Source: Polytrichum commune (Eukaryota > Streptophyta > Polytrichopsida > Polytrichales > Polytrichaceae). From it: a stretch of 64,000 nt of DNA. How positions within the stretch are numbered: the stretch's first letter is position 1; each line of letters begins with the position of its first letter. The notes beneath the pieces are model-generated. The model made no database searches, was not told the DNA's origin, and saw nothing but the letters and a program-made list of their open reading frames with translations. The DNA is taken from contig OX485809.1 of assembly GCA_950295325.1 (NCBI GenBank), positions 21,528,144 to 21,592,143 on the forward strand, written 5' to 3'. The position numbers and the translations under genes are program-made. This document shows, piece by piece, positions 1-64,000 of the stretch.

Positions 1-765
1 TGTGATTACCATCTATTGCCCTTATGATATATGAAATTTCATGCAAACTCTCAAATTCTATATATGTTTGTTTCATTCTTCCTTGTATTGGTCTTTGAAA
101 AATCAAAAAAATATTGTAACACATATCCACTTGGCCGATCAAAATTTCATACCATCCTCTATTTGCTCCCAATAAAAGAAATGACATCATCATAATTATA
201 AAATTATATTGATAGGTGACGGTTTTCTAAACCGTCATAACTAAAACAATAATATGCTTCAGAACCATAAAGGTCCAAGAAAAACTATAATGTTATTTTT
301 CTGATTGTTCATGATTGAAAATCAATGTAGAAGGAAAATAAATTGAAGATGATGATTAAGAGTAATACGTATATTATATAATAAAGAAGAATAGTGCTTC
401 TTACAATGTATATGTAATTTTTTCTCTTCACTCCTAAAAGATCATAACTATGATTTCCAATGACCCCTCAAATTTTGCCTTACAAGTACAAAACAAAACT
501 AGGGAAAACAAATACATGCTATTTAATTTTCAGGCCGTAGGATCTTGTTTTGGATTTTTGAACACCTCTATGGATTTGTTTTGGAATTTTTTAACCACAT
601 GGATAAGAAGATTATAGCAATTAAAATGAAGACAATTAAAAATTTGGACCCTTTTTGACAATATCATGAAAAAAATTTCTAAAACATTTTCAAATATATA
701 TATATATTATCAATACAATTTTTAAAATTTTAATACAATGGTCCTTTAGGGGATAAGGTTTCTAC
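1..765. other. AT-rich stretch without recognised gene
   Basis: No reading frame of interest, splice-flanked exon or terminal repeat was recognised here. The stretch is AT-rich with short A/T runs and ends at the TA dinucleotide (766-767) that borders the DNA transposon to its right. Confidence 0.5.
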
Positions 766-1253
766 TACCCTACCTCAACGGCAGGTTCGGCCATAATTAA
801 TTGATTTTGCTAGTGCCTAATAATTATTTTTCAGCAACCCAAAAATGCCAAAAATGTTGGAAAATCTATCATAAAAGTGCCAAATTTTTGTAAAACAAAT
901 TTCATTATAAACTGAAAAATACATATCTGATTTCCGTAGAAATAAAAAAACAACACTAATATGCAAACTTAATGTGATAAAATCACTTTTAACCTATTTG
1001 GTATATAATAAGTAATATCGTACTTCTAATTTTCACTTGTTGGTGGGCATTCTTCAGTCACAGTAGAATCAAAATGTGCAAAATCTAGTATGTCATTATC
1101 CAAGTCAAGACTTTCATTCAAATCAGGTAAGTCTATCTCATCAGTTATGCTCAAGTTAGACACACAACGAGCTAAATGATCTAAAACATCCATGTCTAAA
1201 TAATAATCAGGAACATCTAATTCCGAATTTTGGTCTTCAACAAGATTGCCTAA

Positions 1254-2868
1254 TTATCCAAAAAGAGATTTCTCAAAATTCACTCTCATTGCTTCATTCT
1301 GAATTTGAAAGTCCCACGCTTTTAGAATCCCACATCGCGCCCAACCGGATGCAATCATCTCTTTATGAACTCGAAGCTTATCCCAAGCCATAAACATCCA
1401 CTCAGCAGCATTTTCACGGACTGTCTTCATTGAACTATCAACTTTCATTGCACCAACTGGCACTTTACTAGCCACCATCCTTTGAATTTCACTTGCAGAC
1501 CATAACTTAAATTTTTTTGCAAAAACACATTTTAAAGGCCTTTGTAAGACAACATCTGCTGGTTGAAATTTAGATGTGCAATTGGCCGGCACATAAAACA
1601 ACAAAATGCGGGGATGAGTTGTTTTCATCCAAAGTCGAAATTTTGAACTGGTATGTACGCTCCAACAATCAATAAGCCACACCATATTTTGCGAACTAGA
1701 AAGATTTAACCTGTCACTCTCATGGTGAAGATATGGAACAATTATGAAATTCACAAATTGTTTCATAGATTCCAAATTCGACTAATGATTCTCACTCATA
1801 GTGAAATGAAAACCATAATCAAGGCCTTGCCATCCTCGCTGAGTTTTGGGTATGACTCTCTTTGTAGTCCCTGAAAAAAATGAGTTGAAGCGGAAGTAAA
1901 GAACCATTTGCTGCTGAAGATACACAAGCAGTGATAGCCCTTTTGTCATCACCTCCAATAACGCCAACATCATTGGATCATTTCTTTTCCCAAGTCCTAT
2001 CTCCAGCTAATGGTACCAAATGTATGCTTGTTTTATCAGTATTCACCACAAGACTAAAAGGTATGTTGTATAGTTTAACCAAGTATGCAATTCTCAAGGT
2101 CATCATGTGACCTTGATTTACCCAATCAGTTGGAAGTTTACCCTTAACCGTTGTGGGCTTCCGAAATCGCCAATTAAGCCTAGATCGCATAAATCTCCTA
2201 GTCCAATTCAATGACACCTTCAATTTTTGAAGTACTTCGGGGGCTTTTTCTTGGAGAAAACCAATAATGATTGGTTGAACAATTCCAGCATGTAGAGAAA
2301 CACCTGCTTCCCTCATACTTAAGAGTAATTCCACAAGTTCTGTGGTAACCTCCATATGCGATTGAAGTGGTGGCATGTGTTGCCCTTGAGGTACAAATGC
2401 GTATTCTCTTGCAACACATGCAGAAACATGACCTCGAATCTCTCCACTGGTTGTGAACCACTCATTTAAACTTCCTCGTGACAATTTATCGTAAGGCCCT
2501 GTAAATGTACCCTTGGTGCGATGAGTGATCCTCAAATATTTCAATGCAACAATATGATTTTTGTATTGTTTCATAGTTGCTTCAATTGGAGGCCAAAGCT
2601 CATGCGTAAACCAATTGGTGTAAGGCCCCCTCACCCTAGCCTTAGTACCAGAAGATGAAGGTTGCAATATTGGAGATATGTTGGAAACCAAACTCATCTC
2701 CAATCTTCAAATATTTTTAGGTCTACCAACCGGTTTCTTGATAATATCACAAGGTTTCTTCTTATCTTTGTGCTCCAACCGGTCAACCTCAGCAGCCTTC
2801 TCAATATAAGATTGATTCTCCTCTTTACTTATACGACCGAACATCGATGATAACAAAAGTTGGCTCAT
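1254..2868 (-). pseudogene. DDE_1 (pogo/Tigger-like) transposase, disrupted
   Basis: Reading leftwards from ATG at 2868, the N-terminus is basic with an AT-hook-like KKPVGRPK. A helix-turn-helix region follows, including SLNWTRRFMRSRLNW, typical of Tc5/CENP-B-like DNA-binding parts. The DDE core then shows VVNTDKTSIHL (first Asp), LIDCWSVH (second Asp) and PANCTSKFQPAD (third Asp), as in DDE_1 transposases. Breaks seen: TGA at 2706-2708, TGA at 1978-1980, a frameshift in the T-run near 1870-1880 (before the continuation GTTKRVIPK), and TAG near 1780 where the family usually has Trp (SENH-stop-SNLES). The product therefore cannot be made from this copy. The known role of the family is cut-and-paste transposition at TA sites. 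Confidence 0.85.
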
Positions 2869-3336
2869 TTTGAAAGCTGTATGAAAACAAGAAGGGAATG
2901 GTAGAAATTTGGAACCCCCTGCTCCTACATTCTTGATATTGGGATAACTTCAATCAGCCAATGCAAGAGTGTGGTCACTCTAGCATGTAGATGGAGAGCC
3001 CACATCAGAAACTAGCCAATCAAAGCCAGCTAGGAGGCCCTCCCCAGACACTGCACTGCATCCAACAATTTTCCAGTGCTGGCTCTTGTCCATCACCTCC
3101 AGGTTCAACACCTGACCAAAGAGAAAAAGAAATTAGGCTTAGAAAACTCTTCGTTCAAAGGTGGAGTTGCGATTCAATTTGCACAAAATTGACATAAGTT
3201 GCACACAGGGATATTTCTAAGCATGCAACCAGGAAAATCAGTTTGGGTAAATAAAGCGCAAATATAAATCAACACATAAATATGTAGCTGCTCGATAATT
3301 CGAGTGTTGTATACAGACACTTTCATAATTATAAAA

Positions 3337-3409
3337 GTGCGTGCGTGCGTGTATGTGTGTCTGTGTGTGCGTGCGTGGGTGTGTGTGTAAGTGCTTGCTT
3401 GCGTGTGTC
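3337..3409. repeat. Imperfect (GT)n/(GTGC)n microsatellite
   Basis: A run of GT and GTGC units with scattered substitutions lies inside the pogo-type element. Confidence 0.8.
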
Positions 3410-4032
3410 AAATTCAAGATTCATAGGACACTCAAACCATGAACTCGGGGAAAACTACATGATGTTCACACTGAACGATTCAAGGTGAAACACTCGAATC
3501 CTTCAAAACGAGCTAATTGCTAAGACTACTGCTGTCGAAAACACTTGACAGATTTGGTTTAGGTGGAGATTGACCTAATTCACCTCTTCTTAAAGAAGGC
3601 CATGAAGCTCATTTCGGCAGTCATCCAATCGTCGGTAGTAGCGGAAGCAGACTCCGGCAGCAGCGGCAGCAGACTCCGGCAGCAGACTTCGGCAAGTGCC
3701 GGAATTGTCATCAACGGCAAGTGCCAGAGTTAGAAATTTCAACGGCACTTGCCGAACCTGGTTGGCACTGTTTTCTTTAATTATTCGACACTGGTGTGCC
3801 GGACCTGCCGTTGAGGTAGGGTATGGCCGGCTATGACCATTTGGTGAAGTTGTCTAATACGTTTTTCCTCTAGGTGGTTATACTACAGCCAGTCAAGACT
3901 CTTTAAGGGATTTTTTTTTATTATATTTTCATCTTCTCTGGCATACCATCCATTGCCTTGAATAACCATCTCTTGGGCTAAAATTCTTGACTGACCAGTG
4001 CACTTCTCCACCGTAGTGTAAAGCAGCCCTTA

Positions 4033-4556
4033 GGGCCGGTTTATACCATGGACCATGAAGTCGGACCATTTTATGGTCCACCTTGATAGTCCAACTTCCA
4101 TGGTCTGATTTTTTTTTCGAATCAATTTACAAATCCTTTGGGATCCCTCACTAGATGTAAATTGAATGTGGATTAAGAGGAACGACGATGCACCAAAAAA
4201 TGAATGTGATGAGTTTTTTCAATGTATGCCTAAAAAAGGCATTTTCAAAACTTTTGACCATTCTCTTGTCTTCTCTTGTCTTCATCTTCTTATTATAACA
4301 ACATTTCTTTGCCAAGGGCCCCTTCCTTTTTCTACCAAAGTCCTCTTTTGCCTCTCCCACTGCAAAACCTGTTAGACCATGTCAGTGGATAATGTAGACC
4401 TTAAATATGTCTTTTGGAGATCTCGAACTCCATCGTCACTTTGACAATTTTTTTCCCTTGATGCAAACCAACACGGTCCCAAGATGAATGCAACATCCAA
4501 TCACAAATTTTACAAGGCCTTGGGACGACTTCATGGTCCATGATGTAAACAACCCT
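4033..4556. mobile_element. Tourist-like MITE (PIF/Harbinger type)
   Basis: The left end reads GGGCCGGTTTATACCATGG and the right end, reverse complemented, reads GGGTTGTTTACATCATGG. Both continue into the shared stretch ACCATGAAGTCG. The ends are flanked by TTA at 4030-4032 and 4557-4559, allowing one extra T on the right. GGG-starting TIRs and a 3-bp TTA/TAA duplication are the PIF/Harbinger signature. The interior (about 0.5 kb) has no coding capacity that I recognise. Confidence 0.65.
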
Positions 4557-4559
4557 TTA

Positions 4560-5553
4560 GTTGAGAATGTAATCTAAAATCCTTAAACTTTCACTAGGAC
4601 TCGAACAATGAAGAAGAGTGGTGCTAAGTTACTTGCCCAGATACAGCCCTTGGTGTTAGCCCAATACTTATAGTCAACAGCCTAACTTCCATCCAAGAAA
4701 TAAAATATCGTTTTGAGAATTCCAAGCAAAATCATGGTTGAACTTTCAATCTCTAGAGCCTTGGAGATTGGGTTTCGTAGAGTGGAAGTTTGCACACAAC
4801 CACTGAATAATTATATAACTATAACTATATATAAGTTTCTAGTATCTGGTGATACTCCACAAGATACATGCAAGTGTAATGTTGAGTTTCTAATAAGGTA
4901 GATGGGTCTTAAATGGTTACTTTTCCAACTTGTTCAATTCTCCATGAATATGGAAATGGTTACAAATTTTGAAGCGGTCAAATTAGGGTAATACATAGTT
5001 GATCATTAGGTTAACCTATACTTGTTCATCTAAATTCTAATCCTTGGCTACAACAATTGTCAAAACCCTTATCAATCACAAGCCACCGCCACATAAATAT
5101 TTAATCCCATTTTACCTAAAAAATATAAACCTCATCCATGTCGGCACTACACGTCCCTGGCGAATGGTTAAATGGACTTGGTCGACTATGAATGCCTCAA
5201 CCTTAAATTCGAATGGGAGACCTTTCATTTGCAATGAAAGAAAAAAAGCTTACCTCCACTGTGATAGAGAACATTTTCACATCTTGTAGTTTTGTGCTAG
5301 TGTGCTTTTGTTACAGTGCTGAAGGAAATGTATTGGAAAAGAACACTAATTTTTACAACAGACATTCTAAAAATAAAATTGGTTCAGCACTCAACTACCG
5401 AACCACCAGAAACGTAGGTCTGGTAATCCACAAAGACTACACTGTTTCTGGGATTAAGTGTCACTTCCTATTTTCAAATTATGTAGTGCGAGATATCTAT
5501 CTATCTATATATATATATTACTACCACAGATGTCGGTCTTAAGTACGAACTAA
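4560..5553. other. Gene-free AT-rich stretch with dispersed repeat fragment
   Basis: No gene was recognised. The part near 4900-4930 (GGTAGATGGGTCTTAAATGG) resembles sequence near 53110 and, inverted, near 60920-60950, so it belongs to a dispersed repeat family seen elsewhere in the window. Confidence 0.45.
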
Positions 5554-6046
5554 GTACACCCTAAACTCCGTACTATCAACTTCCATAATACCACACACTC
5601 TCTAATATGCCGAAACCCTAGGGAATGGATGCACTTACTTGAAATCTCACTCCTTATTGTCACATTTCTCTCCCTTATATCTCGGAATTTGTCATTGAAG
5701 CAAACCACCCAAGAAGTCAACCCACATCCTCGCATTGCGCCATGTGTCAACATGTGGAGTGTCACCTTCTTATTCTTCTTCTTCTTCTTCTTCTTATGCC
5801 ACTTGTTGAATGTTGGTGCATGCATATGCCACATCGTCTGGGAAGGCCAAGTGGAGTGGACCACACTAATGTAGGTGATGGGAGAACATGTTCAAATTGT
5901 CCTCACATCTCCTTTGTGTTATTTCATAGTGTCACATGCTACACTAATTCTAGAGCACCACGCATCCATGTTAACACTACAAAACTCTATAATATCACGT
6001 GAACTTTGGTTGCCACAGGTGGGATACTACGGAGTTTAGAGTGTAC
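5554..6046. mobile_element. Putative MITE with about 23-bp inverted ends
   Basis: GTACACCCTAAACTCCGTAC at 5554 is matched inversely by the sequence ending GGAGTTTAGAGTGTAC at 6046, with a couple of mismatches. The interior contains a (TTC)n tract at about 5775-5797. A matching (GAA)n tract lies just outside the right end at about 6062-6083. A target duplication was not convincing (TAA on the left, AAA on the right), so the family is left open. Confidence 0.45.
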
Positions 6047-6285
6047 AAACAGTCAATTTGGAAGAAGAAGAAGAAGAAGAAGTCCGGTTTCCGAAGGAGG
6101 GCCGGAGTGAATAGAGTGTATGTTCACAAAACATCCTTGGCCACACCCAAGGGCAATGGCATTAGATGTAAGACTACTTCGCCCTTTGCAGGGAGTAGAC
6201 ACTACATTAGTGACAAATAGATTTTATGGGTCAACCGGTAACATGTGCCTTCAATAGCGGTAGTTATCGTGGCATTGCTACCGCC

Positions 6286-6301
6286 GGGGGGGGGGGGGGG
6301 G
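6286..6301. repeat. Homopolymer G16
   Basis: A 16-base G run lies just beyond the 3' end of the LINE relic, reading as poly-C in the LINE's direction. Confidence 0.9.
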
Positions 6302-6309
6302 TATATTAG

Positions 6310-7560
6310 GTTTGTGAGTCTTTTAGTTATGCTCGGTCTTGTAGGTTTGTGATAGGTTGTCTATTTTCTAGCCGCCTTTTATGAACTAGTATCGAGTGTG
6401 CGTGTTGTATGGCAATTATGTTGATTTGTTTAAATGTATTTCTATTTTTTGTGGTAGGGAGTTTAAGTTTTGTTTCTAGTTCTTTCATCGAGGGGATGCG
6501 AGTTGTGGCTCTTGCATTTGCAGCTAGTACCATAAGTGGTGCTACATTCCATCCTCTCGCTGTGATACTAGTGATGACAGTTGATATTTTGTACTTTCTC
6601 TCTCTCTCTCTAGTTTCTGCAGTAAACATGTTGTTACAATATGCAAATTCTATAAATTATATGGTGATTTATGGTGTAGGGGCTTCTAGTGGCGGGTAAT
6701 TGTATGGGTGACCTATGATGCATAGTATGTCAGGTTTGAACCTAGCATTGCAATGGCATCTTTGGGCGTCGCACGTGCATGGCAGTAGCCATGTTGGTAA
6801 TGTGCTTTCTTGGGGTAGTCCATTATATGTGCTTGTGTTCATAAGTGTGTAGTGCCTTGATATTTTGTTTGAGATGATAAGTTTACGTATTTCCCATACC
6901 GCTTTGTTATGCCTTTTTGTTATTAACTCATGAATGTGTTGTTGTTTGCATTTAAGGAGTACTTGTAACCATGTATTTGCATCTAATGAATTGCAGATAG
7001 GGCATGTATTTGATAGGTACGCTTCTCCACTGAAGAAGAGTTGTTTCCGAGCATGTCCCATATATTGTCCAATTTGGAATTGTACTAGACACGTTTTTTG
7101 TTTATCTATGATGGTAGGATTTTTCCAAAAGTCATTTGATAATACTTTGTCGATATCTTTGTTGTTGAGCCATTTATGTAATTGGTGTGTTTGATTTGCT
7201 ATAATTTCAAGGTTATGCCTCTTATCATATTTAAAGACATATTTACCAAGGTGCCGAATGGGGCCTTTGTTTGGTGTTTCTTGCATTGAGTGGCAACAAT
7301 CTTTTTGGAGATAGTATGATGTAGGATGTGCATGTTCATATGTTGTTACAACATCTCTATGATCTAATTCGTAACCCGGTTTGGCTAGCGTGTCTACTTG
7401 TTCATTGCCATTTATGTTTGTGTGGGCTTTAACTTTATGAAGTATAGTGGTTTGTGTGCAAGATTGTAGCATTGTAGTTATAGATTCAAGTATATTCTTA
7501 TATGGGTGGTTGTTATGCAGAGTTGGGTGTTTGATTTGTGTATTTAGTAGGCAATTTAAA
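6310..7560 (-). pseudogene. LINE retrotransposon 3' part (RNase H tail to C-terminal domain), decayed
   Basis: Read on the minus strand this is homologous by eye to the larger LINE at 14.8-19.3 kb. It starts inside RNase H (HKVKAHTNINGNEQVDTLAK, the C-terminal His/Asp part). A zinc-knuckle-like CPICNSLDANTWLQVLLKC follows, then a C-terminal region with KPDILCIIG and FIEFAYC. The last two are the counterparts of RPDIMCIIG and FIEFTYC in the other copy and suggest a PD-(D/E)XK nuclease-like domain. Two in-frame TAA codons lie between APTP and FIEF (about 6656-6671). Everything upstream of RNase H is missing, which fits 5' truncation typical of LINE insertion. Confidence 0.75.
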
Positions 7561-7898
7561 CACTATACAACTGTTCATGATATGCGTGGTGAAAAATGAC
7601 ATTCTACGTAAAAATTTATAGCACTGTGTAACTTGATATAGTAAAGTGACACTACATACCAAGAGCAATGTTTTCTATGTAGAATGTTTAGGAAAAAGTC
7701 AGGAAGATCAAATTACTTTTTGTGGTGAAAATGGCTAAGACCAGTAACATAGTACTCTACCCAACTAGATGAAACATCACATAGGTATGTGTCTCTGTAA
7801 CAATAGGGGCATCAAGCACACACAATTGTCAGTTTATTGAAAGTCGTGATGCAGTGGATGCATTAGTCGATCAACATGAACATTTTTTCTTATAAATT
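7561..7898. other. Gene-free stretch
   Basis: AT-rich sequence between the LINE relic and the next open frame; nothing recognised. Confidence 0.4.
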
Positions 7899-8150
7899 TT
7901 ATTTTTCTACACCATATATGTTAAGCCTCCGCTTAATGATTTGGGCAAACCAACCCATACACTCGTTCCTTGTTGGATGCCTAAACCCTTGTCTCCAAGG
8001 AACCAGTGTACTGGTTGGTTCGCCCCAACCCCACTTAACTAGGTAAGGATAGGGAGTCACTTTCGAATTGATAAGCACAACAACACAAACTTCTTCATTG
8101 GCCTTGTTCATGACGCCTTCGTACGAATCACGGGTTGACACCACACCCAC
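7899..8150 (-). other. Possible isolated exon (83 codons), function unknown
   Basis: A minus-strand open frame follows a good splice-acceptor-like sequence (CGTTTTGCAG just upstream of 8150) and ends in TAA. Its product has a balanced composition with a Trp/Pro-rich centre (VKWGWGEPTSTLVPWRQGF). I recognise no family and see no partner exon nearby. It could be a relic exon of a TE gene or chance. Confidence 0.22.
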
Positions 8151-9332
8151 TGCAAAACGTTCTTTTGATCGAAATAGGTTGTTTTATTCACACAAAGGTC
8201 AGAGATGATCCTAAACTACTGGATGATAGTGGACATGCACCCATTCCCAAATGAAGTGATTGGCGGTTCGATTCCCACAGTGAGATCTTCTCTCTGCTTG
8301 ACAGAAAAAAAAAAAAACTATCTAGGTAGGTAGGAAGCCAAGAGCCCACCCACCGCTAGGTAGGTAGTAAACCCCACCTTGCACCAAGAGGATTCTTGAG
8401 CACGGTAGGGCCAACAGGCTCAAATTCACATCGGATTACCCAACGTTGGTTATTTATTTATTCACACAAAAACTCTTCCACCACTGCAAGCTCGAGTATT
8501 ATAACATTTGCACACTCGAGAGGAAAAGCCAAGATCCAACTAGATAACTTTGTAACTTACTTCTCAAGTTCTACTACTACTACTACTACTACTTCTATGT
8601 ACGGATTCGATTAAATACCTTTCTATGTCTATTTCTCAAGAGCCTTTCACTTCCCGGGAGTAATCAAAAACCCCTTTTGTACATCCACCTTTAGTTCAAA
8701 ATTCTTAATAACCTTTCCAAATATACACACTAGAGAGAGAGAAAAATGTACACGAATGCCTTAAATGATACCCCTTCCTACACTCACATTACTTTGTATG
8801 AAGAGTCCATCCCAACCCATCGTTCAATCTAACCTTATTCTATATGCGGTTCTCACCCCTATTTTACTTCGAGGAATGAAACCGGTTGACAATATCCTCT
8901 CATGATTGTCGTATGCAATGTGGATGCAATGTATGAACCTAAAATTGCTTGACTTGGTTTACAATTTAGGTACCTAATTTATGCATTCAAGGAGGATGTA
9001 CGTGAGCATTGGAAAGGCTAACATAACAGTTACTACGACCAGTCATTCAACGAGTTATATTTTTTTCCAGATGAGGGAAAATTGCGGATACAGAAGTCGG
9101 ATTTATATTGAGATATGTGGGTGTTATTCCGTTCATTTTCTCGTGTTCTCCAACTCTACCAACTCGATTTTTCACAATGGAACATGTGTTCCATTAGCAA
9201 ATCTACGATGAAGCATCAACAAAAATCGGACCTCCTTTGATTAGTTATGCTTATCAGGAGTGCATGCTTGGTGATTCCTTAACGGAATACGTCGGTTCTC
9301 CCCAAATTGTGTTCGATGTTGAGTGTGGAATG
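8151..9332. other. Gene-free stretch with simple repeats
   Basis: It contains an A-run at about 8306-8318 followed by AGGTAGGTAG motifs, and a (CTA)n tract at about 8572-8592. No gene was recognised. Confidence 0.4.
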
Positions 9333-9450
9333 GTTAATAAGATTTGAAGGCATGGTCCAATCTCTTTTAAACATGTCTTTGTATGGTGTTTGTTCTTTGA
9401 TCCTCACCTAACCATGCACCAATCAAATATAGGTGCTCATTAATCCAGTG
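9333..9450 (-). repeat. Dispersed repeat family A, copy 1 (fragment)
   Basis: Family A is recognised by the phrases 'GTCCAATCTCTTTT-AAC', 'ACATGTCTTT', and a stretch around 'ACCTAACCATGCACC', with related copies at about 36460-36700, 39610-39840, 49560-49720, 53330-53460, 56760-57070 and 60610-60960. The copies occur in both orientations. Ends and class are not resolved. Confidence 0.5.
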
Positions 9451-9607
9451 GGCATCGGGTCATTGGCATTACGAACGGACACTTTATTCACGCCGGCCCC
9501 TTGCTTGAAAGGGGTTGGAGTTTCTATCTATCTAGGTGCTCATTAAGAAAAGTAGCCAAACAACACCTACTTACAATATTACTTATCTAAGAGCCTAGAG
9601 GGTGACA

Positions 9608-9770
9608 TAACATTATTTAGATTCATGACAATGTTTTGTGAGACTGACAATATTCCATAGAATATTCCCACATATATTTCCACATTCAATTTGAATGTGG
9701 GAATGTCCAAGAATATTCCATAGAATATTGTCAATCCCATGGAACATTGTTATGGATTTGAATAATGTTA
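9608..9770. mobile_element. Short hairpin MITE
   Basis: The sequence is nearly self-complementary over about 163 bp. TAACATTATTTAGATTCATG at the left end pairs with the sequence ending GGATTTGAATAATGTTA at the right. Inner arms repeat GACAATATTCCATAGAATATT on both sides of a small loop around CATTCAATTTGAATG. It has no coding capacity. Class is uncertain because no clear target duplication was found. Confidence 0.6.
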
Positions 9771-11268
9771 AGGAGTTCATGAAATGAAATGCAACATGTT
9801 CTCATAAGAGACGACTCCGCATCCATTTCCTATTGTGCAAGTCCCATGTTATAAACCTAACAAGTTGGATGTTATTACCCCCTTCATGAGACCGTTTTAT
9901 TTTCACTTTATAAAGAAGGTTAAGGTTGTTGGAATACATCACCTTTGATCCATCAACGTATCTCTTACTTGTACATGCCAGCTCATACCAAATCCTAAGC
10001 CACTTAGGCACTCTAGTGTATAGTCAACAACATAGGTCAATGTCCATCCACAAGTGGACAACTAGCTCTTTACCTTACAACAACACTGTTTCACCACAAC
10101 AATAGTAAGGACCCTAGATTAGTAAGCCAAGAAAATAGTGGCGGCAACCCAAGCTTTGATTCATGTAAATAAACGCAAGATCAATTTGCATCAATCAATG
10201 AAATTGACAATTTCATTCCACATCCTTGTAACATGTGTGATCAATTTTGTCACAACAAAGGTACGGCGCCTTATTAACGAGGAGGTGCCCTTTCGTCAAG
10301 CTCTAGGGAACAAATTCAAAAATTAGCGTCGTCAAGTTCCTGAAGTTCCCAATGCGGTGAATTGATGAGGGAGGGGAGGTGGTGGAGCCCATCTTCATGA
10401 AGCAATCACATGGGAGAAGTACATAAAATTACATAGTTGATGAGTTGTGTTCATGGAGCCAACACTAGATTCGAGAAGAAAGACTCAAATCTAGTTGGAC
10501 ATGTGATGGTGAGTATAAATCCATGTGGAAGGTGCACATTTGTGACATCACTACCTCAAATTGCAAAGCTTCCCCAAATATCACAAAATATTGGTTCAAG
10601 ATTTGTGAGATGATTTGAGTAGGTATATTGCCCCTCTTTGAAATGAAGGTAATATTTGTCACTTGGACATGATTTAAGTGAAGGTTTGATCAAATAAGCA
10701 ACCCCAGTAACATCAAGAGATAGAGTGCGTTTACTCCTATCTTAAACATTGGAAATTTGATGATGAGACATATTAAATGCTACCAACAGTTAATAAGTAA
10801 CAAACATATATATGGACTAGCAAGAACTAATGAAGAACCGCATTCATGCAAGTCAAGTCATGCGAACACTACGCTATGCAAAATATACAACTTCAATCTA
10901 ATTTCGAACTAACTACAATGCAAAGGCCCAATGTCAATGTTAAATCGGAGCAAGAAAAAAGAATGAAGACACTTAGACTGACAGTAACTATCAAGAGTCG
11001 AGTGCATTCACTCCCATCTGAAGCATTGAAGAATTGATGATGGACACATTAAATGTCAGCAATGAGTCGTAGAAGTCTACTAGCTTATGCCAAGCCCAGA
11101 AAGCATAACAACCTTGTATGTGATCTTAACCAATATCAATGAGAACCAAATTCATGTCAAGTGATCCGAACAACTTCAATCTGTGCAAAATGTACAACTT
11201 CGATCTAAATTCACGAGCTCATCCAACACACACGAAAGCGTGAGTGGTCTTCATTGTTAGTGATTCAT
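9771..11268. other. Gene-free stretch
   Basis: Short open frames only. Similar phrases recur near 10700-10760 and 10960-11050 ('AGAGTGCGTTTACTCCTATCTTAAACATTGGAAATTTGATGATG'-like), suggesting a diverged local duplication. No gene was recognised. Confidence 0.4.
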
Positions 11269-12321
11269 TCAACGATTCTCAGAGTGTGCCTGAGCTACTC
11301 CAGTATGAGTCGGGCTCTGTGGCTTCGTCGAGCTAGTGGCGGAGGGGGATTCGTCCACTTTCTCCTTCCCGGGCACAGTCGGCGGTTTAGAGCCTCCTCG
11401 GCTAATCGCATGTGCCTTCTCAGTTGTGGAACCCATCATCGATGCAAAGGGCTCGTGTGTGAAGGCGTACCATGCCACGCCTGCATATGTTAAAGAAAGA
11501 AAAAATTGAGTCAAATAAAGTGAAGTTGAAGGTCTTATTTCTGCATGTTGTGTCGCTAGTGAAGAGACAGCGTGACCTCGCACAGTTTTTAATCTTGTAC
11601 ACCAAACACCATTTTTTTCTCCCCTGTATTTTGTGGCAGTCTCAATTACCTGACCTTCAGACAGGTAGAAAATGAAATAAATAAATAAAATCACATATCC
11701 ATACCCTAAAGGTATTAAAAAAAAAAAGTGACATCCTAATTATGGATACTCGAATGGTATTAAATAGGAAGACTAGAGCAGACCAACACTGGTTGGTCAC
11801 ATACCCTATGCACGCATAAATCCAGTTGAAGCCGAGAGTTACCTGACGTCCTGTAAGTTCTCTCATTTAAATACCTTAGAAAATCACTATCAGAAAATTG
11901 GGTACCTTAAAAAATAAATCAGGTGACAACATACCTATCCACATACCTCCCCCAAACCTCAATTTCAAGGGTAACTTAGTATGTAGTATGTACAGATTTG
12001 GAGGTAAGTGGTCAATGGTATTCAAGAATGTTTTGCAAGCAGTGCATTTTTTTTAGTAATGCTCGAAACAAACCATCGCATGATAATAGGGAAGAGCACA
12101 CCACATACATAATTTGTGTTTCGGGACATCCAAGGAAAAATGGGGATGTTAATTAACTTACCAGCAGCAACCAGGCCTCCAATGTATAAATTTCGGAACG
12201 AGCTCCTCTGTATCATTCCAGGCACGGTGGCGCTTCCTCGCCCTTCCACACCTATTCTGTTCTGGTTTGAAGTTTGTGCTGGATCCATGATAAATTTTCG
12301 ATCAAACTCTGAATCTCTCAC
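11269..12321 (-). CDS. Probable small single-pass membrane protein, two exons, function unknown
   Basis: Two minus-strand exons join cleanly: 12321-12162 (acceptor TGCAG before GTGAGAG, donor GTAAGT after ...GCTGCTG) and 11480-11269 (acceptor ATATGCAG). From ATG at 12288 the product is 112 residues. Residues about 34-51 form one hydrophobic segment, NLYIGGLVAAGGVAWYAF, created exactly across the splice junction. After it comes a hydrophilic Ser/Pro/Thr/Lys-rich tail ending in SENR. This resembles small organelle inner-membrane proteins in size and shape only; I do not recognise the family. A further 5' exon is possible: a donor GTGTAAG near 13567 follows an open frame and would be in phase with the exon at 12321. 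The true start is therefore uncertain. Confidence 0.55.
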
Positions 12322-12382
12322 CTGCATTGAATGAAAACGCATTTAATTCACTGAACTTGATATCCCCTGGAAACGCTGTACT

Positions 12383-12406
12383 ACAACAACAACAACAACA
12401 ACAACA
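12383..12406. repeat. (AAC)n microsatellite
   Basis: Eight AAC units upstream (on the minus strand) of the small membrane-protein gene. Confidence 0.9.
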
Positions 12407-13565
12407 TTGAGTCCACGAATTAACCCCAAGTTCCCAAAAATCTCCTTCCTAGATGATTCAACGAACTTTTATGATTTTTTGAATTTTGCTACGAGACTAC
12501 CTAGTGTAATTGCACTATGGGGGTACTTTGCTCTACCCTAAAACTGGGACCCGGATAGATGATGAATTCGAGAATCTTGCATACTGCAAATAATGGAACT
12601 TAGCTCCCAGCCTCCCACCAACAACCTTCAGCCAGCCAATGACTTAACCCTGACTTCCTAATCCCATAAAAAGAGCTGTTTTGACAGTGTTTATCTTAGT
12701 GTTGGTTGAGGAACTGCTCATGGACAGATCTTGAGGCTAAATTGCGATTTACCCGTAGGATCTTCAACCAGGCTAGGAGATGAGATTTAATGTTCAGTAC
12801 GAAAACGATTTGGCTTCAATGACCGTGTATATGTTTACCTCCGAACCCTTTTGAAAGTAAGGGCGTGCACACAAATGCCATGTTTTACCCAGAAACATAG
12901 ACCTTTGACCAATCGAATTGGTGCGAAAAATGACCGAAATGCTTGTGTGATTCACAAGAGTGGAAGGACTCATTAGCCGAGCACCTCCACACAGCCTCCT
13001 GCCAGAATTTGCAAGCCACTTTGCACAATTGCAATATGTAACTGCTTCCTACTTCTAGCTTACCGAGTTGCAAAGAGTTGAAACTAAACGAAGCCGAATG
13101 AGAGTCTAGGTATTCGCTCCACACATATGTGCTTTGACGTAATTGTGCAATCTGGAGAAAACCTGCAGGAAGACTGTCATCCGAAGGAGTTCTGAAGTCC
13201 TGGCACTGACCTAATTACTCCAAGCTGCTAATCCACCGTTCCATGTATTCAGGAACTGCATCTCAGGCTGCATTCATTCATGGAGCTACTGCACCGCACA
13301 TTATTCATTGATTGGCAGGAGCTCACTTCCCCCAACTTGGTGAAAGACTGCTAGAATCCAGAAATCAGACATCACCCCATATTGCAGTGACACTGCTTGT
13401 AATCTAGGACTATCAGTAGACTAGACTACTATAATGTTTATGAGTGCATGGAAGCTCAGAATAATCTTGACCTTACCTGTCAATCAAGCAGTAGAAGGCT
13501 AGCTGAAGCTCTCAAATTCCAATAAATTAAAGTGTGCAGAGAGGGGGCAGAGAGTTGATGAATGC

Positions 13566-13844
13566 TTACACCTCAGCGTCACACTGGACTACGAAATGGT
13601 TCTTCAGGATGAGAGAAAAGACCCCAGCAATTTGCACATGGAAAGAAGAGCAATTCGAATTCGAAGTCGAAGTTGGCACTTGAAGAGAACTGAAGTGCCG
13701 GGTCTGCATGGAGATGGCTACTTGCACTGCATTGCATGTGGTGACACTTGGTGCGTGACGTGGCGAGTGGCAGTTGGCCAACCACATGGCAGCCATGTGG
13801 CTGAGTTTAGGGGATGATGTCATCCACCTCATTCGCACCATCAC
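13566..13844 (-). other. Possible 5' exon of the small membrane-protein gene
   Basis: An open minus-strand frame ends in a donor-like ...GACGCTGAG/GTGTAAG at 13568-13567. It is in phase 0 with the acceptor at 12322. The encoded stretch is Ser/Thr/His-rich and could be 5' UTR or a targeting leader. Support is limited to phase and splice consensus. Confidence 0.25.
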
Positions 13845-13862
13845 ATGGCCTTCATTTCACCT

Positions 13863-14790
13863 CTAGGGTTTCCAAATAAGGTGTAGTGGCGTAGGCTTCA
13901 TATGTGCCAAGTTCCATGTACCGTTCCCGGTCCGTTTTTTTTTAAATAAATGGGTGGGCCGGTGAAAAGAGGGTGGTGCCATGTGCCCATCCCCCTCACC
14001 CAAGGATCGGTACCCCCCATGGATGGATGTCCCACATTTTGTGTTATGAAAGAACGGGTACCAAAGGACCGGCGGTCCTAACGGTAACATGAAGGACATG
14101 TCCCGGTTAGAAAACTATGGTGACCGGATCGGCCGGTCACCTAGGGTACACCCTTGGGTACTAAAGGCCACTTTGTTCTTCAAGTCCTTTCTTTTGAGGA
14201 GGACTCTTGGGGTTCATTGTGGTACAGTGGTACTCTTTTGTGAAGGGCAAGGTACACATCTAGCACTTGAATGAGATTTTGCATGTGTGATGTAATATTA
14301 GTTCTTATTGTTACACTCTTGACTTTATTAATATGCATGAATAATCACTTAGTTACTATTCAAATATATGAATAATTTGTGAACAATTGAATGAAATATT
14401 TTTTTAGGGTTTTGGTTTTGAATTTATGTAACATTCATCAATATCCATTATTTTTAAACTTGTAAATATTACATACATATTAATTGATTGATCATTTTCA
14501 TTTTGTGTATATATATTTAATGATTTACTATCATCATGGCACAAATATGAATTGCCGACGAGGTAATTTCAAGTTCTCAAGGTCTCAATGACATGAACAC
14601 GGCATTTGGAGCTCCACAAAGTTTGGAGGCGGGCCGCACAGAAAGAAAAGAAAAGATAACGCCCGTATTATGCATACCGGCGTGAATGTGAGCCCGTTAA
14701 TCCTATAGTGATCTCGGGACTCCGAGATGCAATATTGGGTGTTATGCCTCATGTGGGAGGTGGGCTCTGGTGTAGTGCAAGATAATTTCC
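13863..14790. other. Gene-free stretch; repeat fragment shared with 44.4 kb
   Basis: GTGCCAAGTTCCATGTACCG followed by CGGTCCGTTTTT (about 13905-13940) recurs inverted near 44460-44495, so it is a repeat. The remainder to the LINE 3' side holds AT-rich sequence and GC-rich GGCCGGTCACC motifs without coding capacity. Confidence 0.45.
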
Positions 14791-14793
14791 ACC

Positions 14794-15294
14794 TTATGGT
14801 GGTGGGATAAGGTTTTGTTTGTTGTCAAGTTTCCTTTTATTTAGGACCAAATAAGTAAGGTATTTAATGGCATTTTGGTGTATGTTTTTCATGAGGGTTT
14901 TGATGTGGGATTTGGGGATTTTCAGGTTGGTTAGTTGTTCGATGGATTTTTCGTGGATAGCACCTCTTACTCCTGCGGTGATAGTAATGAGGGGGTTGGT
15001 CTGCCATCCATTAGCTCTTAATGTGGTAATTAGCGGGTCATATTTGTTGTGTTTGTATGTGCGGGCTTGTTCGGGGAATCTATCGTGGCAGTAGGTGAAT
15101 TCAATGAATTGTACGGTGTGGTTTGGGGAGGGTAGTATTGGAGTTTGCGTTTGGTTGGGAGCTCCAATAATGCACATTATGTCTGGTCTTAATTTGGCTT
15201 GACAATGGCATGGTGCTTGCGTGCATATACATTGGAGGAGCCAGTCGGGAATTGTTTGGTCTTGGGGTTGGTTGGGTAAGTTGTCCGCATTGGT
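14794..15294 (-). other. Candidate PD-(D/E)XK nuclease-like domain at LINE C-terminus
   Basis: This is the C-terminal segment of the LINE protein downstream of the zinc knuckle. Cys/His pairs (LLQCICTQAPCHC) precede the putative PD of RPDI, the E-x-T of FIEFTY, and a K-rich KHNKYDPL. A hydrophobic ITAGVRGA strand and helix follow. The same order is conserved in the second LINE copy at 6.3-6.7 kb. Assignment as a restriction-like endonuclease is inference from motif order; it could be a different C-terminal domain. Confidence 0.5.
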
Positions 15295-15299
15295 CAAGG

Positions 15300-16273
15300 T
15301 GTCGCGCACCTCTCCATGAGGAGTGCCTGAAACACCATGGGCACAAGGGGGACCCCGGAGTGACACCCGGGACTTGTGGCGCCGTTGGTGAGAGGGCCCA
15401 AGTGATCCTAGTGTGGGTGAGGGCCCCGGGCGTTGGGAACGCCTCCCACCCACGAAGACTAGGAGGCACAAGGGCAAGGCCATGAGCTATACGTAGCTCA
15501 TGGCGTGGTGATTCTAGAATGCTCAAGATCACCTCAATCGGAGGTGTGAGCTAGGAGTTATGGCCATTTGAGTGGGGTGCTGTCCCGGGACAGTGCCCTG
15601 GTACAGCAGTGCCTGGGAGTGATTCCCGGGACTGCCAAGGTTCAAACAGGCATAACTTCCTCAAGACTTGCCCAAATGGGGCAAGCGAGGAGTCCATCGG
15701 CATCTACGTGAAGCGTAGATGAGGATGGAGTGGTTGGTTGTTATGATCAGACATCATACAAGGAAGTTATGATGGTCTGAAGCTGCTGGGGGGTTTCTAG
15801 GCCCAGCAGCTAAGGGAAAATGTCCACTTGGCCCCAACTCTTGGTAGAGAGACAAGAGGTTGGTTGGCGGTGGGGTAGGGGCTCCGTGTAGAGTCCTAGA
15901 GGCTTATATGGGTGAGGTGGTGTGGCCTCACCCACCCGAGGCCGAACGGCAAGGCCTCCATGGGCATTGGCCCATTGTGAGGCCATAGTTGCCTAGTATG
16001 GTTCGGGTTGTTGTAGTGTTGCTCCGGCAATGCGATGATCAACATGGGATTGGACTTCTATGGATGGAAGTCCACATCTAGGAATGGGTTACCGATTAAG
16101 GGGTGAGTCCCGAAAGCAAAGTAGGAGGGTTGGTTCCCTCCTATGAACTATAAGGTCCGGGGTAGGAGGAGCTAATCATTAGCATGGCGGAATGCGAATG
16201 GTTAGCGCTCGTAACCTTTGCTAGAATTGAAAATTGGCAAGATTGTCAAGGGGGGCTAGCAAGGGTTGCGACA
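15300..16273. mobile_element. Solo LTR, copy 1 (974 bp), inserted in the LINE
   Basis: It starts TGTCGCGCACC and ends GGGTTGCGACA, so the termini form the inverted repeat TGTCGC/GCGACA with canonical TG...CA ends. It is flanked by the 5-bp direct repeat CAAGG (15295-15299 and 16274-16278). Removing it with one CAAGG restores an uninterrupted LINE frame (RFFT then LTNADNLPNQ), which proves insertion into a coding LINE. A near-identical LTR lies at 42324-43290. No internal retrotransposon region is present, so this is a solo LTR left by LTR-LTR recombination. Orientation of the original element is not determined. Confidence 0.9.
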
Positions 16274-19200
16274 CAAGGTGAAGAACCTGGTGTTTTTATT
16301 GGCTTGTAGGGTTTGGGCAATGAGGTGGGTTGCTTTATTGTGTCTTGTGATTTGTAGGCCTTTTAGGTATGGGTGTTCGCATGTGGATAATAGGTGTGGC
16401 CATGTGTCTCTATCATTGGTGCGACACAGTGTACAGTTGGGGTTTTGGTATTTAAGGGGCAAAATATATTTTTCCTATGGTTACCCATATATTGGGCATA
16501 TCTAAATTTTAGAGTTTGGGTGATTTGTGTGTCGGGTATTTTATCATGTTTCCAAAAGTGGTTGGAGAGTTTTTGATTGATTTCTTCATTCGAGAGCCAT
16601 TTGGTTACGTATGGGAATTTTTGTTTGGCTAGCGAAGTTTCTCGGTTTTCGTGATCTTTCATTATGAATGTGTGGAGGTTGCGGATGGCTCCATCGTGTG
16701 TGGCCGTGGGGGAGGTTGCTAGCCAGTAGGGGGTAGCGTGTGCTATGTGTATGTGTGGCGTGTTTTCAGGTTTGTCTTTGAGTGTCCCTTCGTTGGCTAG
16801 GGCGTCCGCCATTTCATTGCCTCTAATTCCCGTATGTGCGCGTACTTTGTGTATGTGTATCATGTGTGGAGTCCAATATATTTGGTGCACGATGGCTGCG
16901 ATGAGTAATTTATCAGGGTGGTGGTGTTGAGATGTTGGGTGTTGGATGTGGTTGTTTATTAGGTAGGTGTTGTCGAGGCTGTCTGTGAATATGTGTGTGT
17001 CTATTTGGGTGGTTTGTATAGTTTTTATGGCTATAAGTATGGCGTTGAGCTCGGCTCTTAGAATATTGGGATATCCCGGTAGTCTTTCGGCTATTTGGGT
17101 ATTGTTGTTGGGACTGTATACCCCTGAGCCTGCGATGTTGCCGACTATTTGTCCTTTGGAATTTTTGGAAGGTGGAATGAAGGACCCGTCCGTATATATG
17201 CATTGTTGTGGGTGGTATTTGAGGGGGTGTATGTGGTTGTATGCGGGGGGTATGGGTAGTGTTGTGTTGCTATTGGGGGGGTTGGTGTGGTTTATGGGAG
17301 CGGTTTTCCATGTTTTGGAAAATTTAATGTGATAATTGTTGGGAGTGGGTTGAATGGGATGGATGTCTATGTGGGTGTTGGTAATTCTTTTTAGGACTTT
17401 ATTTAGATTGTTTGGGAATTGTTGGTGCAGTGTTGGGGTTAGTTGGTTGCGTATGTATATGATGGATGTGAATGATGGTTCCGTATATTGGTAATATTGT
17501 GGCCATTCTGGCGTGGGTTTATATCGTATGGTATGAGGTGGTATGGTAGAGATGACATGGATATCTGCTCCTTTGGTGAGGGTTAATTTTTGTGGTGTCC
17601 AATCTTGATGGTTAATTATGAGGATTGTGCTTGTTTGTGTATCTTCTTTAGCGGCCATTCGAGCCCAATGAATTGCTTGTAAGGTTGTACTATAGTCTGG
17701 CGGGAATGCTAGGCCCCTACCACTCCATTTGGACGATTGTGCATGTCCTAGGGATCTGAATAGCATGTCGCGGGTGTGTGGGGAGTGGTATTGTGTGAGT
17801 TGTGTGGGACACGTAAGTGGGGAGGAATAGTAGGAGTGTGTGATTTTGAAGGAGTCTATAAGTAATTTGGTGATTTCCGGGTGTATTGTATGATGTTGAT
17901 TGTTGGGTAGTATGTGTTTAGGTTTTTTCTTGGGGAGTATGGTAATGTATCTTTGTATGAGCCATAATATTTCTGTTTCGAAGTTTTGTACCGGGGGATG
18001 TAGGGAGTTGGTTAGGCGGGTTAGGTTGTTTTGAGAGAAGCGTGCCCATAGCCATTCTAGTCTTTCCGTGGTGATGGTGGCAAGGAATTGTCCATTTTGG
18101 TCGAATATGTGGGATTCCGTGGCGCTTGTTTGTATGGTAGGTTTAGTGGTAATGATATCTTTGTCCGGGTTACATTCTTGTTTGGATGTTTTGAGGTTGG
18201 TGATCCTAAGCGGGGGGTGTATGTGTTTTTTATCCTTTGTTTGGGTGTAGTTGAGGTAGTTGTCATATGTTTGGGTGGCTTTTTGTTTATGGGTGGTGGT
18301 GTGGTATCTTGTTATTAGTAGGAGGTTGTGTTCTAAAAGGATGTTGTCTGGGTGTAAGAGGTCCTCCTCAAAGTGCCATTGTTGTGTGGTGCCATGCATA
18401 GTGAGCCATTGACATAGATATTTTCTCTTGAAGGCTTGTGCTCCCCATTTGTCCTTTCGGTTGGTGGTTTTTGTATTAACTATTTCATGAATGGCCCGCC
18501 CTAGTGTGGGGTCCACGTGGGGTTGGTGGTTAAGGTTTAGAGTGTTATTTGTGGGTGTTGTGTGTGGTGGTTGGGGATGATTTTCAAGGGGGTTGGGTGT
18601 TGTTGTGATCGGGAATATTATTGTGGCTTGGTGTAGGGCTTCTTTGATGGTTTTGGGTGCAAGTTTGTGTATGTTCCGGTATTCTTCTTGTGTGAGTATG
18701 GCCTTGGTGTTCTTGTTTTGAATTTGTGCTAGTGTTGTAATGCCATGGGTGTAAAGTTTGTTTAGGTATTTTTGGGATTTTGTTTTGGAGGCATCATCAA
18801 GGGTGTTGTATATTGGGTTGGATAGCCATGCTTGCTCTACTGGGGTTTTCCTAAGGGGGAATGCGCAATTGGCCGTGGTAACATGTATTTCGTATTCTTT
18901 TGTGAGTAGGAAGAGGGTTCGGGCTATGGGAGACCTTGTGCATGCTTGTTGTTTAAGTTTCGGGAGGTGGAGTGAACCTCCATATTTAGCTGCTATGTAT
19001 TTAGTTAGGCCTTGATATATGTCTCCTAGTTGGCCTGGATCGTTGAGGGCTTGTAGTAGTTGTTGGCCTATGCAGTGTATGTAATCGGGTAAGAGGGAGG
19101 AGACTCCTATGCCAAAGTTTTCATTTGTGAGGTGTGTGAGAATATTGGCAGAACTTTTAGGTATGTTGCATATTTCTTTGGTTAGTTTTCCTATTATTTT

Positions 19201-19336
19201 ATCTAATTTCGTAATGTCGAACATACTTAAGAGGAAAATGTAGTTTAAGTGAGTGTTTGATATTGGTTGCTTGTAAACGAATTGATTTTTTTTTGTACAC
19301 GGATACAAGTAATCGGTGTACTTTGATGACTACGGC

Positions 19337-20260
19337 AAGCGAGAGATGGGCAAAACTTAAGGAGAACATGGTGACACGGTCTGTGATACGGTCTAAATCG
19401 CAATATCAAGAAAAGTGGGAAACCCTTGCAAGTGATTTAAATTTTTTTTATGATTATCAAAAGAAAATTCCATCGGGATAAAAGACTTACTTTCAAATGG
19501 AAAATTTGGAGAGAAACAATCAATCCTCAATGAGATTTCCTAAAGTTCTTGACAATCGAAGTTTATGATGTCATAGCCGAGTGGTATCCGAGATGTTCTC
19601 GTACGGTAAATCTGGGGAACTTGCCATTTGATAGTTCATCCGTATCACCAACACATGGTAAGTAATTCATTACTTATGTTGCTATATGTTTTTTAATGAA
19701 TTTATCATTGACGAATTAAATGTGTATCTAATTTATTTGACTATACATAAATTATCCGATTTCTTCACCGGAGTCTGTTATTGGTGATGATAATTATGAT
19801 ACAAATTCCACGAAAAAACATAAACTTTCCGATAAAATTTTGGAAGGTGCATTACACGTCATGAAGGACAACACAAAAGCAATTGTGATTGTTATGAACG
19901 AAGGTGAAGTACGAGGAAATGCACGGGCGTTGCTAGGGCATGAGCGTAGAGCATAGAGCGTAGATTTTCTGAATTTCGAGCGGAGAGATTTTATTTTTAG
20001 TAATAAAATTTCCAAAAATAAAAATCATTATTATTATAAATGGTATATTCCTCAAAATATTCGATTTTTTATCCTTATGGCCGTGGAATTTAGTACCCAT
20101 AACCGTGCAAAATGGGTTTGACATATGGAAAAAATTTATATGTGACCGAGTTTTGGAGGAAATAGATGACTTCATTGAAGAGAACTACAAGGACACATGT
20201 TCACGGAAGAGCACAAGTGAAGGACAAGTACAAGTGATTCATAAATTTAACATAGCAAAA
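19337..20260 (+). pseudogene. Myb/SANT-like accessory protein of a PIF/Harbinger element, relic
   Basis: An initial piece (19337-19480) reads RWAKLKENMVTRS and KSQYQEKWETLASDL, ending KKIPSG. This resembles the Myb/trihelix-like DNA-binding part of Harbinger accessory proteins. After a stop and a frame change, VYDVIAEWYPRCSRTVNLGN leads to a splice-donor-like GTAAGT near 19660. A further piece, about 19758-19930, reads DKILEGALHVMKDNTKAIV and GEVRGNAR. A repeat beginning GAGCGTAGAGC then interrupts it. A last stretch (about 20080-20260) has RVLEEIDDFIEENYKD. Several stops and shifts make this a pseudogene. The follow-on of GNAR, HHETMDCEDARHVKTLELEH, is found 20 kb away at 40.25 kb. Confidence 0.55.
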
Positions 20261-20384
20261 TAATAATATATATATATAAATATATACGTATTCACTAAAT
20301 TGTGAAATTACATAGAGTGACGTGTGTCATACACGTTTATGAAAAATAACATATATATGAGACTAATAAATAAATCTGATTACT

Positions 20385-23300
20385 CTAAACTGTAGCATGG
20401 GCTAAGATCCCCCTTTCAAGAATTTTTTTCACCTCCAAGAAACTGAGGGTAGGCGCATGCATGAAGAGGTCATGGTCGGCCTCTAGTTTGCAGACTTGTA
20501 CGTAGAGATAGTAAAGATGCTTACAAGGTCGGAATGGACACCCGCGTCTACCCAGCTTAGCCACTGTCTCTTTGAACGCCGGGCAATTGCAGTCTGGGTA
20601 GGCACTGATTGAGAGATGGTAAACTGACTCCGTGGGAGCTGGTTTAGATTGCAAAGTTACAACGCATCCAAAACCGGGTTGAGGTATCATTACTACCTTC
20701 AGAATACTTGCCTTCATTGCTCTAGCGGAATCAATGTTCTGCATGTGCTTCGAACTGGCACAAGTGATTGAGCGGCGCATGTTCTTTGACTTTCGTGTTT
20801 TAGGATAAACGTCCGCATTATCTGGCACTGGAACCTGTGACAGATCCGGTGGCGGTGCTGAACTGTTGAACGTGCGACTCACAAGAACGCTTTGCTTTTG
20901 GGGAAGTTGAAATCCCACATTCTCCAACGCCTCAATCTCGGAACGTGTGAGATTGGTCCCTATCTTCACAGGCCAAACCGACGGGATGGGAGGTCGTTCC
21001 TCGTAATCCGAAAATGGCTCTATCCATCGTCGACGATACCCCTTCACACACCTCTCAATATCGTCAGCACAGAAAAAAAACTGCTCCACCACATTCTGGT
21101 TACCTTTTTTAGGGTGGGTCCAAAGGCCAGTGTATGTGGGAGCTGGTGTGCTCTTCCCGTTTTGGACGATACGGGATGTACATTTTTTTCGAGTGACAGC
21201 CATCTGCGCCCAACAAGCCTTCGCAGAAACCTTATTAAGTCGGGCAATGTGCCATAGCTTCTCATTCACACGAGTCTCCTCCACGGCCATCACCCGTCCA
21301 ATATCTATGCCAGTTGAGGCAGGGGGCTGTGCTGGGCGTTCCACTTCCACTTGAACTTCCTCCTGGATGGTACTCAAATTTTGAGCACGAGCACGTGTCA
21401 CCCTCCGACCCACTCGAGGACGTGAAAAATTAACAGTGTCTGGCCTATGAGTTTCTTCTTCGGCGCCAAGGGGAAGATCCGGCTTTCGTTTCCTCGACCG
21501 AAAAACCTCAGCTCCTTCGAGGTGTGCGTCTCGAGTACAAAAATCTTCGGCTCCGGGCATGTTCAAGACGGTTGCGTTCAGGGTAGTCGGATCCCCGGTT
21601 CGGTGAGCTCTGCGTTGGGCTGTCCGAAGTCGAAGTTCTTCTCTCGAGGGTCCAGAGCCTCCCGCTCCACCTTTGAGGTATTGATAGTACCCCACCACTT
21701 GCAGGAATGCTCTAACGTAATCGTCGACGGCTGCCACGTAGAGATCGCCACCCCTATTGCCGGACGCTTGCAACCATTTGTTGTGAACGGTCTCAGCAAG
21801 GTTGCAAGAGGGCATTTCAGCTAGTTCATCCGGAGAATATTTCTTCTCCTGTACGAAGGCAACTGGTTAGAAAATGTTCGGAAACTCAATTCAGCAAGGA
21901 AAAGTCGTGGTGGGCCATGCTTGCTGCAACGCATGGATCCCCTAAAAATAGATATATTTTTCAGAAGAAGTTGTTGAGACACTGAAATAAATCTCAATGA
22001 TGAAAACATAAAATTTAAAAGCTAAAGATTTGATATTGTTTAGATACTACATTAGACGCAGAGATAAGAGTGCAAACTTAAAGAATTAAAAAATTTGAAT
22101 GAAAAAGTGCATACTTACCAGTTCCATGAATCCACCCCACTGCCTATATCGGAAATGCCAAAACGCTAGCCAGTGGTTCAAATGGTGGAGGCCAGCGTCA
22201 GAGGTCACACCCGAAGATGTCCACCAGGCTTTGATTGCCAAGTAACGTGTTTCAGCCTCTGCCACAGACCGTGCATCTTTGTACTGCATACATAATTTCT
22301 TGTGTTGATCTTGCAATTCGTGCACGATGTATTGTTTGGTGTGTTTTTCTAGGGATTGCGCCCAATGGAAATAACACGTTCGCTCGCAGCCTTCCATGGG
22401 TATCTTTGGGTCTCCGGATCCGTAGATGATGCGCATAGCGTTCCAATTGGCTTGCGCACTATCAGCCATGAAACCTTTGAACTGGGGCTTGTGTATTCCA
22501 TGCCTACCCATGACATGGTTAAGGTTCTTCCAGAAAACGAGTTGAGCATCTTTGTCCTCAGACTGGAAATCACAGCAAGCAATGGTGAGTACACGTTGGT
22601 AAGAGGAGTCGTACATGTTGCAGGCCATGGTGGTCCAGTTGGCAACTCGTTTGACGTGGTCAAACATCATCCAGGATTGCTCTAAATCGCCAATAGGTTG
22701 CATTCGGCGGACAAGGTCAACACCGCTGCCAGGTCCCACCTCGGACATCTTGAATATGAAGACCTTGTCGGAGTCGTCACCTTGGCCTGGAAACATGTTT
22801 CGTTGCACGTAGGCCCAGTTGCTCAGCCCTCTGAGCTTAGTGATGCCATCAAGAACGCCATATCTGCGCAAATACTTAAAACTGTAGACACGGTTTTTTA
22901 AGTTAGGGGAATTGAGCTCCTTGTAGCATTGGAAAATAGGCTCTAGCTGTTCTAGAGAAAATAAGGTGGGAGGGTCGTCTTCTTCGCGGAGCAAGACGTT
23001 ACCTAAAACATCCTTGCTAGTTTCCAAAACTATTTTGGAAATGGTAGCCTGCGGGTTGCGCTCAACATGTTGTTCGATAAAATCGTCGATTATCTTCCGC
23101 GTGCCCCTATAGTCTCCTACCTTGACAGGATGCTTATGGTTGCCTACATGGACGCAAGCACGCTCTTGCGTATCATCTCCAAAAACGTAAAAGATTTTTG
23201 CATCACAAGAGGCTATACAAACAGGAGGTTCTTTACAGATCTTACAGACTAATGTTGAAGTTGGAGGTGGAGCGTCTGCAACAGGGAAGGCATCTTTGGA

Positions 23301-24230
23301 AGAACCTTCGAACTCGACCTCGTTCACTCCATATGCGCGTTTAGGCCGCTGCAGAAACCCACATTTGGGATTGTGGCATTGAAGATGACCTACACAGTTA
23401 GACGACCGGAATGACAACCCCAGCGTGTTACTGATGTTAGTAGTCATAGTCTTTGTCCATATATGGCCATCATAACGTTTGTCCATACCTTCCATAGATT
23501 TAGCATTCTTATGGACTGCAGATGGAAGGGTGGGAGGAAGAATGAAGATTACATCCCCATTGAACGACGGTGGCAGGAAATCTACGTTCTCAGTACAGAT
23601 GGAATCATAATTCAGTTTCTTAAGAACTGACTTGCTTCCAGGCATACTACCTAGGGAACGAATAGAGGGAAGAATGTTTATCAGTTTTGTAGTTTGCGAA
23701 GGTATAAGGAAAGGAGTAGTCCTACGTGAATCTTGAGAAGAGGAGGGAGATGGACGCTTAGCACTAGACCGGATTGATGGATGGGAAGGCCTCCCCTCAT
23801 CATCAGAAGAATCGGACAAATCGATGCTAACGCGGAGACCTGGCTCGATCTTGACACGAGATAGTAAGGGGGCTTCAGTGCACAGTGTAGAGGAACTGCG
23901 AGGAGTGAGGAGGACTGTAGTAGCGTTCATGGACTCTGACAAGCCAAAGACGCGATACTTTCCGGGCTTGAGTTTCCAAACGCGAGCATTATTGTCTAAC
24001 GTTACGGCCTGGACGTATAAGGAATAAAGGACATTTTGAGTTTCCGGATTGACAACATCTGTCTCTAATCACAAGCTATCAGCATCGAAACCAAAACGAA
24101 TGGATAGCCACTGGGGAGTGAAATCAGCGGTTCCATCAAGGCCAGGAGGTATGCATGTAGGGATAAGAGATCCAGGAGAAACAAGTTCGATGACATCGAC
24201 GAGTGGAGCTTGGACAGCAGCGGAAGACAT
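20385..24230 (-). pseudogene. MULE-type transposase with GCM-like zinc cluster and SWIM finger; one premature TGA
   Basis: Exon 1 is 24230-22119 and exon 2 is 21848-20385, joined in phase 0 by a 270-bp GTAAGT...TACAG intron; about 1,191 codons. A Ser/Pro-rich N-terminal part is followed at about residues 258-370 by a Cys/His-rich region (CVGHLQCHNPKCGF ... CKICKEPPVC ... CVHVGNHKHPV) like the WRKY-GCM1 zinc cluster of transposases. The catalytic region has YDSSYQRVLTIACCDFQSED, GFMADSAQAN and, in exon 2, SCNLAETVHNKW, consistent with the MULE D-D-E order. A SWIM finger near the C-terminus has CNCPAFKE ... CPFRPCKHLYYL. Its expected role is DNA cleavage and transposition in the nucleus. The single defect seen is TGA at 24069-24071 (codon 54). 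TIRs were not found, so element ends are unknown. It may still be functional if translation starts downstream, for example at 23942. Confidence 0.8.
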
Positions 24231-24423
24231 TGAGAAACAATTTGACAATGCTATGTGAGAAGGAATTTGCAAAAGGGGGATCGAAAAGAAACAATGGGAT
24301 ATATACATGAGAGGTTGATGAAGACGTTGGACATCCAAGACATGTACAGAATGTAGTCAGAAAATGTTTGGTTAATCATGAGAAATATTAATAATCTGTA
24401 TAAACAGTAGTGTGAACAATACA

Positions 24424-24861
24424 TCATGGAGTGGGAGACGAAAATGGGGCCTTTGCCATATGGGGCCCTTTGCCATATTTGTCATTGTCATGTTTATGAC
24501 AATGATTAATCCCTAAACTACGAACTGCAGTGCATCCTGCGCAATCGAGTTTCTGACCTTTGGCACTCCTCAATATGGATCTAGAGTAAGTGTCAGGTTT
24601 AATAACCCCTGCTCTAGAATAGGGATGAATCTTGAAAGTAGACTTGTTCTGTATCAGTGATGCATCAACTGCCTGCAAAGATGGAGTCTGTGGTTGAGGA
24701 GTGGGAACCACGACCGCAAGAGTAACTGAGCAGTCAGGTGGGTTGGCATTCTTCATGTTCTTGACGTCTGCAGAACCATCGATGGACAACGTTGTGTGAA
24801 TTTGAGATGAACTAGAAGCACCTAATGGAGCAAGGTTTGGGAGACGTGAGTCAGTACCCAT
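24424..24861 (-). CDS. Hypothetical protein, 145 codons, upstream of the MULE gene
   Basis: A single open minus-strand frame starts MGTDSRLPNLAPLG. It is Ser/Thr/Pro-rich, with a short Cys/His cluster near the end (CAGCTAVRSLGINHCHKHD). It lies just upstream of the MULE transposase on the same strand, so it could be an accessory or 5' exon of the same element. No family is recognised and no splice join is obvious. Confidence 0.3.
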   Translation of the reverse strand: MGTDSRLPNLAPLGASSSSQIHTTLSIDGSADVKNMKNANPPDCSVTLAVVVPTPQPQTPSLQAVDASLIQNKSTFKIHPYSRAGVIKPDTYSRSILRSAKGQKLDCAGCTAVRSLGINHCHKHDNDKYGKGPHMAKAPFSSPTP

Positions 24862-24889
24862 TGGAGAAGATATTGATGAGATGACATGA

Positions 24890-25470
24890 AGGAAAAGGGT
24901 AGCAATAATCGGGTATTATATATAATTTGGGTAGACAACAATACCCGAATAATTGACAACTTATTAGATCAATTAATAGTCAATATTTATTCATGTAAAT
25001 TCTGGACAACCTGTTTCATGTAGGATTAGAATGTACTCCAGTAATAGTCATTACTTCCTGACCACCAAATATGATACATGTCAGTATAGACTAATTTTTA
25101 TACGCAACCAAAAATAACCCAATATATGCTATGCCAAAATGCTGAAGTTAAACCCTAAAGGTGTCTGTACCTTAAATGGAAAAACATAACAATTCAAAAA
25201 TTTCTGGAGGCCGACATTGTCAGGGGAGATGCGTAAATATATTGACATATTTTAAATAGATTAGTAATTGATGTCAGTGTTGTAAGATATCTAATCTCGG
25301 ATTCCGCGTTTTTATTAAACGCGGGATTATAACTCGATGACATAGCTTGCTAGAAATTAAATATAAAGGAAAGGGATTCGGAGGACTAGGTCATTCAAAT
25401 ACAAGTTGTGTTGTAGTTGGGTTAGGGTGTTATTGTTGTTTTACAAATTTGTGTTCATTGATCGAAGTAT
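24890..25470. other. Intergenic region between divergent genes, with small palindromes
   Basis: AT-rich sequence separates the minus-strand MULE block from the plus-strand acidic-protein gene. It contains TCGGGTATT...AATACCCGA near 24920-24957 and a hairpin CCGCGTTTTTATTAAACGCGG near 25306-25327. It may include the promoter and 5' UTR of the gene starting at 25477. Confidence 0.35.
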
Positions 25471-25476
25471 CCAACC

Positions 25477-26640
25477 ATGGAGGCTACGAGTAGTAAAACA
25501 GACAAAGTGAATGAGGTAGGGCGGGGGAGGAAGAAGAAGAGAGGTGGTATAAAATTCAGTGGGGCCAAGGCTTTGCGACGGAACGCGTTGCGGAAGAGGG
25601 ATGCCCCGGGTTCTTGCGAAGACGATCGAATAGTAGATGAAGAAGATAAGAACGATGAGGACGAGCCAGGAATGTTCAGAAAGACTATCACGATGCGGCC
25701 GTTGAACTTGGATGCAGTTGTAGAAAATGTTGATGGTGAAGAAGAAGATGATGGAGGGGAAAAGGACAATGCAATTGAAGAGCAAGAATGTAGAAGGCCC
25801 TCATCATCGAGGAGTGATTCTTTGGGATTCGAAAACGACAGTGACGAAGAAGGGATCGATAAAGTTGTAAGTTCCAAGACCCTTAAACCTTGAAAATGAG
25901 TAGTAAACTTCAGTCATAGTCTTACTTGCTTATCGTGCGATCCTGTGGGGTGAACCTAACAGAGGCAAAGGGTAGATGTTACAAAGATAAATTATGGCTT
26001 ATGATGCCTATAATATCATACAAACTTATGTCATAGACGTTTGTTCTAGGAATTTGTTCTAGGAACTTAATATCTAGGAATTAGTTTCTAAAGTTTGTTT
26101 GTCACCTGATTGTTGCCTGTTGTATGTACGTGTTAATAACGTCTTAGTATAAGTAAGTGGCACTTGACGATGAAACGACACATTAATAAAAAATCAATCT
26201 ACATGACCCTCAATATTGGCAGTCAGATATTCAATTATAAACGAAAAAATTAATGAACGTGGGAGTCAAAGTGGCTGGATAACTGGGAACACTCGGCAGT
26301 TCGGGCAGACACCTCCAACCCACCTGGTAGACAGAGCGGGACCCTCCGAGCAGGTCGGGTAGCGATGGATTGTTTGGGAAGGTCTCCATAACATATCTTA
26401 TTGCAAATGACCGCCTTTGATTGAATCGAATTTGCAATATATGTTACTAGGAAATGGCAGCTGAAGGAGGATGTGCAGTTACAAGGTTGGAGGGCACCCC
26501 GGAAAACGTCGACGAAGATTTGGAGAACGTAAGTCCTTCATCTTCATCGAGTCATTTCAATGGGTCCATTGTGAAGGGAGCATTGTGAGGTAAGTGTGAT
26601 TTTAAAACCCTAAAATATTATTTGTTGATAGTTGCAATGA
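25477..26640 (+). CDS. Acidic, low-complexity protein of unknown function (three exons proposed)
   Basis: ATG at 25477 has a favourable context (CAACCATGG). Exon 1 is 25477-25866 (donor GTAAGT) and exon 2 is 26451-26528 (acceptor ACTAG, donor GTAAGT). A short exon from 26632 ends at TGA after two codons, giving about 158 residues. The product opens with a Lys/Arg-rich segment (GRKKKRGGIKFSGAKALRRN), then long Asp/Glu tracts. This suggests a nuclear or chromatin-associated protein, but no domain is recognised. It lies about 1.2 kb upstream of the ParB-methyltransferase-like gene on the same strand. Exon 3 is tentative. Confidence 0.4.
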
Positions 26641-26792
26641 GATGGCGGATTGTCACGATGCTTCTGAACCAAGTTGTGATTGAATTTGTGAGACCCATCT
26701 GTCTGGTGGTTGTCAAGTGCCGATGAAGACCATTCGCAGCTCAGAGGCTAGTAGGGTTTGTTTTTGCGGTACATTTTTCTGCTATACCCTCT

Positions 26793-27402
26793 GCCTTGAT
26801 GAATTTGTGCGCCGATGATGAGCTTCTGGCTCTAAGGCAGGATAGGGTATATAGTTTGATTTTCGGCAGTTTGCTTTAGGAAAATGGGTGACCCCTGCGT
26901 TGGCGCAGGGGTCCTTTCTGCCTTGATGAATTTGTGCGCCGATGATGAGCTTCTGAATCAGAGGCAGGTTAGGGTATATAGTTTGATTTTTGCAGTTTGC
27001 TTTAGGAAATTGGGTGACCCAGGGGTCCTTTCTGCCTTGATGAATTTGTGCGCCGATGATGAGCTTCTGGCTCTGAGGCAGGATAGGGCATATAGTTTGA
27101 TTTTCGGCAGTTTGCTTTAGGAAAATGGGTGACCCTTGCGTTGGCGTAGGGGTCCTTTCTGCCTTGATGAATTTGTGCGCCGATGATGAGCTTCTGGCTC
27201 TGAGGCACGATAGGGTATATAGTTTGATTTTCGGCAGTTTGCTTTAGGAAATTGGGTGATCCCTGCGTTGGCGCAGGGGTCCTTTCTGCCTTGATGAATT
27301 TGTGCGCCGATGATGAGCTTCTGGCTCTGAGGCAGGATAGGGTATATAGTTTGATTTTTTGCACTTTGCTTTAGGAAATTGGGTGACCCCAGGGGTCCTT
27401 TC
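26793..27402 (+). repeat. Tandem repeat, five units of about 127 bp, each with a hairpin
   Basis: Units start with GCCTTGATGAATTTGTGCGC at 26793, 26920, 27034, 27161 and 27288, giving periods 127, 114, 127 and 127; the last unit ends near 27402. Most unit junctions contain the inverted repeat CCCTGCG-TTGG-CGCAGGG (some degenerate). The 114-bp unit lacks one arm. Each unit retains part of an open frame (MNLCADDELLALRQDR), so the array may have arisen from a coding fragment or 5' UTR. It sits directly upstream of the ParB-methyltransferase-like gene. Confidence 0.85.
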
Positions 27403-28599
27403 TACTATAGGTTATATGAATATTTTTTTGTCATGTGATGATGGCCTATTTATTCTAATCCATATTCATTTTTTTTTGTAGGTTTCTTCACAGAGAGTAC
27501 ATGGAGCCGAGTACAACAATTACTTGTCCGAGATGCTTAGTGGTTTCAACATTGTCTTAGCTAGTCGTCGTTTAGTCATAGGTTTACTTACTATAACTTA
27601 GCTAGTCGTCGTTTATAGTACTTCATATTTTTTTCCTAAGTGTATTGTGTTTCATTTACCTATCTTCCAGATGACATTATCCGATGTTCCCGTACCCGAG
27701 CAAGTCCCACCTCCCTCGATAGATTCCTTGGAGGAGGATTGTGGCATTCCCCCTCAACATTCTTCAATCCTAGATGTTGCCGACTTGGAGGAGGATGTCC
27801 CATCCTCCGATCAACATGCTGCCGATACCACACAAGAGGCCACCCAAGAAGCCGATACCATACAAGAGGCCACCCAAGAAGCGCCCGATTCAAGCGACAA
27901 ACGCTCGTCAAATCCCTTACGTCCTCCTGGTGGTGTTGAACTTGGCATTGTTCACATGCCCCCTCATCTGCAGGACAAGGACCCCATGTGGAGCGCAAAT
28001 GAGATGAGATTGCTGCAGAAGAGTGACTACAATATTGTCATCTCCAATCTTCGCACCAAACCCATTAAGAAGTCTCGATTCCTTATTCCTCTTTACCGTC
28101 TCAAGACCTACCCGAAGGTGCGTCCAATTGTCGATTCCGACGTCGAGATATTGGCGAACGAGTTCGTCAAAGGGTATCGAGAAGGAGATCGAGTTTTGTA
28201 TGTGTCTCCTTTCGACATCACGGATAAGAACCTAGCGGTTCGAAAGGATGACGCCATCTGGTCTAACCCACTATGAAAGTATGCTAATAATGAGTTCGAA
28301 GAGTACTTGTCGTCTGATCCTGATCTCCATCAGTTTCGAAACAAATACTTTTATGTCTACGAAGGTAATCACCGCGTGACGGCTTGGATGGGTTACATCC
28401 ACAAGTACCATTCCAATAATCCTGACTGGTACATTTCGGTTGACTGTATTGTTCTCAACGCACGTGGGCAATGCTCAATGCTTCTCAACGCCATGAACGA
28501 CATAAACTGGTAAGTATACTTGCAAATCCATTTCCATTAATTTCATATTCCATTTACCCATGGAAGCCTTGTTTTAATATTCATATCTTCATTTACAGG

Positions 28600-29763
28600 C
28601 ACTACAAGGAAATGGGTGTATAATTGACAAAAATGTGACACTAAAATGTCCGAAGTGACAAAATCAGCTCAAAGCTATGAATTTTTGTCAATTCGAACAT
28701 TATTCAAAATTTGTGTCAATTTTCTGTCATCAGATTTATATATTTCACGTTTAACTTATTCCCTTCACCTGAGCATGTGTCTCATATTTATTAACAACAA
28801 AAGGTGTTACAAAAGGTTTTTAATTATTGTAATTACTAGTATAAGTAATTAATATAATTAATGTATTTACTATAATTAATGTAATAACTAATTTAATTAA
28901 TTAATGTAAATACTGAAATTACCCTTTTGAGTAAATACTGAAATTACCAATTTAAGTAAATGGGGAAATTACCAATTTAACTAAATACTGAAATTTGCTA
29001 ATTTAAGTAAATATTGAAATTTGCTAATTTAGGTAAATACTGGAATTTGCTAATTTAAGTAAATACTGAAATTTTCTATTTTCAGTAAAATACTGAAATT
29101 ATTGTAATTAATGTAGTTAAAATAATTACAATAATTATTGTAATAATGTTTAGGAGTATTTTTGTAAATTGTTTTTAATACAAATACAATATGTACTAAT
29201 TAAAAACAGTAAATACATTAATTCTATGCTTGTTTTTACTTTCACTAATTAAAAAATATATATACATAAGTTTATAAGTCTTATGGCTTCTTCATACAAA
29301 AATCTTACATACTTGGCCTATGTCATATAATGAGCGGTGGCTTAGTGGCTAAGGCCTTCACACTATAGCCAAGAGGTTCAAGGTTCGATCCCCTTGACCC
29401 CTCACCCTTGGGTAGGTAGGTGGGCTTTGTCCATTAGCCTAGGTTAGGTGAGGTGGCCGTTGCCCTTAGACCTATGTGAGTAGGCCCCGAATGCGAGGGT
29501 GGGATTACTAATTTAGGATTTTTTTACTAGTATAACTTGGACATTAAACCACATCACCATGGGTAAATGACGAGGTAAAGAGAATCCAACATGGCAAGGG
29601 GGCCGGAGTAAATGGAATCACACGTGTATAATTATCCCAGATGACAAAGAAATTGACAGAACTCTGTTAATTGTATAACCGAATCAAGGTGCCCTATATG
29701 ACACCCAAATTAACAGAATTTCGTCACATTTTTGTCAAATAGGTCATATAAACTCTTGTAGTG
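28600..29763. mobile_element. Non-autonomous CACTA element in intron 1 of the ParB-methyltransferase-like gene
   Basis: It begins CACTACAAGGAAATGGGTG at 28600 and ends ...ACTCTTGTAGTG at 29763. Beyond the CACTACAAG ends, subterminal TTGACAAAAATGTGAC and its inverse GTCACATTTTTGTCAA match. The 3-bp direct repeat AGG flanks it (28597-28599 and 29764-29766). CACTA ends plus a 3-bp duplication identify an En/Spm-type element. The interior is AT-rich, non-coding, with repeated 'TAAGTAAATACTGAAATT' units (about 28890-29100), and contains a SINE. The duplicated AGG carries the AG of the splice acceptor, so the intron can still end with AG at 29764-29765. Confidence 0.88.
29331..29527 (+). mobile_element. 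tRNA-derived SINE inside the CACTA element
   Basis: The 5' part reads GAGCGGTGGCTTAGTGGC, an A-box-like TGGCTTAGTGG. About 37 bases on it has GGTTCGATCCCC, a B-box-like sequence. This is the internal RNA polymerase III promoter layout of a tRNA-derived SINE. A tRNA-unrelated body follows with GTAGGTAGG and TAGGCCCCGAATGCGAGG, ending in a T-run near 29520-29525. Target duplications were not clear. Confidence 0.65.
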
Positions 29764-30246
29764 AGGTCGACGGAACATGATCATGTTCAAGACAGTACTA
29801 TTGCCAAATTGCAAAGAATTCGAACCTTCAGCTCCTTCAAACTTTCTGATTTCAAAGGTCTTATTAGCAAATATGACATGGCTATTTGCGAGGCTTATAA
29901 ACCCCGTCTACCGTCATGGTATCCACTCACAATGGACATTTTTGTTAAATTCCTCCACGCGGTAAGTTTTCTAAAGTTATGTGCTTATCGTTTTCATATT
30001 ATGAAATGCATCATGCGTTTCTTGCATCTTAATTATTGTCGTACAGAGACAATGCGCTGCTGCATCCGACGCTGCTTGCTCGAACTATTACGAGACTGTG
30101 CCCGAGAATGAGAGGATTGGGCCTGGAGTCTGGAGTGCGATGGACAAGGCCATCACGAAGTGTGTCAAGCATTGACGCAGCCAAAGGTTCGACAAGATGG
30201 TTGCAATCGCCAACCCAGCCAATAGAGAGTTATTTGAACAAGAGGT

Positions 30247-30295
30247 ATTCTCAACTCTCAACTCAACTCTCAACTCAACTCTCAACCCTCAACTC
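30247..30295 (+). repeat. CTCAACT heptamer minisatellite in intron 3
   Basis: Repeats of CTCAACT/CTCAACTCAACT begin directly after the donor GTATT of the intron 30245-30311 of the ParB-methyltransferase-like gene. Confidence 0.85.
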
Positions 30296-31628
30296 TTCAT
30301 TTTCCACGCAGCTCAATAAACACTATACTAGCGGGAAATCATTGGACTTGACCGTTGAGCGACTTCATAAAATTGCAACCACCAAGGTCCATCCTGACTT
30401 CAAAGGGAAATGGTTGCAATTGTGGAACGGAACGGACGAGGAACGGACAGCCTATCAATTTCCACTAGATCGTCCAATGAAGGATAAATTCCTCGACGTC
30501 TGGTTGCCAAGGGCTTCTCTCTGGGCTCAGGTATGACGATACTTACTTCCTCTAGGCTCTTCATTTTTAATCCGTTGAAATTGTCGTTACTTCTAACACC
30601 CATCGTTTCATAATGTATGTCAGTTGTCTACTTTCCTTAAAGACCACATGGACAACTATGTCGCTAAACTTAAGATCAACATTGAGTGGAACTCCGTTGT
30701 TCTCAAGCCGGCGGAATACGTGGAGAAATGGAGATCGCTATTGTGGAAGAAGGCTTTCCCCTTCTACCTCTCGGAAAATGCAAGCCCAAGGTTTCTCAAA
30801 GGTTCAGAGCTCCTTAAGATTGAAGGTGGAATTTTGGCGGGCCGCTTGTTTTACAGGTTTGTATGATTTGGCTTCTTGTTTGATTTAGTGTTCTCTTTGT
30901 CTCTATCACCCTTCCTAAATGTAACGCATATATGCAAGTACATGAAGCAATAGCTCATCGTCAAACGTGCTCTTGCGGCTTGGGAAGTTCCGGCTCATGT
31001 CGAGCTCAAACCGTCTACCCAAACGCCTATTGATGGACTTTGGACCAAAGACCAACGCAATCGATTTCCCTATGAGGTGTTGCTCACAGGTGGTTGGTTC
31101 CTCGAGTGCCCACAGAACTTCGTTCCTGAGGAGGAGAAACACCTCGTCCCTGTCCCGGAACCATCTGTAGGAGGAGCGGCTCCTATGGTCACTGACTTGA
31201 ACGATGACGACGACGACGACGAGGCAACTCAGCCTGAACCTGCTCCGAAGCCAAAAGTTCAACGTCGAGGGAAGGTTCATTCTCGCGACGGTTCCGTTGT
31301 GGCAGCCTCACCTGCAGGTGTTCAAATTCCTGCAGGAGCTCCTTTGGCTTCGACTCAGATTTCGCAACGCACGGTTTCTAATCCGCCATCACCCCCACGT
31401 TCCAACTTGGATGTTCAATCTAGCCAAAATCTTCGTGTCACACTCTCTGGCCGTGGTGTACCACCCCCGAAAGGTGTAGGTGTCATTTCGTCTTCGCCGT
31501 TTAAGACGACCCTGCCGATGTTTCTTGAGCATGGAAACTTCTGTGCCTTGCTTAACCAGTCTGAACACCAGAAATTCATGGATCGGCAACTTGTCCGTAT
31601 CGTAGACCACATTATCAAGGTCACACAA

Positions 31629-31838
31629 TCCCAACTCAACTCTCAACTCTCAATTCAATTCTCACCTCTCAACTCTCAACTCTCAACTCTCACCTCTCAA
31701 CTCTCAACTCTCAACTCTCACCTCTCAACTCTCAACTCTCACTTCTCAACTCTCACCTCTCAACTCTCAACTCTCACTTCTCAACTCTCACCTCTCAACT
31801 CTCACCTCTCAACTCTCAACTCTCAACTCTCACTAACT
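31629..31838 (+). repeat. CTCAACT/CTCACCT heptamer minisatellite in intron 6
   Basis: About 30 units of 7 bp (CTCAACT with CTCACCT and CTCACTT variants) fill most of the intron 31620-31920. The same heptamer occurs in intron 3 of the same gene. Confidence 0.9.
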
Positions 31839-34822
31839 CTATCAATTTCAAAATTGTCTTGGACTAGTAAGGTTTTTTTTATCGGTAACTCATGCTTTCC
31901 ATTTTTTCTTATTCATACAGATCGGGGTCGGCCGTACTTATCCTTGTGAATCGATGCAAATGCGGCCTAGGCATCCTGGAATTGATCTCGTGATTGTTGA
32001 CGCTCCAGAAGACTTGGTCGTGCCTGTCATCTCTCCCATGTCCGTACCGTCGTGGAACAAGCGAGAGACAGACTACTTTGACCAACTCTTCGCCTTTGCA
32101 GATTGTCACTTGACCAATGACGGAGTTGTTCTCCTCTTCCATCCCAAGGACCGTCGAATCGAGAAGAAGTTAGATAGTAAAATCAAAATCTATGATTTTA
32201 CGATTGTCCGGGATTGGTGGGGCTATAATCCCATTCCCATGGCCTCCTCCCTTCCACACCAGAAAGAGGTATTATCTTTTATGTTCATAATTTGAATTTC
32301 TCAATCCGACAATCAGTTTCAATATATTCTAATCCTTGAGGTTTTCTTACAGACCCATAACTTCAACATTAAGGTCTTTGCACGCCTTAGTTCCAAGTTC
32401 CGTACTCGGCGATTGCGACCGCAGTTCGTACAAATGGAGATCCTTCCCGAAGAGCGCGACGACTTGACGAACTTCACGACAACCGAGTCCCAGCTTCTAC
32501 GCCCTACTGGACTTCCTTGGCGTGGCTCGCGTGAGAAGGACCCATCCTTTGTTCAGTGCTTCATCGAGTGTTTTACAGACGAGCATGATATCGTCTGCGA
32601 CTGGAGCCCTAGTACAGGTTTTCAATATCTCCCTTCATTGTTTACAACAACTGAAACTGAATTCCACTTTCTAAATTCCGTTTTCCAAACTGCAGGTGCT
32701 TCTGTCATTGTTTGCCAACGTTCGAACCTACACCTCATCGCATTGGAGCCGGATTCAGAAATCTTTGAGGCGCTTCTCAAGCCTTACGTGGATGCGATCC
32801 CGCAACCAGAGCGCGCGGATTCAACCACAGACTCTGATTCCTACGAAGACATTGCGCCAAAGAAGAAGAAGGGTCGCAAATATTGCGGTGCGTCTTAACT
32901 GCATGTCTTAAGTCTCTCAAATATTTAATGTATTCATATAATTTGTCATGTTGACTTTGTTTTATTATTTAGTGACGCAGGTCTCGCAAGACGTTTGATC
33001 CGCCACGGTGATGTCTACATGAGTCCTCCTACTTTGTTCGCCTTACCTTCATATGCTGAACGTATAGCACAAGAATTCATACGCGCCCCATCTCCAATCC
33101 TTTCAGATTTTCCACGTCAACTTTTCAACCCTACAGTGCTTAGATTCATGGATGTCGAGGCTGATCAATGTGACGAGAGTTTCGATGTTGGTTCACCTTG
33201 ATCAAGACTATCCATATGTTTGTTTCTGGTTTGTTACGTGCATAATGTAGCCATTTCAAATGGCCATTTCTTTTTAAAATAAAACATCTACAAGTTTCTT
33301 TGTGTCATAGCTATTGTAGACTTGTCAAAGAAGTTCAAAGAAGTTGAAGTTTGAAAGTTTGAGTTATGCCATTTGCACTGAAATGCATGTGCACGCTTCT
33401 AACTTGAACACTGAATTGACTCTATCTAACAAAACTTTGTCATATCTAGTGACATTTGGGAGATGTCACTAGATGGAACTCCCAATTTTTAATACATACA
33501 TGAATTTTTCTCGCCATCATATTTGTTGCTTCACAATTGCTCCTTTGTTTGTTTTGAATAAGTCTATGGCTTAGAATAGGTGTCTACAACACCCTTGCTT
33601 CAAATATTTATGTTAAATTGCTCAAGCCTCCAATAATTTATATTCCAACGCCCAATCCTTCCTTTCAGATTTGCTAACACATTGATATTTTCACTCCATG
33701 CTCTTTGCACTCCTAGGTTACCAATTCCCTTGAATTGTCATGAATAGGTGTCTCTACCTTAGAGGGTGTATAAACCAACACTCGAGAGGGCTTAGCCGAT
33801 TTAGATCAACGGTATAAATGATTGGCTTAGCAAATTGACCTAGATTTATGGGTTGCTCGACCCAACTCTCGACGCAACCTCCAAACCTAACTATGGAATA
33901 CAATATGCACGGTTGCCTGGCCTTGGCAGCCTCGCCTTTGCCGTCGCAACCTCGCCCTCGCCCTCGCCCTCGCAACCTCGCGCTCACCGTTGCAACCTAG
34001 AGAAAGGACCAAGTACACTTTGACGGGGCAGTAACCGGCCATTGCAGGTGAAGTGCATTTACAAGACCGGCCATTGCAGGTCAACATAGGACATCGTGCC
34101 GGACGGGCTTCGGGGGCCTGCCCGCTGAAAAAAAAAGGAGCGGGCCGCCGTGTCCCGCATGCCCTTGTCCATGCCTCAACTCCAAGGCCAAGGCATTACT
34201 CAACACTAGGCTTGGGAGAATATTATGAGGGAAATTGATCCTTGAAATAGAATGGATCTTTATCACGGGGGGTGCACCTACACTTAATTTATGTATACAT
34301 GTGCGAGAACCCCCTATTTAATGGGGGGTATTTACCTTCCTTCGTTGAATATTTTCTACCCTATAAGTAGTTAAATTTCTACTGAATGGTATTTTCTAAC
34401 ACCCTGTCATTGTATATAAATTTAAAGATGTATGGTTTTAATCACCCTATCTTATTTATAAATAATAAAGAGTTGTGGGTTTAGGGTAGGGTTTAGGGTA
34501 CTTTTCATCCAGGTAACCGTTTCAACAACTTCATTCACATGTTCACATACAATTGTTTATTTCTCATCCAATGCCACTAATGACACATAATTTATGTTGA
34601 ACCTATAAATATTAAAAAATTAAATTTATTTTTATTTATGTTACTTTATATCTAAATAATAATAAATACCACAACTTAAACCATACCATACATTATATAT
34701 AATTCCCAAACTTACATTTAGAGGACGCTATTGTATATCTAAAAGAATGTAAAAATTATGTGTCTTGAATAAAATCCACCCTATATTTTCTCGCACGTGG
34801 TTTTCTAAATTTTTGCCAGTGA

Positions 34823-34841
34823 CCCCCCCCCCCCCCCCCCC
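34823..34841. repeat. Homopolymer C19
   Basis: Nineteen consecutive C bases in AT-rich DNA. Confidence 0.9.
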
Positions 34842-35647
34842 GTGATCTTTATTTTAAAGATATAGTCCAATCTTTGTTCAATATATGTCTTTTTGGCATA
34901 ATATAATCATATTCAAATATTATATTATTCAAATATCTATTGTCAACTCATGTATCATCATGAAAAGTAGGTATATTGCTAGCGTATTGGGGGTCCGCCC
35001 ATACAATTCAATTATGAATCAACCAAATAGTTCAAATCTTGGAACCATGTCCAAATTTAATCCAAAAAACGTTCCTTGTCCCCAATCAATATATGCATGG
35101 CTATAACCCAATGAAAATGAAGGTGTATGTGTCCAACCATGAGGCCCAATTGCTTGCCTCTCATTTGAGAGTTCTAATGATAAAATGAGGTAGCGGGGGA
35201 TGTCAATCCAACTACACTCTTTGGACTCCTCTATCAAGAGTTTTTGAAAATATTTGTATTTGTTTGGAGTTACAAGCTCTTATTTCATACCATCTATATT
35301 GCCTAAACTTGTTGTATATATATGTTTAAGCTCATATTTATTGTGATGATTTTGTATTCCCTCAGTAATATGACAACTTTACGCCACTTGTCATATGAAT
35401 GAGAAGACGACACCTAGATAACATGACCTTTTTGTGTTTCTCACACGTGTCATACTGAAGAGGGTGAACAATAATGACATTCATGTTCTGTTTGGATGAA
35501 TTTGCATGTTAATCTCTTTAATTCTTGGAGGACATAACTCTCCTCCGTCACTTAAGGTCGTCCTAAGCCGGTATCAATAAGATAACATCGAAATGCAAGG
35601 CTTGGAAGAAATTTCACCAGATTTTAAAAATAACAACATAATACTAT

Positions 35648-35692
35648 GGGTTAAGGGTTTAGGGTTTAGGGTTTAAGGTTTAAGGGGTTTAG
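35648..35692 (+). repeat. Telomere-like GGGTTTA block
   Basis: Several units of GGTTTAG/GGTTTAA, close to the plant telomere repeat TTTAGGG. A shorter similar block is at 34480-34503. Internal position and degeneration suggest an interstitial relic. Confidence 0.6.
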
Positions 35693-35789
35693 CATGAATG
35701 CAAGAACATTGAGTGAGCATTCTTACTTGGTTCAAGGACAATATAATTGGCATATTGTAGTTTGCGCTTGGGTCAAGATAGTGGTATTT

Positions 35790-36126
35790 GAGTTATCCTT
35801 TAATTCAACATGACTTTTGGTAGGGAGTTGGTTGTTTTGCTTACAAAACCTTCCATGTTTGGTAAGTTTTTGGTGCATGCGTGGAGGTGGTGTGGAGGTT
35901 TGAACAAAGAACATTACATATTTGGTTCATGGAGGGTCAAACTCATTTTGGCATGCCAAGAGGTGCTAAAATGAGTTTGACCCTCCATGAACCAATATAT
36001 AATGTTCTTTGTTCAAACCTCCACACCACCTCCACGCATGCACCAAAAACTTACCAAACATGGAAGGTTTTGTAAGCAAAACAACCAACTCCCTACCAAA
36101 AGTCATGTTGAATTAAAGGATAACTC
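35790..36126. repeat. Near-perfect inverted repeat, arms about 160 bp, 18-base loop
   Basis: The left arm 35790-35949 (GAGTTATCCTTTAATTCAAC ...) is matched by the right arm 35968-36126. I see only one substitution and one indel, around ACATTACATATTTGG versus its counterpart. Transcription would give a long hairpin RNA. It may be a recent MITE, a foldback duplication or a young hairpin-RNA locus; no coding potential is evident. Confidence 0.9.
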
Positions 36127-37214
36127 TATTATTTGATGTAAAGTGTAGACAACCAATCTCTGGTTATATTTGGTTATTAGATGCCTATATTTGAGTAGCA
36201 CGTGGTTTGGTGTGCTGTCTACAAAGTAAGAATCAATATTGTCGGCCCCATGCAATGGCTAAAATTATATGTGGATTTGGAAGTGCATGCAATAGGCCCA
36301 CATACTTCTACTCCAATCCATGAAAACAATGGTCTTCGCAATGGTGATTGTGATGTGGTCCTAGTCTCACTGCACATTTGAGAGGCCATAGAACCTGCTC
36401 CATCATTCTCATGTGATGAAAGATAGTGGATGTGATTAAGATATGTTTTTACAATATATTGGACTCGTGTTCAAATCACTTAATTATTCTAGATTTAATA
36501 GTCAACACGGTCGGAGATTCTATATGATCCTTTAATGAGCACAAGAATCTTTGCTTTGACATTGCATGAAGATATTCATACGAGCTCCACAAATCATAAG
36601 GAGAGTTGCTAAAACCTCAATTTAGGGTCTAACCATCTTGAGCTCAAGTCTCATAGTGTGTTTCATATCTTACAAGAAGTAGGGTAGTTGGAAAAAATAA
36701 CAATTTAAAGACTCATCTACCTAACATTACAATGGGTCATTCAACAATTGGTTACGCAACCGCAATAGTGAAATGCTTGCATAAAGTGCGAAGTGGCCAT
36801 TTTAAGAAAGGCTCATGGTAACACATCAAATAGCAATCTTGAGCCATATTGTTAAATTGGGAATACCAATCACCAAGAGAGTAGACCCTATACATATTCT
36901 ACATGCTCGCTCTACACAAAGCACTTCAAGGTGTGGGACCATTAAGCTTATGGTGAGTTTCCATGTAGGCTGCTCATCCATTAGATTTTAGAAAATATTG
37001 GGTTGGAGGGGTTTGTATGTAGTTAAGCATAAGCCGTCATCCAAACACATTATGGCAGTCCGCTAGAATGTGGGGGGCCATGGACACATGCCGCTAAATT
37101 TCCATGCATCCACTAAAAAATCTTTAACTTACACGTTTCGGACACCAAAGGATTGAAGACCCAATTTTAGCATGGAGGAGGTTACTAATGGGCCTAAATT
37201 CATAAGTTGGGAGT
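36127..37214. other. Gene-free stretch with family A repeat fragment
   Basis: Contains a family A copy at about 36460-36700 (GGACTCGTGTTCAAATCACT, AGTCAACACGGTC, ACGAGCTCCACAAAT). No gene was recognised. Confidence 0.45.
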
Positions 37215-37594
37215 AGCTACACTAAATATGATATTTAGTGCCACCAATGTTAATTGTCTTGCTCAATACCAATTGTAAACTATGGTAGTGTCACCAACAC
37301 TAGATGTTAAGTTAACATTATTTGTCATTCCTTGTAATATTTTTGGGAGATTAAAGATTTACAGTGTTGTAATTACCGTCACTAACCAAGTGATTTTTCA
37401 TCCAAATTTGAGTCATCCATGACAATATTTCATCACAAATGACTAACAAAAGAAGGTAGGGCTATGAACAATGGATGAACTCATCCATCATCAATGACAA
37501 TATTTGTTGACTTATTCACAAGAAGTGCCATCCAAAAAGTTACCATAGTGACATTAAGTATCATATGACACTGAATATCATGTTTAGTGTAGTT
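37215..37594. mobile_element. MITE family B, copy 1
   Basis: AGCTACACTAAATATGATAT at the left and the inverse of AACTACACTAAACATGATAT at the right form TIRs of about 26 bp. The interior (GTGTCACCAACACTA, CAAGTGATTTTTCATCCAAA) is shared with related sequences at 45062-45355, 51476-51880 and, inverted, about 52100-52430. No coding capacity. A target duplication was not clear. Confidence 0.65.
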
Positions 37595-40130
37595 GGCACA
37601 TGCGAACCCTACCCACTAGATTCCCTCTACATTTGGGCGGGTTTGTCCTTATTAATACTAGAATATGGCAGGCAAGGGGCCTACATGAAAACTCATCCTT
37701 TTATGAACTTGCAAAACACGAGCTTTTGCATAGAAAAATGGAGCTAAAATTCTATTTGGTCAAAGATTACAAATTATTGATGGTTGATTCCTTTATGTAG
37801 GGGTGAAGATCTCATACACTCCATATGTTGCATATTTGAAGGGGAGAAGCCAACTTCTATTTTGTGAGGATGGATCATGGGAACATGTGAATGACTGCTC
37901 TTTGGTTCAAATTCAACCTTCAACATACAATTGGAGATGTTGGTATTGACAACATGTCCCAACATTGTCTAGTGCTCTAACCATGTTTTAGGATTGCCAA
38001 GGTGAGATTTTACAAAGTAGGTATGCACACATTATCGTTATTTGCAAATTAGAGATGTTATTTCCATTTTAAACTCTCCCAACCCCTTCAAAATGCAACA
38101 TAGAGGGGGGACAATATCAACTCTTATATAATAAGAGAACCATTCCCCACTTATGTCATGATTTTGATTAATATGAAGTCATGGTTTCAAAAAAAAAATT
38201 TGGAACTCTTATGTATTGCAAGAAACTAGTTGTAACTCGTGCCATCCCAATATGTTGCACCCTTGCATATGAAATATGAAAACATTAAATGAAGTCCGCT
38301 TGTGATCTAAGCTGACCCCTTTGCTCATGTTCTTAGAATGATGGGACAAGGCCCTCACACCCACCAACTACAACTATGTTGTATATATAATTTACTTTTA
38401 CGTATTTTAGAATAGATCATAAGACCCAAAGCTTGAAGTGCTCATATAGAGTGAATGTGTGGAACACATAGATGTAAAGTGACACTCACATCATGAAATA
38501 TCACATAATTGGTGTGTGGGTTTAGATTTTAGTACAACTACTGAGTTTAAAACGTTTTTGGCCCTTGAGTTTGATTAGGTCAATGAGTTTTTGTGTGTCA
38601 TGAGATGTAAAATGGAACTCACATCATGAGTTTTTGTTTGTGATGCGATTTAAAATGACACTCACATCATGAGCATGAGTTCCTCCAAGTCTCTTTGGGG
38701 AGGGGACGTCATTACCCTTGCATTTTCCTCGGGCAGGCTTGGTTGCCCGGGTGATGTCAATGACGCCCAAGTACAACCGGTTGCTCCAGTAGCCACCCGT
38801 CAACGATGACGGGCGTACTCACCAACCGCGGGTGCAAGGGTACAACAACGAGAGCGAGGCTACGACGGCAAGAGCAAGGCTGCGACCGCGAGCACCATGC
38901 CGCGAAAGCCAAGCAACCGTGCATATTGTATTCCATACATAGGACTTATTAGGACCCCACGTGAAGTAATAAGTCCCAATTTTTATCCTTTCAACAACTA
39001 AGTTTGCACATATTGACCTTAAGTGAACTAAGACTTGGGACCCCTTTTGAACCAACCCTTAGTGAACCGCCCTCGTTCACATCGACTTAAAGTGCCGAAT
39101 TTATTTTTCTTTTCTTTCTTTATTCCCCGGCCCAAGGAAGATGGTGGTCCACCAAATTGTCCTATTAGTGTGGGTTACCATTTGGGGTTACGTATTGCTA
39201 GAACTTTTTACCGACATTATTATATTTTAACTAACTAGATTACATCATATTCTTTAGTGTGCGTACTAAATACTTGTGTCATTTGGGTAAAAAATTATAC
39301 TCTCTATAAAATATTATAGCAATGCGTAACTGCAAACAATAACCCCCACTAATTAGGCAAAATAGCGTAGTAAATACCATAAGCCTTGTAGTTGAATTTT
39401 AACATTGGCTAGGCATTTTTAAAATTTAAGATCATGACTGGTCATCTCTAGATTCCACCTATAAGAAGATAGAGCAATATTACTTTATAAGTTATCCATA
39501 AATCAGAATAAGGAAAACTTATTTGGAAATCAACGTCTAGAATTTGACAATGACTTAGTTGAAGAATGAGGTAAGTAAACCTAATTTGGTTACTTATCTT
39601 GATTGAAAATAATTATGTTTAAATGGTCTTTGGTTAAGTGTGTATCCAAGAATGGACACCAAGAAGACATGTGTTTGATAGATTTGGAAGAAAGGCATAA
39701 TGTTCCTCAATAAACCACACAATGTTTAATACTCTCAAACAATATTCTTTACTAAAATTGTCGGCACTACCCTCTCCACTGAGATTCTAGATTGAGGGGA
39801 CCTACCTACATGACCGATTAACAAGCACAAGAATATTCACTTGTTGGATTGTATAAACTTTGCCATTTAAATTATTGTTTTGAGGATGCCAGCCCTAATT
39901 ACGCCCTTAGCCTTAAACACTGAAATAAATTTGTTAATTAATTAAAACACAATTTCATTTCAACCTTGAACAGTCCTCATTTAAATCACCCTTTCATATA
40001 AATGATGACGTCAGCCCTAATTTCACTATATATATAATAACAAAAATTTGCAGTAGGACCCCCTTCCACGGATTTGGGGTACTCTTTTCCCTAAAAATAT
40101 ACATTTATAGTTTTCTCCGGACCAAATTAA
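37595..40130. other. Gene-free stretch with repeats
   Basis: Holds the inverted partner (38790-38950) of the repeat at 33890-34030, a family A copy at about 39610-39840, and AT-rich sequence. No coding gene was recognised. Confidence 0.45.
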
Positions 40131-40340
40131 GTGGTAATAGGATCCTTATGTTTCAATAAAATTTTGAAAAGCGAGCGGAGAAATTCACGAAAACATGACG
40201 CTCACCGCTCTACGCTCTACGCTCATGCTGTAACTTTCCCCGGAAATGCACGACATCACGAAACAATGGATTGTGAAGACGCTCGACATGTTAAGACGTT
40301 GGAGCTCGAACATCGATGGATCACATCTACCGAATAATAT
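40131..40340 (+). pseudogene. C-terminal piece of a Harbinger Myb-like accessory protein
   Basis: At 40248-40340 the plus strand reads GNARHHETMDCEDARHVKTL then ELEHRW and soon a stop. It continues, in protein terms, the GEVRGNAR end of the relic at 19.3-19.9 kb. Directly upstream is GCTCTACGCTCTACGCTC, the inverse of the GAGCGTAGAGC repeat that interrupts the other relic. It lies 1 kb from the Harbinger transposase pseudogene, so it is probably part of that element. Confidence 0.4.
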
Positions 40341-40995
40341 TTATACTACAAGAGAATGTGCGACAATAATTCTACGTTGTTTTCTGGAATTTGAATTTTT
40401 TTACTTTTAAAAAAAAATTGTTTCAACATAGTCGCAGTTCTCTAGCACTCAGACATTCATATGAACTCCCAAAAATGAGTTCTTGGTATCTATGGATAGC
40501 TAATGAAGCCTTCTATAAAAATATGCAATAATATTTTTATTGCAAGAGAATGTGCGACCATAATTCTATGTTGTTTGCTGGAATCTGCATTTTTTCACTT
40601 TTTTTTAAAATTGTTTCGACATAGTCGCGGTGTTTTGGCTCTCAGAAATTCATATGAACTCCAAAAAATGAGTTCTTGATGTGCATGGATAGCTAATGAA
40701 GTCTTCTACGAGATTATGCAATTATATTTATACTCCAAGAGAATGTGCGACTGCAAATTTAAGTTGTTAGCTGGAATCTGCATTTTTTCACTTTTTTAAA
40801 GAAATGTTTTGACGTATTCTCGGTTTTTGGCTGTCAAAAATTCATATAAGCTCTGAAAAATGAAATCTTGGTGTCCACAGATAAGTAATGAAGTCTTCAA
40901 TACAAATATGCAATAATATTTATATTACAAGATAATCTGCGACCGCAATTTTTGCTGTTCGCTGGAATCTGCGTTTTTTCACTTTTTCAATAATG
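40335..40995 (+). repeat. Diverged tandem repeat, about 3.4 units of about 190 bp
   Basis: Units are recognised by 'ACAAGAGAATGTGCGAC' (about 40348, 40543, 40733, 40927 with changes), followed by GCTGGAATCTGCATTTTTTC and ATTCATATGAACTCC. It lies between the accessory-protein piece and the transposase of the Harbinger relic. Confidence 0.75.
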
Positions 40996-41366
40996 AGTGT
41001 TCAATAGCAATGAATTTTCATTTTATATACATGATTACATATAAGTAACAAAATTCAAATCCATATTTATTTATTTATTCATTGAAGCATGTAATTTTAA
41101 AAAGATACATATATTTTGCAATTGCTAATTGCAATTGTCCGGCTTCATCTTTTGGTACGGTGCGGTCTACAATCTCGGTATATCCTTTATCATGGTGATC
41201 CCAAATAACTAAACGTTCATCAATGATGTTATTCTAATCTATAACAATGTTGTATAAAATATAATATACTATAATAAGTGAAAGTATATTTTGAAGGTCT
41301 ACATGTATCATTGGTGTTTTTAGGATTCTCCAAACTCCTTTCAAAATACCAAATGCACGTTCTACA

Positions 41367-41457
41367 AGAAAGAGAAACTACGGTCTCCGGAGGAGACCGA
41401 AGTGAATTAAGTGTCTGTTCAATCCACCCCCAATCCGATGCCCACAGGACAAAGGGT
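41367..41457. mobile_element. 91-bp insertion with 10-bp target duplication in the Harbinger transposase
   Basis: The direct repeat ACGTTCTACA occurs at 41357-41366 and 41458-41467. Removing the insert plus one repeat joins HLSTRTCVER to AFGILKGVWR in frame, so the insertion history is secure. The insert has a small palindrome CGGTCTCC-GGAGGAGACCG but no clear TIR. A 9-10-bp duplication would fit a MULE-type MITE or a repair-filler event; the class is open. Confidence 0.75.
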
Positions 41458-42323
41458 ACGTTCTACACATGTACGTGTGCTCAAATGTTTGAAGTTGTTC
41501 GATTGAAACATAAGTGACAAACGTTGTCCCGACCGTGGGACAGACATATTTTTGCTTGCCGTGTATCCCGCATCGCCTATAATAAATTCATGAATATCTA
41601 CACATTGAATGTCGATTGTAGTTCCATTCAGTCTTTCATCATTGGTAACAAGTAATTGATGATTGGAGCAAGAAAAAACACGACTATCGTGTACGGAACC
41701 CGGAAACCCGGCAAAAATATCAATGAATCTGGATTTAAAATCTACAATTGGTTGTAAAATCATACTATAATTGTGATCTCTATCAAACCAATCAACACTA
41801 TTAATATCAAAAGGTTCATCTAAGAGAATATGAGTGCAATCAATTGTACCACAACATTGTGGAATATCATAAATGTTTTGAAATTCAAGTTTTACATTGA
41901 CCAACTCTTCATCGGCTACTTTAAATGTAAAGGTATTGCGGCGATCAAAAGAGATTTCACAAACCTTTTGGAAGTCTTCACACTTGTACATGCCGCAACT
42001 CCAAACACCTCATCCACGTAGTAATGTGAATATCCGGTCGCTAGTCGACACAAAGCTATAGCAACTTGCTTAAGAATAGTCATCCACCTCCCAATAACGG
42101 TTCTTAAACATGGAGGCAGATTTCTCTCCATGTGTACCCCGACAATGTTACAAATATAATCAAAATTTTCAACAGAAACTCAAAAAAAACTCTTAAATCT
42201 CTCTGGATCGTCTCACATTATGAGATCTAAATAATGATCCCACCAATGCAAGGACCTTGGCTTGATATACCATGGCCCATATGAAACTCCCAACATTTCC
42301 ACCTTACGAATACATTCTATATA

Positions 42324-43290
42324 TGTCGCGCACCTGTCCATGAGGAATGCCCAAAACACCATGGGCACAAGGGGGACCCCGGAGTGACACCGGGACTTGT
42401 GGTGCCGTTAGTGAGAGGGCCCAAGTGATCCTAGTGTGGGTGAGGGCCCCGGGCGTTGGGAACGCCTCCCACCCACGGAGACTAGGAGGCACAAGGGTAA
42501 GGCCATAAGCTATGCGTAGCTCATGGCGTGGTGATTCTAGAATGCTCAAGAACACCTCAATCGGAGGTGTGAGCTAGGAGTTATGGCCATTTGAGTGGGG
42601 CGTTGTCCCGGGACAACGCCCTGGTACAGCAGTGCCTGGGAGAGATTCCCGGGACTCCCAAGGTTCAAGCAGGCATAACTTCCTCATTACTTGCGTGAAT
42701 GGGGCAAGTGAGGAGTCTATCGGCAATTACGTGAAGCGCAGATGAAGATGAAGTGGTCGCTTGGTAGCATCAGACATCATACAAGGAAGTTATGATGGTA
42801 TGAAGTAGTTGGGGGCTTCTAGGCCCAGCGGCTAAGGGAAAATGTCTACTTGGCCCCAACTCTTGGTAGAGAGACAAGAGGTTTCTTGACGGTGGGATAG
42901 GGGCCCCGCATAGAGTCCTAGAGGCTTATATGGGTGACGTGGTGTGGCCTCACCCACCCGAGGCCGAACGGCACGGCCTCCATGGGCATTGGCCCAATGT
43001 GAGGCCATAGTTGCCTAGTCGGGTTGTTGTAGTGTTGCTCCGGCAACGCGATGATCAACATGGGATTGGACTTCCATGGGCGGAAGTCCACATCTAGGAA
43101 TGGATTACCGATTAAGGGGTGAGTCTCGAAAGTAAAGTAGGAGGGTTGGTTCCCCTCCTATGAACTATAAGATCCGGGGTAGGAGGAGTTAATTATTAGC
43201 ATGGCGGAATGCCAATGGTTAGCGCTCGTAACCTTTGCTAGAATTGAAAATTGGCAAGATTGTCAAAGGGGGCTAGCAAGGGTTGCGACA
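42324..43290. mobile_element. Solo LTR, copy 2 (967 bp), inserted in the Harbinger transposase
   Basis: Same TGTCGC...GCGACA ends as copy 1 and highly similar along its length. It is flanked by the 5-bp direct repeat ATATA (42319-42323 and 43291-43295). It splits the Harbinger transposase frame. Confidence 0.9.
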
Positions 43291-43499
43291 ATATATGTAA
43301 GATAGATCATTGAATCCGTATCAATGTGTTGTTGACAAATGACATCAAATTTTGTTTTCCGTTTTTTTGCTATAATTCTTCTCTCCTTGACAACTCTACG
43401 AAGTACATCATTCGTAGCAACTTGCAATGTTGTAGCAACTATGGATATGACAGCACTAGAAGTCAAGAGTATCAAACTTTTTTCTTGCATCATGCATTC

Positions 43500-44496
43500 T
43501 TTGTGTATTCAAACCCTAGTTGTGAGAGGAAATGAAAAGGAAAGAAGAAAGTGAAGATAAGTGTATGTTATATCATTGGATTTTTTATTGGGAACTTAAG
43601 TGAATCCATGGGAACGTGTATTTTATGATTTTTTTAGAAACTAAATTTCAACATTTTATTTTATTTTATTTTATTTATATAATATAAATATTTAAAATAT
43701 TATTTTGGTATCATTTAGGTATTATAGTTAAATTCTATTAAAATAAACACATAATTATATCATTTTATGTAGTAGTTATATTGATAATTAAATTATCAAT
43801 TAGGGGTATAAACTTAAAAAATCTCTACGTATCAGTACATGTAATGTTGACAGCCACTCGCCTCACACTAATTATCCAGACAACAATCCGGCAATGAGTA
43901 GGCCATTTAAAGTTTACTTACCAAAACCGGGGGCACTTGGATATAGTCCATATTCTTGCATTTAATTAAAAAATATTACTGTAACTTGAAATTTAGAATG
44001 TAATCAACATTAATAAAAATGGTCGACATTCTTTGATTAATTATGATTTTAAATTCATCAATGTCTGGCCCATGTTACGTGTCAGGTTCAATAAAAAAAT
44101 GTATCAAAAATAACTCATAAAAAATGTAGAATGATGATTGAACTAAAATAATAATATATATAAATATTTACATATTTCCATAGATGATAGTAGTACCTAC
44201 CTTCGCATATCAACAACATATAATTTGAAATTCATTTAATAAATGTATGGAAATTGATGTGCAAATCAAATATGAAAAGTTAAATGAGGATGACCTCCAT
44301 TGCTGGTCACCTTCATAAAGTGTCATGTCTTATCATTCACCAAATTTAGTTAGAATGTAGGAAATCCCAATAAACCGGCACCCCACATAGAAGTACCCTT
44401 CCAAAAAACGGGTGACATCACCCAATGTTTGGATGATGTCACCCGTTTCTCACCCATCGAAAAAACGGATCGGGACCGGTACATGGAACTTGGCCC
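43500..44496. other. Gene-free AT-rich stretch
   Basis: AT-rich sequence with (TTTTA)n near 43655-43675. The last 100 bases (about 44395-44495) contain an inverted GATGACATCACCC...GGGTGATGTCATC-like pair and the repeat shared with 13905-13940. No gene was recognised. Confidence 0.45.
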
Positions 44497-44499
44497 TAA

Positions 44500-45060
44500 G
44501 GGGCACTTTATATTAGGGCCCATTTCTAGGGCCCATTTCCAAACCCTAGGCATCAACCAATCAGAGTGCTTAGATTGTCCAAATGGGCCCTAATATGGGC
44601 CCAAGTGCTTTATATTGAGAGTCGGCCCACTTCTCCTAAAGCTTGCCTGGCCAGTGACATGGCGGCGTTTTGGAGGGAAAATTTTGGGCCGAAGGCAAAA
44701 AAATGGGTCGAGGGTTTATGGAGACCCACTTTGCACCTACGGCCCACTTCACCCAACTTCCGTCATATAGTCATTTATGACTTTATGACTTTAGTTCAAG
44801 CAAGGGCATAATTCATTTAAGCCCAAGTGGGCCGTGGATTGGGCCTTACAATATAAAGTCCCTAGGCCCATTTGGAAGGCCCACTTTAAAGTAGAATTTC
44901 CAATTTGGGCCCTACAAGTGGGCCTATGGACTTTATATTGCAAGGCCCACTCAACGGCCCACTTTGTAAAGTAGGGCTAAAGTTAAGGCCCACTTCAAGA
45001 CCAAGTGGGCTCAACTCCAAATGGGCCGGCTGCAAAATGGGCCCTAATATAAAGTGCCCC
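44500..45060. mobile_element. Tourist-like MITE (561 bp)
   Basis: The left end GGGGCACTTTATATTAGGGC and the inverse of the right end are identical over 26 bp. The flanks are TAA on both sides (44497-44499 and 45061-45063), the PIF/Harbinger duplication. The interior is rich in GGGCCCA/GTGGGC motifs and has no conserved coding sequence. Confidence 0.88.
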
Positions 45061-45061
45061 T

Positions 45062-45355
45062 AAATATGGTATTTAATTGTCTTGCTCAATACTAATTGTA
45101 AAACCGTGGTGTAGTGTCACCGGCACTAAATGTTAACCCAACATTATTTGTCACTCCTTGTAATTTTTTTTTGGGGGGGATTATATATTTATAGTGTTAC
45201 AATTATTGTCACTTACCAAGTGATTTTTCATCCAAATTTCAATCATCCGTGACACAATTTCATCACAAGTTGATGACAAGAGAGGTAGGGTTTTGGCCAA
45301 TGGATGAACTCATCCATCATCCATGACAATATTTGTATCATGTTTAGTGTAGCTA
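45062..45355. mobile_element. MITE family B, copy 2 (left end missing)
   Basis: Shares with copy 1 the interior GTGTCACCGGCACTAAATGT, CAAGTGATTTTTCATCCAAA, ATGGATGAACTCATCCATCA and the right end CATGTTTAGTGTAGCTAC. It abuts the Tourist-like MITE on its left side, where its own end is lost or displaced. Confidence 0.6.
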
Positions 45356-46631
45356 CTACCATCTCCTCAAACCCGAGCCCAACTACTAACTTCCTCCTCC
45401 AGGTTAATACCTCTTCTTCCTTCGAAACCAAGACTGTATTCAATCATTTGGTGGTCGGCACTTGTAGGTTAAAGATTCTTTAGTTGGGTACATGGATGTC
45501 TAGCAGCATGTGTTCACAACCTTCCACATTCTAGTGGCATGTCATAATGTGGTTGGATGGTTGCTTGTGCTTAACTACATGTAGATACCTGCGACTCATT
45601 ATTTTCTAGAATCTAGGGGGCGAGTGGCCAACATTGAAACTCACCCTAAGCATGGTATTCATAACAATATGGCTCAACTTTATGTTTTGTAGGTGACCCC
45701 TCATTTGAAATGTGTTGCAATATGCTTTGCCTCATCTACTTAATCACATTTGATTTATAAGGCCTTGGTAGTTGTAGCGTGGTCATGTATTTGGATATTG
45801 CTTCTGCATTGATGTGGATATTCATCATCGTCACTAGCAATAGTGGAAAAGTTTGACTTTAGTTTTCAATACCTTATGTGGACATGATAGTAGAGACATA
45901 ACATTACTTGGTTGATGAGTTGGGTTCAGTTGCCTTGATTTCATATTCAATATGAAGCAATGGGATTCCAAGATTTGCCAGCAGGAGTCTTTATTTTGAT
46001 TTTATTATTGGGCCCATGAACACATCTCATTAGTTGAGTAATGTTATGGACCGAAGCAAAAAACTATATATAATATCTTGAAGGCCATCCAATCATCTTT
46101 GCCACATGTTTGCTTTTGTGGGACTTGTGTTGTGCGCATGGAAAGTGGTTCCATTCTTTTCCAAGTTTGCAGATCAGTCTGATGATATTGTTCACAAATA
46201 TGTTAGATCTAACAAATTGGAAATTATCCAAGATGGGCTTCTTATCCTCTTGTGGCCTTTGATACATATTTCCCTAATTCAAGATTATGTTAACCCTTAA
46301 GTGCTCATGCATCTTGAAATGGGTTGCCACCTAATATTTTGATGGAGTTTGCGACCCACTAGGTGGCAATTTACGTGGATGGAAGGTATCTACTTGGTGT
46401 AGGGTGGTTCCCACTACCATGTGGACCCAAGTAACATATAAAAAATTTATACTCCAAGTAGGAATTTTGTTAGGTTGGCATTTTTCTTGTTTTGGGGGGT
46501 GGTCCCATGAGTTGCTCATGTGTAGGAGCCAAATTTAGAGCCAATATACTTCACATATGATGCCCAATTTGGGGGGAAGGGGGGGGGGGGGGAATCCCCT
46601 CAAAACAAGGTTGTGCACAACTTGACGGAGA
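45356..46631. other. Gene-free stretch
   Basis: No gene was recognised. The short open frames here have no family resemblance, and a G-rich run lies near 46571-46592. Confidence 0.4.
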
Positions 46632-47875
46632 TCCTCCCCACGAACTTTTCAGGGGAGGAATATTTGGGCAGGGGCAACCGCCCGTCCAGATTATCAAGAT
46701 TTTTTGGGCCCGACCGAAAATTGTTGCCCGCCCGCCCGACTTCGAAAAAATCATTGCCCTTGCATTCTTGAAGGCCACTTATCCACAAATCCCATATTGA
46801 GTGCACTTCATCTTCAAGGTCCCAAATCCAATATATATATGTTCACTTTCATTAAGTAAGCAAGCAATTGATTGGGATTTCAATTTCAAAGTGAAACCAT
46901 CAATAAAGCATGTAATTAAGTTGGAAGTTAAAAATATTACAAAATGCTCATTAGCATTGAGGTTATAATTTTTGTAACTTACCATTGAAAGGGTCTTTGT
47001 CATTCTAAAATGGAACTAAAATTAGTGATTTATTTTTAATATGTTAGATTTTAAAGTCTAGTTGATACCTTCTACTTTCACAAAGTATTCATATGCATTT
47101 AAACTAATGAAGTGTGATTGAATGTCGCTAAGTCTAATTAATTCTGATTAATCCTAATTAAGCCCAATTAAATCATAAAATATGCTTATCAAATTATCTA
47201 TAACCTATGTTTACTAGAGTTAATACCAGTAAATCATGACTAATTCCAGTAAGTACATTGTATTATTAATTAGGCTTATTTAATTTGGTAAGCATGCTTT
47301 CTGATTTAATTGGGCTTAATTAGAATTAATCAAGATTAATCAGAATTAATTAGACTTAGTTACATTCAATCACACTTCATTAGTTTAAATGTGTATGAAA
47401 ACTTTGTGAAAGTAGAAGGTATCAACTAGACTTTAATATCTAACATATTAAAAAGAAATCACTAATTTTAGTTCCATTTTAGAATGACAAAGACCCTTTC
47501 AATGGTAAGTCACAAAATCATAACCTCAATGCTAATGAGCATTTTGTAATATTTTTAACTTCCAACTTAATTACATGCTTTATTGATGGTTTCACTTTGA
47601 AATTGAAATCCCAATCAATTGCTTACTTACTCAATGAAAGTGAACATATATATACATATATATATATTGTATTTGGGACCTTGAAGATGAAGTGCACTCA
47701 ATATGGGATTTGTGGATAAGTGGCCTTCAAGAATGCAAGGGCAATGATTTTTTCGAAGTCGGGCGGACGGGCGGATGGGCAATAGTTTTTGGTCGGGCCC
47801 AAATAGTCTTGATTCTCTGGACGGGCGGATGCCCTTGCCTGAATATTCCTCCCCCGACAAGTTCGTGGGGGGGGG
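46632..47875. mobile_element. Foldback-like element with arms of about 560-590 bp
   Basis: The left arm (about 46632-47195) and right arm (about 47283-47875) are inverted copies with roughly 90 percent identity by eye. For example AGTGCACTTCATCTTCAAGG at 46799 pairs with CCTTGAAGATGAAGTGCACT at 47679. The loop is about 90 bp. Outer parts are GC-rich (CGCCCGTCC, GTCGGGCGG), inner parts AT-rich. No transposase is seen. It could be a foldback element or a non-autonomous MULE with very long TIRs. A target duplication was not resolved. Confidence 0.85.
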
Positions 47876-50179
47876 AACTTAATGTCCTCCCAACTTGACA
47901 GATGGACTTGGAAACAAATTAGTGCACATGTTGCTTGCTCCATGAGAAAATGGGAAATTTCCCCAAAGTCACCTCACGTGACACTCTAACTTTGAGGGCA
48001 TTGAAATTCTCATCCATAATTCTGAATGGCTTGCCCTGATTTCCTACTTCCACCCTAGAGGCATTGGCAGCTTTGGGAACCCTATGACTCTATTTTTGGA
48101 ATTTGTTCCCTAGAGCTTGACGAAAGGTCATCCCCTTGCTAATAGGACATCAACATACAATGCCTCAACTTTGGAGCTTTGTAATCCCAACCAAATAATT
48201 TCCTAACCATTGCTTTGGCTTGCCTGGGTCAAAATTTTAGCCAAAAGACTAGTTGTGAAAACCAAGTATCAAAGACTAGCTAGAATGAGTTGATTGGCAA
48301 CACAAAGGCAACATGCCAAAGATAATCAATGATATTCCCATTGTTGAATATGCTCCCTTATCTACACTTGTGTTTTTTGTTGTTCACATACCAAAAATTG
48401 ATATTCAAATAGTTTTGGATGTTTGATGAGTTGGGAATAAGCAAAAATATTTGGAAATGTGAACATTTGTGCTCTAAGGATTGTTATTTACACTCGCCAT
48501 GTAGCATTATGAGAATAATTGTAAATTGAAAGACCATAGGCATCATGTGACAATAAACATTTGACACCATAGACCATACATGTTTAAAGCGGGCATGCAC
48601 CACAATTTAGTCCAAAATTGGCCAAAAAGTCTAAAATCATTTCATTGCTAGTTTTAGCATGTTTTGAAACATCGATTCCAAAGGGGGCACTCAAATAGGT
48701 GAGGTGTTGACCTCTTGGCAACCCCATAAGACCTTCACTTTGGACCCCATTCAAAAGAACTCTCCGTTTCCGCCACCCAAAGTGCTATTTTGTTTTCTCC
48801 AATGTTCAAGAATGCATCCAACGCTAAGCATTACAAATCCAATATTCCTTTGGTTAGGCTTGTGGCATTGGTTAATGTTCCTTTCAAAAACAAAAACGTG
48901 TCCTCTGCTAAAAAAATTTTTTTTAAAAAAAAAAAAAAAAAACATATATATGTGGACTTATCATCATGTGGTAAGTGTACTCCTTTAACATAGTAACATT
49001 GATCTTGTAAAAGATAGGACAACACATCTACCACCACTATAAAGAGATGTGGAGTTGAGAGACAACCATGTCAAATGGACCTCTCCAAAGGAAATGAAGA
49101 AACCCAATACCCCCATTGACTTGTGCTCATGCATTTACTCCCGAATACAACATGTCACACCATTTCCCTCATTGAGGCATAACACATATTGAGCCATACA
49201 AATGTTTACGTGAATAATTGTACTTATACCACATATAGTAGAAATATTTGGACAATTTTAGTATGGATATGTGTGTTTGAGCTGAATGTTTCCATTTTGA
49301 GATATTATATCTAAGTTGACCATGCCTAAAATGAACTTATTCATCAAGTGGGCTTTCTGAACTGGTTGAACAAGTGACATGAGTGGATATAAAATGGGGA
49401 ATTTTATCTTTGCACTCACTTCTCATAGAATATGTTGGAGTATGAAATAGATGTAGGACAATCAATAGATCCAATTCGTGTCCATAGCCATTTTCCTCAT
49501 GATTTTCAGAGCTTGCATGGAAAAGTTGGTAATTATCATAATAAAGATTACTTTTCATATAAATGTATATAGGACTCCTTGATTGTGTTGGATATTGAGA
49601 CTAAAATGGTCAATAAATTATAAGCGTGTAGTCCAATCTCTTTTGAACTCGTGTCCTTTCGATGTCCGTTCTTAGATCCACACCTAACCACACATCACTC
49701 AAATAAAAGGTGTTCATTTTTATTGAATAAATAAATTAGGCACGTTTCACCTTAAACATGATTCAAAACTTAGGTTCAAATACATGACATGGGTGCTCTT
49801 GGAGGCAAATACATAACCAATATCTTTACTATGACTTTAATTTGAGTTTGTCCCTAAACAAGGTAAAGTGACATCATAAAGTCACTTTCAAATCCATAAT
49901 ATATAATTTGGTTATAATTTTTTTAAAGGTTTGATTCTAGAAGTACTAAGAGTTTGACTCTAAAAGTTCTAAGACTTTGATTCTAAAATTTGGTGAGGAC
50001 TAGTAAATATCATGCCTATAATAGGTTATCCATTAAGAATGCGATTGGATTGATACTTTAAAACACAAATAATTGCAAGTGGGGAGTGAAAATATGGTCA
50101 TGTCATATGCACCATTGGTGATCAAATATCCACACCAACAATATTTAAGGTTGTGACTTCATCGGTTCAACATTTCTAA
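47876..50179. other. Gene-free stretch with A-rich tract and family A fragment
   Basis: An A-rich tract lies at about 48908-48942, and a family A copy (minus orientation) at about 49560-49720 with GTCCAATCTCTTTTGAACTC. No gene was recognised. Confidence 0.4.
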
Positions 50180-51104
50180 GGGCCACTTCACACACGAGCC
50201 AAGAGCCGTGACCATGAAATTGTGAGAGCCCAAAAGAAAGTGAGTGTCCAAAGGCCTTCCCAAGATGCCTCCAAAATCATGTAGTGTGGTCACCGATCCT
50301 CAAGTGTAGTGTGAAGTCATATGTGATTGGGCCCTCAACCAAATTCTATTTCAATGAATTTCGATTCATGCGGGTCCTCACACATGATAAACTAGAACAA
50401 GAAAACGGTAGAACCGTGAGGCTCTGTCCTTTGCTATGAAAGACTATAATTGTAGCTAATTACTTTGCTCATGCCAATCCATGGATATTCACTATACCAA
50501 ACCTTTTCTTGGATTTTGTGCATCTTCTTCTCAAATACGGGTCAAGAATTGAAGCTACTCATTTATCACCCGAAATTCTTAAAATAAATAATCAAGAACT
50601 GCCGAAATAACTATAGTTAACTAGATTTCTTTGAATGCATTTTAGGTAGCACTTATATATATATATATAAAAAAACTATAGTGAACATCCACATTAAATA
50701 AAGTGGACCAAAAATAACAAGAACAAGTAATGTCCAAGTGTGAACACAAAGTGGTTAGGAAATTTGCTCTAGAAACGATGAAGTTGATGCATAGTCTCTG
50801 TCCTACAGACATAGCCAATAAACCAATAGTTGTGAGTATTTGGAGTGCCATGGTCTCCTGGTTTTGTGTAAGGCCTACCTTCAAGAGGTGGTTTTTGAGA
50901 ATAGTCCAAGTGACCATGAAACATGATCCATTGGATGTCATGTAGGAATCCCTGTAGACTTTTACATCCATCTTGCATCCACATACTCTGTTGGTCCATT
51001 AAGCGTAGTGTGAAGTGAGTTTGGACCGGCTCCGCCTTTTCCACCAATGAGAGTGCTTGAATTGTAATGGTCACGGGCTCTCAGTCTTGTGTGTGAAGTG
51101 GCCC
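50180..51104. mobile_element. Non-autonomous TIR element, 925 bp
   Basis: The left end GGGCCACTTCACACACGAGC ... GTGACCAT pairs with the right end, which ends TGTGTGTGAAGTGGCCC at 51104 with GGTCACGGGCTCTCAG before it. These are imperfect inverted ends of about 40 bp. GGGCC starts suggest PIF/Harbinger, but the flanks (TAA left, TCG right) do not match. Confidence 0.6.
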
Positions 51105-51475
51105 TCGTACTTCCTCTCATACATGTATTGGATCAATTGGAAGAATGCACATATATCATTAGATGAGGCCACTTTTGAGACATTTAACTAAACCCTACTA
51201 ACAAAAGTAACCTTAAACACGTTCATATATATGACACCTTGAGGCCCATAATGGGTATCTAGAATCTTCAAGGATTAACAATTCATGGACGTGGAACATA
51301 TGTAGGAATTTTTAGTTTTGTTCTTATAGGCTCTTTAAACAAAAACCAATTGTACCGATACCACCTATTAGTGCATTGGTTACCATTTCGAGTTATCCAT
51401 TGTGAAAAGCCTTTAATGAAAGTAGTATCAAAATTGTCGTCAAGGAAGTCATATCATGTTCTTAGATGTGCATTC

Positions 51476-51880
51476 AAATTAAGTATTGTATTTAGTGTCA
51501 CCAATTCTATTTGTATTGCTCAATGTTGATTGTAAAACGCCCGTGTAAGTGTCACCAACACTAAATGCAAACCTAAAATTATTTGTCATTTCTTGTTAAA
51601 AACATATCGGGCATTATACACTCACAGTGTTGCAATTATATGTCATTGATTAAGTGATTCTTCAACCAAATTTGATTCATCTATGAGATAAATTTCATTA
51701 CATAATTATTATGATGCAAAATATCCCCAACTTTGTTTCAAAAATTGACACTTGGATGAAGTAATAGTAGGTTGGCATGATAGTATTTGCAGACTTATTC
51801 ATAAGTAGTGTGAGTACAAAAGTTACCATGGCAACATAAAATACCATATGATGCTAAATACAATATTTAGTGGAGTTATT
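51476..51880. mobile_element. MITE family B, copy 3
   Basis: GTATTGTATTTAGTGTCACC at the left and CTAAATACAATATTTAGTGG at the right, with the family interior between them. Diverged from copy 1. Confidence 0.55.
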
Positions 51881-52099
51881 TATGTAGTTTGAATACATAA
51901 TTAATATCCTAAACCATGTATTCCCCCACTTTTGTAGCTATTGAAAATTGTCTATCACCTTCTACAAATTGCATGTTGGATCATCAAAGAAAAAAAATAT
52001 CTAAATTACCGATGTTAAATTTGAACTTATGAAACTTACAAGATAGACTTAAGATTGTTCATGTTGGAAGTGAATTTACATTCATGAACGTTGTTAAAA

Positions 52100-52435
52100 T
52101 TTCCGTGTATTATGTATTACGTATGGATGATTGACATTTGGATGAAATCCATGCCAATTATTGAAACAAAGTTTGGTATATTATGTATCTTAACATTTTT
52201 TAATGAATGTCATGAATGATTGAAATTGGATGAAAAATCGTTTGGTAAGTGATAGTGATTGCAACATTATAAATCAATAATGCACAAAACTTTAAAAGGA
52301 ATGACAAATAATGTTAGGTTTACATTTAGTGTAAGTGACACTACGCATGCAATTTATAATTAGTGTTGGGCAAGAGAAATAGAATTGGTGACACTAAATA
52401 AATATATTTAGTGTAGTAAAGTGGCAAGAGACTGT
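52100..52435 (-). mobile_element. MITE family B, copy 4 (inverted)
   Basis: On the minus strand it reads TACACTAAATATATTTATTT then AGTGTCACCAATTC and further family interior. The far end is unclear. Confidence 0.5.
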
Positions 52436-54850
52436 TAAGCTCGGTAAAACATCCGGAACATGGTATTTGTGAAAACATCACTTGGCACGTAAAATATCGC
52501 ATATGCCATTTTCACAAATACAAGCAAGGCCAGCTTGAATCGGTCTTTGGAGGCAGTTTTTTTTGCCAAATACAAATTTTATCCTAAAGTTCAAGTGCAC
52601 TTCACAAGATTAGAAATTGAGTCAGCCTTGAAAACATGTCATATGTGAATGTGATGTTTTCTTGAATACTACTTTTTAGGGTTAAAGGGGGAGAAGGAGA
52701 GCTTGCATTTTTTTGCAAGGGTTGTTGGAGGGAGGAAACCATGAATTCATTGTTTCAAGAGGGGAATGCTATCATGTGAGTGGCATGCAACAAGTGGTGA
52801 AGAGACGTTTTGGGTGATACCCATAACTGTGGAACCTTATGTAAATTTCCAAGGTGATAATATAAACGTGGACTTCAAAGAGACAAACTTGGACATGCAC
52901 GAATCTATTTGAGAATTCAACCACCACAACCATGCATGGGAGTTTACTATTGAGAAAAATAAATAGAAGATGATTGTTGGATTTCCAATTCCAAGATAAT
53001 TCATAACAATCCATAACAATTCAAGATTAGCTCCTAAACTTTATGGGATTGATTATGGCTTCTTCAAATGCATTTGCATATACACAATAATTGCAACCTC
53101 ATGGATTTGAGCAAGGTAGATGTGTCTTTAATGGTCACTTTTTTTCCTACCAACCTATTTCTCGTATGATATGTAAATGCGATTAGTATGAGATGCTTAG
53201 CAAATTCTAATCAAGGATGTAGCCACTTTCCTCATAGTTTTTGGAGCTTGTACAAATATGCTATTAATTATCAATGCGAAGATTATCATGTTTAGTAAAT
53301 GGTCATATATTGAAGGTCTTGCCAATTTAGTTGACTACTGAGTCTAGAATGGTTGTGAGCACGTAGTCCGATCTCTTTTGAACACATGTCTTTCTAGTAT
53401 TCATTCTTGGAGCCACACCTAACCTCATACCACTCCAAATGTACATGTCCACTATAGATTAATAATCGATTTGGCAAATATACCTCAGTATAAGGTAGCA
53501 AACAACCAAAAGTAACCCATCTCAGGTACAAAAACGAAAAACGGTGAATAATCACTACTGGTGCACTAGACTAAGAGTTGAATGATTATGGTGTGGACCC
53601 AATATGGCTAATTATAAAAGTGTTGGCCTAAGAAGGATTCAACAATAGCTTGGATGCAATGATTGGTTGAATAGGTTATGTTTCACACCACTTGGGATTG
53701 CTTTTGGGTGTCATAGAGTTAACCATTTTGTGTGCATTCATACACAAAGTAAGATATTTTGATGCTTAGACTAGGGAGAGTCTACTGTACAAGTTGGGGG
53801 TTCGACCTACTTGCCTCTTTGAGAAAATGCACCTAATTCATTACAAGGAATAAAATTACAATTTGGTACTAGTATAAACATGCCTTTTACTCTACTAGTA
53901 TCGACATGCTTTTACTTTGGGTACTAGTATAATAACAGGAGGCGAGATAAGGGACTCCTTAGTCTCGCCAACACCAGTCTTGGAGCAGTCCTTAGTATTG
54001 GCCTTGTTTTGTATCTTGGACTGGTTATCAATCTAGTTCAAACATTGTGTTCTGAAAGCTATCGTTGTGTACTGTTGTTCTTCTTGTTCCTGTGGTTCTT
54101 GTGTCCCTGAAAGTCAACTTGCATTCCTCATCATTTCCTCTACTCCATCTTTGAAAAATGATATTGCACAAATTTTCAAGCCACTCTTTCTGGCTGAATC
54201 AGCTTGTGTTCAATGTTTTGGGGTTTTCTACTTTGCTTTAGTGTGAGCCACACTAATTCAGATATGAGAAGTATAGTTGTTAGTGTCCGTGCATCCCACA
54301 GCTCCAGTCAGCGTGGGGAAACTGGAGCCACCCAACCAGCTTCCGCCACGTCACTGGGAGTCGCCAGCCGCCACGTCCCCATCTCCTCGTCTTGCAGCTG
54401 GCCCACAAGTGGCACTTGAAAGCTCTAATCGCCCGTGCGTTCTAAGCAACAATATCGGGGTCAATCGCAACCCAAGACCCTGCACAATTCGTACTTTGTG
54501 TGATATCAAAATCATCGATTGGGGCTCTTTCTCGAATCAAGTTCCAACTAAGTTACCTTGATTTTTCATATCGTTTTTCTTCCAGTGGGTTTTTGAGCAT
54601 TCTTTTGTTGCGCGTGAGCCAGGATTGATCATCTCGGTATGCCAACTGACACCCTCCTCTCGGCCTCGGGCGGCGACTAGGAAATCTATCTTCACTAAAT
54701 TTTCATCGTGGGATCACTTATTTGGGTTTTTTTTTTTTTTTTTTGAAAGTTGAATTTGAATTTGAATTTAAATTTGATCGTCGGCTGTTACAGAGAGTTT
54801 TGAGAAAAAGAAGAAGTTGGGAACAATTTTTCTGGGCGTAGTAATTTGAG
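52436..54850. other. Gene-free stretch upstream of the phosphoglycerate mutase gene
   Basis: Contains a family A copy (minus orientation, about 53330-53460) and near-repeats of TACTAGTAT...CATGC...TTTTACT around 53870-53930. From about 54250 GC content rises (CCAGCCGCCACGTCCCC), which may mark the promoter region of the gene starting at 55281. No TATA box was assigned. Confidence 0.4.
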
Positions 54851-54853
54851 AAG

Positions 54854-55103
54854 TTGACGAACTGTTTTTCCAACCCCAGTCCTAGGGTTGCGATGCCTTT
54901 GTCCCCCATAAATCCATTTGGATCGTCACTTTCTCCAGATTTGGATTCTGAAGTGTGTGTTTTCGAGCAGATTGCTTTCGAAGAGCGTTTGGGGTTTCCA
55001 AGGAAAAACAAGAAAGGGGGCGGGTTATATTGTTGTATCCAAACAATTGAACACATTCTTCAGCATTTTCACCGATTCTTTGAGTTGAAGTTTCGACAGA
55101 AGG
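54854..55103 (+). other. iPGAM: Possible 5' UTR exon of the phosphoglycerate mutase gene
   Basis: A consensus donor (AAGG/GTAAGTTTGACA) at 55104 and a possible acceptor (GAGACAG) near 55268 would splice out about 165 bp ahead of the ATG at 55281. The upstream frame does not continue into the enzyme, so any transcribed part would be leader. Confidence 0.3.
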
Positions 55104-55280
55104 GTAAGTTTGACATACGTGGCACATCAGGCCGCTCAAGCCCATTCATGGTGACATTGTTTTTTTTTGTTTTTTTCTGAGTAGAGGAATTTGGGGATAT
55201 GATGTGAAGTTTCTGTTGAATTGGGTTTCCTAATTGAGTGTATCATAAGAGTGTCGGATTAGAGACAGGGGAAATTTTGA

Positions 55281-58200
55281 ATGCAAAGTTGCATGATACA
55301 TCAATGTGGCGAAACCATGTGTTGGATGTCTCGTGGAATTGTGTTGAAGGCTTCTTCGTCTTTGAAGCCAGCATCATCTTTCCGACGCTCCAAATTGTGT
55401 TCGTTTGTTGACCCCAGACACCGAAGAAGATTATTGTCAATCAAAATGCCAGCAGGAGCGGATGGCTGGACACTGGCTCCTCACCCAACTTTACCCAAGG
55501 GCAAAAAGCTTATGCTCATCATCCTCGATGGCTGGGGCGAGCAGATCCCCGACGAGTTTAATGCCATCCACCGCGCTCAAACCCCGATCATGGATCACTT
55601 GAAGACTGTAATCTTCCATTTCCTACTTTCATATTGGGTTAACTCTTTCTTTCTGTATTTCTCAGCTCAGATGTATTGGCGGTTGTATGCTTCACTGATA
55701 AAGAAGAGAGTGATTTTATGGAGCAGTGGATACTTGAAACTCTGATTAAACTAGAAAACTAGGGCTATCAAATTCAATAAATACTTTCATCATGTCAAAT
55801 GCCAAAATACTAGGTTGCATCAGATCTGCTAAGATGGACCACCTCTTTTAGCGTCAAAAGTGGAAGCTACTCTACAAGTAACCTTATGAGGAACATTAGA
55901 GTTGGGAGACCATTGTTCATGTTGTTCAAATTCATGCACCTCCTCAAAGCAACTCAGTTAACACTGAGGAGTATAGAAAACCTATCTTTTAAACGGTGGG
56001 TATCACTTTATTATTGATCAAGGACAAACTCTAATCACTCGTTGGTTGCAATTACAAAATTATTTATCTACGTATGGTACACTTTTTGCAGACTGCTCCA
56101 GAAAAGTGGCGGTTGCTCAAAGCCCATGGGCCTGCAGTAGGGCTTCCCACAGAGGAGGACATGGGCAACAGCGAGGTTGGCCACAACGCGCTTGGAGCAG
56201 GCCGTATTTTCGAGCAAGGGTACATTTAGTTGGAGATGTTTTTATTTTCGAAATTATTGAATCAATGTGAGGAAGGAAACCTTAGCACTTCCACAATAAA
56301 TTGATGCAGTGTGTAGTTTTATTTTGTCCCCATTTCATCATTAAATTCTGATGTATGAGTTTCAGTGGTGCAGGGCAGCTCTTGTTGACTCTGCGTTGAA
56401 GACTGGCGCTATTTATAAGGGCGATGGATTCAAGTACATCAAGGAAGCATTGCCCAACGGCACTCTTCACTTGATGGGCCTCCTAAGTGATGGTGGTGTG
56501 CATTCCCGAATTGATCAAACCCTGGTTTGTCACTTTTTCCAACAACTTAATTTTGACCAACTGTTAATTGTGGTAGAATACTTTGGTCAGAAGAACTTTG
56601 GCCTTTTCCGTTCCATAACATTTCATGTTGTGTTTGAAAGCTTTCCTGTAGCAAGCTTAAGTTTTACTTACATTCTTTGGCTTTGCTAGTTGATTCGCTG
56701 TGAAAAGCCTGGCACTTAACGTAAGCGGCCGAATTCAGTTACTCACCTCAAATGCACACCTGTATTTGAGTGGCGTGTGCTTAGATGTGGATCTAAGAAC
56801 AGACACCAAAAAGTCATGTGTATAAGAGAGATTGGACTATGTGCTCAAAGTTTGTTGGCCATTCTGGGCTCAACAATCAACATGATTGGGGGACCTTCAT
56901 GATCTTTCAATGAGAATGAGAATCTTCACTTTGATAATGAATAAGAACTACATATGAGCTCCAAAAGTGTCCACAGGCACGATTTTGTATTGCTAATCTT
57001 CTCACACTAATTTCGTGTTGCATATCCTACGAGAAGTGGGTGCAGAACTAGAAGTGTCTGTTTAAGACCCGCGACCTTTATAGGGTTGTTTCCAAGAAGA
57101 CATTCACCAAGATTGTCAGCTTTGCATTATCTGAAATCTCCCCAGTATATTCAGAGGTTTTTTTTCAAGTTGCACAACTGTACACAATTATTGCCCAACA
57201 TTATCAAGCTGAGTATGTGTATTGAGGCAGGGGAAGGGGTTGCTTCTTCTTTTTGCAGCTTCTATTGAAAGGGTGTTCTGAGCAGGGCTTCAAGAAGATC
57301 CGGGTACATGTTCTGACAGATGGTCGAGACGTGATGGATGGGTCAAGCGTGAAGTTTGTACAGGAATTAGAGGATGAGTTGGCAGAAATGCGCAATGGAG
57401 GTTGTGATGCATGCATCGCTTCAGGAGGTGGTCGGATGAAGGTTACCATGGATCGATATGAGGTACATTTCATTCAGGAACGCTTATCAACACATTGATA
57501 TTGAATCTCTCATACATTATTTTCGTTGTTCTTGTAATACTTGAGTATAGAGAAGTTCATTAACCACAAGTACAGGAGATTCTTATTCATGCAGCCAGGG
57601 TTGTCACATTAGACACTGAACAGTCATGTCTAATCTGATGGGACATGGACAGATACAAATGGAAATTAAAAAAAAAAAACAGTAAAACAGTCGCTAATTG
57701 ACCAGTAAGGTCAACTGATCGATTTGACTGATGTTCACTAAAAAGCCCGGTCAAAAATATGGGTGACTTTATGGGACGACTGGTTGTTTTTTTGTGTGTG
57801 ATTTTGTTTTTTTTTTCCAAGCAGGCTGGTGAAACTGTGCCGACATGGTGAAGATGACATGGAGTGATTTGTTTGGATGTTTTCTTTTTTCTTTTCTTTT
57901 CTCTCCGGGCAAGCCAGGTGACTAACTAAGATGCTAACTAGGTACCTAGTGTGGAGCAATGTCATTTGTTAATTATGTTTCTGTAGGGAAGTATTTTTTA
58001 GCTCTCCCTTATGCTCACGGGATGTGACAACCCTGCAACAGCTTTGCTTCCTCCCTATTGTGTATTTTTGGTACATTTTGCACCTGGTGATGGGAGTAGA
58101 AGGGAATTAGCCCTCGTGGCTTTTGGTTATCCAACTACTAGAAATTCTAGCAATGTGGTCTTTTACCAAAGGGATCTGAGTCTTGATTCGTTGAGCAATC

Positions 58201-61200
58201 TTATGAGTTCTCAAAAACAAAGTATATTGATAAGTGACCTGTGTTCTTGTGCAGAATGATTGGAGTGTGGTGAAGAGAGGGTGGGATGCTCAAGTGCTTG
58301 GAGAAGCTCCGCATAAATTCACAAGTTGTCTTGAGGCTTTAAAAAAGCTCAAGGAAGCGGATCCCAGTGTGAATGACCAATATTATCCCCCTTTTGTTAT
58401 TGTAGATGAGTCTGGCAAGCCAGTTGGTCCGATTGTAGATGGAGATGCAGTTGTTACCTTCAACTTCCGTGCAGACCGAATGGTGATGGCTGCCAAGGCC
58501 TTTGAGTATGAGAAATTCGACAAGTTTGATCGTGTACGGACCCCAAAAATCAAATATGCGGGCATGCTCCAGTATGATGCAGACCTTAAGCTCCCTAAAC
58601 ACTTTCTGGTGCAGCCCCCACAAATTGAGGAAACTTCAGGCGAATACTTGGTGCATAATGGAGTGAAGTCCTGGGTGTGCAGGTAAGAAACAAACTCAAT
58701 GCTTGAAAAATTGATGTCATTGAGCTTTACATATTTTGACTTCGGTCACAATGAAAGAGTTGATTATCCCCATGAATCACATTTTCTCCCACTCTTAACT
58801 CGGCATAGCAGTTAAACTCCCAACATCTTCTCATCCTCACATAATGCCAACGCACTAGCGCAATAAATATGTTTACAACAGCTTAGATGCCATTGCTCCT
58901 TTAGCATGATTCATGAACTTATTTGTAATGCCAAATATAATTAGGCTGGTGGTTGTTATTGCAGTGAAACTGTCAAATTCGGTCATGTCACATTTGTCTG
59001 GAATGGAAACCGTTCTGGACAATTCAGCGACACCCTCGAAAAGTATGTGGAAATTCCAAGTGATTCAGGCATAAGTTTCAACCAGGAACCCAAAATGAAG
59101 GCGATTGAAATAGCCGAGAAGGCTGCTGAAGCTCTACGTAGTGGTGAATGGGACCAGGTATATTATATTGATCAGGCTTCTACAGATTATAGGTGTTTAA
59201 AAGTCCAAATAAAAAATATGAAAAAAACCCTGATCCACACAGGCTTTCCATATGCTATAATTGTCTAGAAGGTTCTCTTTGGTTTTATGTCCATACATTT
59301 GTCTTAAGTGCAGAGAGAGATGTAGGTAGTGGTTAGGGAGGGTCACTTCCTGTAGAAATATGAACCACAAGACATAAACGGGTATTTTTAGGGTGGTTAT
59401 GAAGTAATTTCCACATTTTTGTGATATTCCACATTTAATTATTATTATTATTGAAATATATCTTATGTATTTTTAGAATGAATTTCCAATGCCTTAAATG
59501 TCTTGAAGACTTTTTATAATTTACTTTAAAACATTAAACAGGACCCTATCTTTTGTCACACCTGAAATTCTATTGAACAGGGGTAGTGCTGTTCCTCCAT
59601 CAATTCAATACTTGTGTCAAATACTTGGAGTCTGAAGTGAGCGACTTCTAATGGGGTGTGGGTATAAATGGTAATTGCAGGTTCGAGTGAATTTGCCAAA
59701 TGGGGATATGATAGGTCACACGGGTGACCTTGACGCCACCATTATTGGTTGTGCTGCAGTTGATGATGCTGTCAAGGTTAATAAAAAATATTTCTCCTCC
59801 TACATTTCAGCTAACGGAACACCTTGCAGTACCATATAACATCACCGTTCTAATGAATTGCTTCGGAAATGATTTTGACAGTGCAAAATTGAAACTGCTT
59901 CTAAAAGCTTTAAGCGATGGCAGGGAGGTTGGATAGAGTGACTCCTTTTGGGCACAGGAGTCATAAGGTCAAGGAATATTATAGTACTGAATGAAAATAA
60001 AGCATGAACACTAAATGCTTTTATAGTGCTGAATTCTCTTACCATTTTCAGGATTTTGATTATTATATGTGTGACAAATGTTACCCTGGGTTACTTTTAT
60101 GGCCTTCACAAACTACATCAAGCTCATAGTAGAAGGTGTGGGACCTGTGCAGATTATGTTAGATGCCACCGAGGAAGTTGGAGGCATTTTTCTGATCACC
60201 GCCGATCATGGAAATGCTGAAGACATGGTGAAAAGAAATCCAAAGACTGGTGCGCCTGTTAAAGACAAGAATGGAAATTACCAAATCCTGACATCTCATA
60301 CATGTGCTCCAGTAAGTTGGTTGCTCTTGTGAAGATGCTTTACTATTGTTTCATTGTGTTCCTTTTGCATGGTTCACGTTTTCTCAATCTTTAGCCATTG
60401 GTTGACTACATAACCCTTTAAGGTTTGAGAAACCCATTCTAGGCCTCAAGGTGTTGTAGGGAGGGGTTTAAGATTACTTCTTGACATCTTAAGCTAAAAG
60501 TGTCAATAAGTGACCCTATCTCAAATTAGCCCAATTATCATATGCAATCACAACATACATATACGTAAACTGAATTAGGGGAAACAAGCTTTTTTTCAGT
60601 GACCTTTTCTTAGTCAGACACCTATATTTGAGTGGTATCTGGTTAGGTGTCGCTCCAAGAACGGATACCAAAAAGGCGTGTTTAAAGAAGATTTGACTAC
60701 ATGCTCAAAATATGATAACCATTCTAGACTCAGTAGTCAACGTAAATGGGGTGACCTTTATGACCATTCAATGAGCTCAATAATCTTCACTTTTATAATG
60801 AATAAGGTACAAGATTTATAAGGAGAAGTGGCTATGGCCTTGATTTTGATTCGCTAACTATCACATACTAGTCATGTGTTTTGTATACTAGAAGTGGGCT
60901 ACTCGGATTAAGTAGCCATTTAAGACCCATCTACCTTAAAGGGAGAGTTGAGCTCATATAAATGACTTGGACTAGAATACATACCATGTATATCATCTGG
61001 CCACCATTGTCACATATGACTTTATTTTCACTTCCTCTTTTTGATAGGTTGTGCTAGAATATGGATGCAATAGGATAGAGCTTTTTCTTATAAAGGAATT
61101 GTTTACTTCTGTAGGGGTTTGTACTCATTGTCACGTATGCCATATAAACATACCCCCAGACCTTTAAGGGTTAATGCTTCGATGTCTTGTGGTGATTTCA

Positions 61201-61363
61201 GGTGCCCATTGCAATTGGAGGTCCAGGTTTAGTGAAAGGTGCAAGGTTCAGGACGGATCTGCCACACGCAGGGCTGGCAAATGTTGCTTCGACCTTTATC
61301 AACCTTCATGGATTTGAAGCTCCCCATGACTACGAACCAACATTGATTGAAGTTGTTGAGTGA
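55281..61363 (+). CDS. iPGAM: 2,3-bisphosphoglycerate-independent phosphoglycerate mutase
   Basis: This glycolytic/gluconeogenic enzyme interconverts 3- and 2-phosphoglycerate using two divalent metal ions and a phosphoserine. Exons: 55281-55607, 56092-56219, 56374-56524, 57259-57462, 58255-58682, 58965-59157, 59681-59776, 60153-60311, 61202-61363; all introns are GT-AG and all joins are in phase. From ATG 55446 (MPAGADGW) the product is 560 residues, the usual land-plant length. The upstream ATG 55281 gives 615 and adds a Ser/Arg/Lys-rich leader. Key motifs: LIILDGWG (metal Asp), [12 protein letters not shown] (catalytic Ser), [30 protein letters not shown] and [10 protein letters not shown]. 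The end LIEVVE is plant-like. In exon 8 an upstream AG also exists, but only 60153 gives the conserved IMLDATEEV. Introns 3 and 8 carry family A repeats. No defect is seen. Confidence 0.97.
56760..57070 (+). repeat. Dispersed repeat family A in phosphoglycerate mutase intron 3
   Basis: Reads GAGTGGCGTGTGCTTAGATG, AACAGACACCAAAAAG, GAGATTGGACTATGTGCTCA and CAACAATCAACATGATTGGG. The same order of phrases is found at 60610-60960 in intron 8 of the same gene and in the other family A copies. Confidence 0.65.
60610..60960 (+). repeat. Dispersed repeat family A in phosphoglycerate mutase intron 8
   Basis: Reads GAGTGGTATCTGGTTAGGTG, GAACGGATACCAAAAAGGCG, ACTACATGCTCAAAATATG, and ends near ATTTAAGACCCATCTACCTT. 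It is collinear with the intron 3 copy and in the same orientation. Confidence 0.65.
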
Positions 61364-61979
61364 GAAATATATTAACTTAAACACAACACTGACCCAAAAC
61401 AATGGACTCACCAGCAGCTGATATGTGGTCTGCAGTAAGGATACCACAATCCGAGGTTGCAATTTGGCAAACAAGTACATTTGTGGTGTTGTAATAATGC
61501 CAAATAGGATGTTTTTAATCAAAAAAACTGTTCTAGAATACTTGGTTACTTGTCTAATCAACTAATGTTTTAAATATGCCTTCTTTACTTATCTCCAGGC
61601 TATGCTCAAACTTGGAACTAAGTACTGTGGTTGTTGCAGGCCTTGAACCAAATTATTGACTGTCAGATCCTATTTCATCCTCTGTCCTCATTAAAAGTTG
61701 TTCTTCATGTACATTGTCTAAGTGGACGACTCTAACTGAGAGAAGCATGACTCAATTGAAAAGTGTGGGAGAGGGAATAGCATACGAATGCACCTCTCAT
61801 TCATCCAACATGAAGCCCTAAAATATAATGTAGCCTGGATGCTATTGATCGTAGTTGATTTGATCCGGATTTACAGTGGCTTCAAAGTTTCGAAGTAGTC
61901 TACATAATCCAAGTCATTTGAGATGAATCGGCCACAAACTTATAGGGGTCAAGTTCTTATGTTGGATGGATGAGAGGTA
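61364..61979. other. iPGAM: 3' flank of the phosphoglycerate mutase gene
   Basis: Likely includes the 3' UTR; AATAAAGATTA-like polyadenylation signals were not clearly identified. No gene was recognised. Confidence 0.35.
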
Positions 61980-62670
61980 TGCTTGTATGCGATGATTTTC
62001 TCTCCTACAAATCGTATGTTTCCATAGTTAATGTAACACCGAGCAAAGGGTAAGCTAGAGAGGACCTAGTCCATCACTCTTTGAAACTCAGCAAGTGCAT
62101 TTTTTAGGCCAAATGGAAGAACTTCCAATGATACAATTGATCCTTCCCATCCTGTTCAACTCTCCATAATGTCGTTTTCACTCGATATCCCGCAAGTAAT
62201 GAAAGTTGGTGATAGTCGGATCTCAAGTCTAGGGTGCTAAATACTCGAGAAAATCCGATGGCATCGAACAACTCTTCTGGGATTGGCATGGGATATTGAT
62301 CCAACTTGGTCTTCCGGTTAACTGGATGGTAATCCCCGTACATCCATTTTTTTTGTCCAATTGCCAAATATATCCTTCTTCGATGGTATAACCGTAGTAC
62401 AAGTATACTTCCCGTTGGAGAGGTCGATCAACTTTGCTGCCAAGAGCTCTCGGCAATAAGCCTGGACACCAACCATCTCAAAAACATTGAGTCTATAAGG
62501 TCTCCGAAAAATAGGATGGTTATCGTCCATCTGAATGTGGATGGATTTTCCATTGTAACCTTCATGATCTTGAAGGCTAAAAGCAAAACACCTACAGTAC
62601 GAGCAAATGAATGCTTGTATTTTCGGTGTCTGAGCACCAATGAGATGAAGGCCAATTATCAAACTCTATG
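61980..62670 (-). pseudogene. Ty3/gypsy reverse-transcriptase fragment
   Basis: Pieces in changing minus-strand frames read DDNHPIFRRPYRLNVFEM, GDYHPVNRKTKLDQYPMPIP, FSTLDLRSDYHQLSL (catalytic Asp retained in LDLR) and, further on, NALAEFQRVMD and PFARCYINYG, where the family has a YxDD box. The second catalytic pair is lost and frames shift at least twice. This is a dead fragment of a Ty3/gypsy pol gene. No LTR was recognised around it. Confidence 0.75.
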
Positions 62671-64000
62671 GTTTTCCTCTCCACCAAAGGAGAACCATCT
62701 GATGTTGGCATAAACTCTAACTACCACTAAGAGGAAGGGGCATTAACCATGCCCCCAACCTCAGTGCCAACAATAGAGTCTAGCCTCCCTTCATCACCAC
62801 CAACATGCGATAATGAAGCTACCACCGGAGGTAGACAATTGAATGAAACCATTCGTAGGAATATCCTCTATGCCTCACTCCTCCCAAACTCAAAATCCAA
62901 AACAACATAAACCCATTGAGTTCAAAGCTTCTCCATCATTTGTTGTTTGAATCGAGATATTCGTTTGGCTTCTACAACCATGGTTTCCATTCCCTCCTTC
63001 ATAGATGTGGACCGTTGTGCCCCTTGACCAAAGTCCTCTACCCCTAAAGACAACAACTGGTCACCGCGATGCCTTTACAATTCAAGGCATAAATCAACAA
63101 TCCACACCATGATGTTAAGATCCATGGCTTGGCCAACACGAACCGTCCTTGGCCATAAAAAAGGCCATGTGTTGTTATGGTTCCAGTCTGGAATCCCATG
63201 GCAGGCTCCCGTTCATTGGCAAAGGGTTCACAATGGGTTTAAGTGTGAGCATCCCACACCATACCAGACCCCCAATCACAGTATGAGGAGGTCACTCCCT
63301 CTTTAATTTATGTGTACACGTGTGCTTAAGACTTATTTATCGGGGGGCTATTTACCTTGCAGGAAAGATTATAAGGGTATGGTATTTTTCAAAATAAAGG
63401 TAAATACTTGTATTTTAATACACCCTATCAGTCATTATAAATTTTTGGTGGAATCATTTTAAAATACCAAATTTTATTAATACTGCATTTTGTTTCTTAT
63501 TCTCCCAATAACCAATTTTTTTGACTTTACCCCAAATTTTTTTCCTCGGAGCCCAACTATTGTCCATTTTTTTCTTACACTGCATTTTATTTCGTACACC
63601 CCATTTTTTTTTGGCTCTGTAAGCGACATGTTTTTTCATGAGGGACATTCCTCTTCTTACAATCATGAATTGTGTAGTTCAGCCACAATGCTAAACTCAC
63701 ATGAACTAAATTAAAACAATGAACCTAAGGCAAAGGCAACAAGTGCAGCATTGTCTTAGACTGTGAAATGAAGTCAAATTTGATATAGAAGTCAATTTGT
63801 GTTTAGGAACACAATGTATCCAACCCCTTGCGGGTCCAATTTGGTTCCTAACACTCGAACATGAACATTTCAAGTATGCAATGGTTGGACATTCCGAATC
63901 GGAGTCACTAATTGGTTGTTACGTAGTTCACTTATTCTTATTCTTTCAGAGTACCTCCCACAATTATTGGCCTTAAAGGAATGAGACCTTAATTTTCTAT
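62671..64000. other. Gene-free stretch at window end
   Basis: No gene was recognised. The part near 63295-63420 (TTTAATTTATGTGTACACGTGTGC ... GGGGGGCTATTTACCTTGC) resembles 34275-34345, so it is another dispersed repeat. Sequence left of it may be further gypsy remains. Confidence 0.4.

Follow-up and report, generated by a model that had tools for sequence, protein, structure and literature searches.

The gene at the centre of the window (the whole 64,000-nt stretch of Polytrichum commune DNA analysed here) joins a ParB-like region to a methyltransferase-like domain with altered motifs, and the question it raises is whether such a spliced gene serves the plant or travels with a mobile element, and what its protein might do. 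On re-joining the exons, the ten-exon model of the initial annotation (about 1,126 codons, assembled by phase) proves correct: the predicted exons, separated by GT-AG introns, join in phase to give 1,126 codons plus a stop (27671-33201), with the exon 2 acceptor read across an inserted element. The window copy of the gene is dead, as it carries two in-frame TGA codons (202 and 388) and a CACTA-like insertion of 1,164 bp, which is missing at the same site in ten fetched copies and has 23 near-full-length counterparts elsewhere in the genome. The initial annotation had missed the TGA codons and the insertion, along with the 16 close copies of the gene and the enclosing transposon.

The gene lies in a TIR DNA transposon as its accessory gene and is not a lone domesticated gene (Table 1). 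The TIRs are imperfect and both contain GCATGAGCGTAGAGC, and the flanking 10-bp target duplication is exact in four of the six element copies with both ends read, imperfect in one and lacking in one. Together with the element boundaries shared among copies, these features bear out the earlier suggestion that the gene might be mobile-element cargo. Mutator-like elements have target duplications of 8-11 bp, a range that includes the 10 bp of this element, and the transposase is probably of the Mutator-like superfamily, judging from the ORF layout and from DDE- and SWIM-like motifs recognized by eye. No Pfam MULE or SWIM match is listed for the transposase-like ORFs at a limit of E 10, where HMMER filters drop most matches above about 0.1. 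The cargo gene is on the strand opposite to these ORFs, which are identified as transposase by their layout only.

Table 1. Coordinates of the transposon, its genes and its repeats, in window positions.
Feature	Position	Strand	Basis or remark
Left target-site duplication GGAAATGCAC	19915..19924	.	second copy at 40242-40251
TIR DNA transposon, MULE-like in target duplication and arrangement of motifs	19925..40241	.	boundaries common to other genomic copies; holds later nested insertions
Transposase-like gene, C-terminal ORF, SWIM-like CxC...CxH	20385..21866	-	ORF; motif by eye; dN/dS 0.59 vs copy C7:40.37
Transposase-like gene, DDE-like ORF	22086..24068	-	ORF; layout judged by eye; dN/dS 0.25
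Tandem array of 127-bp units, 5' of cargo gene	26790..27390	+	TRF; 2.8-11.8 units among subfamily members
24-bp palindrome GACCCCTGCGTTGGCGCAGGGGTC	26890..26913	.	0 in 100 dinucleotide shuffles
Palindrome, 2 mismatches	27131..27154	.	palindrome search
Palindrome, 1 mismatch	27258..27281	.	core 409 bp before ATG
Cargo exon 1	27671..28509	+	ParB-like region with GNHR; TGA at codon 202
Nested non-autonomous CACTA-like element CACTACAAGG...CTTGTAGTG	28600..29763	.	target duplication AGG; start of exon 2
Cargo exon 2	29766..29961	+	joined gene model
Cargo exon 3	30047..30244	+	TGA at codon 388
Cargo exon 4	30312..30530	+	joined gene model
Cargo exon 5	30624..30860	+	joined gene model
Cargo exon 6	30954..31619	+	low-constraint linker
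Intron 6	31620..31920	+	CTCAACT heptamer array (intron 3 has a short one too)
Cargo exon 7	31921..32268	+	motif IV position DAPE
Cargo exon 8	32353..32617	+	motif I position DWSPSTG
Cargo exon 9	32696..32887	+	joined gene model
Cargo exon 10 and stop	32981..33201	+	joined gene model
Later insertion within element	33892..38936	.	about 45 bp there in four close-subfamily copies, which lack insertion
Right target-site duplication GGAAATGCAC	40242..40251	.	read at element end

The genome holds 16 close copies of the gene, the window's included (14 place clusters by DNA), and at least 121 diverged loci that match the ParB-like exon. Eight copies, again with that of the window, were translated in full, and in the seven others the splice dinucleotides are intact but for three (the exon-5 acceptor of C7:40.37, the exon-10 acceptor of C1:17.5 and the exon-1 donor of C4:44.0). 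The copy at C5:15.6, with 1,116 aa and no internal stop, is the sole intact one among the eight, and likewise lies inside the transposon. Between subfamilies, dN/dS is 0.32-0.43; by part, it is 0.22 for the ParB-like region, 0.24 for the middle and 0.19 for the methyltransferase-like region, and about 0.6 for the N-terminus and the exon-6 linker. Selection on the gene was purifying as the element increased in copy number. This selection acts on the mobile lineage and recent copies decay, pairwise dN/dS being 0.80-1.44 in four recent copy pairs.

The C-terminal half has, by profile comparison, the fold of a beta-class DNA methyltransferase, with altered catalytic (DAPE) and SAM (DWSPSTG) motifs. 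The methyltransferase-like domain of the initial annotation is supported by profile comparison (Prob 91.9 over 193 columns), with scores above all shuffles: 50.4, where 80 shuffles reach at most 23.5, and 37.2 versus 24.2 when the methyltransferases were picked by their ParB part, not by similarity to the cargo protein. The family profile gives Prob 94.9 over 64 columns and 92.0 over 200. DAPE is present in 10 of 11 copies and DWSPSTG in 9, and the cargo protein has neither DPPY-type nor FxGxG-type catalytic motifs. Among diverged relatives, G-x-G of the SAM motif is retained in 19 of the 20 read and D-x-P-[ED] in 14 of the 16 with a motif IV column, with DPP at that position in none of the 16; motif I has degraded further, to SPSTG, in the subfamily to which the window copy belongs. 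The earlier statement that both catalytic motifs are replaced thus holds for motifs IV and I in nearly all copies, but not for the GxxR of the ParB-like part, which is kept (GNHR in 9 of 11 copies). No relative was found among viral contigs, for the ParB-like and methyltransferase-like parts, or among prokaryote genomes, for the methyltransferase-like part; these scans reach close relatives only, so that it is a recent capture that was not seen.

The N-terminal half resembles ParB in motif and order only. The expected motif and domain order are present as annotated (GNH in all 20 diverged pieces, GNHR in 18), but profile, structure and PDB tests are without significance. In hhalign, the copies score 13.9 against eight phage ParB domains (maximum 18.7 in 50 shuffles), or 14.3 with an inserted segment removed, a value equalled or beaten by 24 of 200 shuffles; the 21-row family profile gives 13.0 (maximum 19.0 in 100 shuffles) and, with the segment removed, 12.6 (maximum 18.5). 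Where the alignment forms, GxxR meets GxxR, without significance. Weak matches were obtained to DUF6551 (E 0.011, one sequence only) and to phrog_1033, a 'ParB-like partition protein' (E 0.14, one of eight members). The AlphaFold model of most of exon 1, from a single sequence, has a pLDDT of 40, with no ParB among the best 50 of 355 Foldseek matches, and a tblastn search of phages and plasmids with the ParB-like part gave nothing below E 8. A Gordonia phage match was rejected as a ParB relative, as it corresponds to DUF7236.

Upstream of the gene, a palindrome of the type GACCCCTGCG-N4-CGCAGGGGTC occurs in all 13 copies examined (core, at most one mismatch), with the nearest at -401 to -410 from the ATG in 11 of them; in the window's family the inner core CCTGCG-N4-CGCAGG is conserved and its position fixed. 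Exact sites number 103 in 408 Mb (reversed control, 0), of which 54 listed sites and 24 in fetched copies on other contigs are at element copies and 25 were not placed. At up to two mismatches, the window and the flanks fetched for ten copies have no site beyond the elements. Covariation between the arms exceeds partner-shuffled controls at three of four outer positions, and rests on about two independent changes in the arms. Three of nine diverged relatives have upstream repeated palindromes that share a core and differ in sequence from those of the window's family; in the other six, no repeated palindrome (arms of at least 9) was seen within the 1.3-1.8 kb examined. Inverted repeats that occur singly are also frequent in background DNA, being present in 11 of 31 control pieces. 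The palindrome was not seen in the TIRs, and Rfam gave no match. A CGG-NN-CCG core was noticed in the relatives' palindromes (four of nine upstream pieces; none in 43.6 kb of the window taken as control; three sites in 68 kb of sequence flanking the copies); we do not claim it as shared, as it was chosen post hoc and, within the 11 copies of the window's family, occurs only in C4:44.0. Because the arrays of perfect palindromes are located between two divergent genes, cargo and transposase-like, either gene's product could use the palindromes, which may be binding sites for accessory protein or transposase alike.

Our preferred reading, with a probability of about 0.5, is that the accessory protein binds these palindromes and regulates or protects the element, its methyltransferase-like half being non-catalytic. 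The protein would bind the candidate sites as a dimer and, given their array, at high density; binding would control transcription of the accessory gene itself or, by analogy with VANC and VANDAL elements, keep the element free of silencing chromatin, and the methyltransferase-like half would act as a DNA- or SAM-binding module. Domestication of a captured prokaryotic gene by the host, as initially envisaged, would fit the purifying selection, but this falls on a mobile lineage whose one intact copy of eight is itself within a transposon; as the gene moves, decays and exists in many copies, that proposal is not borne out and we regard it as very improbable. Nor do we think it likely, if less remote, that the protein is a catalytically competent methyltransferase with unusual motifs and marks the element encoding it, as PMC12477816 proposes for the Sola1-1 protein of Ectocarpus and its like in other algae: G-x-G and D-x-P-[ED] persist in most diverged relatives and the window's family retains the D and P of motif IV, but DPP is absent from all 16 relatives read at that column and the window subfamily's motif I has decayed further.

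Other explanations concern the palindromes themselves. If the transposase or a host factor bound them, with the accessory protein acting otherwise (e.g., as a transposase partner), their placement between two divergent genes would be as observed; but the TIRs, the usual transposase sites, are without the palindrome, and the distance from the nearest palindrome to the accessory ATG is kept across subfamilies, and we find this account unlikely. Somewhat more doubtful still is that they are DNA or RNA hairpins, or by-products of repeat turnover, with no dedicated binding protein, for which the strong sequence differences between families, with symmetry retained, would speak, but against which stand the conserved inner core and its fixed position. 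An extension of the preferred reading, protein binding to the palindromes, is offered only tentatively, and we think it unlikely: a transposon-borne system of self-protection in a eukaryote, akin to ParB-parS, in which a family-specific ParB-like protein would load on its own arrayed palindromes, spread and block the silencing machinery, a methyltransferase fold with lost or changed chemistry would read or hold DNA, and protein and palindromes would coevolve across more than 100 loci of one genome.

To our knowledge, the escape of DNA transposons from silencing is understood in detail for few systems. VANC of the Arabidopsis VANDAL MULEs, an example of transposon anti-silencing, induces hypomethylation of its element; its targets are fast-changing tandem repeats, with the short motif YAGTATTAY (PMC5735166). 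The gene described here is likewise an accessory gene of a MULE-like element whose introns and non-coding regions contain tandem repeats that evolve fast, but its candidate targets are palindromes of 24 bp (one relative has up to 36 bp), anti-silencing is suggested by analogy, and Pfam gives no DUF1985 (VANC) match in the cargo protein. As in parABS (ParB-parS), palindromic sites adjoin a gene with a ParB-like motif; unlike parABS, no ParA was noticed in the element by inspection, and the likeness to ParB is by motif only. Bacterial and phage ParB-methylase fusions (e.g., Bce_0392, PMC5512222) share the order of a ParB-like region followed by a beta-class methyltransferase, but the four phage fusions compared have 392-431 aa and intact DPP[YF] and GxG motifs, whereas the cargo gene is spliced, has about 500 aa between the domains and carries altered motifs. 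A close counterpart is described for the Ectocarpus Sola1-1_Ec32 transposon in PMC12477816, which also cites similar proteins from transposons of green and red algae: there too, a transposon accessory gene opposite the transposase strand encodes ParB-like and DNA methyltransferase-like domains, in 1,104 aa as compared with 1,116 aa for the C5:15.6 copy. The element here is MULE-like with a 10-bp target duplication, not Sola1, and differs in its altered motifs IV and I and its palindrome arrays, of which we found no mention in the passages of PMC12477816 consulted; our literature search was not aimed at palindromes and we claim no priority. ParB-methyltransferase accessory genes are thus already known from algal transposons, by that account, and the present gene adds a variant whose motifs are altered and which comes with candidate binding sites. 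As the family is large and offers, besides the protein and its candidate sites, many diverged copies and an intact one, it allows direct tests of specificity, coevolution and function in ParB-methyltransferase proteins encoded by transposons.

The accessory gene is part of a transposon. Its proposed status as mobile-element cargo is borne out by element ends common to the fetched genomic copies, by inverted repeats and by target duplications. When the window is compared with ten other fetched copies, each of these shows the 3' end near 40241; the five whose fetched stretch extends far enough also show the 5' end (19925). The ends are imperfect inverted repeats with GCATGAGCGTAGAGC in common, and an exact 10-bp target duplication is found in four of the six copies with both ends read (window counted; imperfect in one, absent in one). 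MULE target duplications are 8-11 bp (PMC6446971), and from this length we consider the element MULE-like, a label that is only provisional because the DDE/SWIM-like layout of the transposase-like ORF pair was recognized by eye, and MULE and SWIM are not among the Pfam matches listed for these ORFs.

The ten-exon model of the initial annotation holds, with the exons joining to 1,126 codons plus a stop. The window copy is non-functional in its present state because codons 202 and 388 are premature TGA stops and because a CACTA-like element interrupts the start of exon 2. This insertion is itself non-autonomous, with 23 near-full-length matches elsewhere in the genome. Among seven other copies translated, C5:15.6 (named, like those below, by contig and Mb) is the only stop-free one (1,116 aa); of the rest, one is frameshifted and five contain between one and three internal stops. 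Window segment 20236-21995 is missing from the element at C5:15.6, which truncates its transposase-like ORFs, so that this carrier of the intact accessory gene is probably not autonomous.

The predicted similarity of the second half to methyltransferases is supported by profile comparison (Prob 91.9 over 193 columns, running from the DPPY position, here DAPE, through the FxGxG loop, here DWSPSTG). The profile score against methyltransferases chosen via their ParB part is 37.2 versus a shuffle maximum of 24.2 (n = 80), and three other stretches of the accessory protein score at most 21. In addition, tblastn with this half finds phage methyltransferases at E 3e-4, a PHROGs DNA-methyltransferase family matches at E 0.001, and Pfam N6_N4_Mtase matches weakly (E 0.13). 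The altered motifs occur in nearly all copies examined, DAPE being retained in 10 of 11 copies and DWSPSTG in 9 of 11. In 20 diverged relatives, hand-picked from the genome listing for the methyltransferase part, motif IV reads D-x-P-[ED] in 14 of the 16 having that column and DPP in none of the 16, and G-x-G of motif I is retained in 19 of 20. Within the relatives read, the sequences thus point to an old, common change of motif IV and a degradation of motif I peculiar to the window's family; catalysis has likely been lost.

For the ParB-like half, the motifs stand but profile significance was not reached. The string KSRF.IPL.RL...P.VRP...DV..L..EF..GYREGDR..YVS ... V[YW]EGNHR.TAW ... DCI ... 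NAM.D.N agrees with ParB in motif content and order and is conserved among diverged relatives; no statistical test of ParB similarity was significant, the only matches being weak (DUF6551 at E 0.011 and, for one of eight members, a ParB-like family of PHROGs at E 0.14). ParB-methyltransferase accessory proteins have already been reported from algal transposons, with the suggestion that they bind the element encoding them and modify it (PMC12477816). The assignment of exon 1 as putatively ParB-like follows from its motifs and the published class.

The ParB-like exon has 16 close copies (81-100% identity, window counted) and at least 121 further loci at 40-55%, which are lower bounds from 137 of 1,198 candidates scored; the methyltransferase-like part has at least 233 genome matches, tallied per exon from the 142 scored among 2,229 candidates. 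Between the two subfamilies, pairwise dN/dS comes to 0.32-0.43; four recent pairs give 0.80-1.44 and three other pairs 0.44-0.57, the pattern to be expected if an active lineage sheds decaying copies. By region (C5:15.6 versus five copies of the other subfamily), the anticipated purifying selection is evident over the ParB-like (0.22), middle (0.24) and methyltransferase-like (0.19) parts, the values for the N-terminus, exon-6 linker and tail being 0.59, 0.63 and 0.41. Since dS is uneven (0.07-0.24), exchange between subfamilies is suggested.

Tandem arrays of at least 100 bp lie upstream of the gene in 10 of 11 copies (none in C6:9.55). The unit varies: in the window's subfamily it measures 127 bp, three copies have one of about 168 bp, and C4:53.4 and C4:44.0 differ again; despite this, the palindrome GACCCCTGCG-N4-CGCAGGGGTC or a variant is kept. 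Its core occurs at no more than one mismatch in all 13 copies with the region read. In 11 of them the nearest palindrome lies between -401 and -410 relative to the ATG; C4:44.0 has it at -433 and C4:53.4 at about -825, counted from its own ATG. Sequence around the palindromes aligns poorly between subfamilies. In two copies the outer arms are altered jointly on both sides (GGTC/GACC, GGTG/CACC), and arm symmetry exceeds partner-shuffled controls at three of four outer positions (83 sites, those of one array being related). At up to two mismatches, the window plus the flanks of ten copies contain no site of this palindrome outside elements, all upstream DNA being counted as inside where the fetched stretch stops short of the 5' end. 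The genome holds 103 exact sites, against none for the reversed control. Fifty-four, among the matches listed, are all at element copies (51 in the long array at C2:69.44), 24 more are in fetched copies on other contigs, and the other 25 are unplaced. The C2 locus (69.440-69.4527 Mb) is an element copy whose palindrome array exceeds 12 kb, its palindromes mostly standing about 169 bp, or a multiple of this, apart. C4:44.0 (L023/L024) has two more perfect palindrome families in its upstream arrays, AACCCAGCCTCGGAGGCTGGGTT and ACCCTCTCGGATCCGAGAGGGT; directly beyond the element's 3' end, a 139-bp array contains a related palindrome and is followed by pieces of a diverged accessory-gene relative (E 1e-9 and 3e-9).

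Upstream of nine diverged loci (1.3-1.8 kb each), tandem arrays of period above 60 bp occur in seven and repeated palindromes of their own in three: GAGGCCTCGGATCCGAGGCCTC four times, a 25-bp palindrome twice, and 36-bp palindromes with a common 18-bp core and one difference matched on both arms. The other six have at most one palindrome with arms of 9 or more in that stretch; one of them, C4:42.80, has a shorter palindrome twice. Of 31 control pieces from the window, 11 contain at least one inverted repeat and four contain two or more (one row being a low-complexity AT repeat counted twice), and none of the printed rows has the same inverted repeat tandemly repeated. A 22-bp palindrome of a relative occurs 1,903 times genome-wide. 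Outside the element, the flank of C6:9.55 (L009/L010) carries three CGG-AA-CCG palindromes, up to 24 bp in full length, of the kind found in the relatives' arrays.

This anatomy is consistent with a protein binding the palindromes arrayed in the promoter region of its own gene, and the accessory protein would be the putative binder. In VANDAL MULEs, the accessory protein VANC binds motifs arranged in tandem and brings about a loss of methylation (PMC5735166). CTCAACT heptamer arrays in introns 3 and 6, which measure 48 to about 500 bp in the copies where TRF lists them and within the element keep mostly to one strand, are a candidate for another repeated target.

Features of the window (window coordinates)
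Feature	Position	Strand	Remark
Accessory gene, exons 1-5	27671-28509, 29766-29961, 30047-30244, 30312-30530, 30624-30860	+	
Accessory gene, exons 6-10	30954-31619, 31921-32268, 32353-32617, 32696-32887, 32981-33201	+	
Introns 3 and 6	30245-30311, 31620-31920		CTCAACT arrays
CACTA-like element	28600-29763		
Transposase-like ORF	20385-21866	- (opposite to accessory gene)	DDE/SWIM-like layout of pair, by eye
Transposase-like ORF	22086-24068	- (opposite to accessory gene)	DDE/SWIM-like layout of pair, by eye
988-aa ORF	16363-19329	-	RNase H, E 1.8e-14; sub-threshold Pfam PCIF1_WW, E 8.3e-7
Shorter ORFs	6669-7562, 14794-15486		Resemble C-terminal part of 988-aa ORF, by eye
ORFs	41419-42009, 1254-2706	-	PIF/Harbinger and pogo/Tigger-type transposase look, by eye
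Host gene exons	55281-59268	+	Akin to cofactor-independent phosphoglycerate mutase, by eye

Elsewhere in the window, the 988-aa ORF looks like a retroelement protein, and the phosphoglycerate mutase-like exons belong to an ordinary host gene.
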